Assembly: GCA_950295325.1 (NCBI GenBank)
Contig: OX485804.1
Location: forward strand, 45,064,429 to 45,128,428
Direction: 5' to 3'
From: Polytrichum commune
Taxonomy: Eukaryota > Streptophyta > Polytrichopsida > Polytrichales > Polytrichaceae
DNA length: 64,000 bases
This document shows, piece by piece, positions 1-64,000 of this stretch (positions are counted from its first letter, which is position 1; the number at the start of each line of letters is the position of its first letter). The translations under genes were made by a program, and so were the position numbers. The notes beneath the pieces are model-generated. The model worked only from the letters and a program-made list of their open reading frames with translations. It had not been told where the DNA came from and searched no databases.

Positions 1-179
1 AGGGGTCCGATCAAGAAAAAAAGCCATTTAAGACCCACGTACTTTATGGGTAACGGAATTGGATATATCTACCTTAGAAGACTTCATAAAACCATGTCCT
101 ATGAGAGATGGAGGAGTCAGTGGTAGGGCCAGCATCTGCCCCTGTACACAACCAGGGAAGCGAGCCTTGTGTGGTCACT

Positions 180-460
180 CGACTTAATTCATATACCTAA
201 ATTTGAGGGAGGTACTAATGGATAAGTACGGCTTTGTGATCAAGCACGTACACTGAGAAGACATGTGTTATGAGGAGATTGGACGATGTGTTCAAAATAT
301 AGACACTATCCTAGGTTCAATAGGTAACACCATTGGTAGGGCATGTGTGAACACTTTCAAAAGAAAGAGAATCTCCACTTTGACCTCCTACGACTTTTGC
401 ATCACAACTTTGATTTTGAAATTTGAAACGACAATCTTTGTGATTATTTGGATTGTTTAA
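180..460 (+). repeat. Dispersed repeat family A, copy 1
   Basis: This stretch shares an ordered set of short motifs with copies near 11.6, 13.9, 21.3, 46.1, 54.1 and 59.3 kb: a GACAC/CCTAAATTTGAG block, then AAGACATGTGTT, GAGATTGGA, TGCTCAAAATAT and CTAGGTTCAATAG. The copies are diverged and lie on both strands, as expected for old transposon remnants. No terminal repeats or coding capacity were found, so the class is unknown. Confidence 0.5.
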
Positions 461-1597
461 ACAAAAGTATCGCACGATTGCCTTGAAGGGCAACACATGT
501 TTAAGCAAGGGAGACCATGTCGTGTGGGATGATGGAGCAAGGCCAATGATAGGGTTAACATTTGCCTTTGCATGATAAGGTGTGTACGGGTGCCTATTGT
601 GGGCACTTCCTAACTCCACGTACCTATATACCATCTTACATGGGCGATGTTGATTCTAAAAAATCAAATATTTGAATTATCTTCCAAAATTGATTACGAC
701 AAACTTGAAAATTGCCATTTTCCTAAATTGTTCCCTTTTTGCATTTCATGCATTTAAACATGTCATTTGTAAAAGAAATTGGTGATTTATGGAATAATCT
801 AATTTCCATCAAAACCGTCTAGGTAGGACGATAGTACTAACAATTTTGAATGAGGAAAAACACGATGAGAACTATGCACATTGGAGTGCCTATGTTACTA
901 GGGTTTCCAATCAAAGTGCATGCTCCATTATTTATAGTGTTGGCATTTATATGAGTCGAGGTCCTATGTACGAGGGAGTTTTGTGCATACCTCCAACTCC
1001 GCATATAGATTTGACCTTTGGATCGGATAAGGAATTGTCTCACATGGTTAACAATTGCAAACCGCATACATTGTCCTTTCAAGCTTCAAATTTGGAATTG
1101 AGATACAAAATCATGGTAAAAGATGTCAAAGTGAAAATTGTCATTTCTTTAAGTGGTCACGTGAAATCTTACCAAGTGTGTCCATTGTTGATTGTTGAAC
1201 CTATATTGGTGTAACATTATGAGCGCATACAACAGTCGGATCTCATTGTAACACGTGTATTATTTTGTATGTATGTTCTTAAGTACAAGTTTTATTATAT
1301 TTTTCTAGAATACATGCATCTAATCAACAAAAGTGACTACATAAGTCTCACATACCTTACATGTATGGCCATTGGGTCAATGAGCATAAGAACACATTAT
1401 TCTAATTTTCATGAATAAGGAAGAAAGCATGTGAGAATGTTGAAAGTGGAATTTGTATGCTTGGCCCCCATCTCTCTACTATGCAATTAGGTTCATTGAA
1501 TTTACTCCATGTCACAACCAAGACCAAAGAGACACTATACAAGCCGTATTAGACAAATACCAAATCATGGTCAACACAAGTGTGAACACCCATCATC

Positions 1598-2275
1598 TTT
1601 TTCTATACCATATTCGGGTATTTATAATGAGGATTTCATGTTTTTTTTATACCATTAGGGTACGGGTATTTGATGATATTTATATTTTTTATACCATGCA
1701 TGTCTATCTATATATCTGACAATAAACTTCACACTTAAGTAAAATTGTCCTAGTATCAATATGGTTTAGAATGGTATTGACCCAAACAATGATCATGATA
1801 TACAAGGGTCCTCTCACCTTGACATATCCACCAAATATTAATGTTTGACTACATTGATTATCCCAGTTAGTGAAAGGGGGGGGGGGAGAGAGATTGACAA
1901 TGAGCGTGGGTCATTGATGAAGGTGATATGAAATTTCTTCATGCTATGAAATTAGTGCCACCATAAGATCTAAGAAACGGTTTGCATCCCGACACTATTC
2001 ATCTTGACATTGTTTGGCTTTGCATAGAACTGATCTTATCACTCTACAAACACCTTAGAGCACACGCTACTTTGTTTTGAAATGTATGGTAAACGAGCTT
2101 GTATTCATGAATTTATTATCAATTAGTATAATGTTCAACCCTCACTAATTACGAGACTTGGCAAAATAGTGTGTGTTTCAGGAAATGATACCCACAATTA
2201 TGACCCATGGGTGGTTAGTTGATATCATTGTTGACGTTGATTGTTGATACCATGCATTCATTCACATACAAGACC
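1598..2275 (+). repeat. Dispersed repeat family B, copy 1
   Basis: The segment contains TATACCATTAGGGTA, then a CCTAGTATCAA / GGTATTGACCC block, CTCACCTTGACATA and finally TTGATACCATGCATTCA. The same blocks in the same order occur at 20536-20880, and the first part recurs at the window end. This marks an old dispersed repeat of unknown class. A 10-G tract lies inside it. Confidence 0.55.
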
Positions 2276-5200
2276 AATGTTGGTCATCACCCAAGGATGA
2301 GGGTTGGTGCATCCAACTAAACATTGTGATTGTTGGAGTTTAAGAGGGCATCCACACAAACTCTATAGATATCCTTCATAACCAATTCCATAATATGTAC
2401 ACACATGCATGGAACAAATACACTTCACCGCCCTCAAAATCCTCACGATGCTAATGCTTGGCGAAGAATGCCTATAAACCACCGAACCCCTCTCCTCCCT
2501 CACTCAATATAGCACCCACACCCCCAATGCAAAATTGCCAACAAACCCCGAAAGTTGCTAAAGTACTCAACATGACAAATCTATAGCACCAATAATAGTC
2601 TCAACTTAGGGATGGTGAACATCTCACACACGTTGCACCTTTAAAAGTTGCTTGAGCTCGAACCCACACCTTCACATCTACCAAACCCAAACATCCACTA
2701 ACGCAACCTCAAGGTGACAAACCTCCACCAACTTATATAGAGTAGACAAACATGTTTATGATAACTTAAGCAATTTCGCATTAGTGTAGTACATGTGTGA
2801 TATTAGGGTGATTTTTCACAGGTTTGGAAATTGATATCACAATGTTTAACAAAAAAATCACAATTTATTTCTAGGTTTGGGAATTACGGTAAATTCTCAA
2901 AGGTAAGATTATCTCCCAACCCATATTCACATCATAGGTCAATAATTGGGAGATCGAAACTTGAGTATAATCATTGCCCTTTTTCAAGGGACCCAAATCC
3001 GTGCCGTTTTAACTTGCTTTTTCCATCACGCCGAATGTGAAGGCTACATGTGTGATTCTTCATGATTTTTTTCCATCATGTTAGAAACCGACGGCTACAT
3101 GTGTGCAACTTCATGACTTTAGGGGACTCTTTATAATAAGAGTGGGGGGGGGGGGGGTGTTACGTCTACTCTATACTCATGTGAGTTTCCATGTAGGTCG
3201 TTGCCCACCGAATTCTAGTGAGAATAATGACAACCTCGCTCAAATGTAGTGGAATATGGTGGGGTAGGGTTTGTATGCTACTCTCATCTTCTCAAACCCA
3301 TGCCCACCTGCTACGCTCTAACCTCCCTAATATCATGCAAGTGGCAACCAAAGTGCACGTGATATTAAGGAGGACTACAATGTTAACTTGAATGCACGAT
3401 AATTGAGAATTAGTGTAGCTTGTGACATTATGGATTAACACAAAGTCAACATTGCAATAACGACAAAATGACAACACAAAGCATGCAAGCGTGTGATTTG
3501 AATTCTTTGGCGGACTATTATAATGTCAAAACTCATGATATGTGAGAGGGAGATGTGACAACAAGGAGTGATATTTGAACTAAGCACATATGTTCCCTAG
3601 GGTTTTGGGATATAAGAGAGGAATTGGCATTGCATATGGTGACATTGTGGAGGTGATGATGTAACCTCCTCCACGTTACCGAGGTGGACCTCCTCCTTCA
3701 CTCCTTCCACGCAAGGGTGGAAAAAACCCAATTGTTTCCAGCCGATGCATTGGGTTTTCGGTTTTAATACAAAAAACCATAAATTTATGCAAATAAAACC
3801 ATGGTTTTATTCCAGCACTTAGCACTTGGCAATCGGCACCACCAATCGTGGACATTGGACCCTATGCCCTATAATCTCAACTTATATGCAACAAAACCGA
3901 ATAAAACTGGATTTTGCTCGACCTCATATGATTGGGTTTTGGAAAAAAACTATGAAAAACCCAACTATAAAAAACCATGTGGTGCAAGCCTTGCTTCCAT
4001 GACCAACCGTTGTAGGTTAAAAAAAATGCTTGAGTGGACTCATGAAAGTCTAGCAGCCCATATCCACAACCCTCCACATCCTAGTAGGCCACCGACCCAT
4101 TATCAACTGGAATCTAGTGGCCGAGCAGCCTCCATGAAAACTCACCCTTCCATACCCACAACCCTCACGCCAACTACCAAAATATGCCTCATGGATACCG
4201 GAGGGACTTTTGGCCCTCACTAATTTTCTTTCAAAAGATACGACCTCCAATAAGAGGCAACAAGCCTTGCCCCTCAATCATGCTCCGTAAAAATGTCACA
4301 CCCCCCCCCCCCCCCTCACCCATATTATTGAGGTTGCTATATCTAGAGAAAGTGAGGCGACCCCAATCCCAAAGACTGGCGTGAATGGGAGACAAGTGGG
4401 TTGTATACTATAACTCTATTTTTGGGTCAATCGTGTTAATTACAAAGTCAAATCAACGACCTTGATAATAATAATAATAATAAAACACATGCGTGAATTC
4501 AAGGCATAACTTAAGTCCTAGGGCAATTCAGGGGAGTTCATGTTCATCGTTGTTGAATAATTGTATATTTAAAAGATGTCTCTTCAACAAATATTATATT
4601 TTACTACATGCTCACCCTTTCCTTTACAAAAAAACGAGGTTTTATTATTAGACCCCAAACCCTAAACCCTAGAACCCTAGTCCCACCCACCAAAAAAAGT
4701 TAATGGCAAAATCACCGTGGTACCATGGTATGTATAGGGAGGAGTGGTAAGGCCGTAAGGGCCACTTCACACACGAGCCAAAGAGCCGTGACCATGAAAT
4801 TGTGAGAGCCCAAAAGAAAGTGTCCAAAAGCCATCCCAAGATACCTCCAAAATCATGTCGTGTGGTCACGGACCCTCAATTGTAGTGTGAAGCTATATGT
4901 GACTGGGCACTCAACCAAATGTTATTTGAACGAATTTCTATTCATGAGGGTCCTCACACATGATAAAATAGAATACACCAACGGTTGTGAGCGTTCGGAG
5001 TGCCATGCTTTCTTCGTTTTGTGGTAGGCCTACCTTCAAGAGATGGTTTTTGAAAATATAGTGACCATGAAACATGATCCATTTGATGCCATGTAGGAAT
5101 CCATGTAGACTTTACATCCATCTTGCATTCACATACTCCATTGGTCCCTCAAGCGTAGTGTGAAGTGAACTTGGACCAGCTCTGCCTTTACCACCAATGA

Positions 5201-6189
5201 GAATGCTTGAAGTGTACTGGTCACGGGCTCTCAGTCTCGTGTGTGAAGTGGCCCTAAGGTGAGTGGCCCTATTGTGGGCACTTCCAACTTTCATATGCAA
5301 TTTTGATTGTTGAATCAACTCAAACAATTACCTTGAATTGTTAGCAATGTTTGCAAAGGAATCAAAATTTCATGTCAAGGTTTCTTTTTTGTCATGATTG
5401 AAATGCAAAAATCTATAGAAAGCGAAAGTGAAATTCCTCTTTCCCTTTAAGCACGAATACATATGTAGGCCCTCTCAATTTTGTTAACAAATGAATCCAA
5501 AATGATGTCCAAATCTCATCCTAACACAACGTCATTTTAGTGTTTGTTCTTCACTACAAGCCCTACCATAAAAAAACTAAAAAATAGGTGTTCAATAAAA
5601 CAAAATATTGGTATTCCCAAATCATGGAACGCCACCTCATGCGCCAAATCGTAATGAGAGCATTAAGGGCCACTTTAGAATAAAGCTTGAGGGCCCTTGA
5701 CCCATGATATATAAATTTTGTGATTGGTTGAGAAGTGGGGAATGCTACCATGTGAGCGACAAAAGGAATAAAGAAAATGGACATAGGGGCACTTAGATCC
5801 TTTAATTGTGGAATCGAGAGACATTATGGAAGTGCACATGAGAATTAATGAGCCCAAGTCCTCATAATTGGGAGGGTTTTAGAACAAGGAATGCTATCAT
5901 TTGAGCGATGAGCGATAACCTATAAACATCGAGCAAGGTAGAATATATGGAAACACACCCAATAGTATCCTATACCCATGGTATCTTGGCATTAAGAATG
6001 CCAAGTTTGTACAATAATATGCAAACAAAAGAGCAATTAGCCTAATGACTACTTTGAATAATGACAAACATGAGGTTGACTCGGTGGATAAAAATAACTT
6101 ATAAGAATTATTGACGAATTGCCAATGCTCATCCCAAACTTCATAGGTAGCTTGAGTGACCTCCTCCAATTCCCATGCGCAAACCAAAA

Positions 6190-7015
6190 GCAATGCAAAC
6201 AACGGTTTGAAAAATGGACAAAAGGTTGACCAAAAAAGAAACATTTTCCATGATTGTTTTTCTTTTGCATTTTCCCCACATTATGGCCCTTCAACAATTT
6301 GGATGGAGTGGTTGGTCATCAACCTAGCCCCCCCCCCCCCCCCCTCGGCTCCACATAACAAGAGGCTCATACTTGGCATTTGGGGTCCATTCATGACTCC
6401 TAAGGGCGCCCGATCAACCATCTCAAAGCAACCCATCAGGGGATGTTAGGATGCTCAAATGGTTGTGGGAGGACTGCAATGATGAGGTTGAGTCACATGA
6501 GCCAACTTCTCTCAACCGATTGAGCCCCCCCCCCCAAAAAAGTAAAAATAAAAATAAAAACCCAATGGCACTTTAAGGGGCTAGAATGTGGAAAAACAAA
6601 CCAACAAAAAAGAAATTCCATAAATGCGGAAAGTGTGGTCTCGGTGTTGAGATAACAATTCCAAAAAACAATTGTTTTTTTTTAACTTTTTTCTATCCAC
6701 AATCTTGCCCCTTCAAAAAAGTCCTTTTTTCCTTTCTTTTTTTCTTTTTCTTTTTGGATGGAGGGGTTGGTCATCAACCTAGCCCCCCCCCCCCCATGCC
6801 TCCACACAACAAGAGGCTCATATCTGACATTTGGGTGTCCATTGAAGTTTTGAAAGGCCCTTGAAAGAGCTTGAATGTGGCGAAAAAAACAAAATAACAT
6901 CTAAATATCTACAAATTGTCATTTTGGCTTTGAGACGACAATTTCCATAATTTTGGATGCTTTTGTTTGGGTATTTTCCACATCTTGGCCTAGTCATCAA
7001 CCTAAGTTCCATTTT
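6190..7015. repeat. Three diverged tandem units, roughly 150-390 bp
   Basis: Three successive segments starting near 6190, 6583 and 6868 share a motif series: AATGTGG followed by a run of A-rich sequence, then ATTTTCCACA or similar, then GGTTGGTCATCAACCTAG. The first two also share a long C tract and ACAAGAGGCTCATA. The third is shorter and lacks the C tract. The open frames here are by-products of the repeat. Confidence 0.6.
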
Positions 7016-7440
7016 GGATTGGAAACAACCCTCTCGTTGACAAGATACCTATTTACAAAAACAATGGGACCCCCAACAATCAACAACAAAACATTGTCAA
7101 GGCCATGAATAACCATTTCCTGCTTTTTGAAATTAAGTTATTCCCATTGAAAAAAAAGGTTTAGGAATTCCAAATGACCCTCTTGTTGATAAGATACCCA
7201 TTTACAAAATAAGAATAAAAATTGGACCCCCAATAATCAACAACAAACATTGTTAAGGCCACGAAGAACCATTATGTGCTTTTCAAATTGAGGGTTTTCC
7301 CCTTAAGAAAATAAGGTTGAGGGAGGGATTCCACTTTGGATCACAAATGACCTTCTTGTTGGCGAGATACTCATTTACAAAAACAATTGGACCCCAATAC
7401 TCAACAAAAGCCATGAGAAGGCCATGGGAAGCATTGGAGT
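7012..7440. repeat. Three tandem units of about 155-170 bp
   Basis: Units start near 7012, 7165 and 7336. Each carries a CCTCTTGTTGA-like block followed by AAGATACC, TTTACAAAA, GGACCCC, a CAATAATCAACAA-like block and AAGGCCA. The copies are clearly diverged, so the duplication is old. No coding frame spans them. Confidence 0.65.
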
Positions 7441-8751
7441 GTCATTTCTAAAGAACTTTGAAAAACTCAATAGAATTTAGAACGAACTTCAACGTGTTTA
7501 AAATGTTGAAAAATGCCCTCTTGTATGAAGTGGATTGGAGCTTGAAAATTTTACAGTTTGAATGTTTACATTGTAGCCATAGACAATCACGAGTGTTTTT
7601 TTTTGTTTTTGTTTTTGTTTTTTTCCTTATGTTTTTGCCAATGTCAACAAAATCACTAAAAACATATGCAAGTGTGGTTGTAGTTTCAACACAAAAACCT
7701 TGCAAGGATTAGATGCACACAATACGATGGAGGATGTTGGAAACAAAATATCATGTCACTCTATGTTGGTGGTTGTATTATAGTGCAACCACAAATGAAG
7801 GCTTCCATAATCTTTCAAACCAATTGAGCTTGTGGCCTTTCTATTACAAACAATGAATTGGTCACATGCTCTTGGTAGGTTGTTATTTAGGACAAGTAGT
7901 ATGTGTTGTGTTATACATATGCATTCAAAGTGTATTTATTATGTGTGTGTGTGTGGGGGGGGGGGGGGCATTATGGACATTATCTTTGTTTGAATGCACC
8001 TAAGTGTTGGACATAACATTATTTTTTTTTTTTTGGGGGGGGGGGGGGTCAAATTCATTGTTCCTATCGTTACTTAGATCGTATAGGAGACATAAATTCA
8101 TAGTACGTTGAAGATGTTGCAATTTGACTAATAATCATGTTGTTTCGGAACACGTGTGTTTGCATCCAACAACCCAACAGAACATACACAAAGTACATAT
8201 ACTATATTCTAGTAGCTAAAGCTTCTATTTGAATTTGACTTTCAAAGTATACATATGGGAGGGGTATCGTTTCACCTAGTTTTGTACAAATCAATAAGGT
8301 GTTGTGATTTTTTGGGGGGAGGTAAGTATGCTCTTTGGATGCCACAAATCAAATAATAATAAGCGTGTATAAAATGAGATTTCTAGAGGCATTGATGTAC
8401 ATAGTATATATGTAAGGGGGGGGGGTGTTTACTATAATTTGTTGATATCTACAAAAATAAGGCTATTGAGATTAAAGTCGAGGTAGAGTTGCAAATCACA
8501 CTCCAAAAATTTAGAGAAAATATGGACAATATTTGTGCTTACTATATGACTTAAACAATCAAATGTTGGTAACTCTAGATGCTACATTTTCATAGCTGTC
8601 AATGATGGATGTTGCATTGTCAAGTTATCATGAGCTACATCATATGGATGAAAAAACCCTTTAAACCTTTCTCAAATTTGAAGCAAAAGTGGATCAGAGG
8701 TGAGGTATTTCATTTGTAAGCAAACTTTGGTATAAGATGTTTAATCTAAAA

Positions 8752-8860
8752 GATGTTGGTCTCCAACTCCATAAAACACAAGGGAACGATCATCATGTCA
8801 AAATATGGTTTTCAACTCCATAAACACGAGGGTATTATCATCATGTCAAATATTCGTATA
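8752..8860. repeat. Short tandem duplication, about 53 bp
   Basis: Two adjacent units share CAACTCCATAAA, ACACAAGG or ACACGAGG, and ATCATCATGTCAAA. The rest of the neighbourhood is AT-rich and shows no gene. Confidence 0.6.
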
Positions 8861-11391
8861 TATTTTAAGCATCCCTTAATTGTGTTCTCATATCTAAATT
8901 TCATCCAATTCAAACACCCACCCCACCACTCAATACTCTAAAACAACTTGGCACAATCCACATGCATATATTGCAGAGCGTAGGAACAAATGAGAGAGTA
9001 CAACACTTACAACATATGCCATGGTGGTGAAGAAATGCCAATGGGTTATTCTACAACACATGTGTATCATGTCTTTAGGTATCTATACAAGGTTGACTAC
9101 ATGATGATGAACACCTTCATGTTTGCAGCCGTATTGTTGAACTACAACAAGGTCATGTGCATCATACCTATATCTTACAGGGTTGCAACTACTGTCACAC
9201 ACTAATAGTCAATAATATATAATTGATATGGGATGTTTGTACATTGTTGAGATATAGATTTTATGAAAGTTTAGAATATGCAAGTAATTGTAGCTATTTT
9301 AAAGCCCCACTTACTGACATTCATGCTACACTATGAAGGCTTGTTCTATATATACAAATGCCATGTTGATTACATGATAATAGATCCCTTGACAAGATGT
9401 AGAGCATGAACTCCATGGTTTTAGGGGGTTCATTTCTCGAATGCCAAATGTCTCCTCGTGTTCCCTTTATAGCCAAACTAATCAAACTTCATGGAATACA
9501 TTCTAACATTAGAAAAGTATATCTCATGTTATTGCTCATTGCCCACATGATATTGGTCACTGCTCATCACTCATTGCTAGCTTCACTCGTCGAGGAGCCA
9601 AAGACAATCCAAGTCCACTTTAATTTAGACCTTGAAGACCTTGAAAGGACCAAAGAAATTTGAATGGATGAAAAATCTACACATGCATCTTACATGGCAA
9701 CAAGTGCATAATATGTCATGGTCCATCATATATTGTAATAGGCACATCAAAAAAACGATGGATCTAACGCAAGGCTAGAGAATGTGACAATCAATTAGAA
9801 TACCATGGGCTTATATATATATATATAGTATTGCCATAGTGGGAACCTAAATTTGGGCATGTGTTGCGATCCCTCAACATAATTCACTTTCACTTCACAT
9901 AGTGCTTGAGGGCCCATCAATTGTAAAATTGGATTTCTATTTCCCACACTACGGCCCTTGGATGATTTTCAAGGGCCCTTAGAACTCGTTTAAACATTAG
10001 TGACCAATGACCATGACTGCCACTTTCTAACATCCCTAGTTGGTTAAGAAATGAGTGGTGGTCCCACTTCTTTTGACACAAAGGTCACCTAAAATAAAAA
10101 GTGGCCATGAGTGAACATGTCAAAAAAAATAAGGATGAGAAAGTGGCATGGAACCCTACATGTCCGTAAATAATCAAATGTTTGGTGGCCACACATATTT
10201 TGTAGCAAGAGAACCAAACTAGGTTGTCTCAATAGAAATAAAAAAGGGTGACCATGTCATAGAATTTTCTGTTTCTAGACAACTATATCTTAAACATATC
10301 CAATTTAAGTGAAATTTAATTCTAGACATCTTTATTTTTATTTTTTCATCAAAAATGCTCTGTCCTAGTCTAAGTCCACTTCACACTATGATGAGTGACT
10401 AGAGCTTCTTATACGTAATGTGGATTTCTCTTGGTCACAGTCATCGGACCGCCAACCATGACCAAGAGAAATCATAAATCAAATTTTCTCAAGGTCACTG
10501 GTCATGTGTGTAAGACAATCCTTAGATTTCCATGATCACAACTCTAATGTCTTTCGTGTAAAGCAACCTAATACCATGCCCATAGTAGGACCGATCACTG
10601 GCAAGATCACTGGTTATGGACAGTAGGGTGAGCGACTCTTGATAGGGAAAGTGCATCTCTTTCATAAATTTACTACTAACAATAAGAAATTTTCATCTTA
10701 CACACGGTAACTTCAATGAAGGTATCGTACTGCAGTTTCGCCATTGCATACAAGACAATAACTCCTACCAAGATGGAAACTCTCCCACTGGTGTGGGCCA
10801 GTTGTTGATCCCAATGTGGGTATGGTATAAAACTCGCCTACAAGGTGCAAATGCAAACTACTACATTATAACACCCGTCTACCTTAAGATTGGTGGGGGC
10901 CCAATTCAAAGCGAAAGGACATAGCCCTTGGCCGTATACAAGGAGCCCAATACCTCAATAGGACAAAGCGATTGTGACATAGCATAGATTCGATGATTTG
11001 ACCCCAACATCTTCCCAAGAATGGCGTGCTTGCTTTCTTGCAGGTGGAAACTACAAAAGACAATGTGATGTGGTTTCTTAGTACCATCGGATGAGCCTCC
11101 GACATGCATGTATGTATTTAGAGACCTAGTTTATAGGGTTCGATTTGGAAGGTACTATCTATATATGCGGGTGTTATTTGGTTGGTTTTTCTTGTTTCCC
11201 ATATTCAATTCATCATATTTACGTCTTCCCATTCGAGTTGTATTAGCAAATCAATGTTGAAACATCAACAAATATCATATTGGAAATCCGACCTTCTCTT
11301 ATTTAGTCAGGTTTATCGAAAGTGCATGTTTGTTGATTCTTTTACTCGAATCCACAGGTTTTCCCAATCGTGTTCATTATTGAGTGTGGAG

Positions 11392-11589
11392 TACACTAAA
11401 TATTGTATTTAGTGTGGCTTACTATTTGGAGTCACACAATGTTGTATCTTTTTATTACAGATGTGAAAGTTTTATAATGTCCAAACAACCAATTCGGCTT
11501 TTGTTGACAAAATATGAGACATAAAATAAATAATTATAGCACCGTGTAATTCCAATTAGTAAGTGACACTAAATACACTATTTGGTGCA
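11392..11589. mobile_element. MITE with terminal inverted repeats of about 45-50 bp (family P)
   Basis: The left end (TACACTAAATA, then TTAGTGTGGCTTACTA) matches the reverse complement of the right end over about 50 bases with mismatches. The internal sequence (TGAAAGTT, then GTCCAAACAACC) resembles the element at 21766-21988. The length of about 200 bp, lack of coding capacity and inverted ends fit a miniature inverted-repeat element. No clear target-site duplication was found. Confidence 0.65.
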
Positions 11590-11614
11590 ATAATTAGTAA
11601 TTGAAAACGTAGTC

Positions 11615-11720
11615 CAATCTCTTTATGACATTTGTTGTCTTTGCGGTGTTTGTTTCTTTGATCTTCATCTATCTACACACCAATCGAATATAGGTGTCCG
11701 ATTAAGTGAAGTTACCGGTC
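11615..11720 (-). repeat. Dispersed repeat family A, partial copy
   Basis: On the minus strand this reads the GACACCTA..TTCGATTGG..GACAACAAATGTC..AGAGATTGGACTACG order typical of family A. It lies directly next to the MITE at 11392-11589. Divergence is high. Confidence 0.4.
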
Positions 11721-12311
11721 AACACTTGCATACTTTGTTAGAGAATCCAAGTACTTGGTTATGTTTCAACAACCTTTTGTTCATGATAATGTTATTGTAG
11801 TGAGTGATAGATCAAAGTTGGGGGTTGTAGAATTTGCTCCACAATTTGCAGATGTAAGTATTGGAATATGTGTAGGTTTCCATCGATAGTACGTGGGATT
11901 AACACTCCACTAAAGAGGATATTTAGTGTTTAATACACTAAATACAAATGCATACACTAAATGTCAATAACCCTATGAAAGTAAGTAACGTTAAATGTAA
12001 ACTCAAACACTAAATATCAACTATGGTAATACGTGGAAGTTACATGTTTGAATTTATTGTTAGTAAGGATATGAAATCCATGCTTCACAAGAATAGAGGT
12101 GGAAGTAGGGAAGGTAGTGGCACATTTATGTCTACCACTAATTGGCAAGGAATTTAAAATTAGTGTTCAGCAGGGTAGGGCGGTAAGAACATTAAATATC
12201 CTTTTTAGTGTAGGTACGTAACCTTCTAGATCATGCCGAATTCTTGGCTCGTGCAAGTTTGTGTGCCCCACTAGTTTGTTGGGTTCCTACAATCACTTCT
12301 TATGATACACT

Positions 12312-12775
12312 TATGGAAAGAAGTTTGTTCAAACATCCTCCAAGCTCAATGAGCGAGGCCCAACGCTACAAGCTAATTGTGCGATTCTATGAAGCTATGC
12401 AAGATTTTTACAAAATGATATTAGTCAATGGAACGCCTCAACCCCCAACCTCTTATGGGTGTGATTTGTTTGAGGGTAGTCACCATCCACATAAATGGTT
12501 ATGGAATGGTTATGGCCCTTTAGTCCATCTTATGAATCAATCTTGGAAAGAAGCTCGCTCAAACATCCTTTGAACTCAATCAACGAGGCTCGACAGTAGA
12601 AGCTAATCGTCCGACTCCATGAAGCTATGCAAGCTTTTATACAAGATGATAATAGTTGGTGGAATGCCTCAACCCCCAACCTCTTATGCGCATGGTTTGT
12701 TTGAGGGCAGTAGCCATCCACATAAATGGCTTCAAAATGGTTACGGCCCTTCAATCCATCATCAATGAGGGTTTA
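12312..12775. repeat. Tandem duplication, about 230-bp unit
   Basis: Units 12312-12537 and 12541-12775 share GGAAAGAAG, AACATCCT, CAACGAGGC or GAGCGAGGC, GAAGCTATGCAAG, CCTCAACCCCCAACCTCTTATG and CATCCACATAAATGG. Identity is high enough to see by eye. An open frame of 109 codons crosses the first unit but has no recognisable domain and is broken in the second. Confidence 0.7.
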
Positions 12776-13814
12776 ACCTAATTAGATATGATGGGTGTCA
12801 TTGATTGTCAAAAGATGTCAATCATAAGCTAGGCTATGGTCCTAAAATGTGAATTACACACACATTGCCTAAGGGAGTGGGAACCCATGGAATAACCTTT
12901 AATTGGAAAACTAGAAGGCCAATATCTGAATATCATGTTTAATTGGATTGGCATCCATAGCTTTTCATATAGTAGCAAATGGTCCGTGCCCTCCTTCTTT
13001 GGTTAACCACTTGGTGATTACAAAGTCATTCACACGTGGTCTATGATGGATAAGGTAAGTCAGAGGGTGCTAACCATGTCACTCTAAGCACTGAGTATAG
13101 ATTCTAAAACGATATTGATAAAATTTGTGAATTTTATTGTTAATTGAAGAAAAGGGAATCCAATGCACCCAAGTACACCTTCTTTGAATTTTGTATGCAA
13201 AAGTTATAAGGATTACTATTTTATTGATAGACTACCTGGAACCATTAGGGAGGCTCAATGTAAAGGTAATGGACATTCTCCAAATCCATATGTACCTATT
13301 GTGCAAGATTTTAGGATGTTTGGAGTTGGGTGGGATGTTAGTTTTAGTACCCTCTACCCTAGTGTGAGTGGCAAAAAATGAAATGTGTAGTGTGAAATCA
13401 AACATATGGGTTCGTGTGGTGTTGAAATCCCATGTTAATTATAAGTTAGTGGTGTTCACGAGTTGTCATGTAGCACCAATTGGCATGTAACACCCTTGTA
13501 ATTGCCACCCAATTATTGTGGATCGATGATAAATAATGTGGGCTACACTAGAATCAAATGTACAGTGTAATTATTCCGTGATGCAAAGTCAAGGGTAAGC
13601 AGCCCAAAACAAACACCTTTAGCACCGTGCCTGTTTCTTGTAGATATGAACCACGCAATTAACGCAAGGTGATTAGCAAATCGAAATCGTACCCGTAGCG
13701 ATTTCCCTCATAAAGTTTAAAGATTGTACACATCTTGTATTCATTATCAAATTGAAGATTCTCTTTACTATTAAATGATCAAATAGGTGCCCCCCCACCC
13801 CCGAAATCGTGATA

Positions 13815-13990
13815 TTCTATGAAATCACGAGATCATGATTAACTATTCTATTGAACCTAGAATAGTTAACAAATTGTGAGCTCGTAGTCCAATCTCTGTT
13901 AAACACATGTCTTTTGGATGTCCGTAGATTCAAACCTAACCACCCACCGCTCAAATTTAGGTGTCCATTTAAGGCATGGTTTGCAACAAG
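13815..13990 (-). repeat. Dispersed repeat family A, copy
   Basis: Reverse-strand order: ATGGACACCTAAATTTGAG, GGTTAGGTTTGAATCTACGG, CATCCAAAAGACATGTG, AGAGATTGGACTACGAG, CTATTCTAGGTTCAATAG. It is the clearest match to the copy at 53940-54260. Confidence 0.55.
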
Positions 13991-15873
13991 TAAAGATACC
14001 ATTGCATTGACTTATCGGTTTGATTATTACTGTAGCTTCACCATTAATGTTAAGTTATCAACATGGCTTTATGTTAGGACCACGAGAAAATTACACTTAC
14101 CTCGAATGGTAACTTACCTCAATTCTTATCAAGTCCAATATTATTAGTAGTATTTCTCTGCCATGGCCCTTGCCTATTTCTACCAGAGCATCTCTTTTGC
14201 CTCTCCCACCGCAAAACCCGTTGAATCATGTCAATGGACAATGTAGGCCCTAAAATATATCTTTTGGGGACCTCAAACTACATGATCAGGTTGACATTTT
14301 TTCCTTAGTGTAAACCAAAGCGGTCCTTGAATGAATTCAACAACCAATCATTGATTTTACAGGGCCTTGGAACGACTTCATGGTCCATGGTATAAACAAT
14401 CCCTAAGGAGTTGTTTAGTGTGATGGTCAACTTATTGCATTCTTAGCTTAGCATAATGCTAGTTACCACCATAGATTGGCGAGAAGCAAAGTAGTTTTGA
14501 TACCACCATTGTTAGCAAAAGGTACCGGGCGATGCAAACCCTACCTAAGAGAATGGTAACACCAAGTGGTAAGTCAACGGTAACACAATGTTAGGAAAAG
14601 TCAAACATACAACGTGTCCATACCTAATGTAAGAGTTGCCATTGAATCTTATGTGGCATATTATGTGTCATTCCATGCTAAGCAAAATGGTTAGATATCA
14701 CTTAGTGCTAAGTTATTATCAACTTATATTGTCAAATCTCCAAGAAACAATCAATTAAGTCAATGTTAACTTTACTACTAGGTGTGGACATGGAATGCTA
14801 TATAATAATAATAATAATAATATAGATCTTGTATCTATGAACAACGAGCATTTAATGTAATCAAATCTTAAAGACTAGATAACTAGTGAGAGATGAGTGG
14901 TTGATGAGCCACGGGAGTTGTCCACTTACTCATTTTGTTTATCGGATACAACCAATTAGTTCATGGACATAACCAATAGCTCATCCAAGAGCATAAGGGT
15001 TATGAAAACACATCAAAACATTTCATCTATGTTGGTGCAGAATCATCTAAGATTTCAAGATTTTGTCCTCGAGTTGATTGGTTATGTCCAACAATCAACT
15101 CCAGGAGGTGGATAACTAGCTGCTTTTGCAACTCGTCATCCACTTTCCCTCCCGATGTTTATCAAGTGCAAATTTGGGGAATATGGATGACATCGTGTCT
15201 ACATGGATGAAAACAATGACAAAATCTAATAACCAAACTGCTCTTGGATGAACGATCGGTTATGATAAGGCCCGGTTCATACGAGTGCCTAGACAAAAGA
15301 TTGTCAAAGGTCATTGGCTGAAATTAAAAAAAATTATCCAACATGCTGTTAAGACCTAGGATTCATCCACCCTGCCATGTCACCAACCAGTGTAACCACC
15401 TCATCGGACAAGATGGGGAAGTTTTGGGTCTTGCCTTGGGGGCGCCTCCAAAGTGCTTTGGTGGAGACACACTCATGCTCGTTCACTTAGGGAGGGTTAG
15501 GGTTGTTGGCAAGTCTGAAGCCACATCTGATGAACTTTGACGACACATACAAGGCTTGATGATGTGGAAGCACTTTTGGGGACAGAAGATTGGCTGAGTT
15601 GTCATTGTTCACTCTTTGTCCGGGCGCTCCGGGCCTAAGTAACCGAATTAGGCCCCGCTTACCTTAGTGGAGGTTCTCCTAGATCTGGGTCTATATTTAC
15701 AGGGGGTGAGTGGGGTTGCTCTTGTAAAAAGAGTGTTGGCCTGCATCTGTATATCGGATGAGAAAAGTGGATGAAAATTGGGCTTGCTTTCTCTGTTTCT
15801 CTGTGTGTGTGTGTGTGGCACTCTCTTCTTCCGGGGAATCACTTCCACTCTTTTGTTGCAGCAGATTGCGAGA

Positions 15874-18800
15874 ATGCCCGCCATAGCCATGGCCGCCATG
15901 GCTGCTTCCACGACCACCTCCTGCTCTTCTTCTTCTCTTCTCCGCCAAAATTCCACCACCCGAGGATTCGCCACTCCGACATGCTCACTCGCCTTCGCTC
16001 GCCCGCGCTCTCTGTCTCGCACCACGCCTTCGGCCGACCTCACGGCCTCTTTCTTCTCCAACGTTCGCAGCGCTGTGACCGTCAGGTTCAAATACACTTC
16101 ATCTCCAGTATTACTTCCTTAATGTATCAATGGTCCCAGGGCACCTGGTAATTGAGGTCGTTTGCTTGCATTTCGCTGCTTTGCCCTAAACCTCGCCATA
16201 TGAGGTGCGGTCTTATCCACATGCGACATGTGAGCTGCCTCTGGATGGCTCTGTGATTTCTTTATTCAACCGGGAGGTCGGTTCATGTGCCAATTATGGA
16301 TGAATTTCACCCGAGGGTTGTTACCTGGCACTTCAAGTGGGGTTTATCTCTCTTGCTGTTTTTGACATCAACGACTTTGAAATGCGGGTTAGGCATGCAT
16401 TTGTGTGGGGAACCCTAGAAGATGAAATGCCTCTGGATGAGGTCCGAGCGGTGGATGGCCGTGAGCGAGGTCCACTCAATGGCCATTCTAACGTAATTTC
16501 CTTCTGGAAAAGATTATGCATATCATTGAAGAACTTTGTAGACAATCAGTTGGACCATGGGATATTTCCTTAACGATATAGACGTGTTTGAATGTCGGGT
16601 TCACCTTAAGAAACTTTGGGTGGAATGCATAATCTCTTCCGGATGGAAATCACATTGAATGAATGAGGTGGAGAGGTTTCGGGTTGTATTGCCCGCCCTG
16701 TTGAGAGTGTGTGTGTGTGTGTAACAGGGAAGCTACACATTTTCCATCATTGCAGAAGTTTATGACCAATTTGTTGCATTATATGACGTTTTATGAATGA
16801 AGTGGATGTGTTGAGATGTGTGGTTCACCCTAAGAAACTTTGGGTGGTGGGCATAATCTCTTCCAGATGGAAAATTTGTGGCTTCCCTGTTACATTCTTT
16901 ACTATGAAAATTACATTAGGTTATGTCCAGGTGGCTGTGAGCTGGGTCCATCCAATGGACACTATCTATTACTGTTTAGCTAGTGAAAGTTTCCCTCAAC
17001 ATGTGCAAGAGTGCTGATTGAAGGTTGTGGTGGATTTGGGCAGTGGAAAGGGATGCCGCGCGCAGGTGACCATGATGCCTATTGGTACTCCGAAAGTGCC
17101 ATACCGCACTCCTAATGAGGGAGGATGGCAATGGGTCGACATTTGGAATGTCTTGGTATGTAATCTGGGACACACCTAATTGCTATTGAACGAGGTGAAT
17201 ATCATCAAGTGGAAATACCTTGGCAATGTGTGATTGTTCGTGAGATTTTCGGACTGAATCTTTGTCAAGGCCAATTATAACGGGAATTTTGGTTAATCTT
17301 TCAGCTGTGCATCAAGAGAATTTGGTCCTGGTTGTCAGTTCCATGATATCTGAGGGAACATGCTAATGAATGGGGGTTTTTGGAACTGCAGTACCGGGAG
17401 AGGATTATATTTCTAGGCCAGTATATTGACGAGGAATTTGGCAACCAGGTAGTGGCAACCATGCTCTACCTGGACAGCATTGAAAACACAAAACCCATGT
17501 TCTTGTACATCAACAGCCCTGGTGGTGATGTGAGTGCCATGGCCTTATTCCAATTTTTGTTAAGTGCACGAAGATGGCGAAGTGATATAGATAGATTTGT
17601 CAATCAATGGTCGATCCTTCAATACTGTGACTGCTTTTTGTATCTGAAAATTGCCAACATGAGCACAGATGTCAATTCTGATTCATTGACGAATGGTATC
17701 TATTTTTTGGTAGGAATTTCAAGTAGCAAGTGGGGACTGCTTTTGTTCTGTCCCTCTTGCCTTAAGGCGTAGAGTCACAATTGTGGTTTCTGGAAACTCA
17801 CATATTATTGTTCACGTTCTCAGATGACACCTTGTATGGCAATTTATGATACGATGGAGAGCATCAAAAGCCCAGTTGGCACCTTGGCGTTAGGGTATGC
17901 ATATAACAATGCAGGTTTCCTTCTTGGTGCTGGAACTAAGGTAGTCATTCTAAACTACAAGCAGCAGAGTCTGCTCAAGTTGCTAATCTCACATGTGTTT
18001 GCATTGGGTCATAGGTTATCTTCAACGTGCATCTGATTAACTTCATGACGTCACTTTTGGATTTTTTAAGAGATATGTAAATGGTTTTTTCTAGGCTCTT
18101 GAAAATTTTAACTATTTTAGGGTAGTAGGTCAGAATAGTTTGTGGAGAGAAGAGAGGGAGCGGTGATGTGGTGCTATGGGTGATTTGGCCCCTTTTAAAA
18201 ACAGAAGTTTGAGCATGGCAGGGGTTACGAACAGCTATGCCGTTGACCAGGATAGCTCTCCAATCACCTGCAGGTTCAGCACGTGGGCAGGTATGTTATT
18301 ATTGACATTAGCTCTCTGGTCTGCCCTGTCCTCCTCATGCCTTGTTTTCAAGTATGCAGTGGTATATGTTGATTGCATTGCATATGAAGCATCTTAAAGG
18401 TCACCCTCTTGGACTTCTTTTATGAGATGTGGGCCAAGAAATTTCTAAGAGCAGCAGGAGCCTATATGGACAGTCATCACGTTTCCATGATTCTAGGTTG
18501 TCTTGGAGCAAAAGTTTGGCCTGTTAAATTGAGCTTGAGGTGCTTATGTAGTAGCACAGTGATGATGCCTTGTCAAACATAGTGTTTATGGCCCATACGT
18601 TTGTAAAGTCAGTCTTTTTTCTATACAGTACAAACTCATAGTAAAGGTTTCTTTAAGCACATTCTGTTATGTCTTGCTTTCTTTTGTCCTCTCTTTAGAC
18701 CTGGTGTCTTTAATATCTCCATTCTCTCGTTTCTTTTGCTTTCTTATGCCTGGTTTATTTTCTGTTTGCCAGCTGGAATATTGAATGTTTGTTAAATGTA

Positions 18801-19519
18801 GACTATTGAGAGACAAGTCACTATTGTCCTTGTAGGTTCATGATGAACTTGTTATAGGCAAGTCCTGTATCTTTTCAGCAGTGTGAAATCTCTTTCACCT
18901 CAGTCCAGCATGGTTTTTTCTGCTTGTAGTATGAGTATGAAGTATGAAGAATATTGGCCAGGAGTTATTGCATCTGGAAATATTATGTTTAGATCCTATT
19001 TTCTTATGCAGTTTTTGAGTGACTAATTGACACGTCAAGAATAGCCCTAGGCTTTTTACTACTTTTTGAATATGGAGACTTCAGTTATCATGCCAGCTTT
19101 TGTATCCTTGCCAACGTTAGAATTTCATGTACAACTTTTGACACAGTAATGGTTTTGGCATGCTTAGGCTGATGACATCTTGAACGAAGCAAAGGAGCTG
19201 AGTCGTGTCAGGAACTATGTCTACAACCAAGTTGCCAGGAAGACTGGTCAGCCTCTTGAGAAGGTTTGTTCACAATCCAAATAGAAGTGTTGTTGTTGTC
19301 ATTTGTGCCCTTTAATGCTGTCTTTTAGTCTCCTCATCGTGCTTGTGATATTGGCTTACTAGCTTTGCATATTTGCAGGTGACCAAGGATTTGAGTCGAA
19401 TCAAGAGATTCAATGCTCAAGAAGCATTGGACTATGGCCTCATTGATAGAATTATTAGACCACGTCGCATCAAACCAGATGCTCGCAGGCAGGATGCTGC
19501 TGGAGTAGGGCTTGGGTAG
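15874..19519 (+). CDS. CLPR2: Plastid Clp protease non-proteolytic subunit ClpR2
   Basis: Seven exons join in frame: 15874-16085, 17044-17155, 17392-17529, 17824-17940, 18222-18290, 19168-19263, 19379-19519, giving about 294 residues against about 280 in the known family. The first 60-70 residues are Ser/Ala/Arg-rich, like a chloroplast transit peptide. Then follow [13 protein letters not shown] and [10 protein letters not shown], typical of ClpR proteins, and the ClpP fold motifs [37 protein letters not shown] and [11 protein letters not shown]. Asn stands where ClpP has its active Ser ([11 protein letters not shown]) and Gln where it has His (IALQS), so the subunit should be structural rather than catalytic, as known for ClpR. 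The C-terminus [11 protein letters not shown] resembles ClpR2 more than ClpR1, R3 or R4. The first ATG after a TC/GT-rich leader was chosen; a second in-frame Met lies five codons on. Intron 1 holds two diverged copies of a segment (16600-16660 and 16825-16880). The role is in the stromal Clp core complex. Confidence 0.93.
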
Positions 19520-19957
19520 ATATATATATGTTAGCGTCATTGGACCTCAAGTTTAGGTCATTGGTTTCTTAGCACTAGTGAAAATAGAGGAATTGCAAGG
19601 GGTTTGATTGTGTAGCACCCCAAAGGTAGCTTCATCATTGTCTCCTAACTTACAAATTCTATTCAGGCAAATGTTGCACATTTACTAGCTACGAGCATTC
19701 TGTGACCATGTCTCACATAGAGTTTTCTCAGATTTCAGGTGTATTCTATTTCCATTCTATTGCATGGCATTTTGTCTTAATTTGTGGAGTATTCATTCAG
19801 TGTTGAGATTAGTGACAGGAATAATTACAATTCCTCAATGTTATGGTCATGCTAATAAAGTAGGTTATTAAGTATGCTTGGTGATTCTTATTGGATAGTT
19901 GGTATGTGGTGTTGGTATACATATTTGTGTTCCCGCAAAGATTTGGAAAGCATGCTC

Positions 19958-22898
19958 CTATATGACAGGGGTCCGTAACTTTTGCTCAAAAAGGCGCTCC
20001 AAGAGAACGACTTGAACAACACTGCAACCGACGAGAGAGAGGGATTCCAACACAGCCTTGTAAATCATGCGCTTACTCATTTCTGTCATAACTGCGCCAA
20101 ATCCACCGTCCCACCAAACGCTTCCAAATGTAAGAAAGTTTCCTTTGTATTGTCTGACTGCTAATTCTTGCAATTCCACTCCTTATTACAGTAGTGCATG
20201 TCCTGCATTAAACAACCCTTATCTCTCAAAGAATGCAAAATTGAAGGGTGGGAAGGGGTCTTTACTTAGACCCTCCCTTTCAGTCTGGGTTCGAAGCCAA
20301 TGTTGCTCAAAGTCCACATCCCCAAGTGCATCTTCAAGTCTCTGGATGTGCGCCATCAATGGCGTGAAGTGCTCTGCACTCCAACCAAAGTATATTCAAT
20401 GACGGTGCTCCCCTCTGGAATGGAATTATGTGGAAGTTTTCTTATTGACCTAACTTAACTTACATGTCAGCTCCTTAGGTTGAGAGCCAAGGACTGCAGA
20501 GTAAGGGATGAAACCAGCGTTGAACTGGTATTGTCTTCTTTTTTAATACCATTCGGTTATCTCTGTTGAGGATTTCACATTGTTTTTATACCATTAGGGT
20601 ATGGTTATTTCACATTATTTTTTGTTTTCGATACCATTCAGATCTATATACCATTCAAAAATCTTCATACCTAGGCAAAGATCGCCCTAGTATCAACATG
20701 ATTAAGAATGGTATTGACCCCAACAATAACTCAAGTAAACAAAGGTTCTCTCACCTCGACATACCCACCAAATATCAATATTTGGTTGGGATTACAACTT
20801 TGATACTCATGGGTGGGTTCTTTGATACCATTACTGATGTTGATTCTTGATACCATGCATTCACCTATATATCCGACTAAACCTACTTAGAGCGAATGCA
20901 GCCTTGGTAAAAAAATCCAGCGTTGCATTATAACTCACCATCCTTGACATGCTCTTCTTCGTGAATCACGCGGCCAAAGTTTACATTGAAATCGATGGTC
21001 TCCAGCTCGGCCGCTCGGTTGTGGAAGCAGAACTTGTATGGCCCTCTCTGAGGAGCTATGAAATTGAATTTCCCTTCCATCCTTTGTCTCAAGCTGTGCA
21101 CCGGCTCCCCTTTTGGCCCCCAAATCTGTCAAAACAAACCCAGCTTCCAGTGAACAAAGGGCAAAATCACGGAACCTTGATCATCCCAATTAGGGTTTTT
21201 GAGGAAGGTAGACATGCCTATTTCGATTACACATCTTCACCAGACACCTATATATATATGAGTGGGATGCACTTTTGTGTGGCTCCAAGGACAAATAATT
21301 AAATAAAAAGATGTGTTTGAAAGAGATTGAATTACGTGCTCAAAATACGATAACCATTCTAAGCTCAATAGTCAGCATAATAGGGGAGGACCTGTATGAT
21401 ACTCTAAGGAGAACGATGATCTTCACTTCGATAATGAAAAAAATAAAAATTCATACGAGCTCCGAAAATTACGAGGAAAGCGGCTATGGCCTCGGTTTGG
21501 ATTGGCTCACCATCTTGTACTAGGTAATCGTGTGTTTTGTATTCCAAGAGAAGGCGGCTAGTTGGAAAAAAAGTAACCATTTAACAGCCATCTACCTTAC
21601 TTCCATTGCAATTTGGTAGTTTTTGTGTGCCTTTGGGTGAGTAACTTATGAAGTTGCATGATGAGATTTGAGGGGCAGAGGACATAAGCAACTTATAGAA
21701 ACAGACCACTAGATTGCAATTATGCTCGTTGGGGAGTGCCAGATCTTTTTCAAAGCATATTTGGGTACACCAATTATCCCAATTAGTGTGTGTTACTATT
21801 CGGAGTTACGCAATGCAATAACGTCTTTCTCAAGGGTTCAGTTTTTACTAATGAAAGTTCAATAGGTTGTTTGGACAATTATAGAACATTATATGACTTT
21901 GTTTGGCAAAATTTTACATTCTCATTGAACTGTTATAGCATTGCGTAATTTTGAATAGTAACACGCACTAATTGGGATGATCGGTGTATTGTGTTGCATG
22001 TCCCCTGTCTCTCTACCTTGGTACTGCAAAAGGGGAGCGACTAGGGTTTGCAAAGGCCCGATGGGGTTTTGTGCCATGTATGCCGACATGTTGTAAGGTT
22101 CTCGTATGGAATTTTAGCAGTTGATTCCACATGTTTGGGTTTTATAATTCTATGTGGAAAATGACCAGATAGAAGGTGAGTGGGAGGGAGGCAATGAGAT
22201 CAGAAGGTTGCAGGAGGCGGCGCACGACCCGAAGGTACAACATGTAGAGAAGGGTGAGGCACCTCATTGACACTTGTCCCACAAGTTTCACAAAAGTTGA
22301 ATGAACCTTAAACTTTTTCACCATGAAATCCAAGGTGTTGGTTGACACTCTCGATGTGTGCACATGCATTGAACAAGAACATCAAAGCATGTCTAATCAC
22401 ACGCAAACAAAAGGAAAACATGAAAACACGCATTGGCATAACGTTTTATCACCCTGGTACATGTAATATTTGGAGTCCCATAAGGTTATTGCGGATTTGA
22501 TGCAAACGCTTCCAACTACATAGATTCTTCAACATTGAATATGAGTGGACATAGTAAATAGACATCGTTGGATTGCAAGTTTGGAAATTAGGAGCTAGAC
22601 ATGCAACTCAATAATGTGATGAAGCTCATGGTCATAGAAGGAGGACAATGTAAGAGAAAAAGAGAGGGGGGTTATGAGGATTAATGTAATTAAGGCCACT
22701 TACGACAAGATCGGCACCCGTATGACGATAGGCCCATTGGTTGATTTTGAAAACGGTGAACGAAACATGCATGAGCTCCCCGTCTAAAGGCACCTCGTGC
22801 ACCCAACACTCCTTGTGCTCAATATCGAATCGAAGGCTCTCCACACTTTCCATCCCCAAAAGCACCACCACCAACAAGCATCTCCACATTCCGACCAT
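19958..22898 (-). CDS. p24 beta-subfamily cargo receptor (emp24/gp25L/GOLD)
   Basis: Four exons on the minus strand join in frame: 22704-22898, 20939-21125, 20272-20373, 19958-20091, giving 205 residues, normal for p24 proteins. Visible in order: a signal peptide (WRCLLVVVLLGMES), the GOLD beta domain with the two expected Cys (KECW and YKFCFHN), a linker HVKDEHFTPLM, a coiled coil ending FEQHWLRTQ, and a C-terminal membrane segment (about residues 175-195, VLESLSLVGCSVVQVVLLERLF) with a short cytosolic tail FEQKLRTPVI. The order and HVSF, DLVIWG and FEQHWL motifs match plant p24-beta. These proteins cycle between ER and Golgi in COPI and COPII vesicles and help sort cargo. The large first intron carries a family A repeat and a MITE. 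The gene converges on CLPR2 with about 440 bases between stop codons. Confidence 0.9.
20536..20880 (+). repeat. Dispersed repeat family B, copy 2 (in p24 intron)
   Basis: It has the same ordered motifs as 1598-2275: TATACCATTAGGGTA, CCTAGTATCAACATG, AATGGTATTGACCC, CTCTCACCTCGACATA, GTTGATTCTTGATACCATGC. It fills much of the intron between p24 exons 2 and 3. Confidence 0.6.
21200..21600 (+). repeat. Dispersed repeat family A, long copy (in p24 intron 1)
   Basis: This is the longest family A copy. It aligns with 46128-46415 over about 280 bases, including AAAGAGATTG, CTCAAAATACGATAA, CATTCTAA, CGGCTATGGCCTC, CACCATCTTGTAC and AGTAACCATT. An open frame of 70 codons inside it is not conserved between copies. 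Confidence 0.55.
21766..21988. mobile_element. MITE with 50-bp terminal inverted repeats (family P)
   Basis: The left end TACACCAATTATCCCAATTA, then GTGTGTTACTATTCGGAGTT, matches the reverse complement of the right end with a few mismatches for about 50 bases. The length is 223 bp. It lies in p24 intron 1, well away from splice sites. Related copies are at 11392-11589 and 41724-41947. Confidence 0.8.
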
Positions 22899-26660
<3,762 letters not shown>

Positions 26661-29540
26661 AGGATCAGGACCGTGAGCTGCAGTTGCACATAAGGCTGTT
26701 GAAGAACGTGTACATTGAATAGGGGTAGGAACCATTGTTGAGAGAGCGGTGCTTGGAATGTAGGTTTTGTACAGTCAACTCTGAAGTTGGAACAGATGTA
26801 TTTCTAGCCAAGTTATCTCACTTTCCATTTGAAATCGGTGTTCTTGGAAAATCTAACGTCGATGTTGCCATCTGGTTGTACCACACCCAATTGTTTGGAG
26901 CTTGGTTTCTTGGGCTACTTCAAATTTGTGCAGCTACTAAGGTCACTCAGTGAATTGCAACTTCTCCCAACTTGTGATTTTCATTGGATGCATTTTCTGA
27001 GTGGGAAAAAGAGGAATGCATAAGGCACACTCTCTTGCAAGACTTTTTTCCACTGATCCACTGATCCTGTCATCCCTGGAGCTTTCTTAATAAACAGCTT
27101 TCTAAGGAAATTCTTGAGCTCCATGCACCATGTCAGAGCCTGTGTCCTTGGACCGCACACTAGTCTCTGAATCTAAGTTGAAATAAATGTCAGCAACTAT
27201 CTGCAGGCTTTGGAGAGAAGGGATGTTGGATTCTTGCTGGGTGGTAGTCCTTTTCCCCATGCGCACAGACATCGGCAGGAATGTATTGCAATGTGCAACT
27301 GATCATTGCAGAACCCTAAACGTGCCCAAAAGGTTTTCACAACAGAATAAGACATCACCTTGTCCTGCCATAAAAGAAGCAATAGCACTTTGTGAAGAGA
27401 GCCTGACAATTGAAGTCATCTAGGACATTGGAAGCTCGTGTGGACCATAGAGTTTTCAGTGGATTGTGATACAAATTGAATTATACATATTTTTAAAGAT
27501 CACTGTGGTCCAGAGTTGGAAGTGTGAAAGGTGTGATACTCTCTTGAGGGAATATTTAGTGACATGTTCAATAATTATCAAGCTTCGTATGTACGTGACT
27601 CACACCACCCAAAGGTGTAGTGGTTGACAAAGCCACCACTTGCACAAATGCATGCTTGAGTATAATCTACTCAAGCATGCATTTGTATAAGGTACTCATA
27701 CTGAGGTCATTTGATCATGAATAAGATAGATGGAGATGGTGATGGTGGGTATCACCCTTTCTCTTCCGAGGCAGATTAGGGTTCCCATGGAGATCAATGA
27801 TAGTTGACATGTCTTTGGAAGTTATCTAACCTGAGGCCCAAGCTATGGAAAAAGGTTATGAAAGTTTGAAAACCTTGGCCCAATAAAACTTTGGTGTTGG
27901 CAAGATGACCTCCAAGTTAGGTCCTTAGGAAGAGGACGCATCAGATTTTCACTGTATCATTAGACATCATCTATGGAGTCATTTATTAAGAAAACATTCA
28001 ATATTTTAATCACCTTCAAAAGAAGTGCAAAAAGGAAGTCAATGGCACCTTGAGAGAATACAACCCAACTAATTGATTTTTAGGATGCGACAACCGGGTG
28101 GATTTTCATCCCCTCAAAATAGAGTGTTTGACAACTATGAGTATAAAAGGTGTGCAACATGAGCCTAGTGGTCCTTTGCTCTTGCACATACAATGTGGTT
28201 TAGGGTAGAGCATCGCATAATAAAACATCCACTTGCGCAAGTATGTAGATTCTCATAATTATGTTATATTTTCTTTGCAGGACTCTATACGACATATTCT
28301 CAACAACAAAAGTGTCAACTATTATTATGCAAAACCCATTGACCGTGTCCTTCTTCACAACCCATTTCCACTAAAATTAATACTCATTGAAAACCCACCA
28401 TAATTGATGAGGTCATTGCAAATCTCCAAATTAGGATAGCAAGTAACGTAACTATTGCGCTAACTTTTTACGTAGCGGTGTATAACATGACCATTAATAT
28501 TGTAATGGACTAATCGGAAAATTGAGGTTGATGGGAGCACAACACAACCTCGAAGCAATCTTAACCGTCCAAACATCTCTTGTGATGTGAGCACTCCACG
28601 AGGTACATACATGAAGATAACCATTCATGAAAATTTTATGATTTAGCTTTTGTGAGCAATTTCATTTTCTTAAATTATTCATATTGTCTCTCATTCAAAA
28701 ACTATGAATTGGGGGAAACAAAAACATACCTACTTATTCTTGAGCAAGATTTGATCTTTGGAGACCAACAACCCCCATTTTCGAGACATGTTTCAACCAT
28801 AAAAATCTTGCAAACCAATGTCCGGGGAGATTTAAGGGCATAATCGTTCAAAATCCTAGTGTTTCCCAAGTCCAACCAATTACATGTTGTGTGATCTATC
28901 GTTCGGTTTTCCCTTCGATAATTTGAAGTATATTCCATAGATCCCTCTACTTTCCCCCTGAAATCTCCAACTTCAACCCATTCACTCATAATAATTGGCA
29001 GTTGGCAATGAACGGGGAGAACCGGGGCTGGGGCGAACCAACCTGTACATTGGTTCCTTGGAGGCAAAGGGTTTAGGCATCCAACAACGAAAGAATGTGT
29101 GGGTTGGTTCGCCCAAATTGAGAACCGGTTGCTATAATCACATACGAACCAGTTGAGTTTGAAAAATAACTAAATTGAAGTTCAAGACTTCGAAATAAAT
29201 TACCAATCATTTTAGATGAATTTAGAGAACATACCCCAATTTAATAAAGAGGAACCGAAAGATGTGGACACGTAACCGGTTGGACTTGGAAACACTAGGA
29301 GGATGTCGACCGAGTATGCCCAAAAACCTCCCCGGACATTGGCCGTTTTCGGTTCTCTCCCCGTTCCTTGCAAAGGAGCAAAGCACTAGCCAAAGAGAGC
29401 CACAAAAGAGACTCATCAGGTATATATACTACCAATGAACCCAGAGGCAGATATATATATATACCTACAGGAAAGGTGCGGCCTACCCTACCGACCGACC
29501 TAGCCACCAGCCACTCGCTTTAAGAGAGGGCCCGCCGACC
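26661..29540. other. MYST 3' region and intergenic sequence
   Basis: 26661 to about 27480 has coding-like base composition but only short, unrelated open frames, and is probably the MYST 3' UTR. From 27.5 to 29.2 kb the sequence is AT-rich with no recognisable gene. Two copies of AAGCATGCATTTG-type sequence form a small inverted repeat near 27650-27690. The end of the region (29220-29350) matches 60140-60260. Confidence 0.55.
29220..29350. repeat. Dispersed repeat shared with 60140-60260
   Basis: Shared order of motifs: TTTAATAAAGAGGAACCGAAAGAT (here) or TTAGTAAGCAGGAACCAAAAGAT (there), then AACCGGTTGGACTTGGAAAT-like sequence and a CCCAAAAAC or CCCAAACAC block. The copies are diverged. The class is unknown. 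Confidence 0.45.
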
Positions 29541-29610
29541 CACCCATCCACCCATCCATCCATCCGTAACATCCATCCATCCAATCATCCCATGCCCATC
29601 CACCCCACAT
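29541..29610. repeat. CATC-type tetranucleotide microsatellite
   Basis: Imperfect CCAT/CATC repeats precede the triplicated TATA motifs. The minus-strand open frames that cross here owe their length to this repeat. Confidence 0.8.
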
Positions 29611-29617
29611 GGGCGCA

Positions 29618-29700
29618 TATATAAGGACAGGTCCATGGCCATCCGCATCACATGGCCATATATAAGGGTTGGACCCATGCCATACATGGCGTATATAAGG
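29618..29700 (+). promoter_or_regulatory. Three tandem TATATAAGG boxes, probable TFIIA-L promoter
   Basis: TATATAAGG occurs at 29618-29626, 29659-29667 and 29692-29700, spaced 41 and 33 bases apart, each in a CATGGC or GGCGC context. A purine-rich and then CT-rich leader-like stretch follows (29715-29920). A TTATAAGG motif at 29927 is a fourth, weaker candidate. The next coding start downstream is TFIIA-L at 31685, so a promoter plus a 5' UTR intron is likely (a GTAAGT donor lies at 30006). The link to TFIIA-L is inference. Confidence 0.55.
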
Positions 29701-29940
29701 AAGGGTTGAGAGGAGAGGGAGGCTAGCCCACAAACCAAAGCCCAGGCCAAGCAAGGAAAGGAAAGGAAAGGGAAGCAAGGAAGGAGCAGCAGTGGCCATC
29801 AACAACGCAAGAGACACACAGACACATAAGTATACCTTCACAGACACAGGCACACAGCACAACTCTTTCCTCCTCTCTCTTTCTCTCCCTCTCTCTCTCT
29901 CTCTCTTCCTCTGGCCGTGTGCAGCTTATAAGGGGGGGGG

Positions 29941-31684
29941 AAGACACAACATCATAGACAGGCTTTTTGCCACACAGACAGCGGCCGTCAAGGGCTGCAA
30001 GCCGAGTAAGTGGCGTCTACATTGCTTGATTGTAGAGAGGTTGGGAGGGAGGAGGCCGGGGCAGGGCAGGGGAGGCGTCAGCTGATCGGAGGGGAGGCTC
30101 AGCTCCGCCAATTTGTGACGGTAATCCTCTGATGGGGGTGGGAGGGGGGCTGTCTATGTGAGTGAGGGCTGTGTGGTGGCTATGTGTGTGTTTTGGGTCG
30201 TGGGTTATGGGTTATTGGTGGGTGTGGTTTTTGGTTTGTGGGAGGTTTGGGGTGTTTAGTTTGGTGATCAGGATTAGTGTTTTTGTGGGTTTGTGGGTTT
30301 GGGGATGTGGGGTGCATGGAGCTGGGGAATGGTGTTGAGGTTGAGGTTGGGGAGTTAGTACAAACAAGAGGTGGTGATGGGCTGAATCGCTGTTTGTATG
30401 GGTAATCATCATGGTGGGGACTGGGGGGGGGGGGGGAGTGAGGTGGTGATGCTCCTTTGTTGCGGAGAGTGGGAGCACTGTTTACGTACTGTTTTGGGGT
30501 TGCGTGCTTGCGGGGGCGCCATTCGGTATTGGTGTGAGGGGAAACGATGGTGTGAGGTGCTTGGGGCTTGGTTTGGTTTGGTATGGAAGGTGTCTGGGTA
30601 TGATGGCCGCAGAAGGGCATGTGTAGGAGGTGAAAGAAGAGGCAGGGCATAGGTGGGTTGACCGAGAAACCACCATGAGCTGAACTGGTAAATGGCATAG
30701 GGGAGGGGATTGCTTCGAAACCGGGAAGCAATGTAACACTCGCTCTGGTGGCAGCGGGGTTAAGTGAATGCGTTTAGGTTTTGTGTTGTCACCTCCAATT
30801 CCCACAGGCGGGGTTCTCAAGGGAGGAGGAGGAGAAATAGTGGGTGCGAGTTTGGGTTTCGGTGTGGTTTTGCGCAGCTGTGAGAGGTTAAGGAGTTCAC
30901 ATACATAAGTATATGCGGTGCATTTGGCGCTGGATGGGTTTGGTTGTGGGAGGAAGGGTCGTAGTATTCTAGGTTCTTATGATGAGCAACATGCCACATG
31001 TCTGGGGTGGAAGGAAATTTGGGGTGGAGAATAAGAATAAGAATAAGAATAAGAATAAGCATATGAAGCGATGATGATGATTTGTGATGGTTCGTTTCAT
31101 CTTCGCTTGTGGCATGATGCCTATGTGGGTATAATGAGCTCTTCTCTGTTTGATGTACACACGTTGTGACGTAGTGGGGTCTGTGACATAGTGGTGTTGA
31201 GGCAGAGAGCATGTGCTCAGGCAGTCATTGCTATCTGTTGTGAAGAAGCTCTTTGATCGCTTGAATTTGGTGGTGTATTTGGTGGTGTATGCGTAAGTCT
31301 TCTGATGATGTGTCTTGTGTGTCTGGGTGTGCAGGTGCAGATGTCTGTGTGACTTGGTAGAAAGTCTGAGAGCTCTTTAGTGTGTCTGCCAAGCATCATC
31401 ATCATCATCATCACTGTTAGCTTCACTTCTTCTTCTTCTCCTTCTCCTTCTCCTCCTCCTCCTCCTCCTACTCTGCGCAATCGTCGTCGGGGCATTCTTC
31501 CTTGTAGAGAAACCCTGCATTCAGGACAGAGTGTCTCGAGGTTGAACAATCGTCGCGGCTGATTGGAGGAGCGCTCATTTAGAGGTTCACTTGGTTGGTA
31601 GGGCGCGCCCCTAACGTCAACCCCAAGGTGGTATCCCAGTCTAGCACGCTGGCGAACGCAAAGCAGCACGCCAAAGAGAAGGAG
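29941..31684 (+). other. TFIIA-L leader region with microsatellites
   Basis: No domain-bearing frame was found. The stretch is GT-rich on the plus strand and has a 14-G tract at 30423-30436, a GAATAA repeat at 31027-31057, a CAT trinucleotide run near 31396-31410 and CTT/CTC runs at 31427-31470. The minus-strand open frames of up to 183 codons are low-complexity Pro/His/Ser products of these repeats. A spliced 5' UTR is the simplest reading. Confidence 0.5.
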
Positions 31685-34600
31685 ATGGCAACTAGTGTAA
31701 CAAATGTTTATCTGCACGTGGTGGAGGATGTGATTCACAATGTGCGCACAGATTTCCAGAGTGAGGGAGTAGAAGATAATGTACTGAACGAGCTGCAGGC
31801 AGTAAGAAAATACTCCTTACCTCCTCGTGCGACGCTCCCTTCAGCGTGTTTCTCCTCATGATGAATTGTATGTTTCCTGTAGGGGCCTTGTTTAAGCAGT
31901 TCACTTGTGAGCTCATTTTTGTGCAGAATCTTTTGCTTCTCCACCCTCTTTTCTGCATCCCTTACTTGGCACCCTTGCTTCCATAGCCTTATTATATTAT
32001 ACAGGATCCTGACTGCCTTCTTTGTCATCATACGATTTTGAGGGTGGGTTATTCTATATATTCATGGCGAGGAAGCGAGCAGGTTGTAAAAGCATGCACA
32101 TGAGTCAACCTCGGTCTGTATGATGCAATGATCTTACAGTCGACATGAACTGGTTCCTTAGTGCTTTGAGTGTGTGGGAATATCGGTGATGGGGATTTTG
32201 TCAATAGTATCTGTAAGCTCTCCTGTTGCATAAAGGGCTCTGTTCTGTCATTCACATTCCTCTGTGGGACTTGTTCCTGGTTAGTCGTCAGATGATCACA
32301 ACAGGGGAATTGGGCTGGTTGAGAGGTTGACGGTTTAGTAGGGACAAGTGTTCATTATTAGGCCTGAAGGAAAGATTTGCTAAACCTTCACAGCTCTGGT
32401 TTAGTGCTGGATTGATACCTGCTTTGTTTAGAGTCATCCTTAGATAAGTATGGTCATTGGCTTACACATGAGCCAAACTGCAGACACGACTCCAGAATGT
32501 ACTTAGTCTGGATGATGCAATGATCTCACAGTTGGGAAGAACTGGTTGCAGAATGGTTTGGTGGATTGGTGTATTAACTACCAGAAGACTGTTACATCAT
32601 CTGCAACTTTCTGTGTTGGTTACAGGGCTGTGTTTGTTCTGTCACCTATCTTCTTCCATAGGTTGATTCCGTTTAGTTGTCATATGATCATGCCAGGTAT
32701 ATTTGAGCGGTTGAAGGTCTAGTAAGGACGAGTTGTCAGTATCAGGCCTCAATCATGGGGTATGCGAATCCTAATAGCTTTAAGTTATAAGTCTGATTGT
32801 CCAATTCTGAATTCAAAATGTGTTGTGTCATGTCAGCTTTGGGAGCTCAAGATGATGCAATCAGGTGCCATTAAGGAAGGCTCCGTGCACGAATCCCCTG
32901 CTATCTCGGCACCCAAACAAGTTACACAAGCGCCGGCTACTCCTGTACACGATCTGAACGTACCATATGAAGCGACTGAGGAGTATGATAACCCGTCCAA
33001 CATGGCCTATCCCCAGGTACTAAATCAGCGGATTCCCCATTCTTGTGAAACAGTTTTGTTTATCACTTGGTGGTTTCCACTGGTGTTTGTATTCCACATA
33101 ATACCTCTAGCACTTGTCGAGCTTCTCATAGAACTTTGATCCAGTGTGGTTCAGTATCCTTGTTGCAGATGCTAATCTCATTTGGAGGATGTCTCCACCT
33201 TTTGCAGATGCCTGCAGTAAACAGCGATCGGCAGCCTGTAATGTTCCAGTACATGCCTCCAGGCCCTAGTGAAGAAGGTCTGCCGAATTCGGGCCCACAT
33301 CATGATGCCAAGCTGGGAAGTGGAAGGCCAAGCCCTTACATGGTGGTTCTCTATTGACTTGGACTTTGCTTTTATTTGTTGCTTGAGCTGTTGATTAGCA
33401 CTGGGAAAAGGAGATGGCTTAATAATGTGGGTTCTGGGGAGCAGGTCCTGCACAGAGATGTATTATCTTAAATATATTGTTGAGGACATTAATGGGGATC
33501 GTTGGTGGATGGATGATACCATATATCTGTGCGGTCTCATCTGGTTGTAGGGTTTATTGAGTTACCCTTCTGTATATTCTCAATGATGAAAATTCTAGTT
33601 GTTTGCAAATACCTTGAGACTTTGTGGGTAACAGAGTGTGGGTGTAAGTTGTTGCAATATTGACTTCCCTAGTTCTTTCAGTGAAGCAGCATGAGTTATG
33701 AGGTTGAGGTTTAGCCATGGTTCTCTTTAGATAGTCAGTGATGAAAGTTCAGGTCTGGGTGTGGAACCAAAGGCTTTTTTCTAATAGTTCATTCTGTGTG
33801 TTACAGCAGCAGCCATCACCCTGGATGAATCAAAAACATCGCGGAGGAGTGGAACTCAATATGAATGAAAGTGAGTTGCATTGCTGTCAGTAAAGATGTA
33901 ATGGTGCAACTCTCATGTATGTCAAAATACAGACCACCATTTTACATCGAGCAACTTTATCACAAGTTGGTCAAAATTGCCGCTGCTGTGAGCCTGTGTA
34001 GCATGAGCTGGGTACTTGCATGCTTTAGTTTGGAAGACGGGAGTTGCTCGTCATCAAGACAAGAATCATGTTGATTGGGTATATTTTAAGAGTGAACCGT
34101 GCAGGTCCTGTTGTATGATGAAGTGGTTAGTGCTGCAATGCATTTTATGGAATTTTAGTTTCTAGCTTCTGGAGAGACCATGTGAAACCTTCGTGGACCC
34201 AACTTGGGCCCTCTTATTTGTTTATCTACAATAGTTTGTGTTATATTCTCAGTTCCTGCTTGAAACCTCTTGCCACAGCTTATGAGGAAAGGGAGGATGG
34301 AGATAATGGTATCACACAGCTACCCATCACAGCACAGGCACCACCTCCAATAACAAAGGTTCAACACTGCACCCAGACTTCCATTTGTAAATCATGGTCA
34401 CACTCCTTGTAATTCCTCTCTAGGATTCCTTGTGATTATGTTATAGCTGTAAAGTCCTCAATAACTGTACGGTTTGTTCCTCACGGTCTAGGTATCTAGA
34501 AGCTCATAGAAATTGATATTTTCCAACTGAAGAGTTTTAAGTGTGATGGTTCTGGCAACGATCCTGTCACACTGAAGTTATTTCCACATAAGTTTGACAA

Positions 34601-36890
34601 TGATTATAAAAATGGGGTTCATCCTTGTTATAGTTGACTCTGTTTTCAGGAGGTTTCAAGCGTTGTCTCACATTTTTTGGGTTTCTTGAACAGGACTTCC
34701 TTACCATGTCCACAGGCAAGAGAAAACATGATGAAATAGCCTCTACTTTCTACATTCCTCAACGAGATGGGGCTGCAGATATTGAGTTGTGCACTTCAGC
34801 GATTGACATGTCTTCTGATTTGGTTAGTGAATCTCCTTCAGATATGAGTTGTCGTGGACGTCATTTTTTTTTAATTTTTTTAAAAATAAATTGTTTTTTC
34901 GTTGCTTGTTTAGTGCCCATCAGTGTCAAGCGCTTGTTTTACTCGTGTTTGATGTGAATGATACCACCAACAGTTGTGAGTTTTTTTGTGTATACAGAAC
35001 CTATTTTTCAAAGCATAATGTTTGTGTACATTTTGTAGATAGTTCCAGTGAGATGTTTAATAGATTACATAATTTGTTGGATACTTGAGTACTCTTCTGT
35101 GGTAGGGGATATGTAAGCTTTGCTTGGCTTTTTAGCATGATAGGGCTGTAAACCTGCAGACTTTTACAGTGGGGAAGTTGCCTTGCAGGGTCTTGTTCAT
35201 GTTTTTTTGCTGCTTCAATAGATTGCTGTGTGAAACAAGTGAGCATCTGGATGTCTTTTACTAATAACAGTCCCAGAAAATTATCAGAGTTATCATTCTG
35301 TGCTTTAATGGAGGTTGTTATACATTTCAATATCCAGGATGCTGAAGCAATTGGAAGCTGGGATACATTGAGGGTTGCTGGTAGGAGTGAAGATGTGCAG
35401 TTGCAGCTGCAACAGAGACTGGATGCTGATGTGGCTCTTGCACGTCTCATAAATGCTAGGGGTTTGCTCGGCTTGTCTACGGTCCCACAGCTGGATGGTA
35501 TTGATGACGATTATGATGATGTGAGTTGCCAACAGTTCATGAAGTAAAAAATTGTTTGTTGTTACTGAAAACTTTCGCGCTTGTATAGGAATGTTCAGTA
35601 TGTTTGTAACTTTGATGCCGTATTTGGAGACTTCAGTAGTTAGGCTCTTTGAAGTCACCTAGAGATTGTGATCTGTAATTGAAATCCAAAGAGGTTCAAT
35701 GTTCTAGTTGCACTCGTTGTTTAAAACACGTGTTCATTTGTATACCTTGTCTTGCTGCTATTTGTGTTAGGCTGTTGCGGAGGAGGACTACAATGAACCT
35801 GGGGAAGATGGTAAGGATACTCTTTCTGTCTTTGTTAGACCTTGTGTGTAGAAACCTTGGAACAACTCCTTGCCCTCAGATCAGTGCTGATCCTGTCCTT
35901 TAGAGGATTCGAATTTCCACTCTGCCATGTTGTTAAGGAGCAGGTTGTGTACAGATACTTTTACAGATCAGCCATTCTCATCTTTGTGGTATATTGGGAA
36001 ACCCATATGAAAAGGAGTTGGGTGAACGATTGAACATCCTAACAATATGTTTGGAATGTGGAGGGCAGATGCTCAGCAAGTGAATGACGCTGCTGCCAAG
36101 CCTGTCAAGAAAGTAGAGCCAACAGAATCCGAGGATGAAGAGCCACCACTGTGTGAAGACGATGATGATGATGATTTAGATGAAAATGAGCCAGGCGATG
36201 AAGAGCCAAAGACCAATCACCTAGTGCTTGCGCAATTTGATAAGGTCTGAATACTTTCTATTTGTTATGACAGAGATATAAACCTCTATACACTTTGATG
36301 TCCCATACCAAATTTTTTGTTCCCTACACATCTAAGGTTCATGGAGACTTGTTCAGGTTGTGCTTTGTAATAAGCAGTGTGGTTGAAGATGTGAGCATGC
36401 ATGTATGTGTCCTTGAGGCAGTAGCTTCAATTTTATTCTAAATGACGTCAATAAAGTTGATGTCCAATGGTTGTGAGCAGGTTACCAGATCAAAGAACAA
36501 ATGGAAGTGCACTCTTAAGGATGGCATCATGCATTTAAATAATCGCGACATACTTTTTGTGAAGGTAAATTGTAACCCTGATTGCTGTTGCAAAATGGAT
36601 GCATATCTGCATGGCCTGTAGGTCACGTCAGGCTGTATGTATGTGAGCTTGCTTTCAAAATCCATTAAGTGGAAACCAAGCTGGTATATATATCTGGCAG
36701 GGTACATGGTACCCAACAGGAAAGGAATGGAAGTTATATAACTGTGTTGTGGTTTTAATTATTCTTTGTCACTTGATTGTCAGTGAGGATAGGTTGAGCT
36801 TCACTCAAATGTCCAGGCTGATTATATACGACCTCCTGATGTGTCCTCTGATGTGTGTCTTGGCAGGCAACTGGTGAATTTGAGTTTTGA
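31685..36890 (+). CDS. TFIIA-L: Transcription factor IIA large subunit (TFIIA alpha/beta precursor)
   Basis: Eleven exons join in frame: 31685-31801, 32837-33016, 33208-33342, 33807-33870, 34279-34358, 34694-34822, 35338-35520, 35771-35810, 36069-36244, 36481-36564, 36867-36890, giving 403 residues (Arabidopsis has about 375). The N-terminal four-helix part is clear (VYLHVVEDVIHNVR, LKMMQSGAI), followed by HDLNVPYEATEEY and RPSPYM, as in plant TFIIA-L. A linker with SGKRK-like STGKRKHDE and PQRDGA comes next, then a Gln-rich segment and VPQLDG, an acidic run of Asp, and the conserved C-terminal beta-barrel (HLVLAQFDKVTRSKNKWKCT, then LKDGIMHLNNRDILF). The C-terminus ATGEFEF is typical. TFIIA binds and stabilises TBP on TATA DNA. 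The start follows family convention (MATS). The last exon is only 24 bases. Intron 1 contains an old tandem duplication. Confidence 0.93.
32090..32755. repeat. Diverged tandem duplication in TFIIA-L intron 1
   Basis: Segments 32090-32370 and 32455-32755 share CACATGAGYCAA, GATGATGCAATGATCT, ACAG, AACTGGTT, GGGCTSTGTT, GTCATATGATCA-like and AGTAAGGACGAG or AGTAGGGACAAG, AGGCCT in the same order. They are diverged, so the duplication is old. Confidence 0.6.
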
Positions 36891-38051
36891 AGTATACGTA
36901 TTGGATGTTTCTTGCTAGAGTTAGTCACAGACACCTCGGTACTCTGGCTGGCAAGCCATTATCAACACTTAGTGCACATTCCTACTGTGGAGCAACTCAT
37001 CTCATGTCATCAACATTGAGGCCTGAAATAGCCATTATGAAGCTCTGGTTTCAAATTTATTGAAATTGGAGTGTGTGTGTACTTTTCCACGGAATATATA
37101 CATTGAGATGGGCACTGTGAAACTGTCTTCCGTACAGATGTTCATGGAAGCGCGTAGAGCATGGGCCGCATCCTACATCCTTGTAGAGTGTAGCACTGAC
37201 TATGGCGTGTACTTGTTGTCACCTGTTTTCATCTCTTGTAAGATTTAATAGGTGTGCAAGCAATTTGCAGAGACACCTGGCGTTTTTCCAATTGCAGGAA
37301 TGTCAATGCCAGTCAGTGTTCCTGATTCTATAAACATGGAAGTGTTGGAGACATTTTTCGTCATAGCCTCCAGATTTGCATGATCCTGATAATTTCAATT
37401 TGCGTTTCTTGCCTTTAGTTTGGTGATACGAAGGATCTAATGGAATATGCAAGAAGGCTCAAGTGTCATTGAATGGAAGAGACAAAGTGGTAACCAGGTG
37501 AGTATTCACAAGTGTCAAGGCCAGATGACTAAAATATACCACAGTAAGGACCATGGTAAGAAAAGCTTTCTGATTTGCTTTCAGATATTGCCCATCATCA
37601 ATGTAAGTGATGATGCCCTTACAATGCATTGTGCCTTCCTTTTGAAGGTTGAAGCAGTAGCACTAATTCTCATTTGATACTGCAGATAACCCTCTATAAT
37701 TCATGGAGATTATTGCTGCAGATAACCTTCTATGATACATGGAGATTCATTGTGGCGGGGGACCATTTCTGCTCACAAGGGCCCTGGAGTTCATTACCTA
37801 TCAATATCTAGGTAGAAGGTAGCTGGTACCAACTGTTGAGAGTGGTACATCCAGTACCCTCTTAGATATTGGGATGGAAGGAATCAACAACTTCAGGGGC
37901 CCCTGTGACCATGTCATTTGAATATGCCACAATTTTGATGAATTGATAACTTGCAAGGATTTTAAAGAGACTGATGGTAGGCCACTGTTCATGTCATCGC
38001 TAGCTAGACAGTTGATGATCCACTCCCTCTTGGTTGTACCATCATTCTTAG
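36891..38051. other. Region between TFIIA-L and gene X1
   Basis: TFIIA-L and X1 converge here. The stretch has no recognised gene. It includes a 34-bp tandem duplication at 37679-37748 (CTGCAGATAACC, then ATTCATGGAGATT-like) and the hairpin element at 37774-37907. The short open frames show no domain. Confidence 0.55.
37774..37907. mobile_element. Hairpin MITE, family M copy 1
   Basis: The left end CACAAGGGCCCTGGAGTTCA pairs with the right end CAACTTCAGGGGCCCCTGTG, and inner ATATCTAG..GGTAG pairs with CCTCTTAGATATT. The whole element of 134 bp can fold into a single hairpin. It lies in the 3' flank of gene X1. Confidence 0.8.
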
Positions 38052-41000
38052 TCACCTCCGCCGGGCTTGCGCCTTTGAGCTGCATCTGGTTCTGGTTCTG
38101 GTTTTGGTTCTAATATTCTGATAGTCTTCTGCCGTTTGAACATCCCACGCCACCTGCATTTGGTGAAATGCCACTGTGAGCATTATGATGTGTAAAGAAC
38201 AAGAGGCTATATCAACTTTTGGTCACTGGGCTCAAGACAGGTTTCCTTGGTGAAAGTGTTCAGTCTATTCTAGTGATAACGTAGCTCAACCCAACAGCAA
38301 CAGCGAACCTATGACCACCCAAAGCAATGGGTGGTTTTCATTCTAGAACGCAAATCTGGGATGTCCAAGGATCTCTCATTCATTGAAACTCTCATAAATC
38401 ACAGATCTTTGGACATCCTAGATTTGTGTTCTATGCCCACCCATTCATTTGGGTGGTCTTCAGATCGTAGTTGGTGCTACGTTGAACTACCTTACCCCAG
38501 GCCCTCAGTCCTAGGTTGTCCACTTTAGCACATGTTTACTTATGTGGTCAGTTCCCTGGATGCCCACAATTCCCTGTATGAGATTTCTCATGCTCAAGTG
38601 ATTCAAGCTCAGCTCCATCACGCCCTCAATATATAATCAATTCAATGTTCATCATGGACAACTGCTAAAAACATACCTTACATGTGCTTCAGTGGGCTCC
38701 GGAGTTCTGCACAATGCCAAGGCCGGTGTCAGAAACTTTAACTTCCAACCAACCTTCGAGTATAATTAACCATAACCACGGACTTCCCCGCATACTAACA
38801 GAAAGATGAGCTGAAATAGTGAAATGTAGTTGTCCAAGTTAATTTTGCAAGTCTGCAAAGATGAAATTGATGAGGTTCTCCACAAGGACCCTGAAGTTTA
38901 TCACCAAATCTGTCCCAAATCTGAAAATCTGGTAGATATTCACCATTCTCATCAATATGCTGCCATTTACCCAACCTAGATACTGGACAGAGGAGATGAG
39001 CTTCAAGGTCACTTACGGCATTAGATTTGGTGACCACCCATCATTCATTGCTGCTCCATCCGGGGAGAAAATTGATTGAACGGCGCCCAAGAATCTATCA
39101 CCAATTTGGCTGTTTGATTGTTTCGGTGTCCTAGGGCTGGGTGAAGGAGGAATGTCTCCCTTGTGTTGATCTGAGGAGGTTGCCAGAGAAATGTCTCTCT
39201 TCAGTTGATCTTGGGAAGCTGCCCGAGGAATGTCTCCATGGTCATGATATGCCAGAAGAGGATTGTTCCCAGAGTGATGATCTGTGGAGGTTGCAGGGGG
39301 TATGTCTCCAGCCTGATGATCTGAAGAGGCTGGAGGAGTAACGTCTTCGAAGTCTGGATCTGTCGCAGAAGGATTGCCTCCGAAGTGTTGTTGATATGGG
39401 TTGATTCCAGGAGCACTATCGCCAGTGCGATGATCTGGGGAGGCTGGAGGAGTAACGTCTTCGAAGTCTTGATCTGTCGCAAGAGGATTGCCTCCGAAGT
39501 GTTGTTGATATGGGTTGATTCCAGGAGCACTATCGCCAGTGCGATGATCTGGGGACGCTGGAGGAGTAACATCTTCGAAGTCTTGATCTGTCGCAGGAGG
39601 ATTGTCTCCGACGTGTTGATCTGGGGAGGCTGGCGGAGTAACGTCATCGGAGTCTTCATCTGTCCCAGGAGAACTGTCTCCAGCGTCATGATGTGTTGAA
39701 CGGGGATTGACTCTGAGGTGTTGATCTGGGGTCGTTGAAGGGGGAACGTCCCCGGGGTGATGAGCTGGGGAGGCTGGAGGAGTAACGTTATCGGAGTCTA
39801 CATCTGTCCCAGGAGAACTGTCTCTAGCGTCATGATCTGTTGAACGAGGATGGACTCTGAGGTGTTGATCTGGGCTGGTTGCAGGGGGAACGTCCCCGGG
39901 GTGATGATCTGGGGAGGCTGGATTAGTAATGTTATCGGAGTCTTCATCAGTCCCAGGAGAACTGTCTCCAGCGTCATAATCTGTTGAAAGAGGATTGACT
40001 GTGAGGTGTTGATCTGGGCTGGTTGCAGGGGGAACGTCCCCGGGGTGATGATCTGGGGAGGCTGGAGGAGTAATGTCTTCGGAGTCTTGATCTGTCGCAG
40101 GAGGGATGTCTCCCGGTAGTGGATACCGGGAGGTCGCAGGGGGAGCATCTCCGAGGGGCTGAGGTGGGGAGGTTGCATGGGAGATGTCTCCAGGGCGTTG
40201 ATCTGTGGCAGGATCATTTTTGTGCTGATCTGCGGAGGTTGCAGGATCACTCAACCTAGTACTGGCCAGAATTTCAGCTACTTCTGCTTCCAATTCTTCC
40301 TGAGCTTCCAGCTCTTTGAGTAGCCTTTTGTACCTGCAGTTTGTGCATGTCAATGTAAGCAATGTGATACGTAGAGAAATTGATACTGTTTATCAATTTT
40401 GGGTCATCAGTGGGGATGTAGATGTTCATAAATCAAGACACACAAGGGGCTCCAAATAAAGTGTACCAGTCCTCAAATGAATGATTATGGTACATGATGT
40501 TGATTCTTAGTTCAACTGTTGGTTTTGGATTTGTGTACCTCAAGTGGATCTTACACTTTGTCTAAGTAGTATGTAGATAAAAGTGTATCCTCCTATCTGG
40601 CATATATATACCAAGATCTTAGATATTGGAACAGATGTGACGAATCTAAACTAGGGCCCTGTGATACGAGTTAGGGTGAAGGTTTCCAGTCTATTTCACA
40701 CTGATATGTGTACTTAGGTGGCCCCATTCCAATTTATCGACATTCTACACTATTATAATTATTTATTATCACAGCAATAAACAACGATGATTTTTTTACC
40801 GTGGTTGCTAAATGGTTGAATAAAGATACTTTTTCAATTTTGACCCTAGGAAATTTGCATGCAACCTCTTGCCAAGGCAACCAAATTGCACATATCAGTG
40901 TACTGTAGTAATAGAAGATGTAATGTACTTACATAGCCATAATACTATGAAATCTGATCTGATGGTTGAGTAAAACACTGAATTCATAGACACAATGGAC

Positions 41001-44000
41001 ACATGTGCAGTATGAAACACTGCTCTAAGGAACATACCGCATCTTGGGTGATTCAAATAATTCTATTGGCACCAGAGACCGAGTAGATTTCACAAGCTCC
41101 TCAAACGTAGTGGGTCCCTGAGGAAGTTGTGCTCCTCCTGGCTCAGGACTGCATGCACATGTGGAGGAGTAAATAAGAAACATACCTATCTATATATATG
41201 CACATTAATGCTGATCATCATCAAGCCTTATAAAACAGGAACCTTTGAGCAAATTAACACCTGGGGACATATGCAGTAAAGTGGACAAAACCAACTTCAC
41301 CACACGTATCCCTAGGTGGTGTTATATGGAGAGGGAATTATCGCGTACGAGCGTACCTCTCATCCATCCAACATTAAAACTTGACTAAAAACTTGTGGCC
41401 GATTCATCTCAAATGACTTGGACTAGACCAAGTTGGGGTCTTTAAATTATTTCCCGTGTCAAAAACTAAAAACAGGAACTTCCAGGCTGCATTACTATTT
41501 CAGGGATTTTATGTTGTATGATTGAGAGGTACGCTCATATTCAATAATCCCCCCTCTCCATGTGTCCCTAGGTGGTATACATTTGCCAACAAGCTCTCTG
41601 TGCATGACCATGAGGTCCACACCTTAATCCATCCTGTATTCACAGACATGATACTAATCCTAACTTCAGGATATTGTCAGTTAGTTACTTGGTAAACCAG
41701 GGTAATTAATCTTTTGATCCCGAAACAAGTGTTATGATAATTTGTCACTTACAATTCGGATTGACGTAGTGCTATAACTCTTTAAGTTAGAATCTGGATT
41801 TTTACCAGGGTAAGTCTATTATCTTCTATGATGTTCAAATAACATGTTCGGCATTTGCAGTTAGAAAATAATATATATAGAAAAAAGATATAATGTAGTG
41901 CAATTCCCAATAGTAGATGACACAAAGTACTATAAACGGTGTTGCTCTCAGAATGTGAATTAGGTTGACCTAATGCCCTTTCTCAGACTCACAAAAAGGC
42001 CCTGAAGGTCATCACCACTGTCCAGTATCTGAAGTGGACATAGATGGTATCATTGGTGAAAGTATCATATTTACCTTCAGCCTAGATATTGAGAGAGAGG
42101 TGAAGAACTTTAGGATCCCTATGTCATGTAGTTTGAACAGATAACAGGCAATTTGGAATGGTGAAATATATGAGGTTCCCAAGTTATGATCATATGAAGT
42201 TTGCATAGATGATGAAATTCATGAGGTGGACATGAGCTTCTCATACACATACCCGAAAGTAAGTGCGCGCACTGCCCCTTCCTCTTGCTCCTTCCGTTTT
42301 ACGGTTGACCTTTTCTGCCTGCAAAATAATTAAAATAAACAACTATATGTGAGTGTCGATGTGGCAAGCATTGTGATCCTATTGAGAATTCTAGTGACAT
42401 GACATCAACTTTTGGTCACTAGGGATGCTGTACAAGAACTTTAGAAATCACAAAATCACCTTGCCTGACAACAGTTTCAAAGGGTGAAAACTTCCAATCT
42501 ATTCTAGGGATAGGAGAATCTGCGGCCCGCAGTAGATGTGAACTAGCCAGGCCATGGCACAAGGAACTGTGGACTAATATATATATATATATATATATAA
42601 AACAATACATAAATTTAAAATTTAATTTAATGTGGTTTATTAAAATGAAATGATCTAGAGTTTGCTGTGCGAAATCTCTTATGCTTATTTTAAGTAAATC
42701 TCGGCTTAAGACATCACATCCTCAAGGCATAATCTATTCATGTGCCCTCATGAAACACTGCTAAAAATCTACCTTGGTATTGGTGGAAATTCAATTGGCA
42801 CGGATCTGGATGACTCCCCAATAGCTTGCTGTCCAGGATGTTGGATCGCAGAAGCCTCTTCGACTTCCATCGGCTCCGGAGAACTAATTGGGAGTGCATG
42901 ACATGCCAAGGTCGATGTCAGAAACGTCACTACTAACAGGGAAGATTAAATTGAAATGATTGAATGTGGTTGCCCAAGGCCTCCACGAGTAATCCCCAGG
43001 TTTGATAATTTGTCCACTTTACCCCATGCTTCCTTATGTGGTAGATTGAATTGCCCAAAGCTCCTAGCTGTGTGAGATCTCTGATGCTTGAGTAATTAAC
43101 CTCAGATAATTTATCACGTCCTCAACATATAAATAAGTAAATCAATCACTTTTCCCCATGTTTCCCTTATGTGACTGAATTGCCCAAACCTCCTACACTG
43201 ATATGTGCAATTAGGTTGACCTGGCGACTAGGTTGACTCTTTACCCATGAGAATTACCTCGGGTCAAAATTATATCATAAAATTTTATAAATTTAATTAT
43301 TCATCCATATAGCAACCATATTAAAAAAGAAAAGAAAATTCATGAGTTTTGTGACCGCAGTTATACATATCCAAAACAGTGTGGAGTGTCGATAACTTAG
43401 CGTGGGTCAACCTAATTGCACATATCAGTGGATCTGTGTGAGATCTCTGATGCTTGAGTAATTACTGAGCTCAGCTAATTCAGATTCCATCAGGTCCTTA
43501 ACATATACATAAAATAAACGAATCATGTGCATAAATTAGTGAAACACAGGTCGAAGGAAATACATACGTCTCCCTGTCTGATTGAGTGTCCCATGAGGAG
43601 CTCAGATCCTCATCACTGGAGCTCAGATCCTCCTCAGACTCCCAATTGGGTGGCTCAAAGGGATGTTTGATCACAATATTGACCCATTTTCTGGCTCTGC
43701 ACATGCCAATTAGGCCGGTGTATATTAGAAACTTAAAGTATCCGCCAATCAACCCTTACAATTGACAATGACCATAAAACCCATTAGGGAACAGGAAATT
43801 TGGACTGAAATGTAGTTTCCCAGACTAATCATGCGGGTCTGCAAAGTAGATCAAATTGTTAATATTAAGGTAGAGTCACATCATGAGCTTCTCATAATTC
43901 ACTTACTGCTTTGGCAGCTTCGACATTGTACCAAGGCTGTTTGGATTCCTTCGTGACTGACCTTGGTATCCTGAATCCGCGCATAATTACAACAAGTATC

Positions 44001-44260
44001 ACATCAAATCTACTATGGTCAGGTTTGTTAATCAATTTTCTGATAATCGTCAAACAAAATAACAATTAACCCCATAGCCAAATTTCAACAGTGATCACAG
44101 CCAAACTTCCCAGAATCCCAACCTGAAGCGTTTGGATTTAATCTTGAATGATCACACCTTGGTATTGGTGACCACCTACACATTTCTGTATTGGATTAAT
44201 CGTATCAGGAATATCATATATTTATATTCAGGAAGCATATATTGTAGTGAGATGTATACC
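38052..44260 (-). CDS. Gene X1: modular acidic repeat protein, unrecognised
   Basis: Minus-strand exons that join in frame: 43907-43970, 43568-43696, 42773-42883, 42253-42318, 41038-41148, 39017-40333, 38682-38706, 38052-38153 (stop at 38052). A further segment ending at 44260 matches exon 1 of X2 but lacks its ATG, and its phase does not join directly, so the 5' end is unresolved. From 43568 to 41038 every exon starts with a codon's third base and ends after the second (symmetric). Two exon pairs are paralogous: 42773-42883 with 42253-42318 (SPEP.., RQKRSTVKRKEQEE) and 41038-41148 with the start of 39017-40333 (GPEP.., RYKRLLKELEAQEE). PEP recurs in 38682-38706. The main exon codes for acidic Pro/Asp repeats without Lys; the tail is basic (RTKTRTRTRC). 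No signal peptide, membrane segment or known domain was seen. Exon modelling only; no transcript evidence. Confidence 0.6.
38313..38458. mobile_element. Foldback element of 146 bp
   Basis: GACCACCCAAAGCAATGGGT at the left pairs with ACCCATTCATTTGGGTGGTC at the right, and AAATCTGGGATGTCCAA pairs with TTGGACATCCTAGATTT. Arms are about 58-60 bp with a short loop. It sits in an intron of X1. Confidence 0.8.
38881..39010. mobile_element. Hairpin MITE, family M copy 2
   Basis: CACAAGGACCCTGAAGTTTA at the left pairs with GAGATGAGCTTCAAGGTC at the right. In X1 orientation it begins seven bases after the large exon's end, so its terminus abuts the GTAAGT splice donor. Confidence 0.75.
39190..40120 (-). 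repeat. Protein-coding tandem repeats in X1 large exon
   Basis: In the X1 frame there are three consecutive units of about 48 residues (144 bp) built on SPDHHPGDVPPAT, SPDQHL, then STDHDAGDSSPGTDEDSD and VTPPA. They are followed by two nearly identical 38-residue (114 bp) units built on ATDQDFEDVTPPASPDHRTG and INPYQQHFGGNP. More diverged GD.PPAT units flank both sides. Frame is kept throughout, and DNA identity between the two 114-bp units is very high. The composition is Asp, Pro, Ser, Thr-rich and acidic. Confidence 0.85.
40698..40900. mobile_element. MITE, CACTGATATGTG ends, copy 1 (family N)
   Basis: It begins CACTGATATGTG and ends CACATATCAGTG, with further partial pairing inward. The length is 203 bp, with an AT-rich centre. 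It lies in an intron of X1. The same ends bound 43197-43430. Confidence 0.7.
41309..41576. mobile_element. MITE with 50-bp inverted ends (family Q)
   Basis: The left arm (CCCTAGGTGGT, ATGGAGAGGG, then GAGCGTACCTCTCA) pairs with the right arm (TGAGAGGTACGCTC, CCCCTCTCCAT, CCCTAGGTGG). The total is about 268 bp, located in an X1 intron. No target-site duplication was evident. Confidence 0.7.
41724..41947. mobile_element. MITE, family P copy 3
   Basis: The left end includes CACTTACAATTCGGATTGAC and GTAGTGCTATA. The right end's reverse complement gives CATCTACTATTGGGAATTGC and ACTACATTATA. This is the same structure as 21766-21988 but more diverged. It lies in an X1 intron. Confidence 0.55.
41990..42124. 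mobile_element. Hairpin MITE, family M copy 3
   Basis: GGCCCTGAAGGTCATCACC at the left pairs with GGTGAAGAACTTTAGGATCC at the right; inner CAGTATCTGAAG pairs with CTTCAGCCTAGATATTG. It lies in the X1 intron between exons 42253-42318 and 41038-41148. Confidence 0.7.
43197..43430. mobile_element. MITE with perfect 26-bp inverted ends (family N)
   Basis: CACTGATATGTGCAATTAGG plus TTGACC at the left is matched exactly by the reverse complement at the right end. The length is 234 bp. Flanking three-base sequences do not match, so no CACTA-type target duplication is seen. The exact ends indicate a younger element than copy 1. Confidence 0.85.
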
Positions 44261-45227
44261 TTACTCGCCAGGATGGGAAAATTCTCATAGAAGGGATGAT
44301 GGTGCTACTCGGATCAGTTGATGTGTTCAGCTAATTCTAGCCTAGTCACGAGCTTGATTCCAGAAACTATTTAATTCCGGTGATCTGTACATGAAGATTT
44401 TTTCAGGTTAACAATGTATATCAGGCTTATTATCACAATTTAAAAAAAAAAAAACGCTACAGTAGTGCTTTCGAGATCAAATGCCATAGATTTACCTATC
44501 CTAATCTCCGCATACCTACCTACTCACTTCGGAGCGTTCCACATTGTTCACAAAGTTCCACAGAAGCCTGTCAGCAAATCTTGTCACTGTAAGTCTTGGG
44601 AATCCACCAATTTCTAGATACTAAACTTATAGTAAGACGTAATTAATTAAGTGCAGGTCGGTCGATGTTTGATCGACAGATTAATTTGTGACAATTACTG
44701 CATTTTCGACCGGGTGTACTAATTGTATTCAAGCTAAGGATCTCTTAATTACAAATTGAACAATAGGAAGACTCGTCCAGTGACTTAATTAATCAGATGA
44801 TGAATCATAGTTGATTACCTGGTTCAAGCATGTTCCTCACAAGTTCCACTAAATTGGTAATTTGAAGGTTTGAAGGTCACATGATTCATACCGTACTCCA
44901 GCTTCAGATTTTCCAGGGAGTCCCAAACCGATCGAACACATGAACAACCAACTCGATCAACTGCATTAAAGCATATTATCAGCAATGCACACAAATTCTT
45001 AATGACAACGGTAATTCGAGCGAGCAGTAGCCACAATCAAGATGATGATGATAATCCGAAAGTGAGATTCGCTGCTTGCAGGTTAAGATGCCTGCTACTG
45101 CAGAGCTCACATATGCATATATCCCATGAATGTAGCAAATTCTTTTCTACAATTACCGGCGTTGCAAGAAGATCGGTCAACCCTGCTTGAAGGTTTGGAT
45201 AAATATATAAGATTATGGCCAGCCATT

Positions 45228-46610
45228 TCTCATGGTCCCATTTTGTAAACGGTCTAGTTGCACGCCAAAGGGAAGAGCTGTCGCCTTGGAGGAACCGGGG
45301 GAGAGGTGGAAGCTGTTCAGCCGTAGGATAGATGATCTGACGGCGTAGGATCGTGGGTCGCTGGAGTGAGGTGCCTCGATGCCTGGCAGCCGTTGGATCG
45401 ACGATCGAGGGTCTACTTTCTTCGCCCTGCCCTGCTCTGCTCTAAGGGGCTTCTGAGTCGCTCTTCTCAAGCCTTACATTTCACAAACAAACTTTGTGAA
45501 CCAAACTTTGGTGATGTAGATTTGAAGATAACATCCATACATGATACAGTAACTTGGTGATCAAGCTTGGGACATTATTATAGGGTGCAAGCTGTGTATA
45601 AATTACATGATCAAGCTATGTTTGTTAATTTTTAAAATGTTTTTAAAATATGTTTTTCTCTTGAAAGTATCATTTTATTTATTAAGATTTGTATAGCTCC
45701 TTGAGATACCTGTGATCTTCTTTTTCCTCACAGGTACTTACATAAAAGTAAGATAGTAACAAGTATTTACAAATAGCAAATATTATTATGATAAATGAAG
45801 ATTGTCAATTGAAGTTTCTTAATCCAAGTAGAGATGCAGAAGCTATGAGAGTTCAATTTAGTGAAGATCCTCTTTCTCTTTGTATGATCACATATGCCTT
45901 CCCAATGCAATTACTTATTTAATCCATCGTAACACATCTCTCTTTGGTGTCCAGTCTTAACTACAAGCCTTGTCATATACATCTCAAATAGAGGACCAAG
46001 TTCAATGAAGCGAAGTGTCTAAGGTAGATGTGCCTAATTCAACTACTTCTCTTTAGGTCCAACACCTAAAATTGAGTAGTATGTGGATCATTTGAAGTAG
46101 CTTCAAGAACAACAAGCTAGAAAACACGTGTTTAAAAGAGATTGGAATGCATGCTCAACATATGATAAACATTCTAAAATGTAAGCCAACTTTTAACAAT
46201 CAACATATTTGAGGGAACATATATGACCATGATGAGCACAAGCCTAATCTTCACCACGACAAGACATTCATATGAGCTCCAAAAATTACAAGGAAAGCGA
46301 CCATGGCCTCAATATTTTGGATTTGCTAACCATCTCGTACTAATAAATTGCGTGCTGCATATCCTAGTTGGAAAATGTAGTAACCATTCAAGACCCCTTC
46401 TACCTTGCCTTAACTAGCCGGGCAGAGCAAGGCTAAGATACACCTCGGTCGGCAATCCAACGGCTCCCAGGCCTCGAGGCTTTACGAGACCCACGATTCT
46501 CCGCCATCCGATCAAAGAGCCAACCCAGCAAAGGACTATGGCGACCGCTCTTCCCTGGGACCGTTTAACAAATTGGGTCCAGTCCCGGAAACTCCGATAG
46601 AAACTTTGGT
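45228..46610. mobile_element. Element with about 190-215-bp inverted repeats (Mutator-like?)
   Basis: The arms 45228-45445 and 46418-46610 are inverted copies, both GC-rich: GTAAACGGTC, GGGAAGAGC.GTCGCC, GATCGTGGGTC, GGCAGCCGTTGGAT and a CTGCTCTGC-type inner end. Arm length and the non-coding 970-bp core resemble non-autonomous Mutator-like elements, but no 9-bp target duplication was found. The core contains a family A repeat. It sits in the divergent space between X1 and X2 and could also contribute promoter sequence. Confidence 0.6.
45945..46415 (+). repeat. Dispersed repeat family A, rearranged copy
   Basis: 46128-46415 aligns with 21311-21600 (GTGTTTAAAAGAGATTGGAA, CATGCTCAACATATGATAAA, GGAAAGCGACCATGGCCTC). 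45945-46060 resembles the other part of the family in inverted order. It lies inside the element at 45228-46610. Confidence 0.5.
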
Positions 46611-46686
46611 TTGAAAAATCAAACCTCGCCGCCAGCTTCAACCATTTCGTAACGTAGAAAAGGAATGTAGCAAGTATCGACTTAGC

Positions 46687-49600
46687 ATGAGTTTCTGGAA
46701 GCTGCAAGGAGGCCAAAGATTATTCCGACCGATATATACCTGTGATCTGCAAGCTGCAATGCCTGGCTATAATAACAAGCTGAACACATCAACTGATCCG
46801 AACAGCATCACCAGCACTTCTTCCGGGAGAGATAGTATGCCATCTTGGGGAGTAAGGTACACATCTCGACAAGCTACAACATATATGCTTCCTGAATGAT
46901 ATATGGTATTCCCAATGCAATGTTAACCCGATCCTGGAAGTCAGGGTGTTGAATACCGTCACCAAGTTGTGAGCACTCTATTAGCTTAAAATTCATGAAT
47001 TTGTTTTTTGGGCTATGGAGTTTGATTGTTAGTAAGAATCGCAAGTTTAAAGCTATGATGTCACTGACCCTACATTTGTGATGCTCTTTATAATGAATGA
47101 TGCGTGGGTTTAGGAAACCAAGGTCAGCCAGAAGGAGATCAATCTCATCCAAACAGCCTTGGTACAATGGAGCCAGGGAATCCAAAGCCGTAAGTGAATT
47201 ACATTGAGAAGCTGTAACTGCTATATTTTAGTATCAACTTTGTCTGCCTTGGAGACTTTCATAATTGTAAACTCTATTTGCAGGGCAACTACATGATTTG
47301 AAATATTTCAATTCAAATTATTTCTTATTACGTGTTCCGATTTCATATTGGTCTTGTTGAATGGCATGCGCAGTCAAGAGGAGGCAGTGAATACCAAAGA
47401 GAAGAAAACAATTCATCCTGATCAACCCATTGAGGAGGCGGTTCATGAGAAACCGAGCTACGAAACACGCCTGATGAGGTACTAGCTAGACAATCTGATT
47501 CATTGCAATATTTCTTTCTGCACATGAACTTATATCTTGAGGACGTGATGAAGCGGAGCTAATTTACACCCAGCATGAGAGATTTCACGCAGGGAACTTT
47601 GCGTAGTTTACCACCTAAGGGAATATGTGATAATTCCCCAAACTTCCATCTGAATCTGATCACTAGACTAGGTTGGACCTTTTCACCCTGAGTTACAATA
47701 TCCCCAGTTAATGTCACTTGAACTAAACACATGACAATGCTAGCATCGTTATTCACAAAATACAGGTGGAAAAGGATATACAAAGCGCAGGCGAAGAGAG
47801 GCAAAGAAGACATACTTAAAAGGTGCACCTTATTGCACACCTATTTCATGATTTCAACGCAAATAATTTCATGTTACGTGTGCCAACTGAATGTCAATTG
47901 CGGTCCTCAAGTTCATCACCACTGGAGTCTCTTCCAATATCTAGGATAACGGTAGATGTGCCATCTGGTGCCATTTATGATCTGAGTCCTAGTTACTGAC
48001 AGTGGTGATGAATTTTAGGGCGCTTGTGTGAGTCTGAGACTAGACAGTTAGGAATTTTCTTTTGCATCTTTCGGAGGGGGTTGTTTCGACATCAGGAAAT
48101 TAAGTAATCTGGGTTTCCAGCACCCAACAGGCAGCATTCTCAACTTAGGGTAGAATCATGTCTAGGCATAAAAGAGTTGGCTATCATGGTCAAGGTTCGC
48201 CGGCCAAGGGTTAGGGTTTAGGGTTTAGGTTCCATGGCGAGGTTTAGTTTGAATGTTAGATAAGTCTACAGGCCGGGCCCTAAGTTTTATTACAGGTCTC
48301 TCTCCCAATATCTAGGAATTTGGTAGATGTATCACTTTCACCAGTGTACCATGCACAAAATGCAGGTGTAGAAAGGAGTACGAAGACGAGCTTCAGAATG
48401 CGATGAGAAAATCAGATACTGCAGAAGCAGCTCAAGCGTTACATCCGGCAACCTCCTCAAATCCAAAGGCGTAAGTTAATGAGCCAGAGTCCCTGAAGTT
48501 TATCACCTATCCAGTACCTTTGCCCGTGGTAGGTAGGTAGTACTAGTAAGTAATCTACCAAAACCCCACAAATTGAGACAGGATGATGAAGGGCGGCCTT
48601 GTGGATTGAACCCTGTACTCCACCTCATCGATTTGATCAACTCTGTAAACTTGCATATGTATCTTGGGCAACTACATCTCATCATTATCCTCTTTAATTC
48701 AAATTTCCTGTTACTTGGTGGACCTCATGGTACGTGTATTGATTAATAGATTCATTCATGGTTTTTCGGCAACTAATGTACGTCCTTTGATATCGACCTT
48801 GGCGTATGCAGGACTCTGGAGCAACGGCCAGTGAAAGCCACAGAACAGATCACTGGCTTCAAACATCCTGCAAATCGATCCACTGGGAAGGCACCAAATA
48901 AACCACCCTTACCGAGGTATCTTCCTAGCAGGTGTTCCATGATGCACATGCATGAAATGTATTTTGAGGACATCATGAATCAGGATAAGAGATTCCAGAG
49001 GGGGACATTGATTATTAGATTCATTCATGGTTCTTCGGCAACTAATGTACGTCCTTTGATATCGACCTTGGCGTATGCAGGACTCTGGAGCAACGGCCAG
49101 TGAAAGCCACAGAACAGATCACTGGCTTCAAACATCCTGCAAATCGATCCACTGGGAAGGCACCAAATAAACCACCCTTACCGAGGTATCTTCCTAGCAG
49201 GTGTTCCATGATGCACATGCATGAAATATATTTTGAGGACATCATGAATCAGGATAAGAGATTCCAGAGGGGGACATTGATTATTAGATTCATTCATGGT
49301 TCTTCGGCAACTAATGTACGTCCTTTGATATCGACCTTGGCGTATGCAGGACTCTGGAGCAACGGCCAGTGAAAGCCACAGAACAGATCACTGGCTTCAA
49401 ATATCCTGCAAATCGATCCACTGGGAAGGCACCAAATAAACCACTCTTACTGAGGTATCTTCCTAGCAGGTGTTCCATGATGCACATGCATGAAATATAT
49501 TTTGAGGACATCATGAATCAGGATAAGAGATTCCAGAGGGGGACATTGATTATTAGATTCATTCATGGTTCTTCGGCAACTAATGTACGTCCTTTGATAT

Positions 49601-52074
49601 CGACCTTGGCGTATGCAGGACTCTGAAGCAACGGCCAGTGAAAGCCAGAGTACAGATCACTGGCTTCAAACATCCTGCAAATCGATCCACTGGGAAGGCA
49701 CCAAATAAAGCACCCTTACCGAGGTATCTTCCTAGCAGGTGTTCCATGATGCACATGCATGAAATATATTTTGAGGACATCATGAATCAGGATAAGAGAT
49801 TCCAGAGGGGGACAAAAACCTGGGGAATGGAGGCTTTACAAGAGGAGTTATCCTTAGATTCGTTCAGAAATTCATGTTTTCGTAGGGAATTCCTCCCCTT
49901 GACAGTTTATAGTGATTAAGGAGTGTTCAAGTGTTGTCGGAACCCCTAATGCTGGTGAAATGAAGGGGATGCGTTTGATTTGGCCGAAAACCGGTTATGT
50001 AAAATCAGTTTCATAAGTAATAAATTTGAAGGCTAAAATGGTGCTCTCAGACTCGAAATTTTGACAGGGAGTGCATTTTTATATATCGGTTTGTTAGCCA
50101 AAGTCAAACAGCTCCCCTTCATCTCACCAAACGTAGAATTTAAGACACCACTTGAACACTCCTTCAACATCACTATAAATTGTCAATAGTGGAGAGGATT
50201 TCCCTACCAAACCATGAGTTTTTGACGGACCCTTATTACCACATGCCTCCCCATGTGGTACATTGCAGGCCAGCCCTTGTATCGTGCCTGCCTGGATTAC
50301 ATCTACTGCCGGTAGCAGATTATCTTGTCACTATTATACATTGAAATTCTCACCCTCTAAACCTGTACTCGTTGGCTAGCCTATATCCGTGCCAGGAACC
50401 GAAATATTATAGGACTTTGATAATTTCTCTTTAAATGCAGCTTCCATGACCATTCATCACAAAAAAAAATGCGGGTGTAAAATGTTGTACATAGAGCAGA
50501 TTCAGAATGCGAAGAGAAACGATGGAGAAGCAGTTCAAAGGAACGGTATGCGGGAGAAGCCCTAAGTGAATCATCATGAGCACAGGAACCCTAAAATTTA
50601 GTGTGACCTCTGTGCAGTATCTAGGAAGGACTGGTAGATGGTACCACTGGTGAGGGTGGTTCATCTACCATTTTCCTAGATGTTGGGACAAGAGGTGATG
50701 AACGTCAGGGTCCTTGTGAAGGACCTGTGGATCTCATCGATTTTATCTTTCGGACTTTAACCGCATTTCAACTTTGGGCATTCACCACATTTCATCATTT
50801 CAGTCAGGAATTCAATCCTGTTATGTGGTCGATTTCATAGTAATGGTTAATTGTAAGGGCTGATTGGCAATTAATGTAGGTTTTGCTGCCGGACTGATTA
50901 ATTGGCATGTGCAGATCTAAGCCGGAAGTGAAGGCCGAAAAACAGGTCATTTATACGCTCAAGCAATCCACTGGGGAGTCTGGCCAGGGTCCGAACTCCA
51001 GCGCAACTGAAGCCAAAATAGAGAAGTGTGTAATTTCCTTAGAGCAGTGTTTTATTATGCATGGAGGACGTGATGAAAATATAGCTGAGCTTGATTACTC
51101 AAGCATCAGACATCTCACACAGTTATTTTGGGCACTTTTTGTTTACCATATAAGTAAACAACATGTGGTAATTACGTGCAGAAATTTTTAAACCTGGGGG
51201 ATATATAAAGGCGGCCTTGGGCAACTACATTCAATAATTAATAATTCAATTTTCCCTGTTATGTGCTGGATTCTATGGTCATGTTTAATTGTAAGTCTAG
51301 TTCGTTGGCAGTAAATGTAATTTTCTGACAGTGGCCTAAGGTCTTGCAGACCGAGGAAGGCGGCAGTGGAAGCCGGAAAACAGATAAGTAAGATCCTCCG
51401 TCTTGAGGAGCAACCTATTGGGGAACCGTCGTCCAATAAGTTGGTTCGGAATGTGAAGGGAAAACAGGCAGAAGCAGTTCGAAGCACGAAACATCCTGCA
51501 ACCGCCGCAAATCCAAAGCCGTAAGTAAATGAGAATTACAGAGGCCCTGAAGTTCAATATCACCTTTAGTCGAGTATCAATGACTAATGTAGATGATGGC
51601 ACTACACCATACATGATATTTAGACTTTAGTGTCACGCACACTATTGGCGAACTGCCTAAACTAGATGCCTAGAAGTCTAGTAATGTCACATCTGCTAAT
51701 TGTCAACATGGTCCACTATTTGTCAACATACGTTTTTTTTTCTATAGTTCATACTATTTATAGTATGGTTTTTATACCACATTGAACTGGTCAAGGTGAT
51801 AATTTTACGTTTTAATATGCAAGAGGAAGATATTATTGAACACACTAATGCCAACTACCAGGTGCTTTACAAGTATGCAAGAGGAAGAGAATATTGAGTA
51901 TAATAAATATTGTAAAAACAATTGGCAACTAATGTACATATCTGTAATACTGGCTTTGGCATGTGCAGATCGACACAACTTTTGGAGACACATAAAGCAA
52001 TCGAAAAAGGTAAACATCCTGCAGAGCGAGCTGAGCAGAATCCGCCCTCCGATCCAGGACCTGATGAAAACTGA
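46687..52074 (+). CDS. Gene X2: modular basic protein with exon cassette array, unrecognised
   Basis: Plus-strand exons that join in frame: 47114-47189, 47374-47478, 47766-47822, 48366-48470, 48812-48916, 49081-49185, 49350-49454, 49619-49723, 50915-51025, 51350-51520, 51969-52074 (stop). Lengths of 105 or 111 recur, and from 47374 on all internal exons are symmetric between phase-2 introns. Acceptors share GGCATGTGCAG or GGCGTATGCAG; donors share CCAAAGCC|GTAAGT or GAG|GTATCT. A candidate first exon 46687-46856 (ATG, MSFWKLQGGQRLF) matches X1 near 44260, but its phase does not fit 47114 directly. The product is Lys/Arg/Pro-rich; a KHPA motif recurs (GFKHPANRSTGKAPNK, STKHPATAANPKP, GKHPAERAEQNPP). 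RWKRIYKAQ in 47766-47822 matches RQKR and RYKR of X1, showing common origin. No known domain was seen; exons are inferred from phase, paralogy and splice motifs. Confidence 0.6.
47902..48023. mobile_element. Hairpin MITE, family M copy 4
   Basis: GGTCCTCAAGTTCATCACCA at the left pairs with CAGTGGTGATGAATTTTAGG at the right. It lies in the X2 intron after exon 47766-47822. Half-length relatives occur at 48276-48335, 48490-48550 and 51550-51610. Confidence 0.75.
48737..49813 (+). repeat. Four 269-bp tandem exon cassettes
   Basis: Four units spaced exactly 269 bases apart differ at only a few positions each. Each unit has an acceptor (GGCGTATGCAG|G), a 105-base exon coding for 35 residues (LEQRPVKATEQITGFKHPAN and onward) and a donor (GAG|GTATCT), plus intron on both sides. 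Exons: 48812-48916, 49081-49185, 49350-49454, 49619-49723. Unit 3 changes His to Tyr and two Pro to Leu; unit 4 changes Glu to Lys, Thr-Glu to Arg-Val and Pro to Ala. There are no stops or splice-site losses. The array ends sharply at AGGGGGACA. Minus-strand frames of 67 codons also repeat but are shadows. Confidence 0.92.
50475..50561 (+). pseudogene. Decayed X2 exon with both splice sites lost
   Basis: This aligns with exon 48366-48470 (GTGTAAAATG.., TTCAGAATGCGAAGAGAAA, GAAGCAGTTCAA). It is open in the matching frame and keeps a length of 1 plus a multiple of 3 plus 2. The acceptor is TGCGG instead of TGCAG and the donor is CTAAGT instead of GTAAGT. It is probably skipped. Confidence 0.6.
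50581..50718. mobile_element. Hairpin MITE, family M copy 5
   Basis: CACAGGAACCCTAAAATTTA at the left pairs with GATGAACGTCAGGGTCCTTG at the right; CTGGTAGATGGTACC pairs with GGTTCATCTACCA. It starts 20 bases after the decayed exon at 50475-50561. Confidence 0.8.
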
Positions 52075-52556
52075 AGAGGTATAATTGTAGCAGTCTTTCA
52101 CGATGCCCATCATTTGATTAGATGTTGAGGACCTGCTACTCTAAACCCTAAACCCTAATTAACATAGCACATGAAATTTATCGCCACACTAAATCAGATC
52201 ATATTCGCATCATCGTAGCATCTCCTATCACTACAATAGATTGAATGTTTTCACGCAGCTGGGACGTCAAACCTGTCGACGTAAGCTCAGTAACTTAACG
52301 AAAACTGATGTACCACTTAATCCCACATTCTTGACATTCGAAAATCCTTACGTCAATATCTCACGAAATGCAGGTGGAAAAGTTATACGGTAACGAGCAA
52401 AACAATCCGAGGAACTTAGCTATAGTAGAAGGATTCCTGCGACTCTTGCTGAAATTTTATCCCCAAATCAACCGCAGTGGAGGGCAGGTGGATCAGGCAG
52501 CCAAGAACAAGAGTGAATCTCCCAGTACAACGAGAATTGGTCATCACGCAGACTAG
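51969..52556 (+). other. Alternative X2 terminal exons in another frame
   Basis: Exon 51969-52078 has a GAG|GTATAA donor, and 52374-52556 begins after TGCAG and is open for 60 codons to a TAG. Read together in a frame different from the one imposed by upstream X2 exons, they code for a helical segment: SELSRIRPPIQDLMKTEE, joined to VEKLYGNEQNNPRNLAIVEG and FLRLLLKFYPQIN. The start of 52374-52556 resembles exon 47766-47822 but with one base fewer. Either X2 uses an alternative acceptor, or this is the end of a separate gene. I do not recognise the domain. Confidence 0.4.
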
Positions 52557-52666
52557 GATCAATATCTGTCTACCTGGCGATGACGTGGACATTACCCTGC
52601 CGTCGGTCCCTGCAATGTATCAAAAATTTAAGAAAAGTATGGGATATTCGATCGAGTGACATGGTA

Positions 52667-52780
52667 ACAGGGGCCCTCAACTTGAGTTGCCTCCATCCCA
52701 ATGTCTAGAGGGTTTTAGATATACTAGTGGGAGCATCTACCTCGTACTTGAATAGAGGTGATGGACTTCATGGCCCTTGT
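52667..52780. mobile_element. Hairpin MITE, family M copy 6
   Basis: CAGGGGCCCTCAACTTGAG at the left pairs with GATGGACTTCATGGCCCTTG at the right; CCAATGTCTAGAGG and GCATCTACC inner blocks match the family. It lies just downstream of the X2 terminal exons. Confidence 0.7.
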
Positions 52781-53056
52781 GGGTGATGCAAACCTGCTTC
52801 CATATACTTAGAAGGTTGCATTTTGTGGTAGAAGTTCAATGGCTATGCCGACTGTAACAATCTCTATATATCAGAGAGAAAGGAATTCTATTTGAAGTAC
52901 TAATTCGAGTATTCATCACAAGTCTCTCTGTGTTTCTTTTATTTGATGAGTGACAGGAATTAATTATGAGCGAACGAGCCTCAGATTCCTGACAATGATG
53001 CATGAAGCAGCAAAAATAACCCCTCATTTTTCATTCCTAATTCCAAACTCAAAACG

Positions 53057-56000
53057 CTATTCTAATTTAGTTATAGCAGCCTGCATTTCAGACACTCTCC
53101 TGTCTAAGCGCTGAATCTCTGCATGAGTTGACATGATCACCCATTTTATTATTTCATCAGTAGTTCACCGTCAAGTCCAAGCAAGTACCAAATTCGAGAA
53201 CCTTTATACGTCAGATCAACTGTGGAAGAGTACAACAAAAATGGATGGTAGCTGATGAAGTGACACATCAATGGAAAATTGAATGCAAGTACATTTATGC
53301 CAACAACTGAACTCATGGGTTCAAAAATTAATTACATATTTCTGGTAGAAGCTTTTCACAACATACCGATGGTACTTGTCTCTATCTTACGATTATATCA
53401 GAGAGCCAGAAATGTCATTCTAAGTACACATAAATTCTGTAGCCCTCTCAAATTTAATCTTTGGGATCAAAAGAGCCTCAAAATAGATCCTGACGGTTCG
53501 AGTCTTCCTGCGATGAAGCAGCATTAACATTTCCCATCAGAAAAATCTCCCCTCATTTCTGCGACCGGATCAGGCATTAGCAGGCCTAATTGTATCACCA
53601 TGTTCGATCACTGCAACAAACGACGTTCTGAGTCGACGCTAAACCCGATCAACGGATAGGGTTTAGGGGCTAGGATTAATTTTCTCCCCAAATTTATGTT
53701 TGTGTTGACTATCAAACCTAGAACATTATTCAATTTTCGAGCACAAAAGGTAGACGGAGTCTGTGTTATTCGGATATTTTCTATCTGCGCCCACTTCTGG
53801 TAGGAAATGAAACACGCAATTAGTGCGAGAATGATGACTAGAAAATCCATCAAATCGTGTCCTCATGTGAAATCTTGTTCATTATCAAAGTGGAGAGTCT
53901 CATGCTCATTAAGTGCTCATACATGTCCCCTCAATCATGTTGACTATTGAATCTAGGATATTTTGATCATTATCGTTAAGTGTCTCACACTAATTAGGTT
54001 CATTACATGTCTCCCTTCCATCATGTTGACTATTGAACCTACAATGGTTAGTACATTCTGAGCATGTAGGTTGATCTCTTCTAGCCATATGATGTCTTTT
54101 TGGTGGCCGTTCTTAGATTCACACCCAACTACATACCACTCAAATGTCGCTGTCCAGATTATTGCTATGTTGGATTTAGGCACGCCTACCTTAGTCCAAT
54201 CTCTTTTAAGAACATGACGCCTAGCTTTCTGGTGTGCACACCTAATTAACCACGTACCACTCAAATAGTCTAGAATTTTTATTAAGATAGCTGACCAGAT
54301 TGGGTCCGCTGAATTACCTGAATTTTACGCTTGACCATAAGGTCTATAAACTCAGAGCCCCGATCCAATGTCGACTTTGGGATATTCCTTTTCCTGGACT
54401 GGCGATTAGAAGATGTAACTGGCTGCTTGGAATTGACGCTGACGATTTCATTTTGGTCCGTCTGAGCAGCAGCTGACTCCGCGGAATTAGATGTCGCCTC
54501 ATCACGTCTCTGATCACTGTTCAGGTAGTTTGTGAAAGTTCTTGTTCCATGGATCCTCCTGATTTTTAATTAAAAAACTTCAAATATGAACGAGGGTGGC
54601 ATCCCACATGTGATCAATTTCGATCCGGTCGGTGGGGTCATGACCTAGAAATTGTCGTAGCTGAAATTAAATTGACTGCCAGGTTTAAGTGTAAGTTTAT
54701 GATTTATCTATTTCCGACCAATTGGCCAAGGCCCCATCCTCATGCACAGAACAAGAACAAGAACAAGAACAAGAAAGTGTGGCTGACCGCTCGAAAATGA
54801 CTGTGTCGTCGTTTTTGTTCAGCTGCTTTGTTGCAGAGTACTCATCCAGCAGAGGTGCAGCTACAAATGTCGAAGCGGGGAGCGGCGAAGTAGAAGTAAC
54901 AATCTCATTTTGGTCCAGCTTCTGAGCAGTTACAGTCGCTGAATGAGTCGTTGCTTCATCACGTCTCCGAGCTCTGTTCAGTTATTAATCGTGAAATTAG
55001 TAGGGATTAATCTCCCCCAATTCACATCATAAGAAGGGAACGAGGATGACACATCCGGCCACATGTGAATTACGATGCAAGCCTCCGGTCAATGGGGCCA
55101 TGACCTAAATATATGTCGTAGATGACAAGTTGACGCCAGGGTTAAGTGAAATTTCAAGATCCTATTTTGACCTATTGGCCAAGACTCCACTCTCATGCAC
55201 AGTCGGAGAAGAAGGTGTAGCTTGCCGCTCTAAACTGACGTCTCCGACGACGTCCTCCTCGAGGTTTGTTGCAGAGTCATCCAGATGAACTGCAGTTGCA
55301 AATGCCGCAGCTAGTGGAGCAGCAGCTGCAGAACTAACCCTTTTGTATTGGTCCTTCTCATCAGACTTCGTGGAACTGGATGTTGGACTCATCGCACCAT
55401 GATTTGTTTTTTGATTCGTGTGGAATTTGAAAGAGATGTGCCTGAATCAACAAATGCGGATGCATCTCGATGATCAAAGTGAATTTCGATGCAAGCATCC
55501 GGCCAGTAGTACATCTGTATAAGATCATGATCTAAATATTGTCGTAGCTAATTAATGTCAAAAAATTGACAGGGTTTAGTACTGCTAATTTCATGATTCT
55601 ATTCTGATAAATTGATTTCAAACTATGCTACTGGCCCCGACAAATATAAGATTCAATTAAGACATACATGCTACATATGGATTATAAGTCTCACAGACTG
55701 GTACAGAAATCAAATTAAGTGCTTATGAACATCATACTGGATCCCGTGCATCATGGAGCTGTACTAGTATTGCAGGGAATCGAAAATTACACACCTAGGC
55801 CCCACTTGGCCCTCTGAATAGAATTCATCATCACTACTCCCGTCAATTGGTCCGCGATATTCTTCTGATGAATCCGTTTCAAAAATTTCTTCATATCTCT
55901 CATCACTGGGCATGCATGCAGGTAATTCATTCGTGAAAGAATTAGTAGGGATCTCATTCCTGGTTTAGTTGGCATGATCAAAGAACTAAATGAGCATGAC

Positions 56001-56367
56001 GGTTTAAAAATTGTTCGTAGCAGATCATCATAAGAAGTTGACAGGGTAATTAACTGCTTCATTCTTGTCTAGTGATCTATTCATCATATGAAATTAGGCG
56101 ACCGGAGACACGAATATATAGATTCAATCAATGAGGATACCCGCCCATGCTATGGATTATACATGAATTCTCACATGCTTGAACAAGTTAATTAGGTATT
56201 CATCATATAAAGTGAAAGTACCGCACCATATTAGAGCTGCAGGAAATTCATACATATATAATATGATACCTCGTCATTTTATGAATCTCGGAGTCCAAAT
56301 CATCTTCTATTTCGAACTGATGATCCATCCTTTTCTCTAAGTTCGGCCATTTGTCATCGTCTGCCAT
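53057..56367 (-). CDS. Gene X3: acidic modular protein, unrecognised
   Basis: The minus-strand start exon 56270-56367 (MADDDKWPNLEKRM, then acidic residues) joins in phase to 55795-55905 (111 bases, symmetric; SDERYEEIFETDSSEEYRGP). Downstream candidate exons are repeated about every 430 bases: about 55162-55392 (QYKRVSSAAAAPL, ERQATPSSPTVHESG), about 54730-54975 (DEATTHSATVTAQ, DQNEIV) and 54318-54509 (DEATSNSAESAAAQ, DQNEIV, then a basic RQSRKRNIPKSTLDR, FIDLMVKRKIQ). A possible last exon at 53057-53118 codes for a short coiled-coil-like end (IQRLDRRVSEMQAAITKLE). Phases between 55795-55905 and the later exons are not settled. The acceptor GCATGCATGCCCAG resembles those of X1 and X2. No known domain was seen; the 54730-54975 copy may be broken near its splice sites. 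Confidence 0.4.
53940..54260 (-). repeat. Dispersed repeat family A, copy
   Basis: Reverse-strand order: TTAAAAGAGATTGGACTAAG, GACAGCGACATTTGAG, GGGTGTGAATCTAAGAACGG, CCAAAAAGACATCA, CATGCTCAGAATGTACTAAC, GTAGGTTCAATAGTCAACAT. It lies in an X3 intron. Its 103-codon open frame is not preserved in other copies. Confidence 0.55.
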
Positions 56368-56670
56368 CGTAAACTCCTCCTGCATCGTCTGGTACCAATT
56401 TATTGAAATCTATGATCATTCAATCAGAAATTATGCAACATTTAATGAGGAATAATTCATTTCTAGTGAACTAAACACATGATGTTATCTAATATATACT
56501 ACTCCTGTCAAGCACCTAGCAAACGTTCTTGGAGGCACTTATCAACAACATCCTAGATAAGTACACCTCGTAAACCGCAGTACAATCTCTTCCACATTAC
56601 TAACCCTCAAGACCTAATTACATAATTACAATTTCTTCTAAATATTCAAACTTTGAGTTCTCTAACTCAC

Positions 56671-56767
56671 TTGTCCCTCTAATTCGAGTTCATCATCATC
56701 ACTTTTGTCATTTGGTCCGCGATATTCTGGTGCAGTTGATTCAACAGTTTCTTCATATCTCTCATCA
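56671..56767 (-). CDS. Duplicate X3-type exon upstream of X3 start
   Basis: This is a paralogue of exon 55795-55905: same acceptor context (GCATGCATGCCCAG), same opening (DERYEE) and EYRGPND versus EYRGPID, ending at a CAA|GTGAGT donor. It lies upstream of the X3 ATG exon, so it belongs to an alternative 5' end, a second copy of the gene or a remnant. The phase at its end (0) differs from that of its paralogue. Confidence 0.4.
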
Positions 56768-58070
56768 CTGGGCATGCATGCAGATAATTCATCCCTGAAA
56801 TAACTAGTAGGGATAGTTACAAAAGGAACATAATTTCAAAACTTTCTTCATATTCATCTTGCAGTGAACACGGCATTGCAACCGGGCGATCGACATGAGA
56901 CCATCGTATCATGAAAATTCAATAAGAAGAAGTAAGCAATCTCATGCAGATTCAGATGCCCTAATATCCCCATCCAAGACGACCTCGGTTGTTCAACTAT
57001 CGGCTCCTGCTTGGCCGCATTCTTATGGGTGTGAAATTTTGAACGAAGCAATCAATTGGGAATTGAAAACTATGTCAAATTGTCAATTAACACACCAATT
57101 GTTGGCGATAACATATCATTCACCACCCACAAAATTCGAATTCACGCTAATGAATTACTAAATCCATAAATACATGCCTATTGTTGTGGGCTGAAAGTTA
57201 GTGTGGGTAGAAAATATCGTGGCCCACTGTCCAGTGTATTTTATGTGTGGTTTGAGAATTTCGTAGGGTGGTTCAAAAACCAATAATTATTGATCTCATA
57301 ATATTATTTACAATGTTAAGGGTTCCGTGATGCTCCACCAATCATTGACAATGATATATGATTTAAAGTAGCAGTAAACTAAAGCCCAATAATACTAGTT
57401 CCTCTATTTAGAATTTCTTATTTGTGTTTTCAAAAATGTTTTAATTCAAATTTGGATATTGAGATTGTTTATAAGTTGGTCATTTGAGTATTGACATGTA
57501 CCATGGGGGTTGAGGGGTAGTGAACATTGTCGCCTACATGTTCACTTTGAATAATCATTTTCATGATACTAATAATATATGACGTTTCATGATATTACTC
57601 TATATGAACTCAAATGAAAGAATTTAGGGGTAAAATGACAATTTCAAAGTGTTGGGGTTCCAAAGTAGGATCAAAGATGTACTATAAAATTTAAGGTCCA
57701 AGACCTTCTCCTCTACCTCAAGAAATTTGTATCCCCAATTGTGTCCACTAACACAACATTGAAATATCTGGCCGTTATCTTCCTTGTGGTTGCACAAATC
57801 CAGAAAAAATGATTAATAGCCCACAATTGATAGAACCCATCTTGCACCTTGTCATTGTAACCTAAGTTGCCATTTACACAAAAAAATATGGTTTTACATG
57901 TTGACAAGATATCGAATACATGATTTTGATTTGCACCCTAGACTGCAACAAGAAATTGAAGTGATCTTCTATATTTGCCAATCACAAAGCATGATCATAC
58001 CGGTACTTGACTCACAATTGAAAATGAGAGGTTGTATTACAACATAGCCCCACATATTGTAATACATATA

Positions 58071-58794
58071 TTGTCATTTGTGAAATAATACACATTTAGA
58101 AGGAATATTTGATCATATTGCTTCTCAAAGTATTTATAATTGGGATTTTCATCATATTCTTTTAGTTTCTTCCTTCAACTAATTTGTTGTGCAATGTGCA
58201 TGTCTCAATTGTGCAAAAATACTCTCAGATGCATTAGTAATTTTGGATAAGTCTTTTGTCCACATTTACTTAAATCTAGTTATAAAATCCCCCGGGGGGT
58301 GCACTACAATATCATGTATGGGACCATGTGAGTGAACAAAATGGGTATTAATTGTGGGGTAGGTTTACAAAATATACATGAGCGTAGGGTATTACTTTGG
58401 TCAATTTCATTAATACACATATCTATCACAATATGTGGGGCTATGTATATTATGAAATTGACCAAAGTAATACCCTAAGCTCATGTATATTTTGTAAGCC
58501 TAACCCATAATTAATACCCGTTTTGTTCGCTTACGTGGTTCCATACATGATATTGTAGTGCACCCCCCAGGGGGATTCTATACATGATTCAAGTAAATGT
58601 GGACAAAAGACTTGTCCAAAATTACTAATGCATTCAAGAGTTAATTTTGCATAGTTGAGACATGCAATTGCACAACAAATTAGTTGAAGGAAGAAACTAG
58701 AAGAATATGATGAAATCCCCAATTATACATACTTTGAGAAGCAATATGATAAAACATTCCTTCTAAATATGTATTTTTTTCACAAATGACACAA
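58071..58794. mobile_element. Large foldback element: 340-bp arms, 41-bp loop
   Basis: The left arm 58071-58410 (TTGTCATTTGTG, then TCAACTAATTTGTTGTGCAA, CCCCCGGGGGGTGCACTACA, ending GGTCAATTTCAT) is matched by the reverse complement of 58452-58794 with few mismatches. The loop contains ACAATATGTGGGGCTATGTA, whose inverted copy lies just outside the left arm near 58044-58061. There is no coding capacity. Such near-perfect arms suggest a foldback transposon or a recent inverted duplication. Confidence 0.85.
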
Positions 58795-59224
58795 TGTGCA
58801 TGCAACTATCACATGCTACAAGAGATGCAATCTACTTCTAAAATTACTTGCAATCATTTCTATCATAAGATCCATTGATAACTTAATTGCCCATATAAAA
58901 TTTCATTATGTCCAAATTTCATACATATGTCTATATTTACTTAAAACATAGTTGAATGCTTGCTATAGCACAATAAGTGGACTTGGACAGACTCTATTCA
59001 TCAAGTGTTTGACCTAACCACAAGTACCCAAGCTAGGTTGTTTGGGATGGTGTTTTTCTCATGTATGTGATCCTACCATGGACACTTCAAACACCACAAA
59101 CATTTTGGGCAGTGGGATTAGGTGTTGAATTTCTCCTCTAGTTGTGATTTAGCGATTCTGATGGAATCACATAGACCGTAACATCAAGCTTCAGGAGATG
59201 CAAATTTTATAAGATGTCAAATTG

Positions 59225-59400
59225 AAGACTCTTTTTCCTCTTCAAATGATCATAGAGGCCCACTCAGTTGTGTTCACTAATCACCCTAAAATAGTGTCCA
59301 TATTTTAAGCACAAAGACCACAAAGAACACGTCTTTCTTGTGTCCGTTCTTGACAACACGCCTTACCATATCCGAGTCCAATATAGATGATAATCAAAGA
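59225..59400 (-). repeat. Dispersed repeat family A, weak copy
   Basis: On the reverse strand it shows TCTATATTGGACTCGGATATG, then AAGAACGGACACAAGAAAGAC, similar to the middle of family A. It is highly diverged. Confidence 0.35.
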
Positions 59401-60949
59401 AGAGTGACCACTTCAGGACCGCATTACTTACACCTCCTCTACAGCTTTGAAATTGCCAACCATCGTCAAGACTCTGGGACGTTCCTCCTACCAATGTTGC
59501 AAAACATTGGTTATGTATATTGTGGAAATAGTTGGCACTCTCAGGAAAGGGAACACAACTAGCCAATGAATCAACAATGCGAAACCCATGCCATAGGGGA
59601 GGGTCCCAATGTTTTTTCTAGAAGTGAAGAAACAATAATCTCCAATTTGTTCAACTCAAATTTTCGCACTCCCAAGATCAACAACATTATACCGATCAGG
59701 ACCTGCTAGGATACTGCTCCACATGGTAGGAGTGCCTCAACCCCAAATGTGGCCTCATTATTGGGTATGGTGAAAGTCTCAAACAGATGTGATTGTGTGG
59801 TGGATATACATATTTAGTTCTAGGTTGTGGCTCTTCTAAAGATGCACCTCATTTTCAACTACTCAGCCGAAGTTAGAATTATTAGTGGTCCAGATCATGG
59901 ACAGCAGGGTTGGGCCTGGTCATGGCCAGAGAGTTCTGCAAAAGAGAAATAATGATGATAACAGCTGGTTATATTCTTGGTTTTCGATCCTTAGCCAACT
60001 GATGACAAACAAACAGCATCCGAGAGAAGATCTAAACTTTACTTTGTTCATCAACAACAACAGTTTGTACTTTTGAAACCTGCGGACAGGGAGATCCCAC
60101 TGGTTGCAGACTTTAGGCAAAATTGCCGATTGTTTTTTAAGGAATCTACAGGATATATCTTAAATTAGTAAGCAGGAACCAAAAGATATCAACTTGCAAC
60201 CGGTTAGACTTAGAAATACTTGGATCTCAACCAATTTTGCCCCATATCTTCCCAAACACTGGTTGGAAGCAAGAACGAAGTTAATGTAGACACATGTTGA
60301 AGAGAAAGGCAATCAGCATATACATACCCAATAAAAAAAGCAATGTGTTACACATGGACCTCCTAGTTCTTAGCAAGTGAAAGGACAAATAGTGAAAGAA
60401 CCTTGGAAGGGGGTATGACAGTACCAAGAATGATAAGTAAAGGTATCAAGTTATTCCATCCACATTGCTATGCAATTCAGCACAGGCCAAAATTAAGAGG
60501 AAACCAAAATGCAGCCAAAGAACAATCTGCATCAGCCTCAATGTAAATGATTATAAACTGACTGATTGAGATATCAGGGGCTCCGTGCAAATTTGTAGTG
60601 CAAAATCTGTATCCCAAGTATGATAATTACTTTGGGTTGAGAAACATGTGGGCATGGTCAAAATAAATTCTGATCACACATGGCACACATAAGGAAGTGG
60701 CTACACCCTAAGAGGACCAGTCAATCCAAGAGTGGTGATAGAACCATGCTGCCAGATTGTCAACAAGACAACTTCTAAGAAAATAAGTAACAGACAAAAT
60801 TGCTGAGCTACACTACATACGGCACTGTGAATAAAGTGGATGCGATATGCTGTTCACCTTGACAAGCCATTAAAATGATCTGAGAGATCATGCAACAAGA
60901 CCCAATGAAGGTCAATATTGAGGCAGCAATTAGGAGCTGACTGTATCTA

Positions 60950-63157
60950 TTACATAAAATCATAGTCATCTACACCATCGTATGTTCCAGGAGCGTATCC
61001 ATCATCATCTGGCTTGTCAACAAGAAGCTGCTTCTTCTTTGGACCTACAGTCACACCAAAGAGTCCAGCGAATAAGGAGAATGTACATCTCCGAGGAACT
61101 TTTTTGGAAGGAACAAACTAGAAGGATTGAGAAAATAAGAACCTTTCCTACACTAAACAACTTCAACAACACCAACAATCTTTGACAACTCGGAAGCCCT
61201 ACATTTACACCATCTATAAAACAAGGCGATAAAAGCAAGCTGCTCCTGTTGACTCTGCAAATGGTAAGAATGTCCACACAATGCAGCAACCGCAATCTTA
61301 CAACAAACTTCACCAACTTTACACATGCCAGCACAAATAGGTAGTGAACAATTACCTGTCTTCTTCTTTCCTGCAGCAGCATCCTTCTCAGCTTTCAACT
61401 TCTCATTGGCAATAACAGTCATACTTGATGCAACTTCCTTTGCATCAGAGGCCTTCAAACTTACAACAGAGTGTCGCATCAAAGCCCTAAGAAGGGTCAT
61501 ATAATGGAAGCTTTTCTGCACAAACCAAACAAAAGACATTAACTAATGTTAGTTGACACAGACAAAAGGACTATACGCATCCTTGGATATCAGATCAAAT
61601 CATGCACTGCAAATATATCATTAAGACTGTACAAAGGATAGAAAGAGAAGGAGAACAAGGTGAATCAAAACTATTAGTGTTCGAGTTGAGTGGCTGAGAC
61701 TGAGGAATCAATTTACACATAGTACCCATAAAATTAATATTACTACAATGACTCTGAGATTCAATGTGGATTATACTAATTTCCCTGAACACCTGAACAC
61801 CAACTTCAATCATAACACCCTATACTTACACCCTTGATATTGAGACACAAGAATGTTCACATTTGTCAAATAGAAAAACTAACACCTAATCTTTCTAAAG
61901 ATGAACAGTATACAGCACATAAATTACTCCTGTAATGCAAACAAGTACACATAAACAAACCAATGGAGTAGATACCTCAAAAGGTCTGATCTTTTGAGAC
62001 AATAATTCAGCATACTCAAGAAAATCATCCTCTGATTTTGGGATGAAGTCCTCCAGAGTGCGCCCTCCACTGGATTTTTGGCCACCAAATAGCTCTGTTG
62101 TATGTTGGTAATCAGCTTCCTCAACTAGCCTGTCAACTTACAAGTCACTTATTATTACTGACTTCTTGAGCACATTACTCAAAAGTAGTCAAGACAAAGC
62201 TTCTTCAGTCCAGATGTTATGCACCCACCTTTGTTCCAAAATGATCATTGAGTAGATTCTTGAGTACACTCATGCAACAATTATTAACACAAAAAACTGG
62301 TCGAAGGATACCTCTGTTGTCGAAGCTTCTCAGCTAATGGGTCAGCAAGCGGCTCGTCTTGTGCAGGTTTCACCTTCTCCTTCTTCTTCTCCGCTTTTGG
62401 TTTAGGAGCAGCCGCCTGATAAACATCCAAACCATAAAGCTCACACTAATCATCACAAAGCAGCACAACCAAATAATGCCACCAGATGCCATCTAGAAGC
62501 TGTCAGATATTCCATACATACTGAAAATTGCAAATTTGGGATAAGGAATGCACAGTAGATTTCTTGAGTTCCTGATTGTCTACGTTGAACTAAATAGGAT
62601 AGTTGGAGGTGGCTAGATGATCACTTACAGGCTTAGGCTTCTCCTCATCCTCCCAATTTTGCTTTACTCCTTCCTCTGGCAAATCTTCATCATCCCATTG
62701 CCCCTTGGGCTCCTCCCTTCCCAGCACAGGTGGTAAGGGCACAAAATCCTCTGATTCTGTAGAACAAGCATGTGCAGAACTTGTATGAGTCAACTCAAAT
62801 AGAAAGATTATCATGGCCTTCGTCAATCATGTAAGAAGGGAAAACCCTAGTTTTGTGCCCTAGTTCTAAGAACCCCGAAGGAATCGTCACATTACTACAT
62901 GGCACACGTAGTAACCTAATCATAATCAATCAGCTTGGCCCAAGTGCATCATCGCAGCTACACCATCAATAAGTTTCGAAACCTTTGCGGTGTCACTGAA
63001 CATATAATGAACCAGATGCCCAGAACCATAAAAGAGCAAGGCAGATTTGGACTGAAGAAGCAACACAGACGGTTGATTCACTCTAAAAAAAATCAATCGT
63101 GACAATTTCAAGTGAAGGTATGTGCGGTAAGAAGAGAAACACACCCCAATCGTCCAT
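60950..63157 (-). CDS. EIF3J: Translation initiation factor eIF3 subunit J
   Basis: Six minus-strand exons join in frame: 63145-63157, 62629-62756, about 62312-62415, 61976-62129, 61356-61515, 60950-61044, giving 217 residues (plant eIF3j has about 225). It opens MDDWESEDFVPLPP, has the acidic segment QWDDEDLPEEGVKQNWEDE, a Lys-rich linker (KPKAEKKKEKVKP), then EKLRQQRLVEEADYQHTTEL, LEDFIPKSEDDFLEYAELL, KIRPFEKSFHYMTLLRALM, DAKEVASSMTVIANEKLKAE, and closes with KKKQLLVDKPDDDG and DDYDFM. These are all hallmarks of plant eIF3j. The protein binds the 40S decoding region and helps eIF3 recruitment. Exon 1 is only 13 bases; its ATG fits the family N-terminus exactly. The 5' leader is GC-rich. Confidence 0.93.
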
Positions 63158-64000
63158 GATGCCTCAGGGAGCAACTCTTTTAGGTTGACGAGGTCTACCT
63201 CGCTCAAACTGCCCGTGCGTGCGCAATACGGCACCAAAGAAGTCGAGACAAGTTGCGGAGTTCTCGTAGCGAGGTAACGGATGCGAGCGGTGCGACGCAG
63301 AGGCCAGGCCAGCGATGGAGGAAGCAAGCAGCTGGGCGGGAGCAAGAGCGACGAGCCAGCGAGCGAGCGAGCGAGCCGGGGAGGTGATGATGAAGAAGAA
63401 GGGGAAGCAGCAGCAAAAAAAGGGTTCAAGGCTGTCGGCTGCTCTCCGCCTCAGTCCATGGATGGATGATAACAGGGTGGACGAATAGTTTTTTGGGGGA
63501 TGTGGGGATGGATGATTTGTTATCCTTTTCCGGTTGTCCTTTACACCATGAACTGAATCCGGCTATGCCCTTGCATTAATTACTTGCCACCCTTTTCATA
63601 ACATTGCTAAGCTTCATGCTTCCTCACCCTATGCATGAGAACAATAAGTCCAGTATAAACATGTTGTGATTACAACTGTAACAATGGCCTAAGTCTTAGT
63701 GCCGCAGCAAGGTCCTCACGGAAACATGGTATCTCTTTCATATGGAAAGAGTGAGGGAACACGAGGTTTAATAATGTCAAGGTCTACTACTTGTTGGTGT
63801 AATCAAAAGGCCAAGGAAACCAATAACGCCAATAAGGTCATAATCAAAAAAAATAAACATGATCTTATTGGTGACTTTTTGTTCATTTAAACATGTCAAC
63901 CATGAAGGAGGATGTCATCAGTGATGGTTTGGTATCCTCTTTTTTTCAATACCATTTGGATATTTATAACTAGGGATTCACATGTTTTGGTATCAGTAGG
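63158..64000. other. eIF3J leader/promoter and downstream flank
   Basis: 63158-63480 is the GC-rich upstream flank of eIF3J with a GAGC repeat at 63358-63376; long frames on both strands are composition artefacts. 63500-63930 has no recognisable feature. Confidence 0.55.
63930..64000 (+). repeat. Dispersed repeat family B, truncated by window end
   Basis: GGTATCCTCTTTTTTTCAAT, then ACCATTTGGATATTTATAAC and GGATTCACATG match the first part of 20536-20600. It continues beyond the window. Confidence 0.5.

What the first reader, a model, noticed from the sequence alone, without database searches (positions are those of the whole stretch)
38052..52556. Divergent gene pair built from interchangeable phase-2 exon modules
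At least 15 exons of X1 (-) and X2 (+) share the same architecture: lengths near 57-66, 105 or 111 bases, start at the third codon base, end after the second, acceptor GGCATGTGCAG-like, and introns upstream with a shared block (TTAATTGTAAGGG.. GATTGGCA.. GTTTCTGACA). Paralogous exons occur within and between the two genes. Seen directly: sequence similarity and phases. Established: symmetric exons can be duplicated, shuffled or skipped without frame loss. Inference: this is a locus evolving by repeated duplication of exon-intron units, giving a family with combinatorial and quickly changing proteins, plausibly new to annotation.
Basis: partly seen in the sequence, partly recalled or inferred. 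Interest (0 to 1): 0.85.

Follow-up and report, generated by a model that had tools for sequence, protein, structure and literature searches.

The report
Plant gene pair built from exon-modules
Two neighbouring plant genes, pointing away from each other, seem to have grown by repeated copying of short exon units that keep the reading frame while the protein sequence drifts about as fast as the introns; no transcript has yet been checked.

Summary
In a non-flowering plant genome (judged by chlL on the plastid contig) two divergent paralogous genes, X1 (-) and X2 (+), contain 15 internal exons that start on codon base 3 and end after base 2. They form two homologous classes. In strict leave-one-out profiles 9 of 12 A rows and 5 of 7 B rows reach E < 1e-3. 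At homology-anchored acceptors the best donor gives a symmetric open phase-2 exon in 7 of 16, against 18 of 212 background sites. A conserved ATG gives open frames of 629 aa (pI 4.6) and 365 aa (pI 10.1), hydrophilic, without Pfam match. Exons are no better conserved than adjacent introns, yet the frame survives. This fits coding genes that grow by duplicating exon-intron units and tolerate many amino-acid changes. Some intron similarity is dispersed repeat and must be discounted. Expression, combinatorial splicing and function were not tested.

The parts
38048..43926 (-). X1 predicted coding region, 8 coding exons, 629 aa, pI 4.6
   Evidence: open frame ATG to stop when the eight curated exons are read in order
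43907..43926 (-). X1 start-codon exon (coding part), ends in phase 2; stretch around it conserved with X2
43568..43696 (-). X1_A1 class A exon, 129 nt
   Evidence: leave-one-out E 6e-7 on the fixed alignment but missed after realignment; intron end 82% like X2_A3; top donor symmetric
42773..42883 (-). X1_A2 class A exon, 111 nt
   Evidence: leave-one-out E 3e-4
42253..42318 (-). X1_B1 class B exon, 66 nt
   Evidence: leave-one-out E 1e-4, 0.0012 realigned
41038..41148 (-). X1_A3 exon, 111 nt, assigned to class A; not recovered when left out
39017..40333 (-). X1_B2 class B exon enlarged to 1317 nt by in-frame repeats (39, 72, 105, 114, 144 nt spacings)
38677..38706 (-). X1_A4 class A exon, 30 nt
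   Evidence: leave-one-out E 3e-9, 3e-8
38048..38153 (-). X1_B3t terminal class B exon with stop codon
   Evidence: leave-one-out E 3e-9, 3e-7
47167..52074 (+). X2 predicted coding region, 11 coding exons, 365 aa, pI 10.1 (3' end uncertain)
47167..47189 (+). X2 start-codon exon (coding part), ends in phase 2
47374..47478 (+). X2_A1 exon, 105 nt; not recovered when left out
47766..47822 (+). X2_B1 class B exon, 57 nt
   Evidence: leave-one-out E 6e-9, 2e-9
48366..48470 (+). X2_B2 class B exon, 105 nt; most of its intron end is a dispersed repeat
   Evidence: leave-one-out E 3e-4, 0.0014
48738..49814 (+). four tandem 269-bp units, each with a 105-nt class A exon (48812-48916, 49081-49185, 49350-49454, 49619-49723)
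50472..50561 (+). broken class B unit: both splice sites altered
50915..51025 (+). X2_A3 class A exon, 111 nt
   Evidence: leave-one-out E 4e-12, 1e-10
51350..51520 (+). X2_A4B4, 171-nt exon: an A exon fused to the end of a B exon
51969..52074 (+). X2_A5 class A exon with in-frame stop; an alternative donor at 52009 is possible
   Evidence: leave-one-out E 1e-5, 2e-5
52374..52556 (+). X2_B5t terminal class B unit, homologous to X1_B3t; used only if X2_A5 is spliced earlier
   Evidence: leave-one-out E 1e-5, 6e-4; peptide match to X1_B3t p 0.007
45333..45441 (-). upstream (promoter or leader) block of X1, inverted match to 46416-46514
   Evidence: 74%
46416..46514 (+). upstream (promoter or leader) block of X2
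44208..44332 (-). X1 probable 5' leader exon and intron block, inverted match to 46778-46912
   Evidence: 76%
46778..46912 (+). X2 probable 5' leader exon and intron block

Best explanation
X1 and X2 are a head-to-head pair of paralogous protein-coding genes made by an old inverted duplication that included the upstream region, a leader exon and the start-codon exon. Each gene was then lengthened separately by tandem duplication of small exon units, each unit being an exon plus its upstream intron end. There are two unit classes, A and B, which mostly alternate. Because the units are symmetric in phase 2, unequal exchange or slippage inside the introns adds or removes a module without breaking the frame. 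The products are long, hydrophilic, probably disordered proteins of opposite net charge (X1 acidic, X2 basic). Selection keeps the frame, splice sites and general composition but hardly any individual residue. Shown here: the unit homology, the phases, the open frames, the recent tandem array, the dead unit and the lack of exon conservation above intron level. Inferred: that the genes are transcribed and translated, that the proteins are disordered (composition only, no predictor run), and that they act as flexible multivalent proteins or precursors in which composition matters more than sequence.
For: A and B acceptor regions align within and between genes. Leave-one-out profile hits: fixed alignment 10 of 12 A and 7 of 7 B rows; realigned, 9 of 12 A and 5 of 7 B rows at E < 1e-3. 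No hit with E below 2 elsewhere in 94 kb. Inverted matches between X1 and X2 in mirror order at 74-76% in the upstream, leader and start-exon blocks. Symmetric phase-2 exon from the top-scoring donor at 7 of 16 acceptors against 18 of 212 background sites, p = 2e-4. The phase-2 frame has no stop in 17 of 19 curated units, while the other two frames are closed in 18 and 16 of 19. Open frames of 629 and 365 codons from an ATG at the same place in both genes. Under neutral substitution all 11 exons tested would stay open with probability 10^-2.1 to 10^-3.8 at 10-20% change. Four tandem copies at 97-98%: 7 exon changes, all replacements, and 3 intron changes.
Against: No transcript or peptide evidence exists. 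There is no sign of purifying selection on residues, which a decaying gene would also show. At 9 of 16 acceptors the top-scoring donor is not the symmetric one. X2_A5 holds a stop, and the X2 3' end is not settled. Three of the 12 A rows are not recovered in the strict leave-one-out test, and the B signal weakens there too. Peptide similarity between exons of a class is weak: 5 of 49 pairs at p < 0.02, about 1 expected. The exon set was curated by hand, which favours open frames.
Confidence: 0.58

Rival explanations
1. Decaying or noncoding locus: exon-intron units were duplicated in the past, but one or both genes are now pseudogenes or produce only noncoding RNA, so exons and introns drift alike.
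For: Exons are no better conserved than introns; replacement changes only in the exons of the fresh copies; one dead unit at 50472-50561 and a stop in X2_A5.
Against: Frames of 629 and 365 codons are open over 8 and 11 curated exons; a neutral substitution model predicts broken frames; the 1317-nt X1 exon has 0 stops in its frame against 6 and 22 in the other two sense frames; symmetric donors exceed background.
Confidence: 0.22
2. A diversity-generating secreted protein family of the bicycle or micro-exon-gene kind, in which skipping of symmetric exons yields many protein variants.
For: Same structural signature: many small symmetric phase-2 exons, fast sequence change, internal duplications.
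Against: No hydrophobic N-terminal segment in MSKLPKQ.. or MEPGNPK.. (by eye); 0 and 1 cysteine; no transcript data; no complementary docking sequence for the A or B block.
Confidence: 0.08
3. The repeats are produced by a transposable element that carries exons, so the units are element copies rather than gene-internal duplications.
For: Dispersed repeats are present in several introns; fold-back pairs lie at 38277-38494, 41329-41556 and 49913-50169.
Against: DNA searches that included 13 of the 16 independent units found matches outside the locus only in other parts of the introns, apart from the repeat next to X2_B2. Protein searches with two exons hit only themselves. These searches are insensitive: most did not recover the known paralogous units, and searches scored only 40 of 1147, 88 and 3320 first-look candidates.
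Confidence: 0.05

Closest known systems
Aphid bicycle and megacycle genes (PMC9168663, passages read)
   Same: Many small internal exons, nearly all phase 2; fast divergence; megacycle grew by internal tandem duplication with shared intron positions.
   Different: Insect family, many members strongly expressed in or secreted from salivary glands (passages); signal peptides and CYC motifs are recalled. X1 and X2 are in a plant, lack an evident signal peptide and have 0 and 1 cysteine.
Tomato prosystemin gene (exon pairs recalled, McGurl and Ryan 1992, not seen in any call; disorder from passages of PMC9173717)
   Same: Recalled: 10 of 11 exons form five homologous pairs, so two alternating exon classes grown by duplication. 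Disordered plant protein (passages).
   Different: The abstract passage places it in Solanaceae; restriction to that family is recalled. This genome is not a flowering plant. No systemin-type peptide was sought by alignment.
Schistosome micro-exon genes (PMC10526429, passages read, and abstract start)
   Same: Short exons, in the majority multiples of three, between long introns.
   Different: Exons up to 81 bp and secreted parasite proteins; here 12 of 15 internal exons exceed 81 nt and come in two homologous classes.

Membership tests
Aphid bicycle genes | internal exons nearly all phase 2 and small | tested here: met
   15 of 15 curated internal exons are phase 2 to phase 2; 14 of 15 are 171 nt or shorter
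Aphid bicycle genes | N-terminal signal peptide (recalled) | tested here: not met
   N-termini MSKLPKQ.. and MEPGNPK.. are hydrophilic; judged by eye, no predictor run
Aphid bicycle genes | cysteine-bearing CYC motifs (recalled) | tested here: not met
   0 and 1 cysteine in the predicted proteins
Prosystemin | exon pairs repeated in tandem (recalled) | tested here: met
   two exon classes, mostly alternating
Prosystemin | occurs in Solanaceae | tested here: not met
   chlL-type gene (PF00142) on contig C8; its loss in flowering plants is recalled knowledge
Prosystemin | C-terminal systemin peptide | not tested
   no alignment was made
Schistosome micro-exon genes | exons of at most 81 bp coding secreted proteins | tested here: not met
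   12 of 15 internal exons are longer than 81 nt and no signal peptide is evident by eye
Dscam-type mutually exclusive exon array | selector sequences complementary to a docking site in the same transcript (recalled) | tested here: not met
   the A and B profiles give no opposite-strand hit within the genes; only complementarity to these blocks was tested
Any Pfam family | match above the curated score | tested here: not met
   best E 0.15 for X1 and 0.099 for X2, scores below cut-offs

The most novel reading that the evidence does not exclude
X1 (pI 4.6) and X2 (pI 10.1) are a co-regulated head-to-head pair whose disordered products of opposite charge bind each other, for example as partners in a charge-driven condensate or as opponents in a genetic conflict. 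Exon-module copy number would be the dial that tunes valence, so the genes evolve by length and charge instead of by sequence.
Probability: 0.07. Interest if true: 0.85.

Novelty: new variant of a known kind. Interest (0 to 1): 0.5.

Why it matters
The locus is a compact natural experiment in how symmetric exons let a gene grow and shrink. It shows fresh copies, old copies, a fused exon, an enlarged exon and a dead exon side by side, in two genes that share one origin. If the genes are expressed, they would be a plant case of proteins held by frame and composition rather than sequence, a class that similarity-based annotation tends to miss. It also gives a simple prediction: module copy number should vary between individuals.

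Tried and rejected
Single exon class for all units: rejected, since two classes have different acceptor regions.

All X1/X2 intron similarity taken as unit duplication: rejected in part, because several intron stretches are dispersed repeats.

The TTAATTGTAAGGG core as a marker of the family: rejected, 16 matches in the genome against 17 in the reversed control. A 35-place consensus pattern of the A acceptor found 0 matches in the window at up to 3 mismatches, so such patterns cannot find the family.

Positive selection: not shown. 7 of 7 exon changes in the tandem copies are replacements (chance 0.09), 7 of 10 changes fall in the exon (p = 0.048), and the X1 144-nt repeat has dN/dS 1.9 in the coding frame against 0.64 and 2.4 in the shifted frames, while the 114-nt repeat has 0.44 (0.52 and 0.48 shifted).

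Exons diverging faster than introns: not shown (A: intron scored higher in 18 of 28 pairs, p = 0.15; B: 12 of 21, p = 0.89; X1_A4 and three near-identical A2 copies were left out).

Exon gaps as multiples of three in DNA alignments: uninformative (17 of 49 in exons, 22 of 81 in introns, 11 chosen pairs).

X3 (54.3-56.8 kb) as a further copy of the family: no A or B profile hit. Mutually exclusive splicing by docking sites: no complementary hit. Rfam: no match in the window. The promoter scan covers bacterial-type sites and says nothing here. Two covariance models were built but never used in a search that ran. The listings of paper searches showed me no description of such a plant locus; I read passages of five papers only.

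Full report
Setting. The window lies at C2:45064429-45128428 of a 407.8-Mb genome in 64 contigs. Neighbouring reading frames encode a ClpP-type protein (17347-17772) and a MYST histone acetyltransferase (24707-26194). Contig C8 carries rbcL and a chlL-type gene, so I take it as plastid DNA. Flowering plants lack chlL (recalled), which makes this a non-flowering land plant. The species was not identified.

What is there. X1 runs on the minus strand and X2 on the plus strand, back to back. I curated 19 exon units from the sequence (12 A, 7 B) and aligned 90 bases of intron plus 45 bases of exon. Class B ends in CACAAAATGCAG|GTGGAAAAGG. With the alignment fixed, profiles built without the tested row recover 10 of 12 A rows and 7 of 7 B rows at E 3.2e-4 or better; reversed-window hits have E 0.75 or worse. 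With realignment after removal, 9 of 12 A rows and 5 of 7 B rows reach E < 1e-3, the other two B rows 0.0012 and 0.0014, and the best reversed-window E is 0.22; X1_A1, X1_A3 and X2_A1 are missed. X1_A1 is still tied to X2_A3 by an 82% match over the last 70 intron bases and by a blastn match. Because a dispersed repeat covers most of the X2_B2 intron end, I repeated the test without it: 4 of 6 B rows reach E < 1e-3, X2_B5t has 0.0016 and the broken unit 0.11. In 94 kb around the locus no further hit with E below 2 appears. The order is A A B A B A B in X1 and A B B A A A A (dead B) A (A+B fused) A B in X2.

Phases. Fifteen internal exons are open in phase 2 at both ends: 129, 111, 66, 111, 1317 and 30 nt in X1; 105, 57, 105, 105, 105, 105, 105, 111 and 171 nt in X2. 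To guard against choosing ends that fit, I took the homology-anchored acceptors, counted the four tandem copies once, and let a donor score choose the exon end. The choice gave a symmetric open phase-2 exon at 7 of 16 acceptors, or 7 of 12 when the long, terminal and dead units are set aside, against 18 of 212 background GCAG sites outside the locus (p = 2e-4 and 2e-5). The donor weights in that script are recalled approximations for plants.

Gene models. In both genes an exon-bearing stretch conserved at 74% holds an ATG at the same place, followed by an end in phase 2. Read from there, X1 is open for 629 codons over 8 exons and X2 for 365 codons over 11 exons. The predicted proteins are hydrophilic (GRAVY -1.08 and -1.19), with pI 4.6 and 10.1, and 0 and 1 cysteine. 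Their N-termini show no hydrophobic stretch by eye. Pfam gives nothing above its cut-offs, and the large X1 exon has no PDB match. The X2 end is uncertain: X2_A5 contains a stop, but a stronger donor upstream could lead to the terminal B unit, which resembles the X1 terminal exon.

How it grew. X1 and X2 share, in mirror order, the upstream block (45333-45441 with 46416-46514), a leader block (44208-44332 with 46778-46912) and the start exon (43886-43988 with 47096-47213), so the pair most likely arose by an inverted duplication. Inside X2 four 269-bp units are 97-98% alike. One unit has lost both splice sites (50472-50561), and one exon joins an A exon to the end of a B exon (51350-51520). 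Inside X1 one B exon has been enlarged to 1317 nt by in-frame repeats. Dispersed repeats must be left out of this argument: 48298-48352 and about 47900-48028 (six pattern matches in the window), 43194-43430 (42 further places listed), 38276-38494 and 41329-41560.

Selection. Introns next to the exons are as similar between units as the exons are: A introns score higher in 18 of 28 pairs (p = 0.15) and B introns in 12 of 21 (p = 0.89). In the four fresh copies the changes are 7 in exons, all replacements, and 3 in introns, the latter all in the first unit. The chance that seven random changes are all replacements is 0.09, so this is no proof of positive selection, and the dN/dS values of the X1 repeats are not informative. 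The residues look almost free, while the frame is kept: under neutral substitution the 11 exons tested would all remain open with a probability of 10^-2.1 to 10^-3.8, before counting length changes.

Uniqueness. DNA queries over X2 46600-48560, 48700-49020 and 50780-51560 and X1 38040-38820, 40250-42450 and 42700-45450 found, outside the locus, only matches to the repeats named above and to one further intron stretch (about 40704-40902). They cover 13 of the 16 independent units; the broken B unit, X2_A5 and X2_B5t were not queried. Within the locus one search recovered two X1 intron stretches, another the X1 leader and start-exon blocks and one repeat copy, and the tandem copies. Protein queries with the fused exon and with the large X1 exon found only themselves. 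Most queries did not recover the known paralogous units, and searches scored only 40 candidates each, so absence elsewhere is not shown. Other plant genomes could not be searched.

Comparison. The phase-2, small-exon, duplicated architecture is like that of aphid bicycle and megacycle genes (PMC9168663, passages), but there is no signal peptide by eye and hardly any cysteine, so it is not a member. Among plants the tomato prosystemin gene, recalled to have five homologous exon pairs and reported as disordered (PMC9173717, passages), is the closest in design; it is a Solanaceae gene. Schistosome micro-exon genes (PMC10526429, passages) are similar in spirit only.

Verdict. It is best read as a pair of coding genes that grow by copying symmetric exon-intron units and tolerate many residue changes. 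The combinatorial claim and the function remain untested.

Noticed in passing
54300-56850 (-): A third gene-like stretch, X3, also has duplicated units that open in phase 2 (exon starts 54516 and 54973; 55905 and 56767) but no A or B similarity; one unit may use a GC donor (by eye). A DNA search found no other copy in the genome.
   Followed up: partly
48298-48352, 47934-47958, 50662-50686, 42068-42092, 37801-37825, 40605-40629: CCAATATCTAGG..GGTAGATG repeat in introns; the 48298-48352 copy has matches on all seven large contigs.
   Followed up: partly
43194-43430 (also 40699-40902): Dispersed element of about 235 bp inside X1 introns, in opposite orientations; 1147 first-look candidates, 40 scored. 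It lies between two copies of one intron block (43068-43148 and 43434-43525).
   Followed up: partly
38276-38494 and 41329-41560: Two dispersed fold-back elements in X1 introns.
   Followed up: partly
49913-50169: Fold-back pair with 76-nt arms in an X2 intron, probably a small inverted-repeat element.
   Followed up: no
39145-40188 (-): In-frame repeat array (39-nt based, higher-order 72, 105, 114, 144) coding a D, P, S and T rich repeat of the type TPPASPDHHPGDVPPATSPDQH.
   Followed up: partly
G000 contig C8 (L009, L011): Contig C8 has rbcL, a frame that I recognise as accD (no search made) and a chlL-type gene; the best rbcL match in the PDB is 9chz, organism not shown.
   Followed up: partly
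45798-46342: The spacer between X1 and X2 matches other stretches of the window and flank (21205-21522 and 316-438), so it is probably repeat-derived.
   Followed up: no
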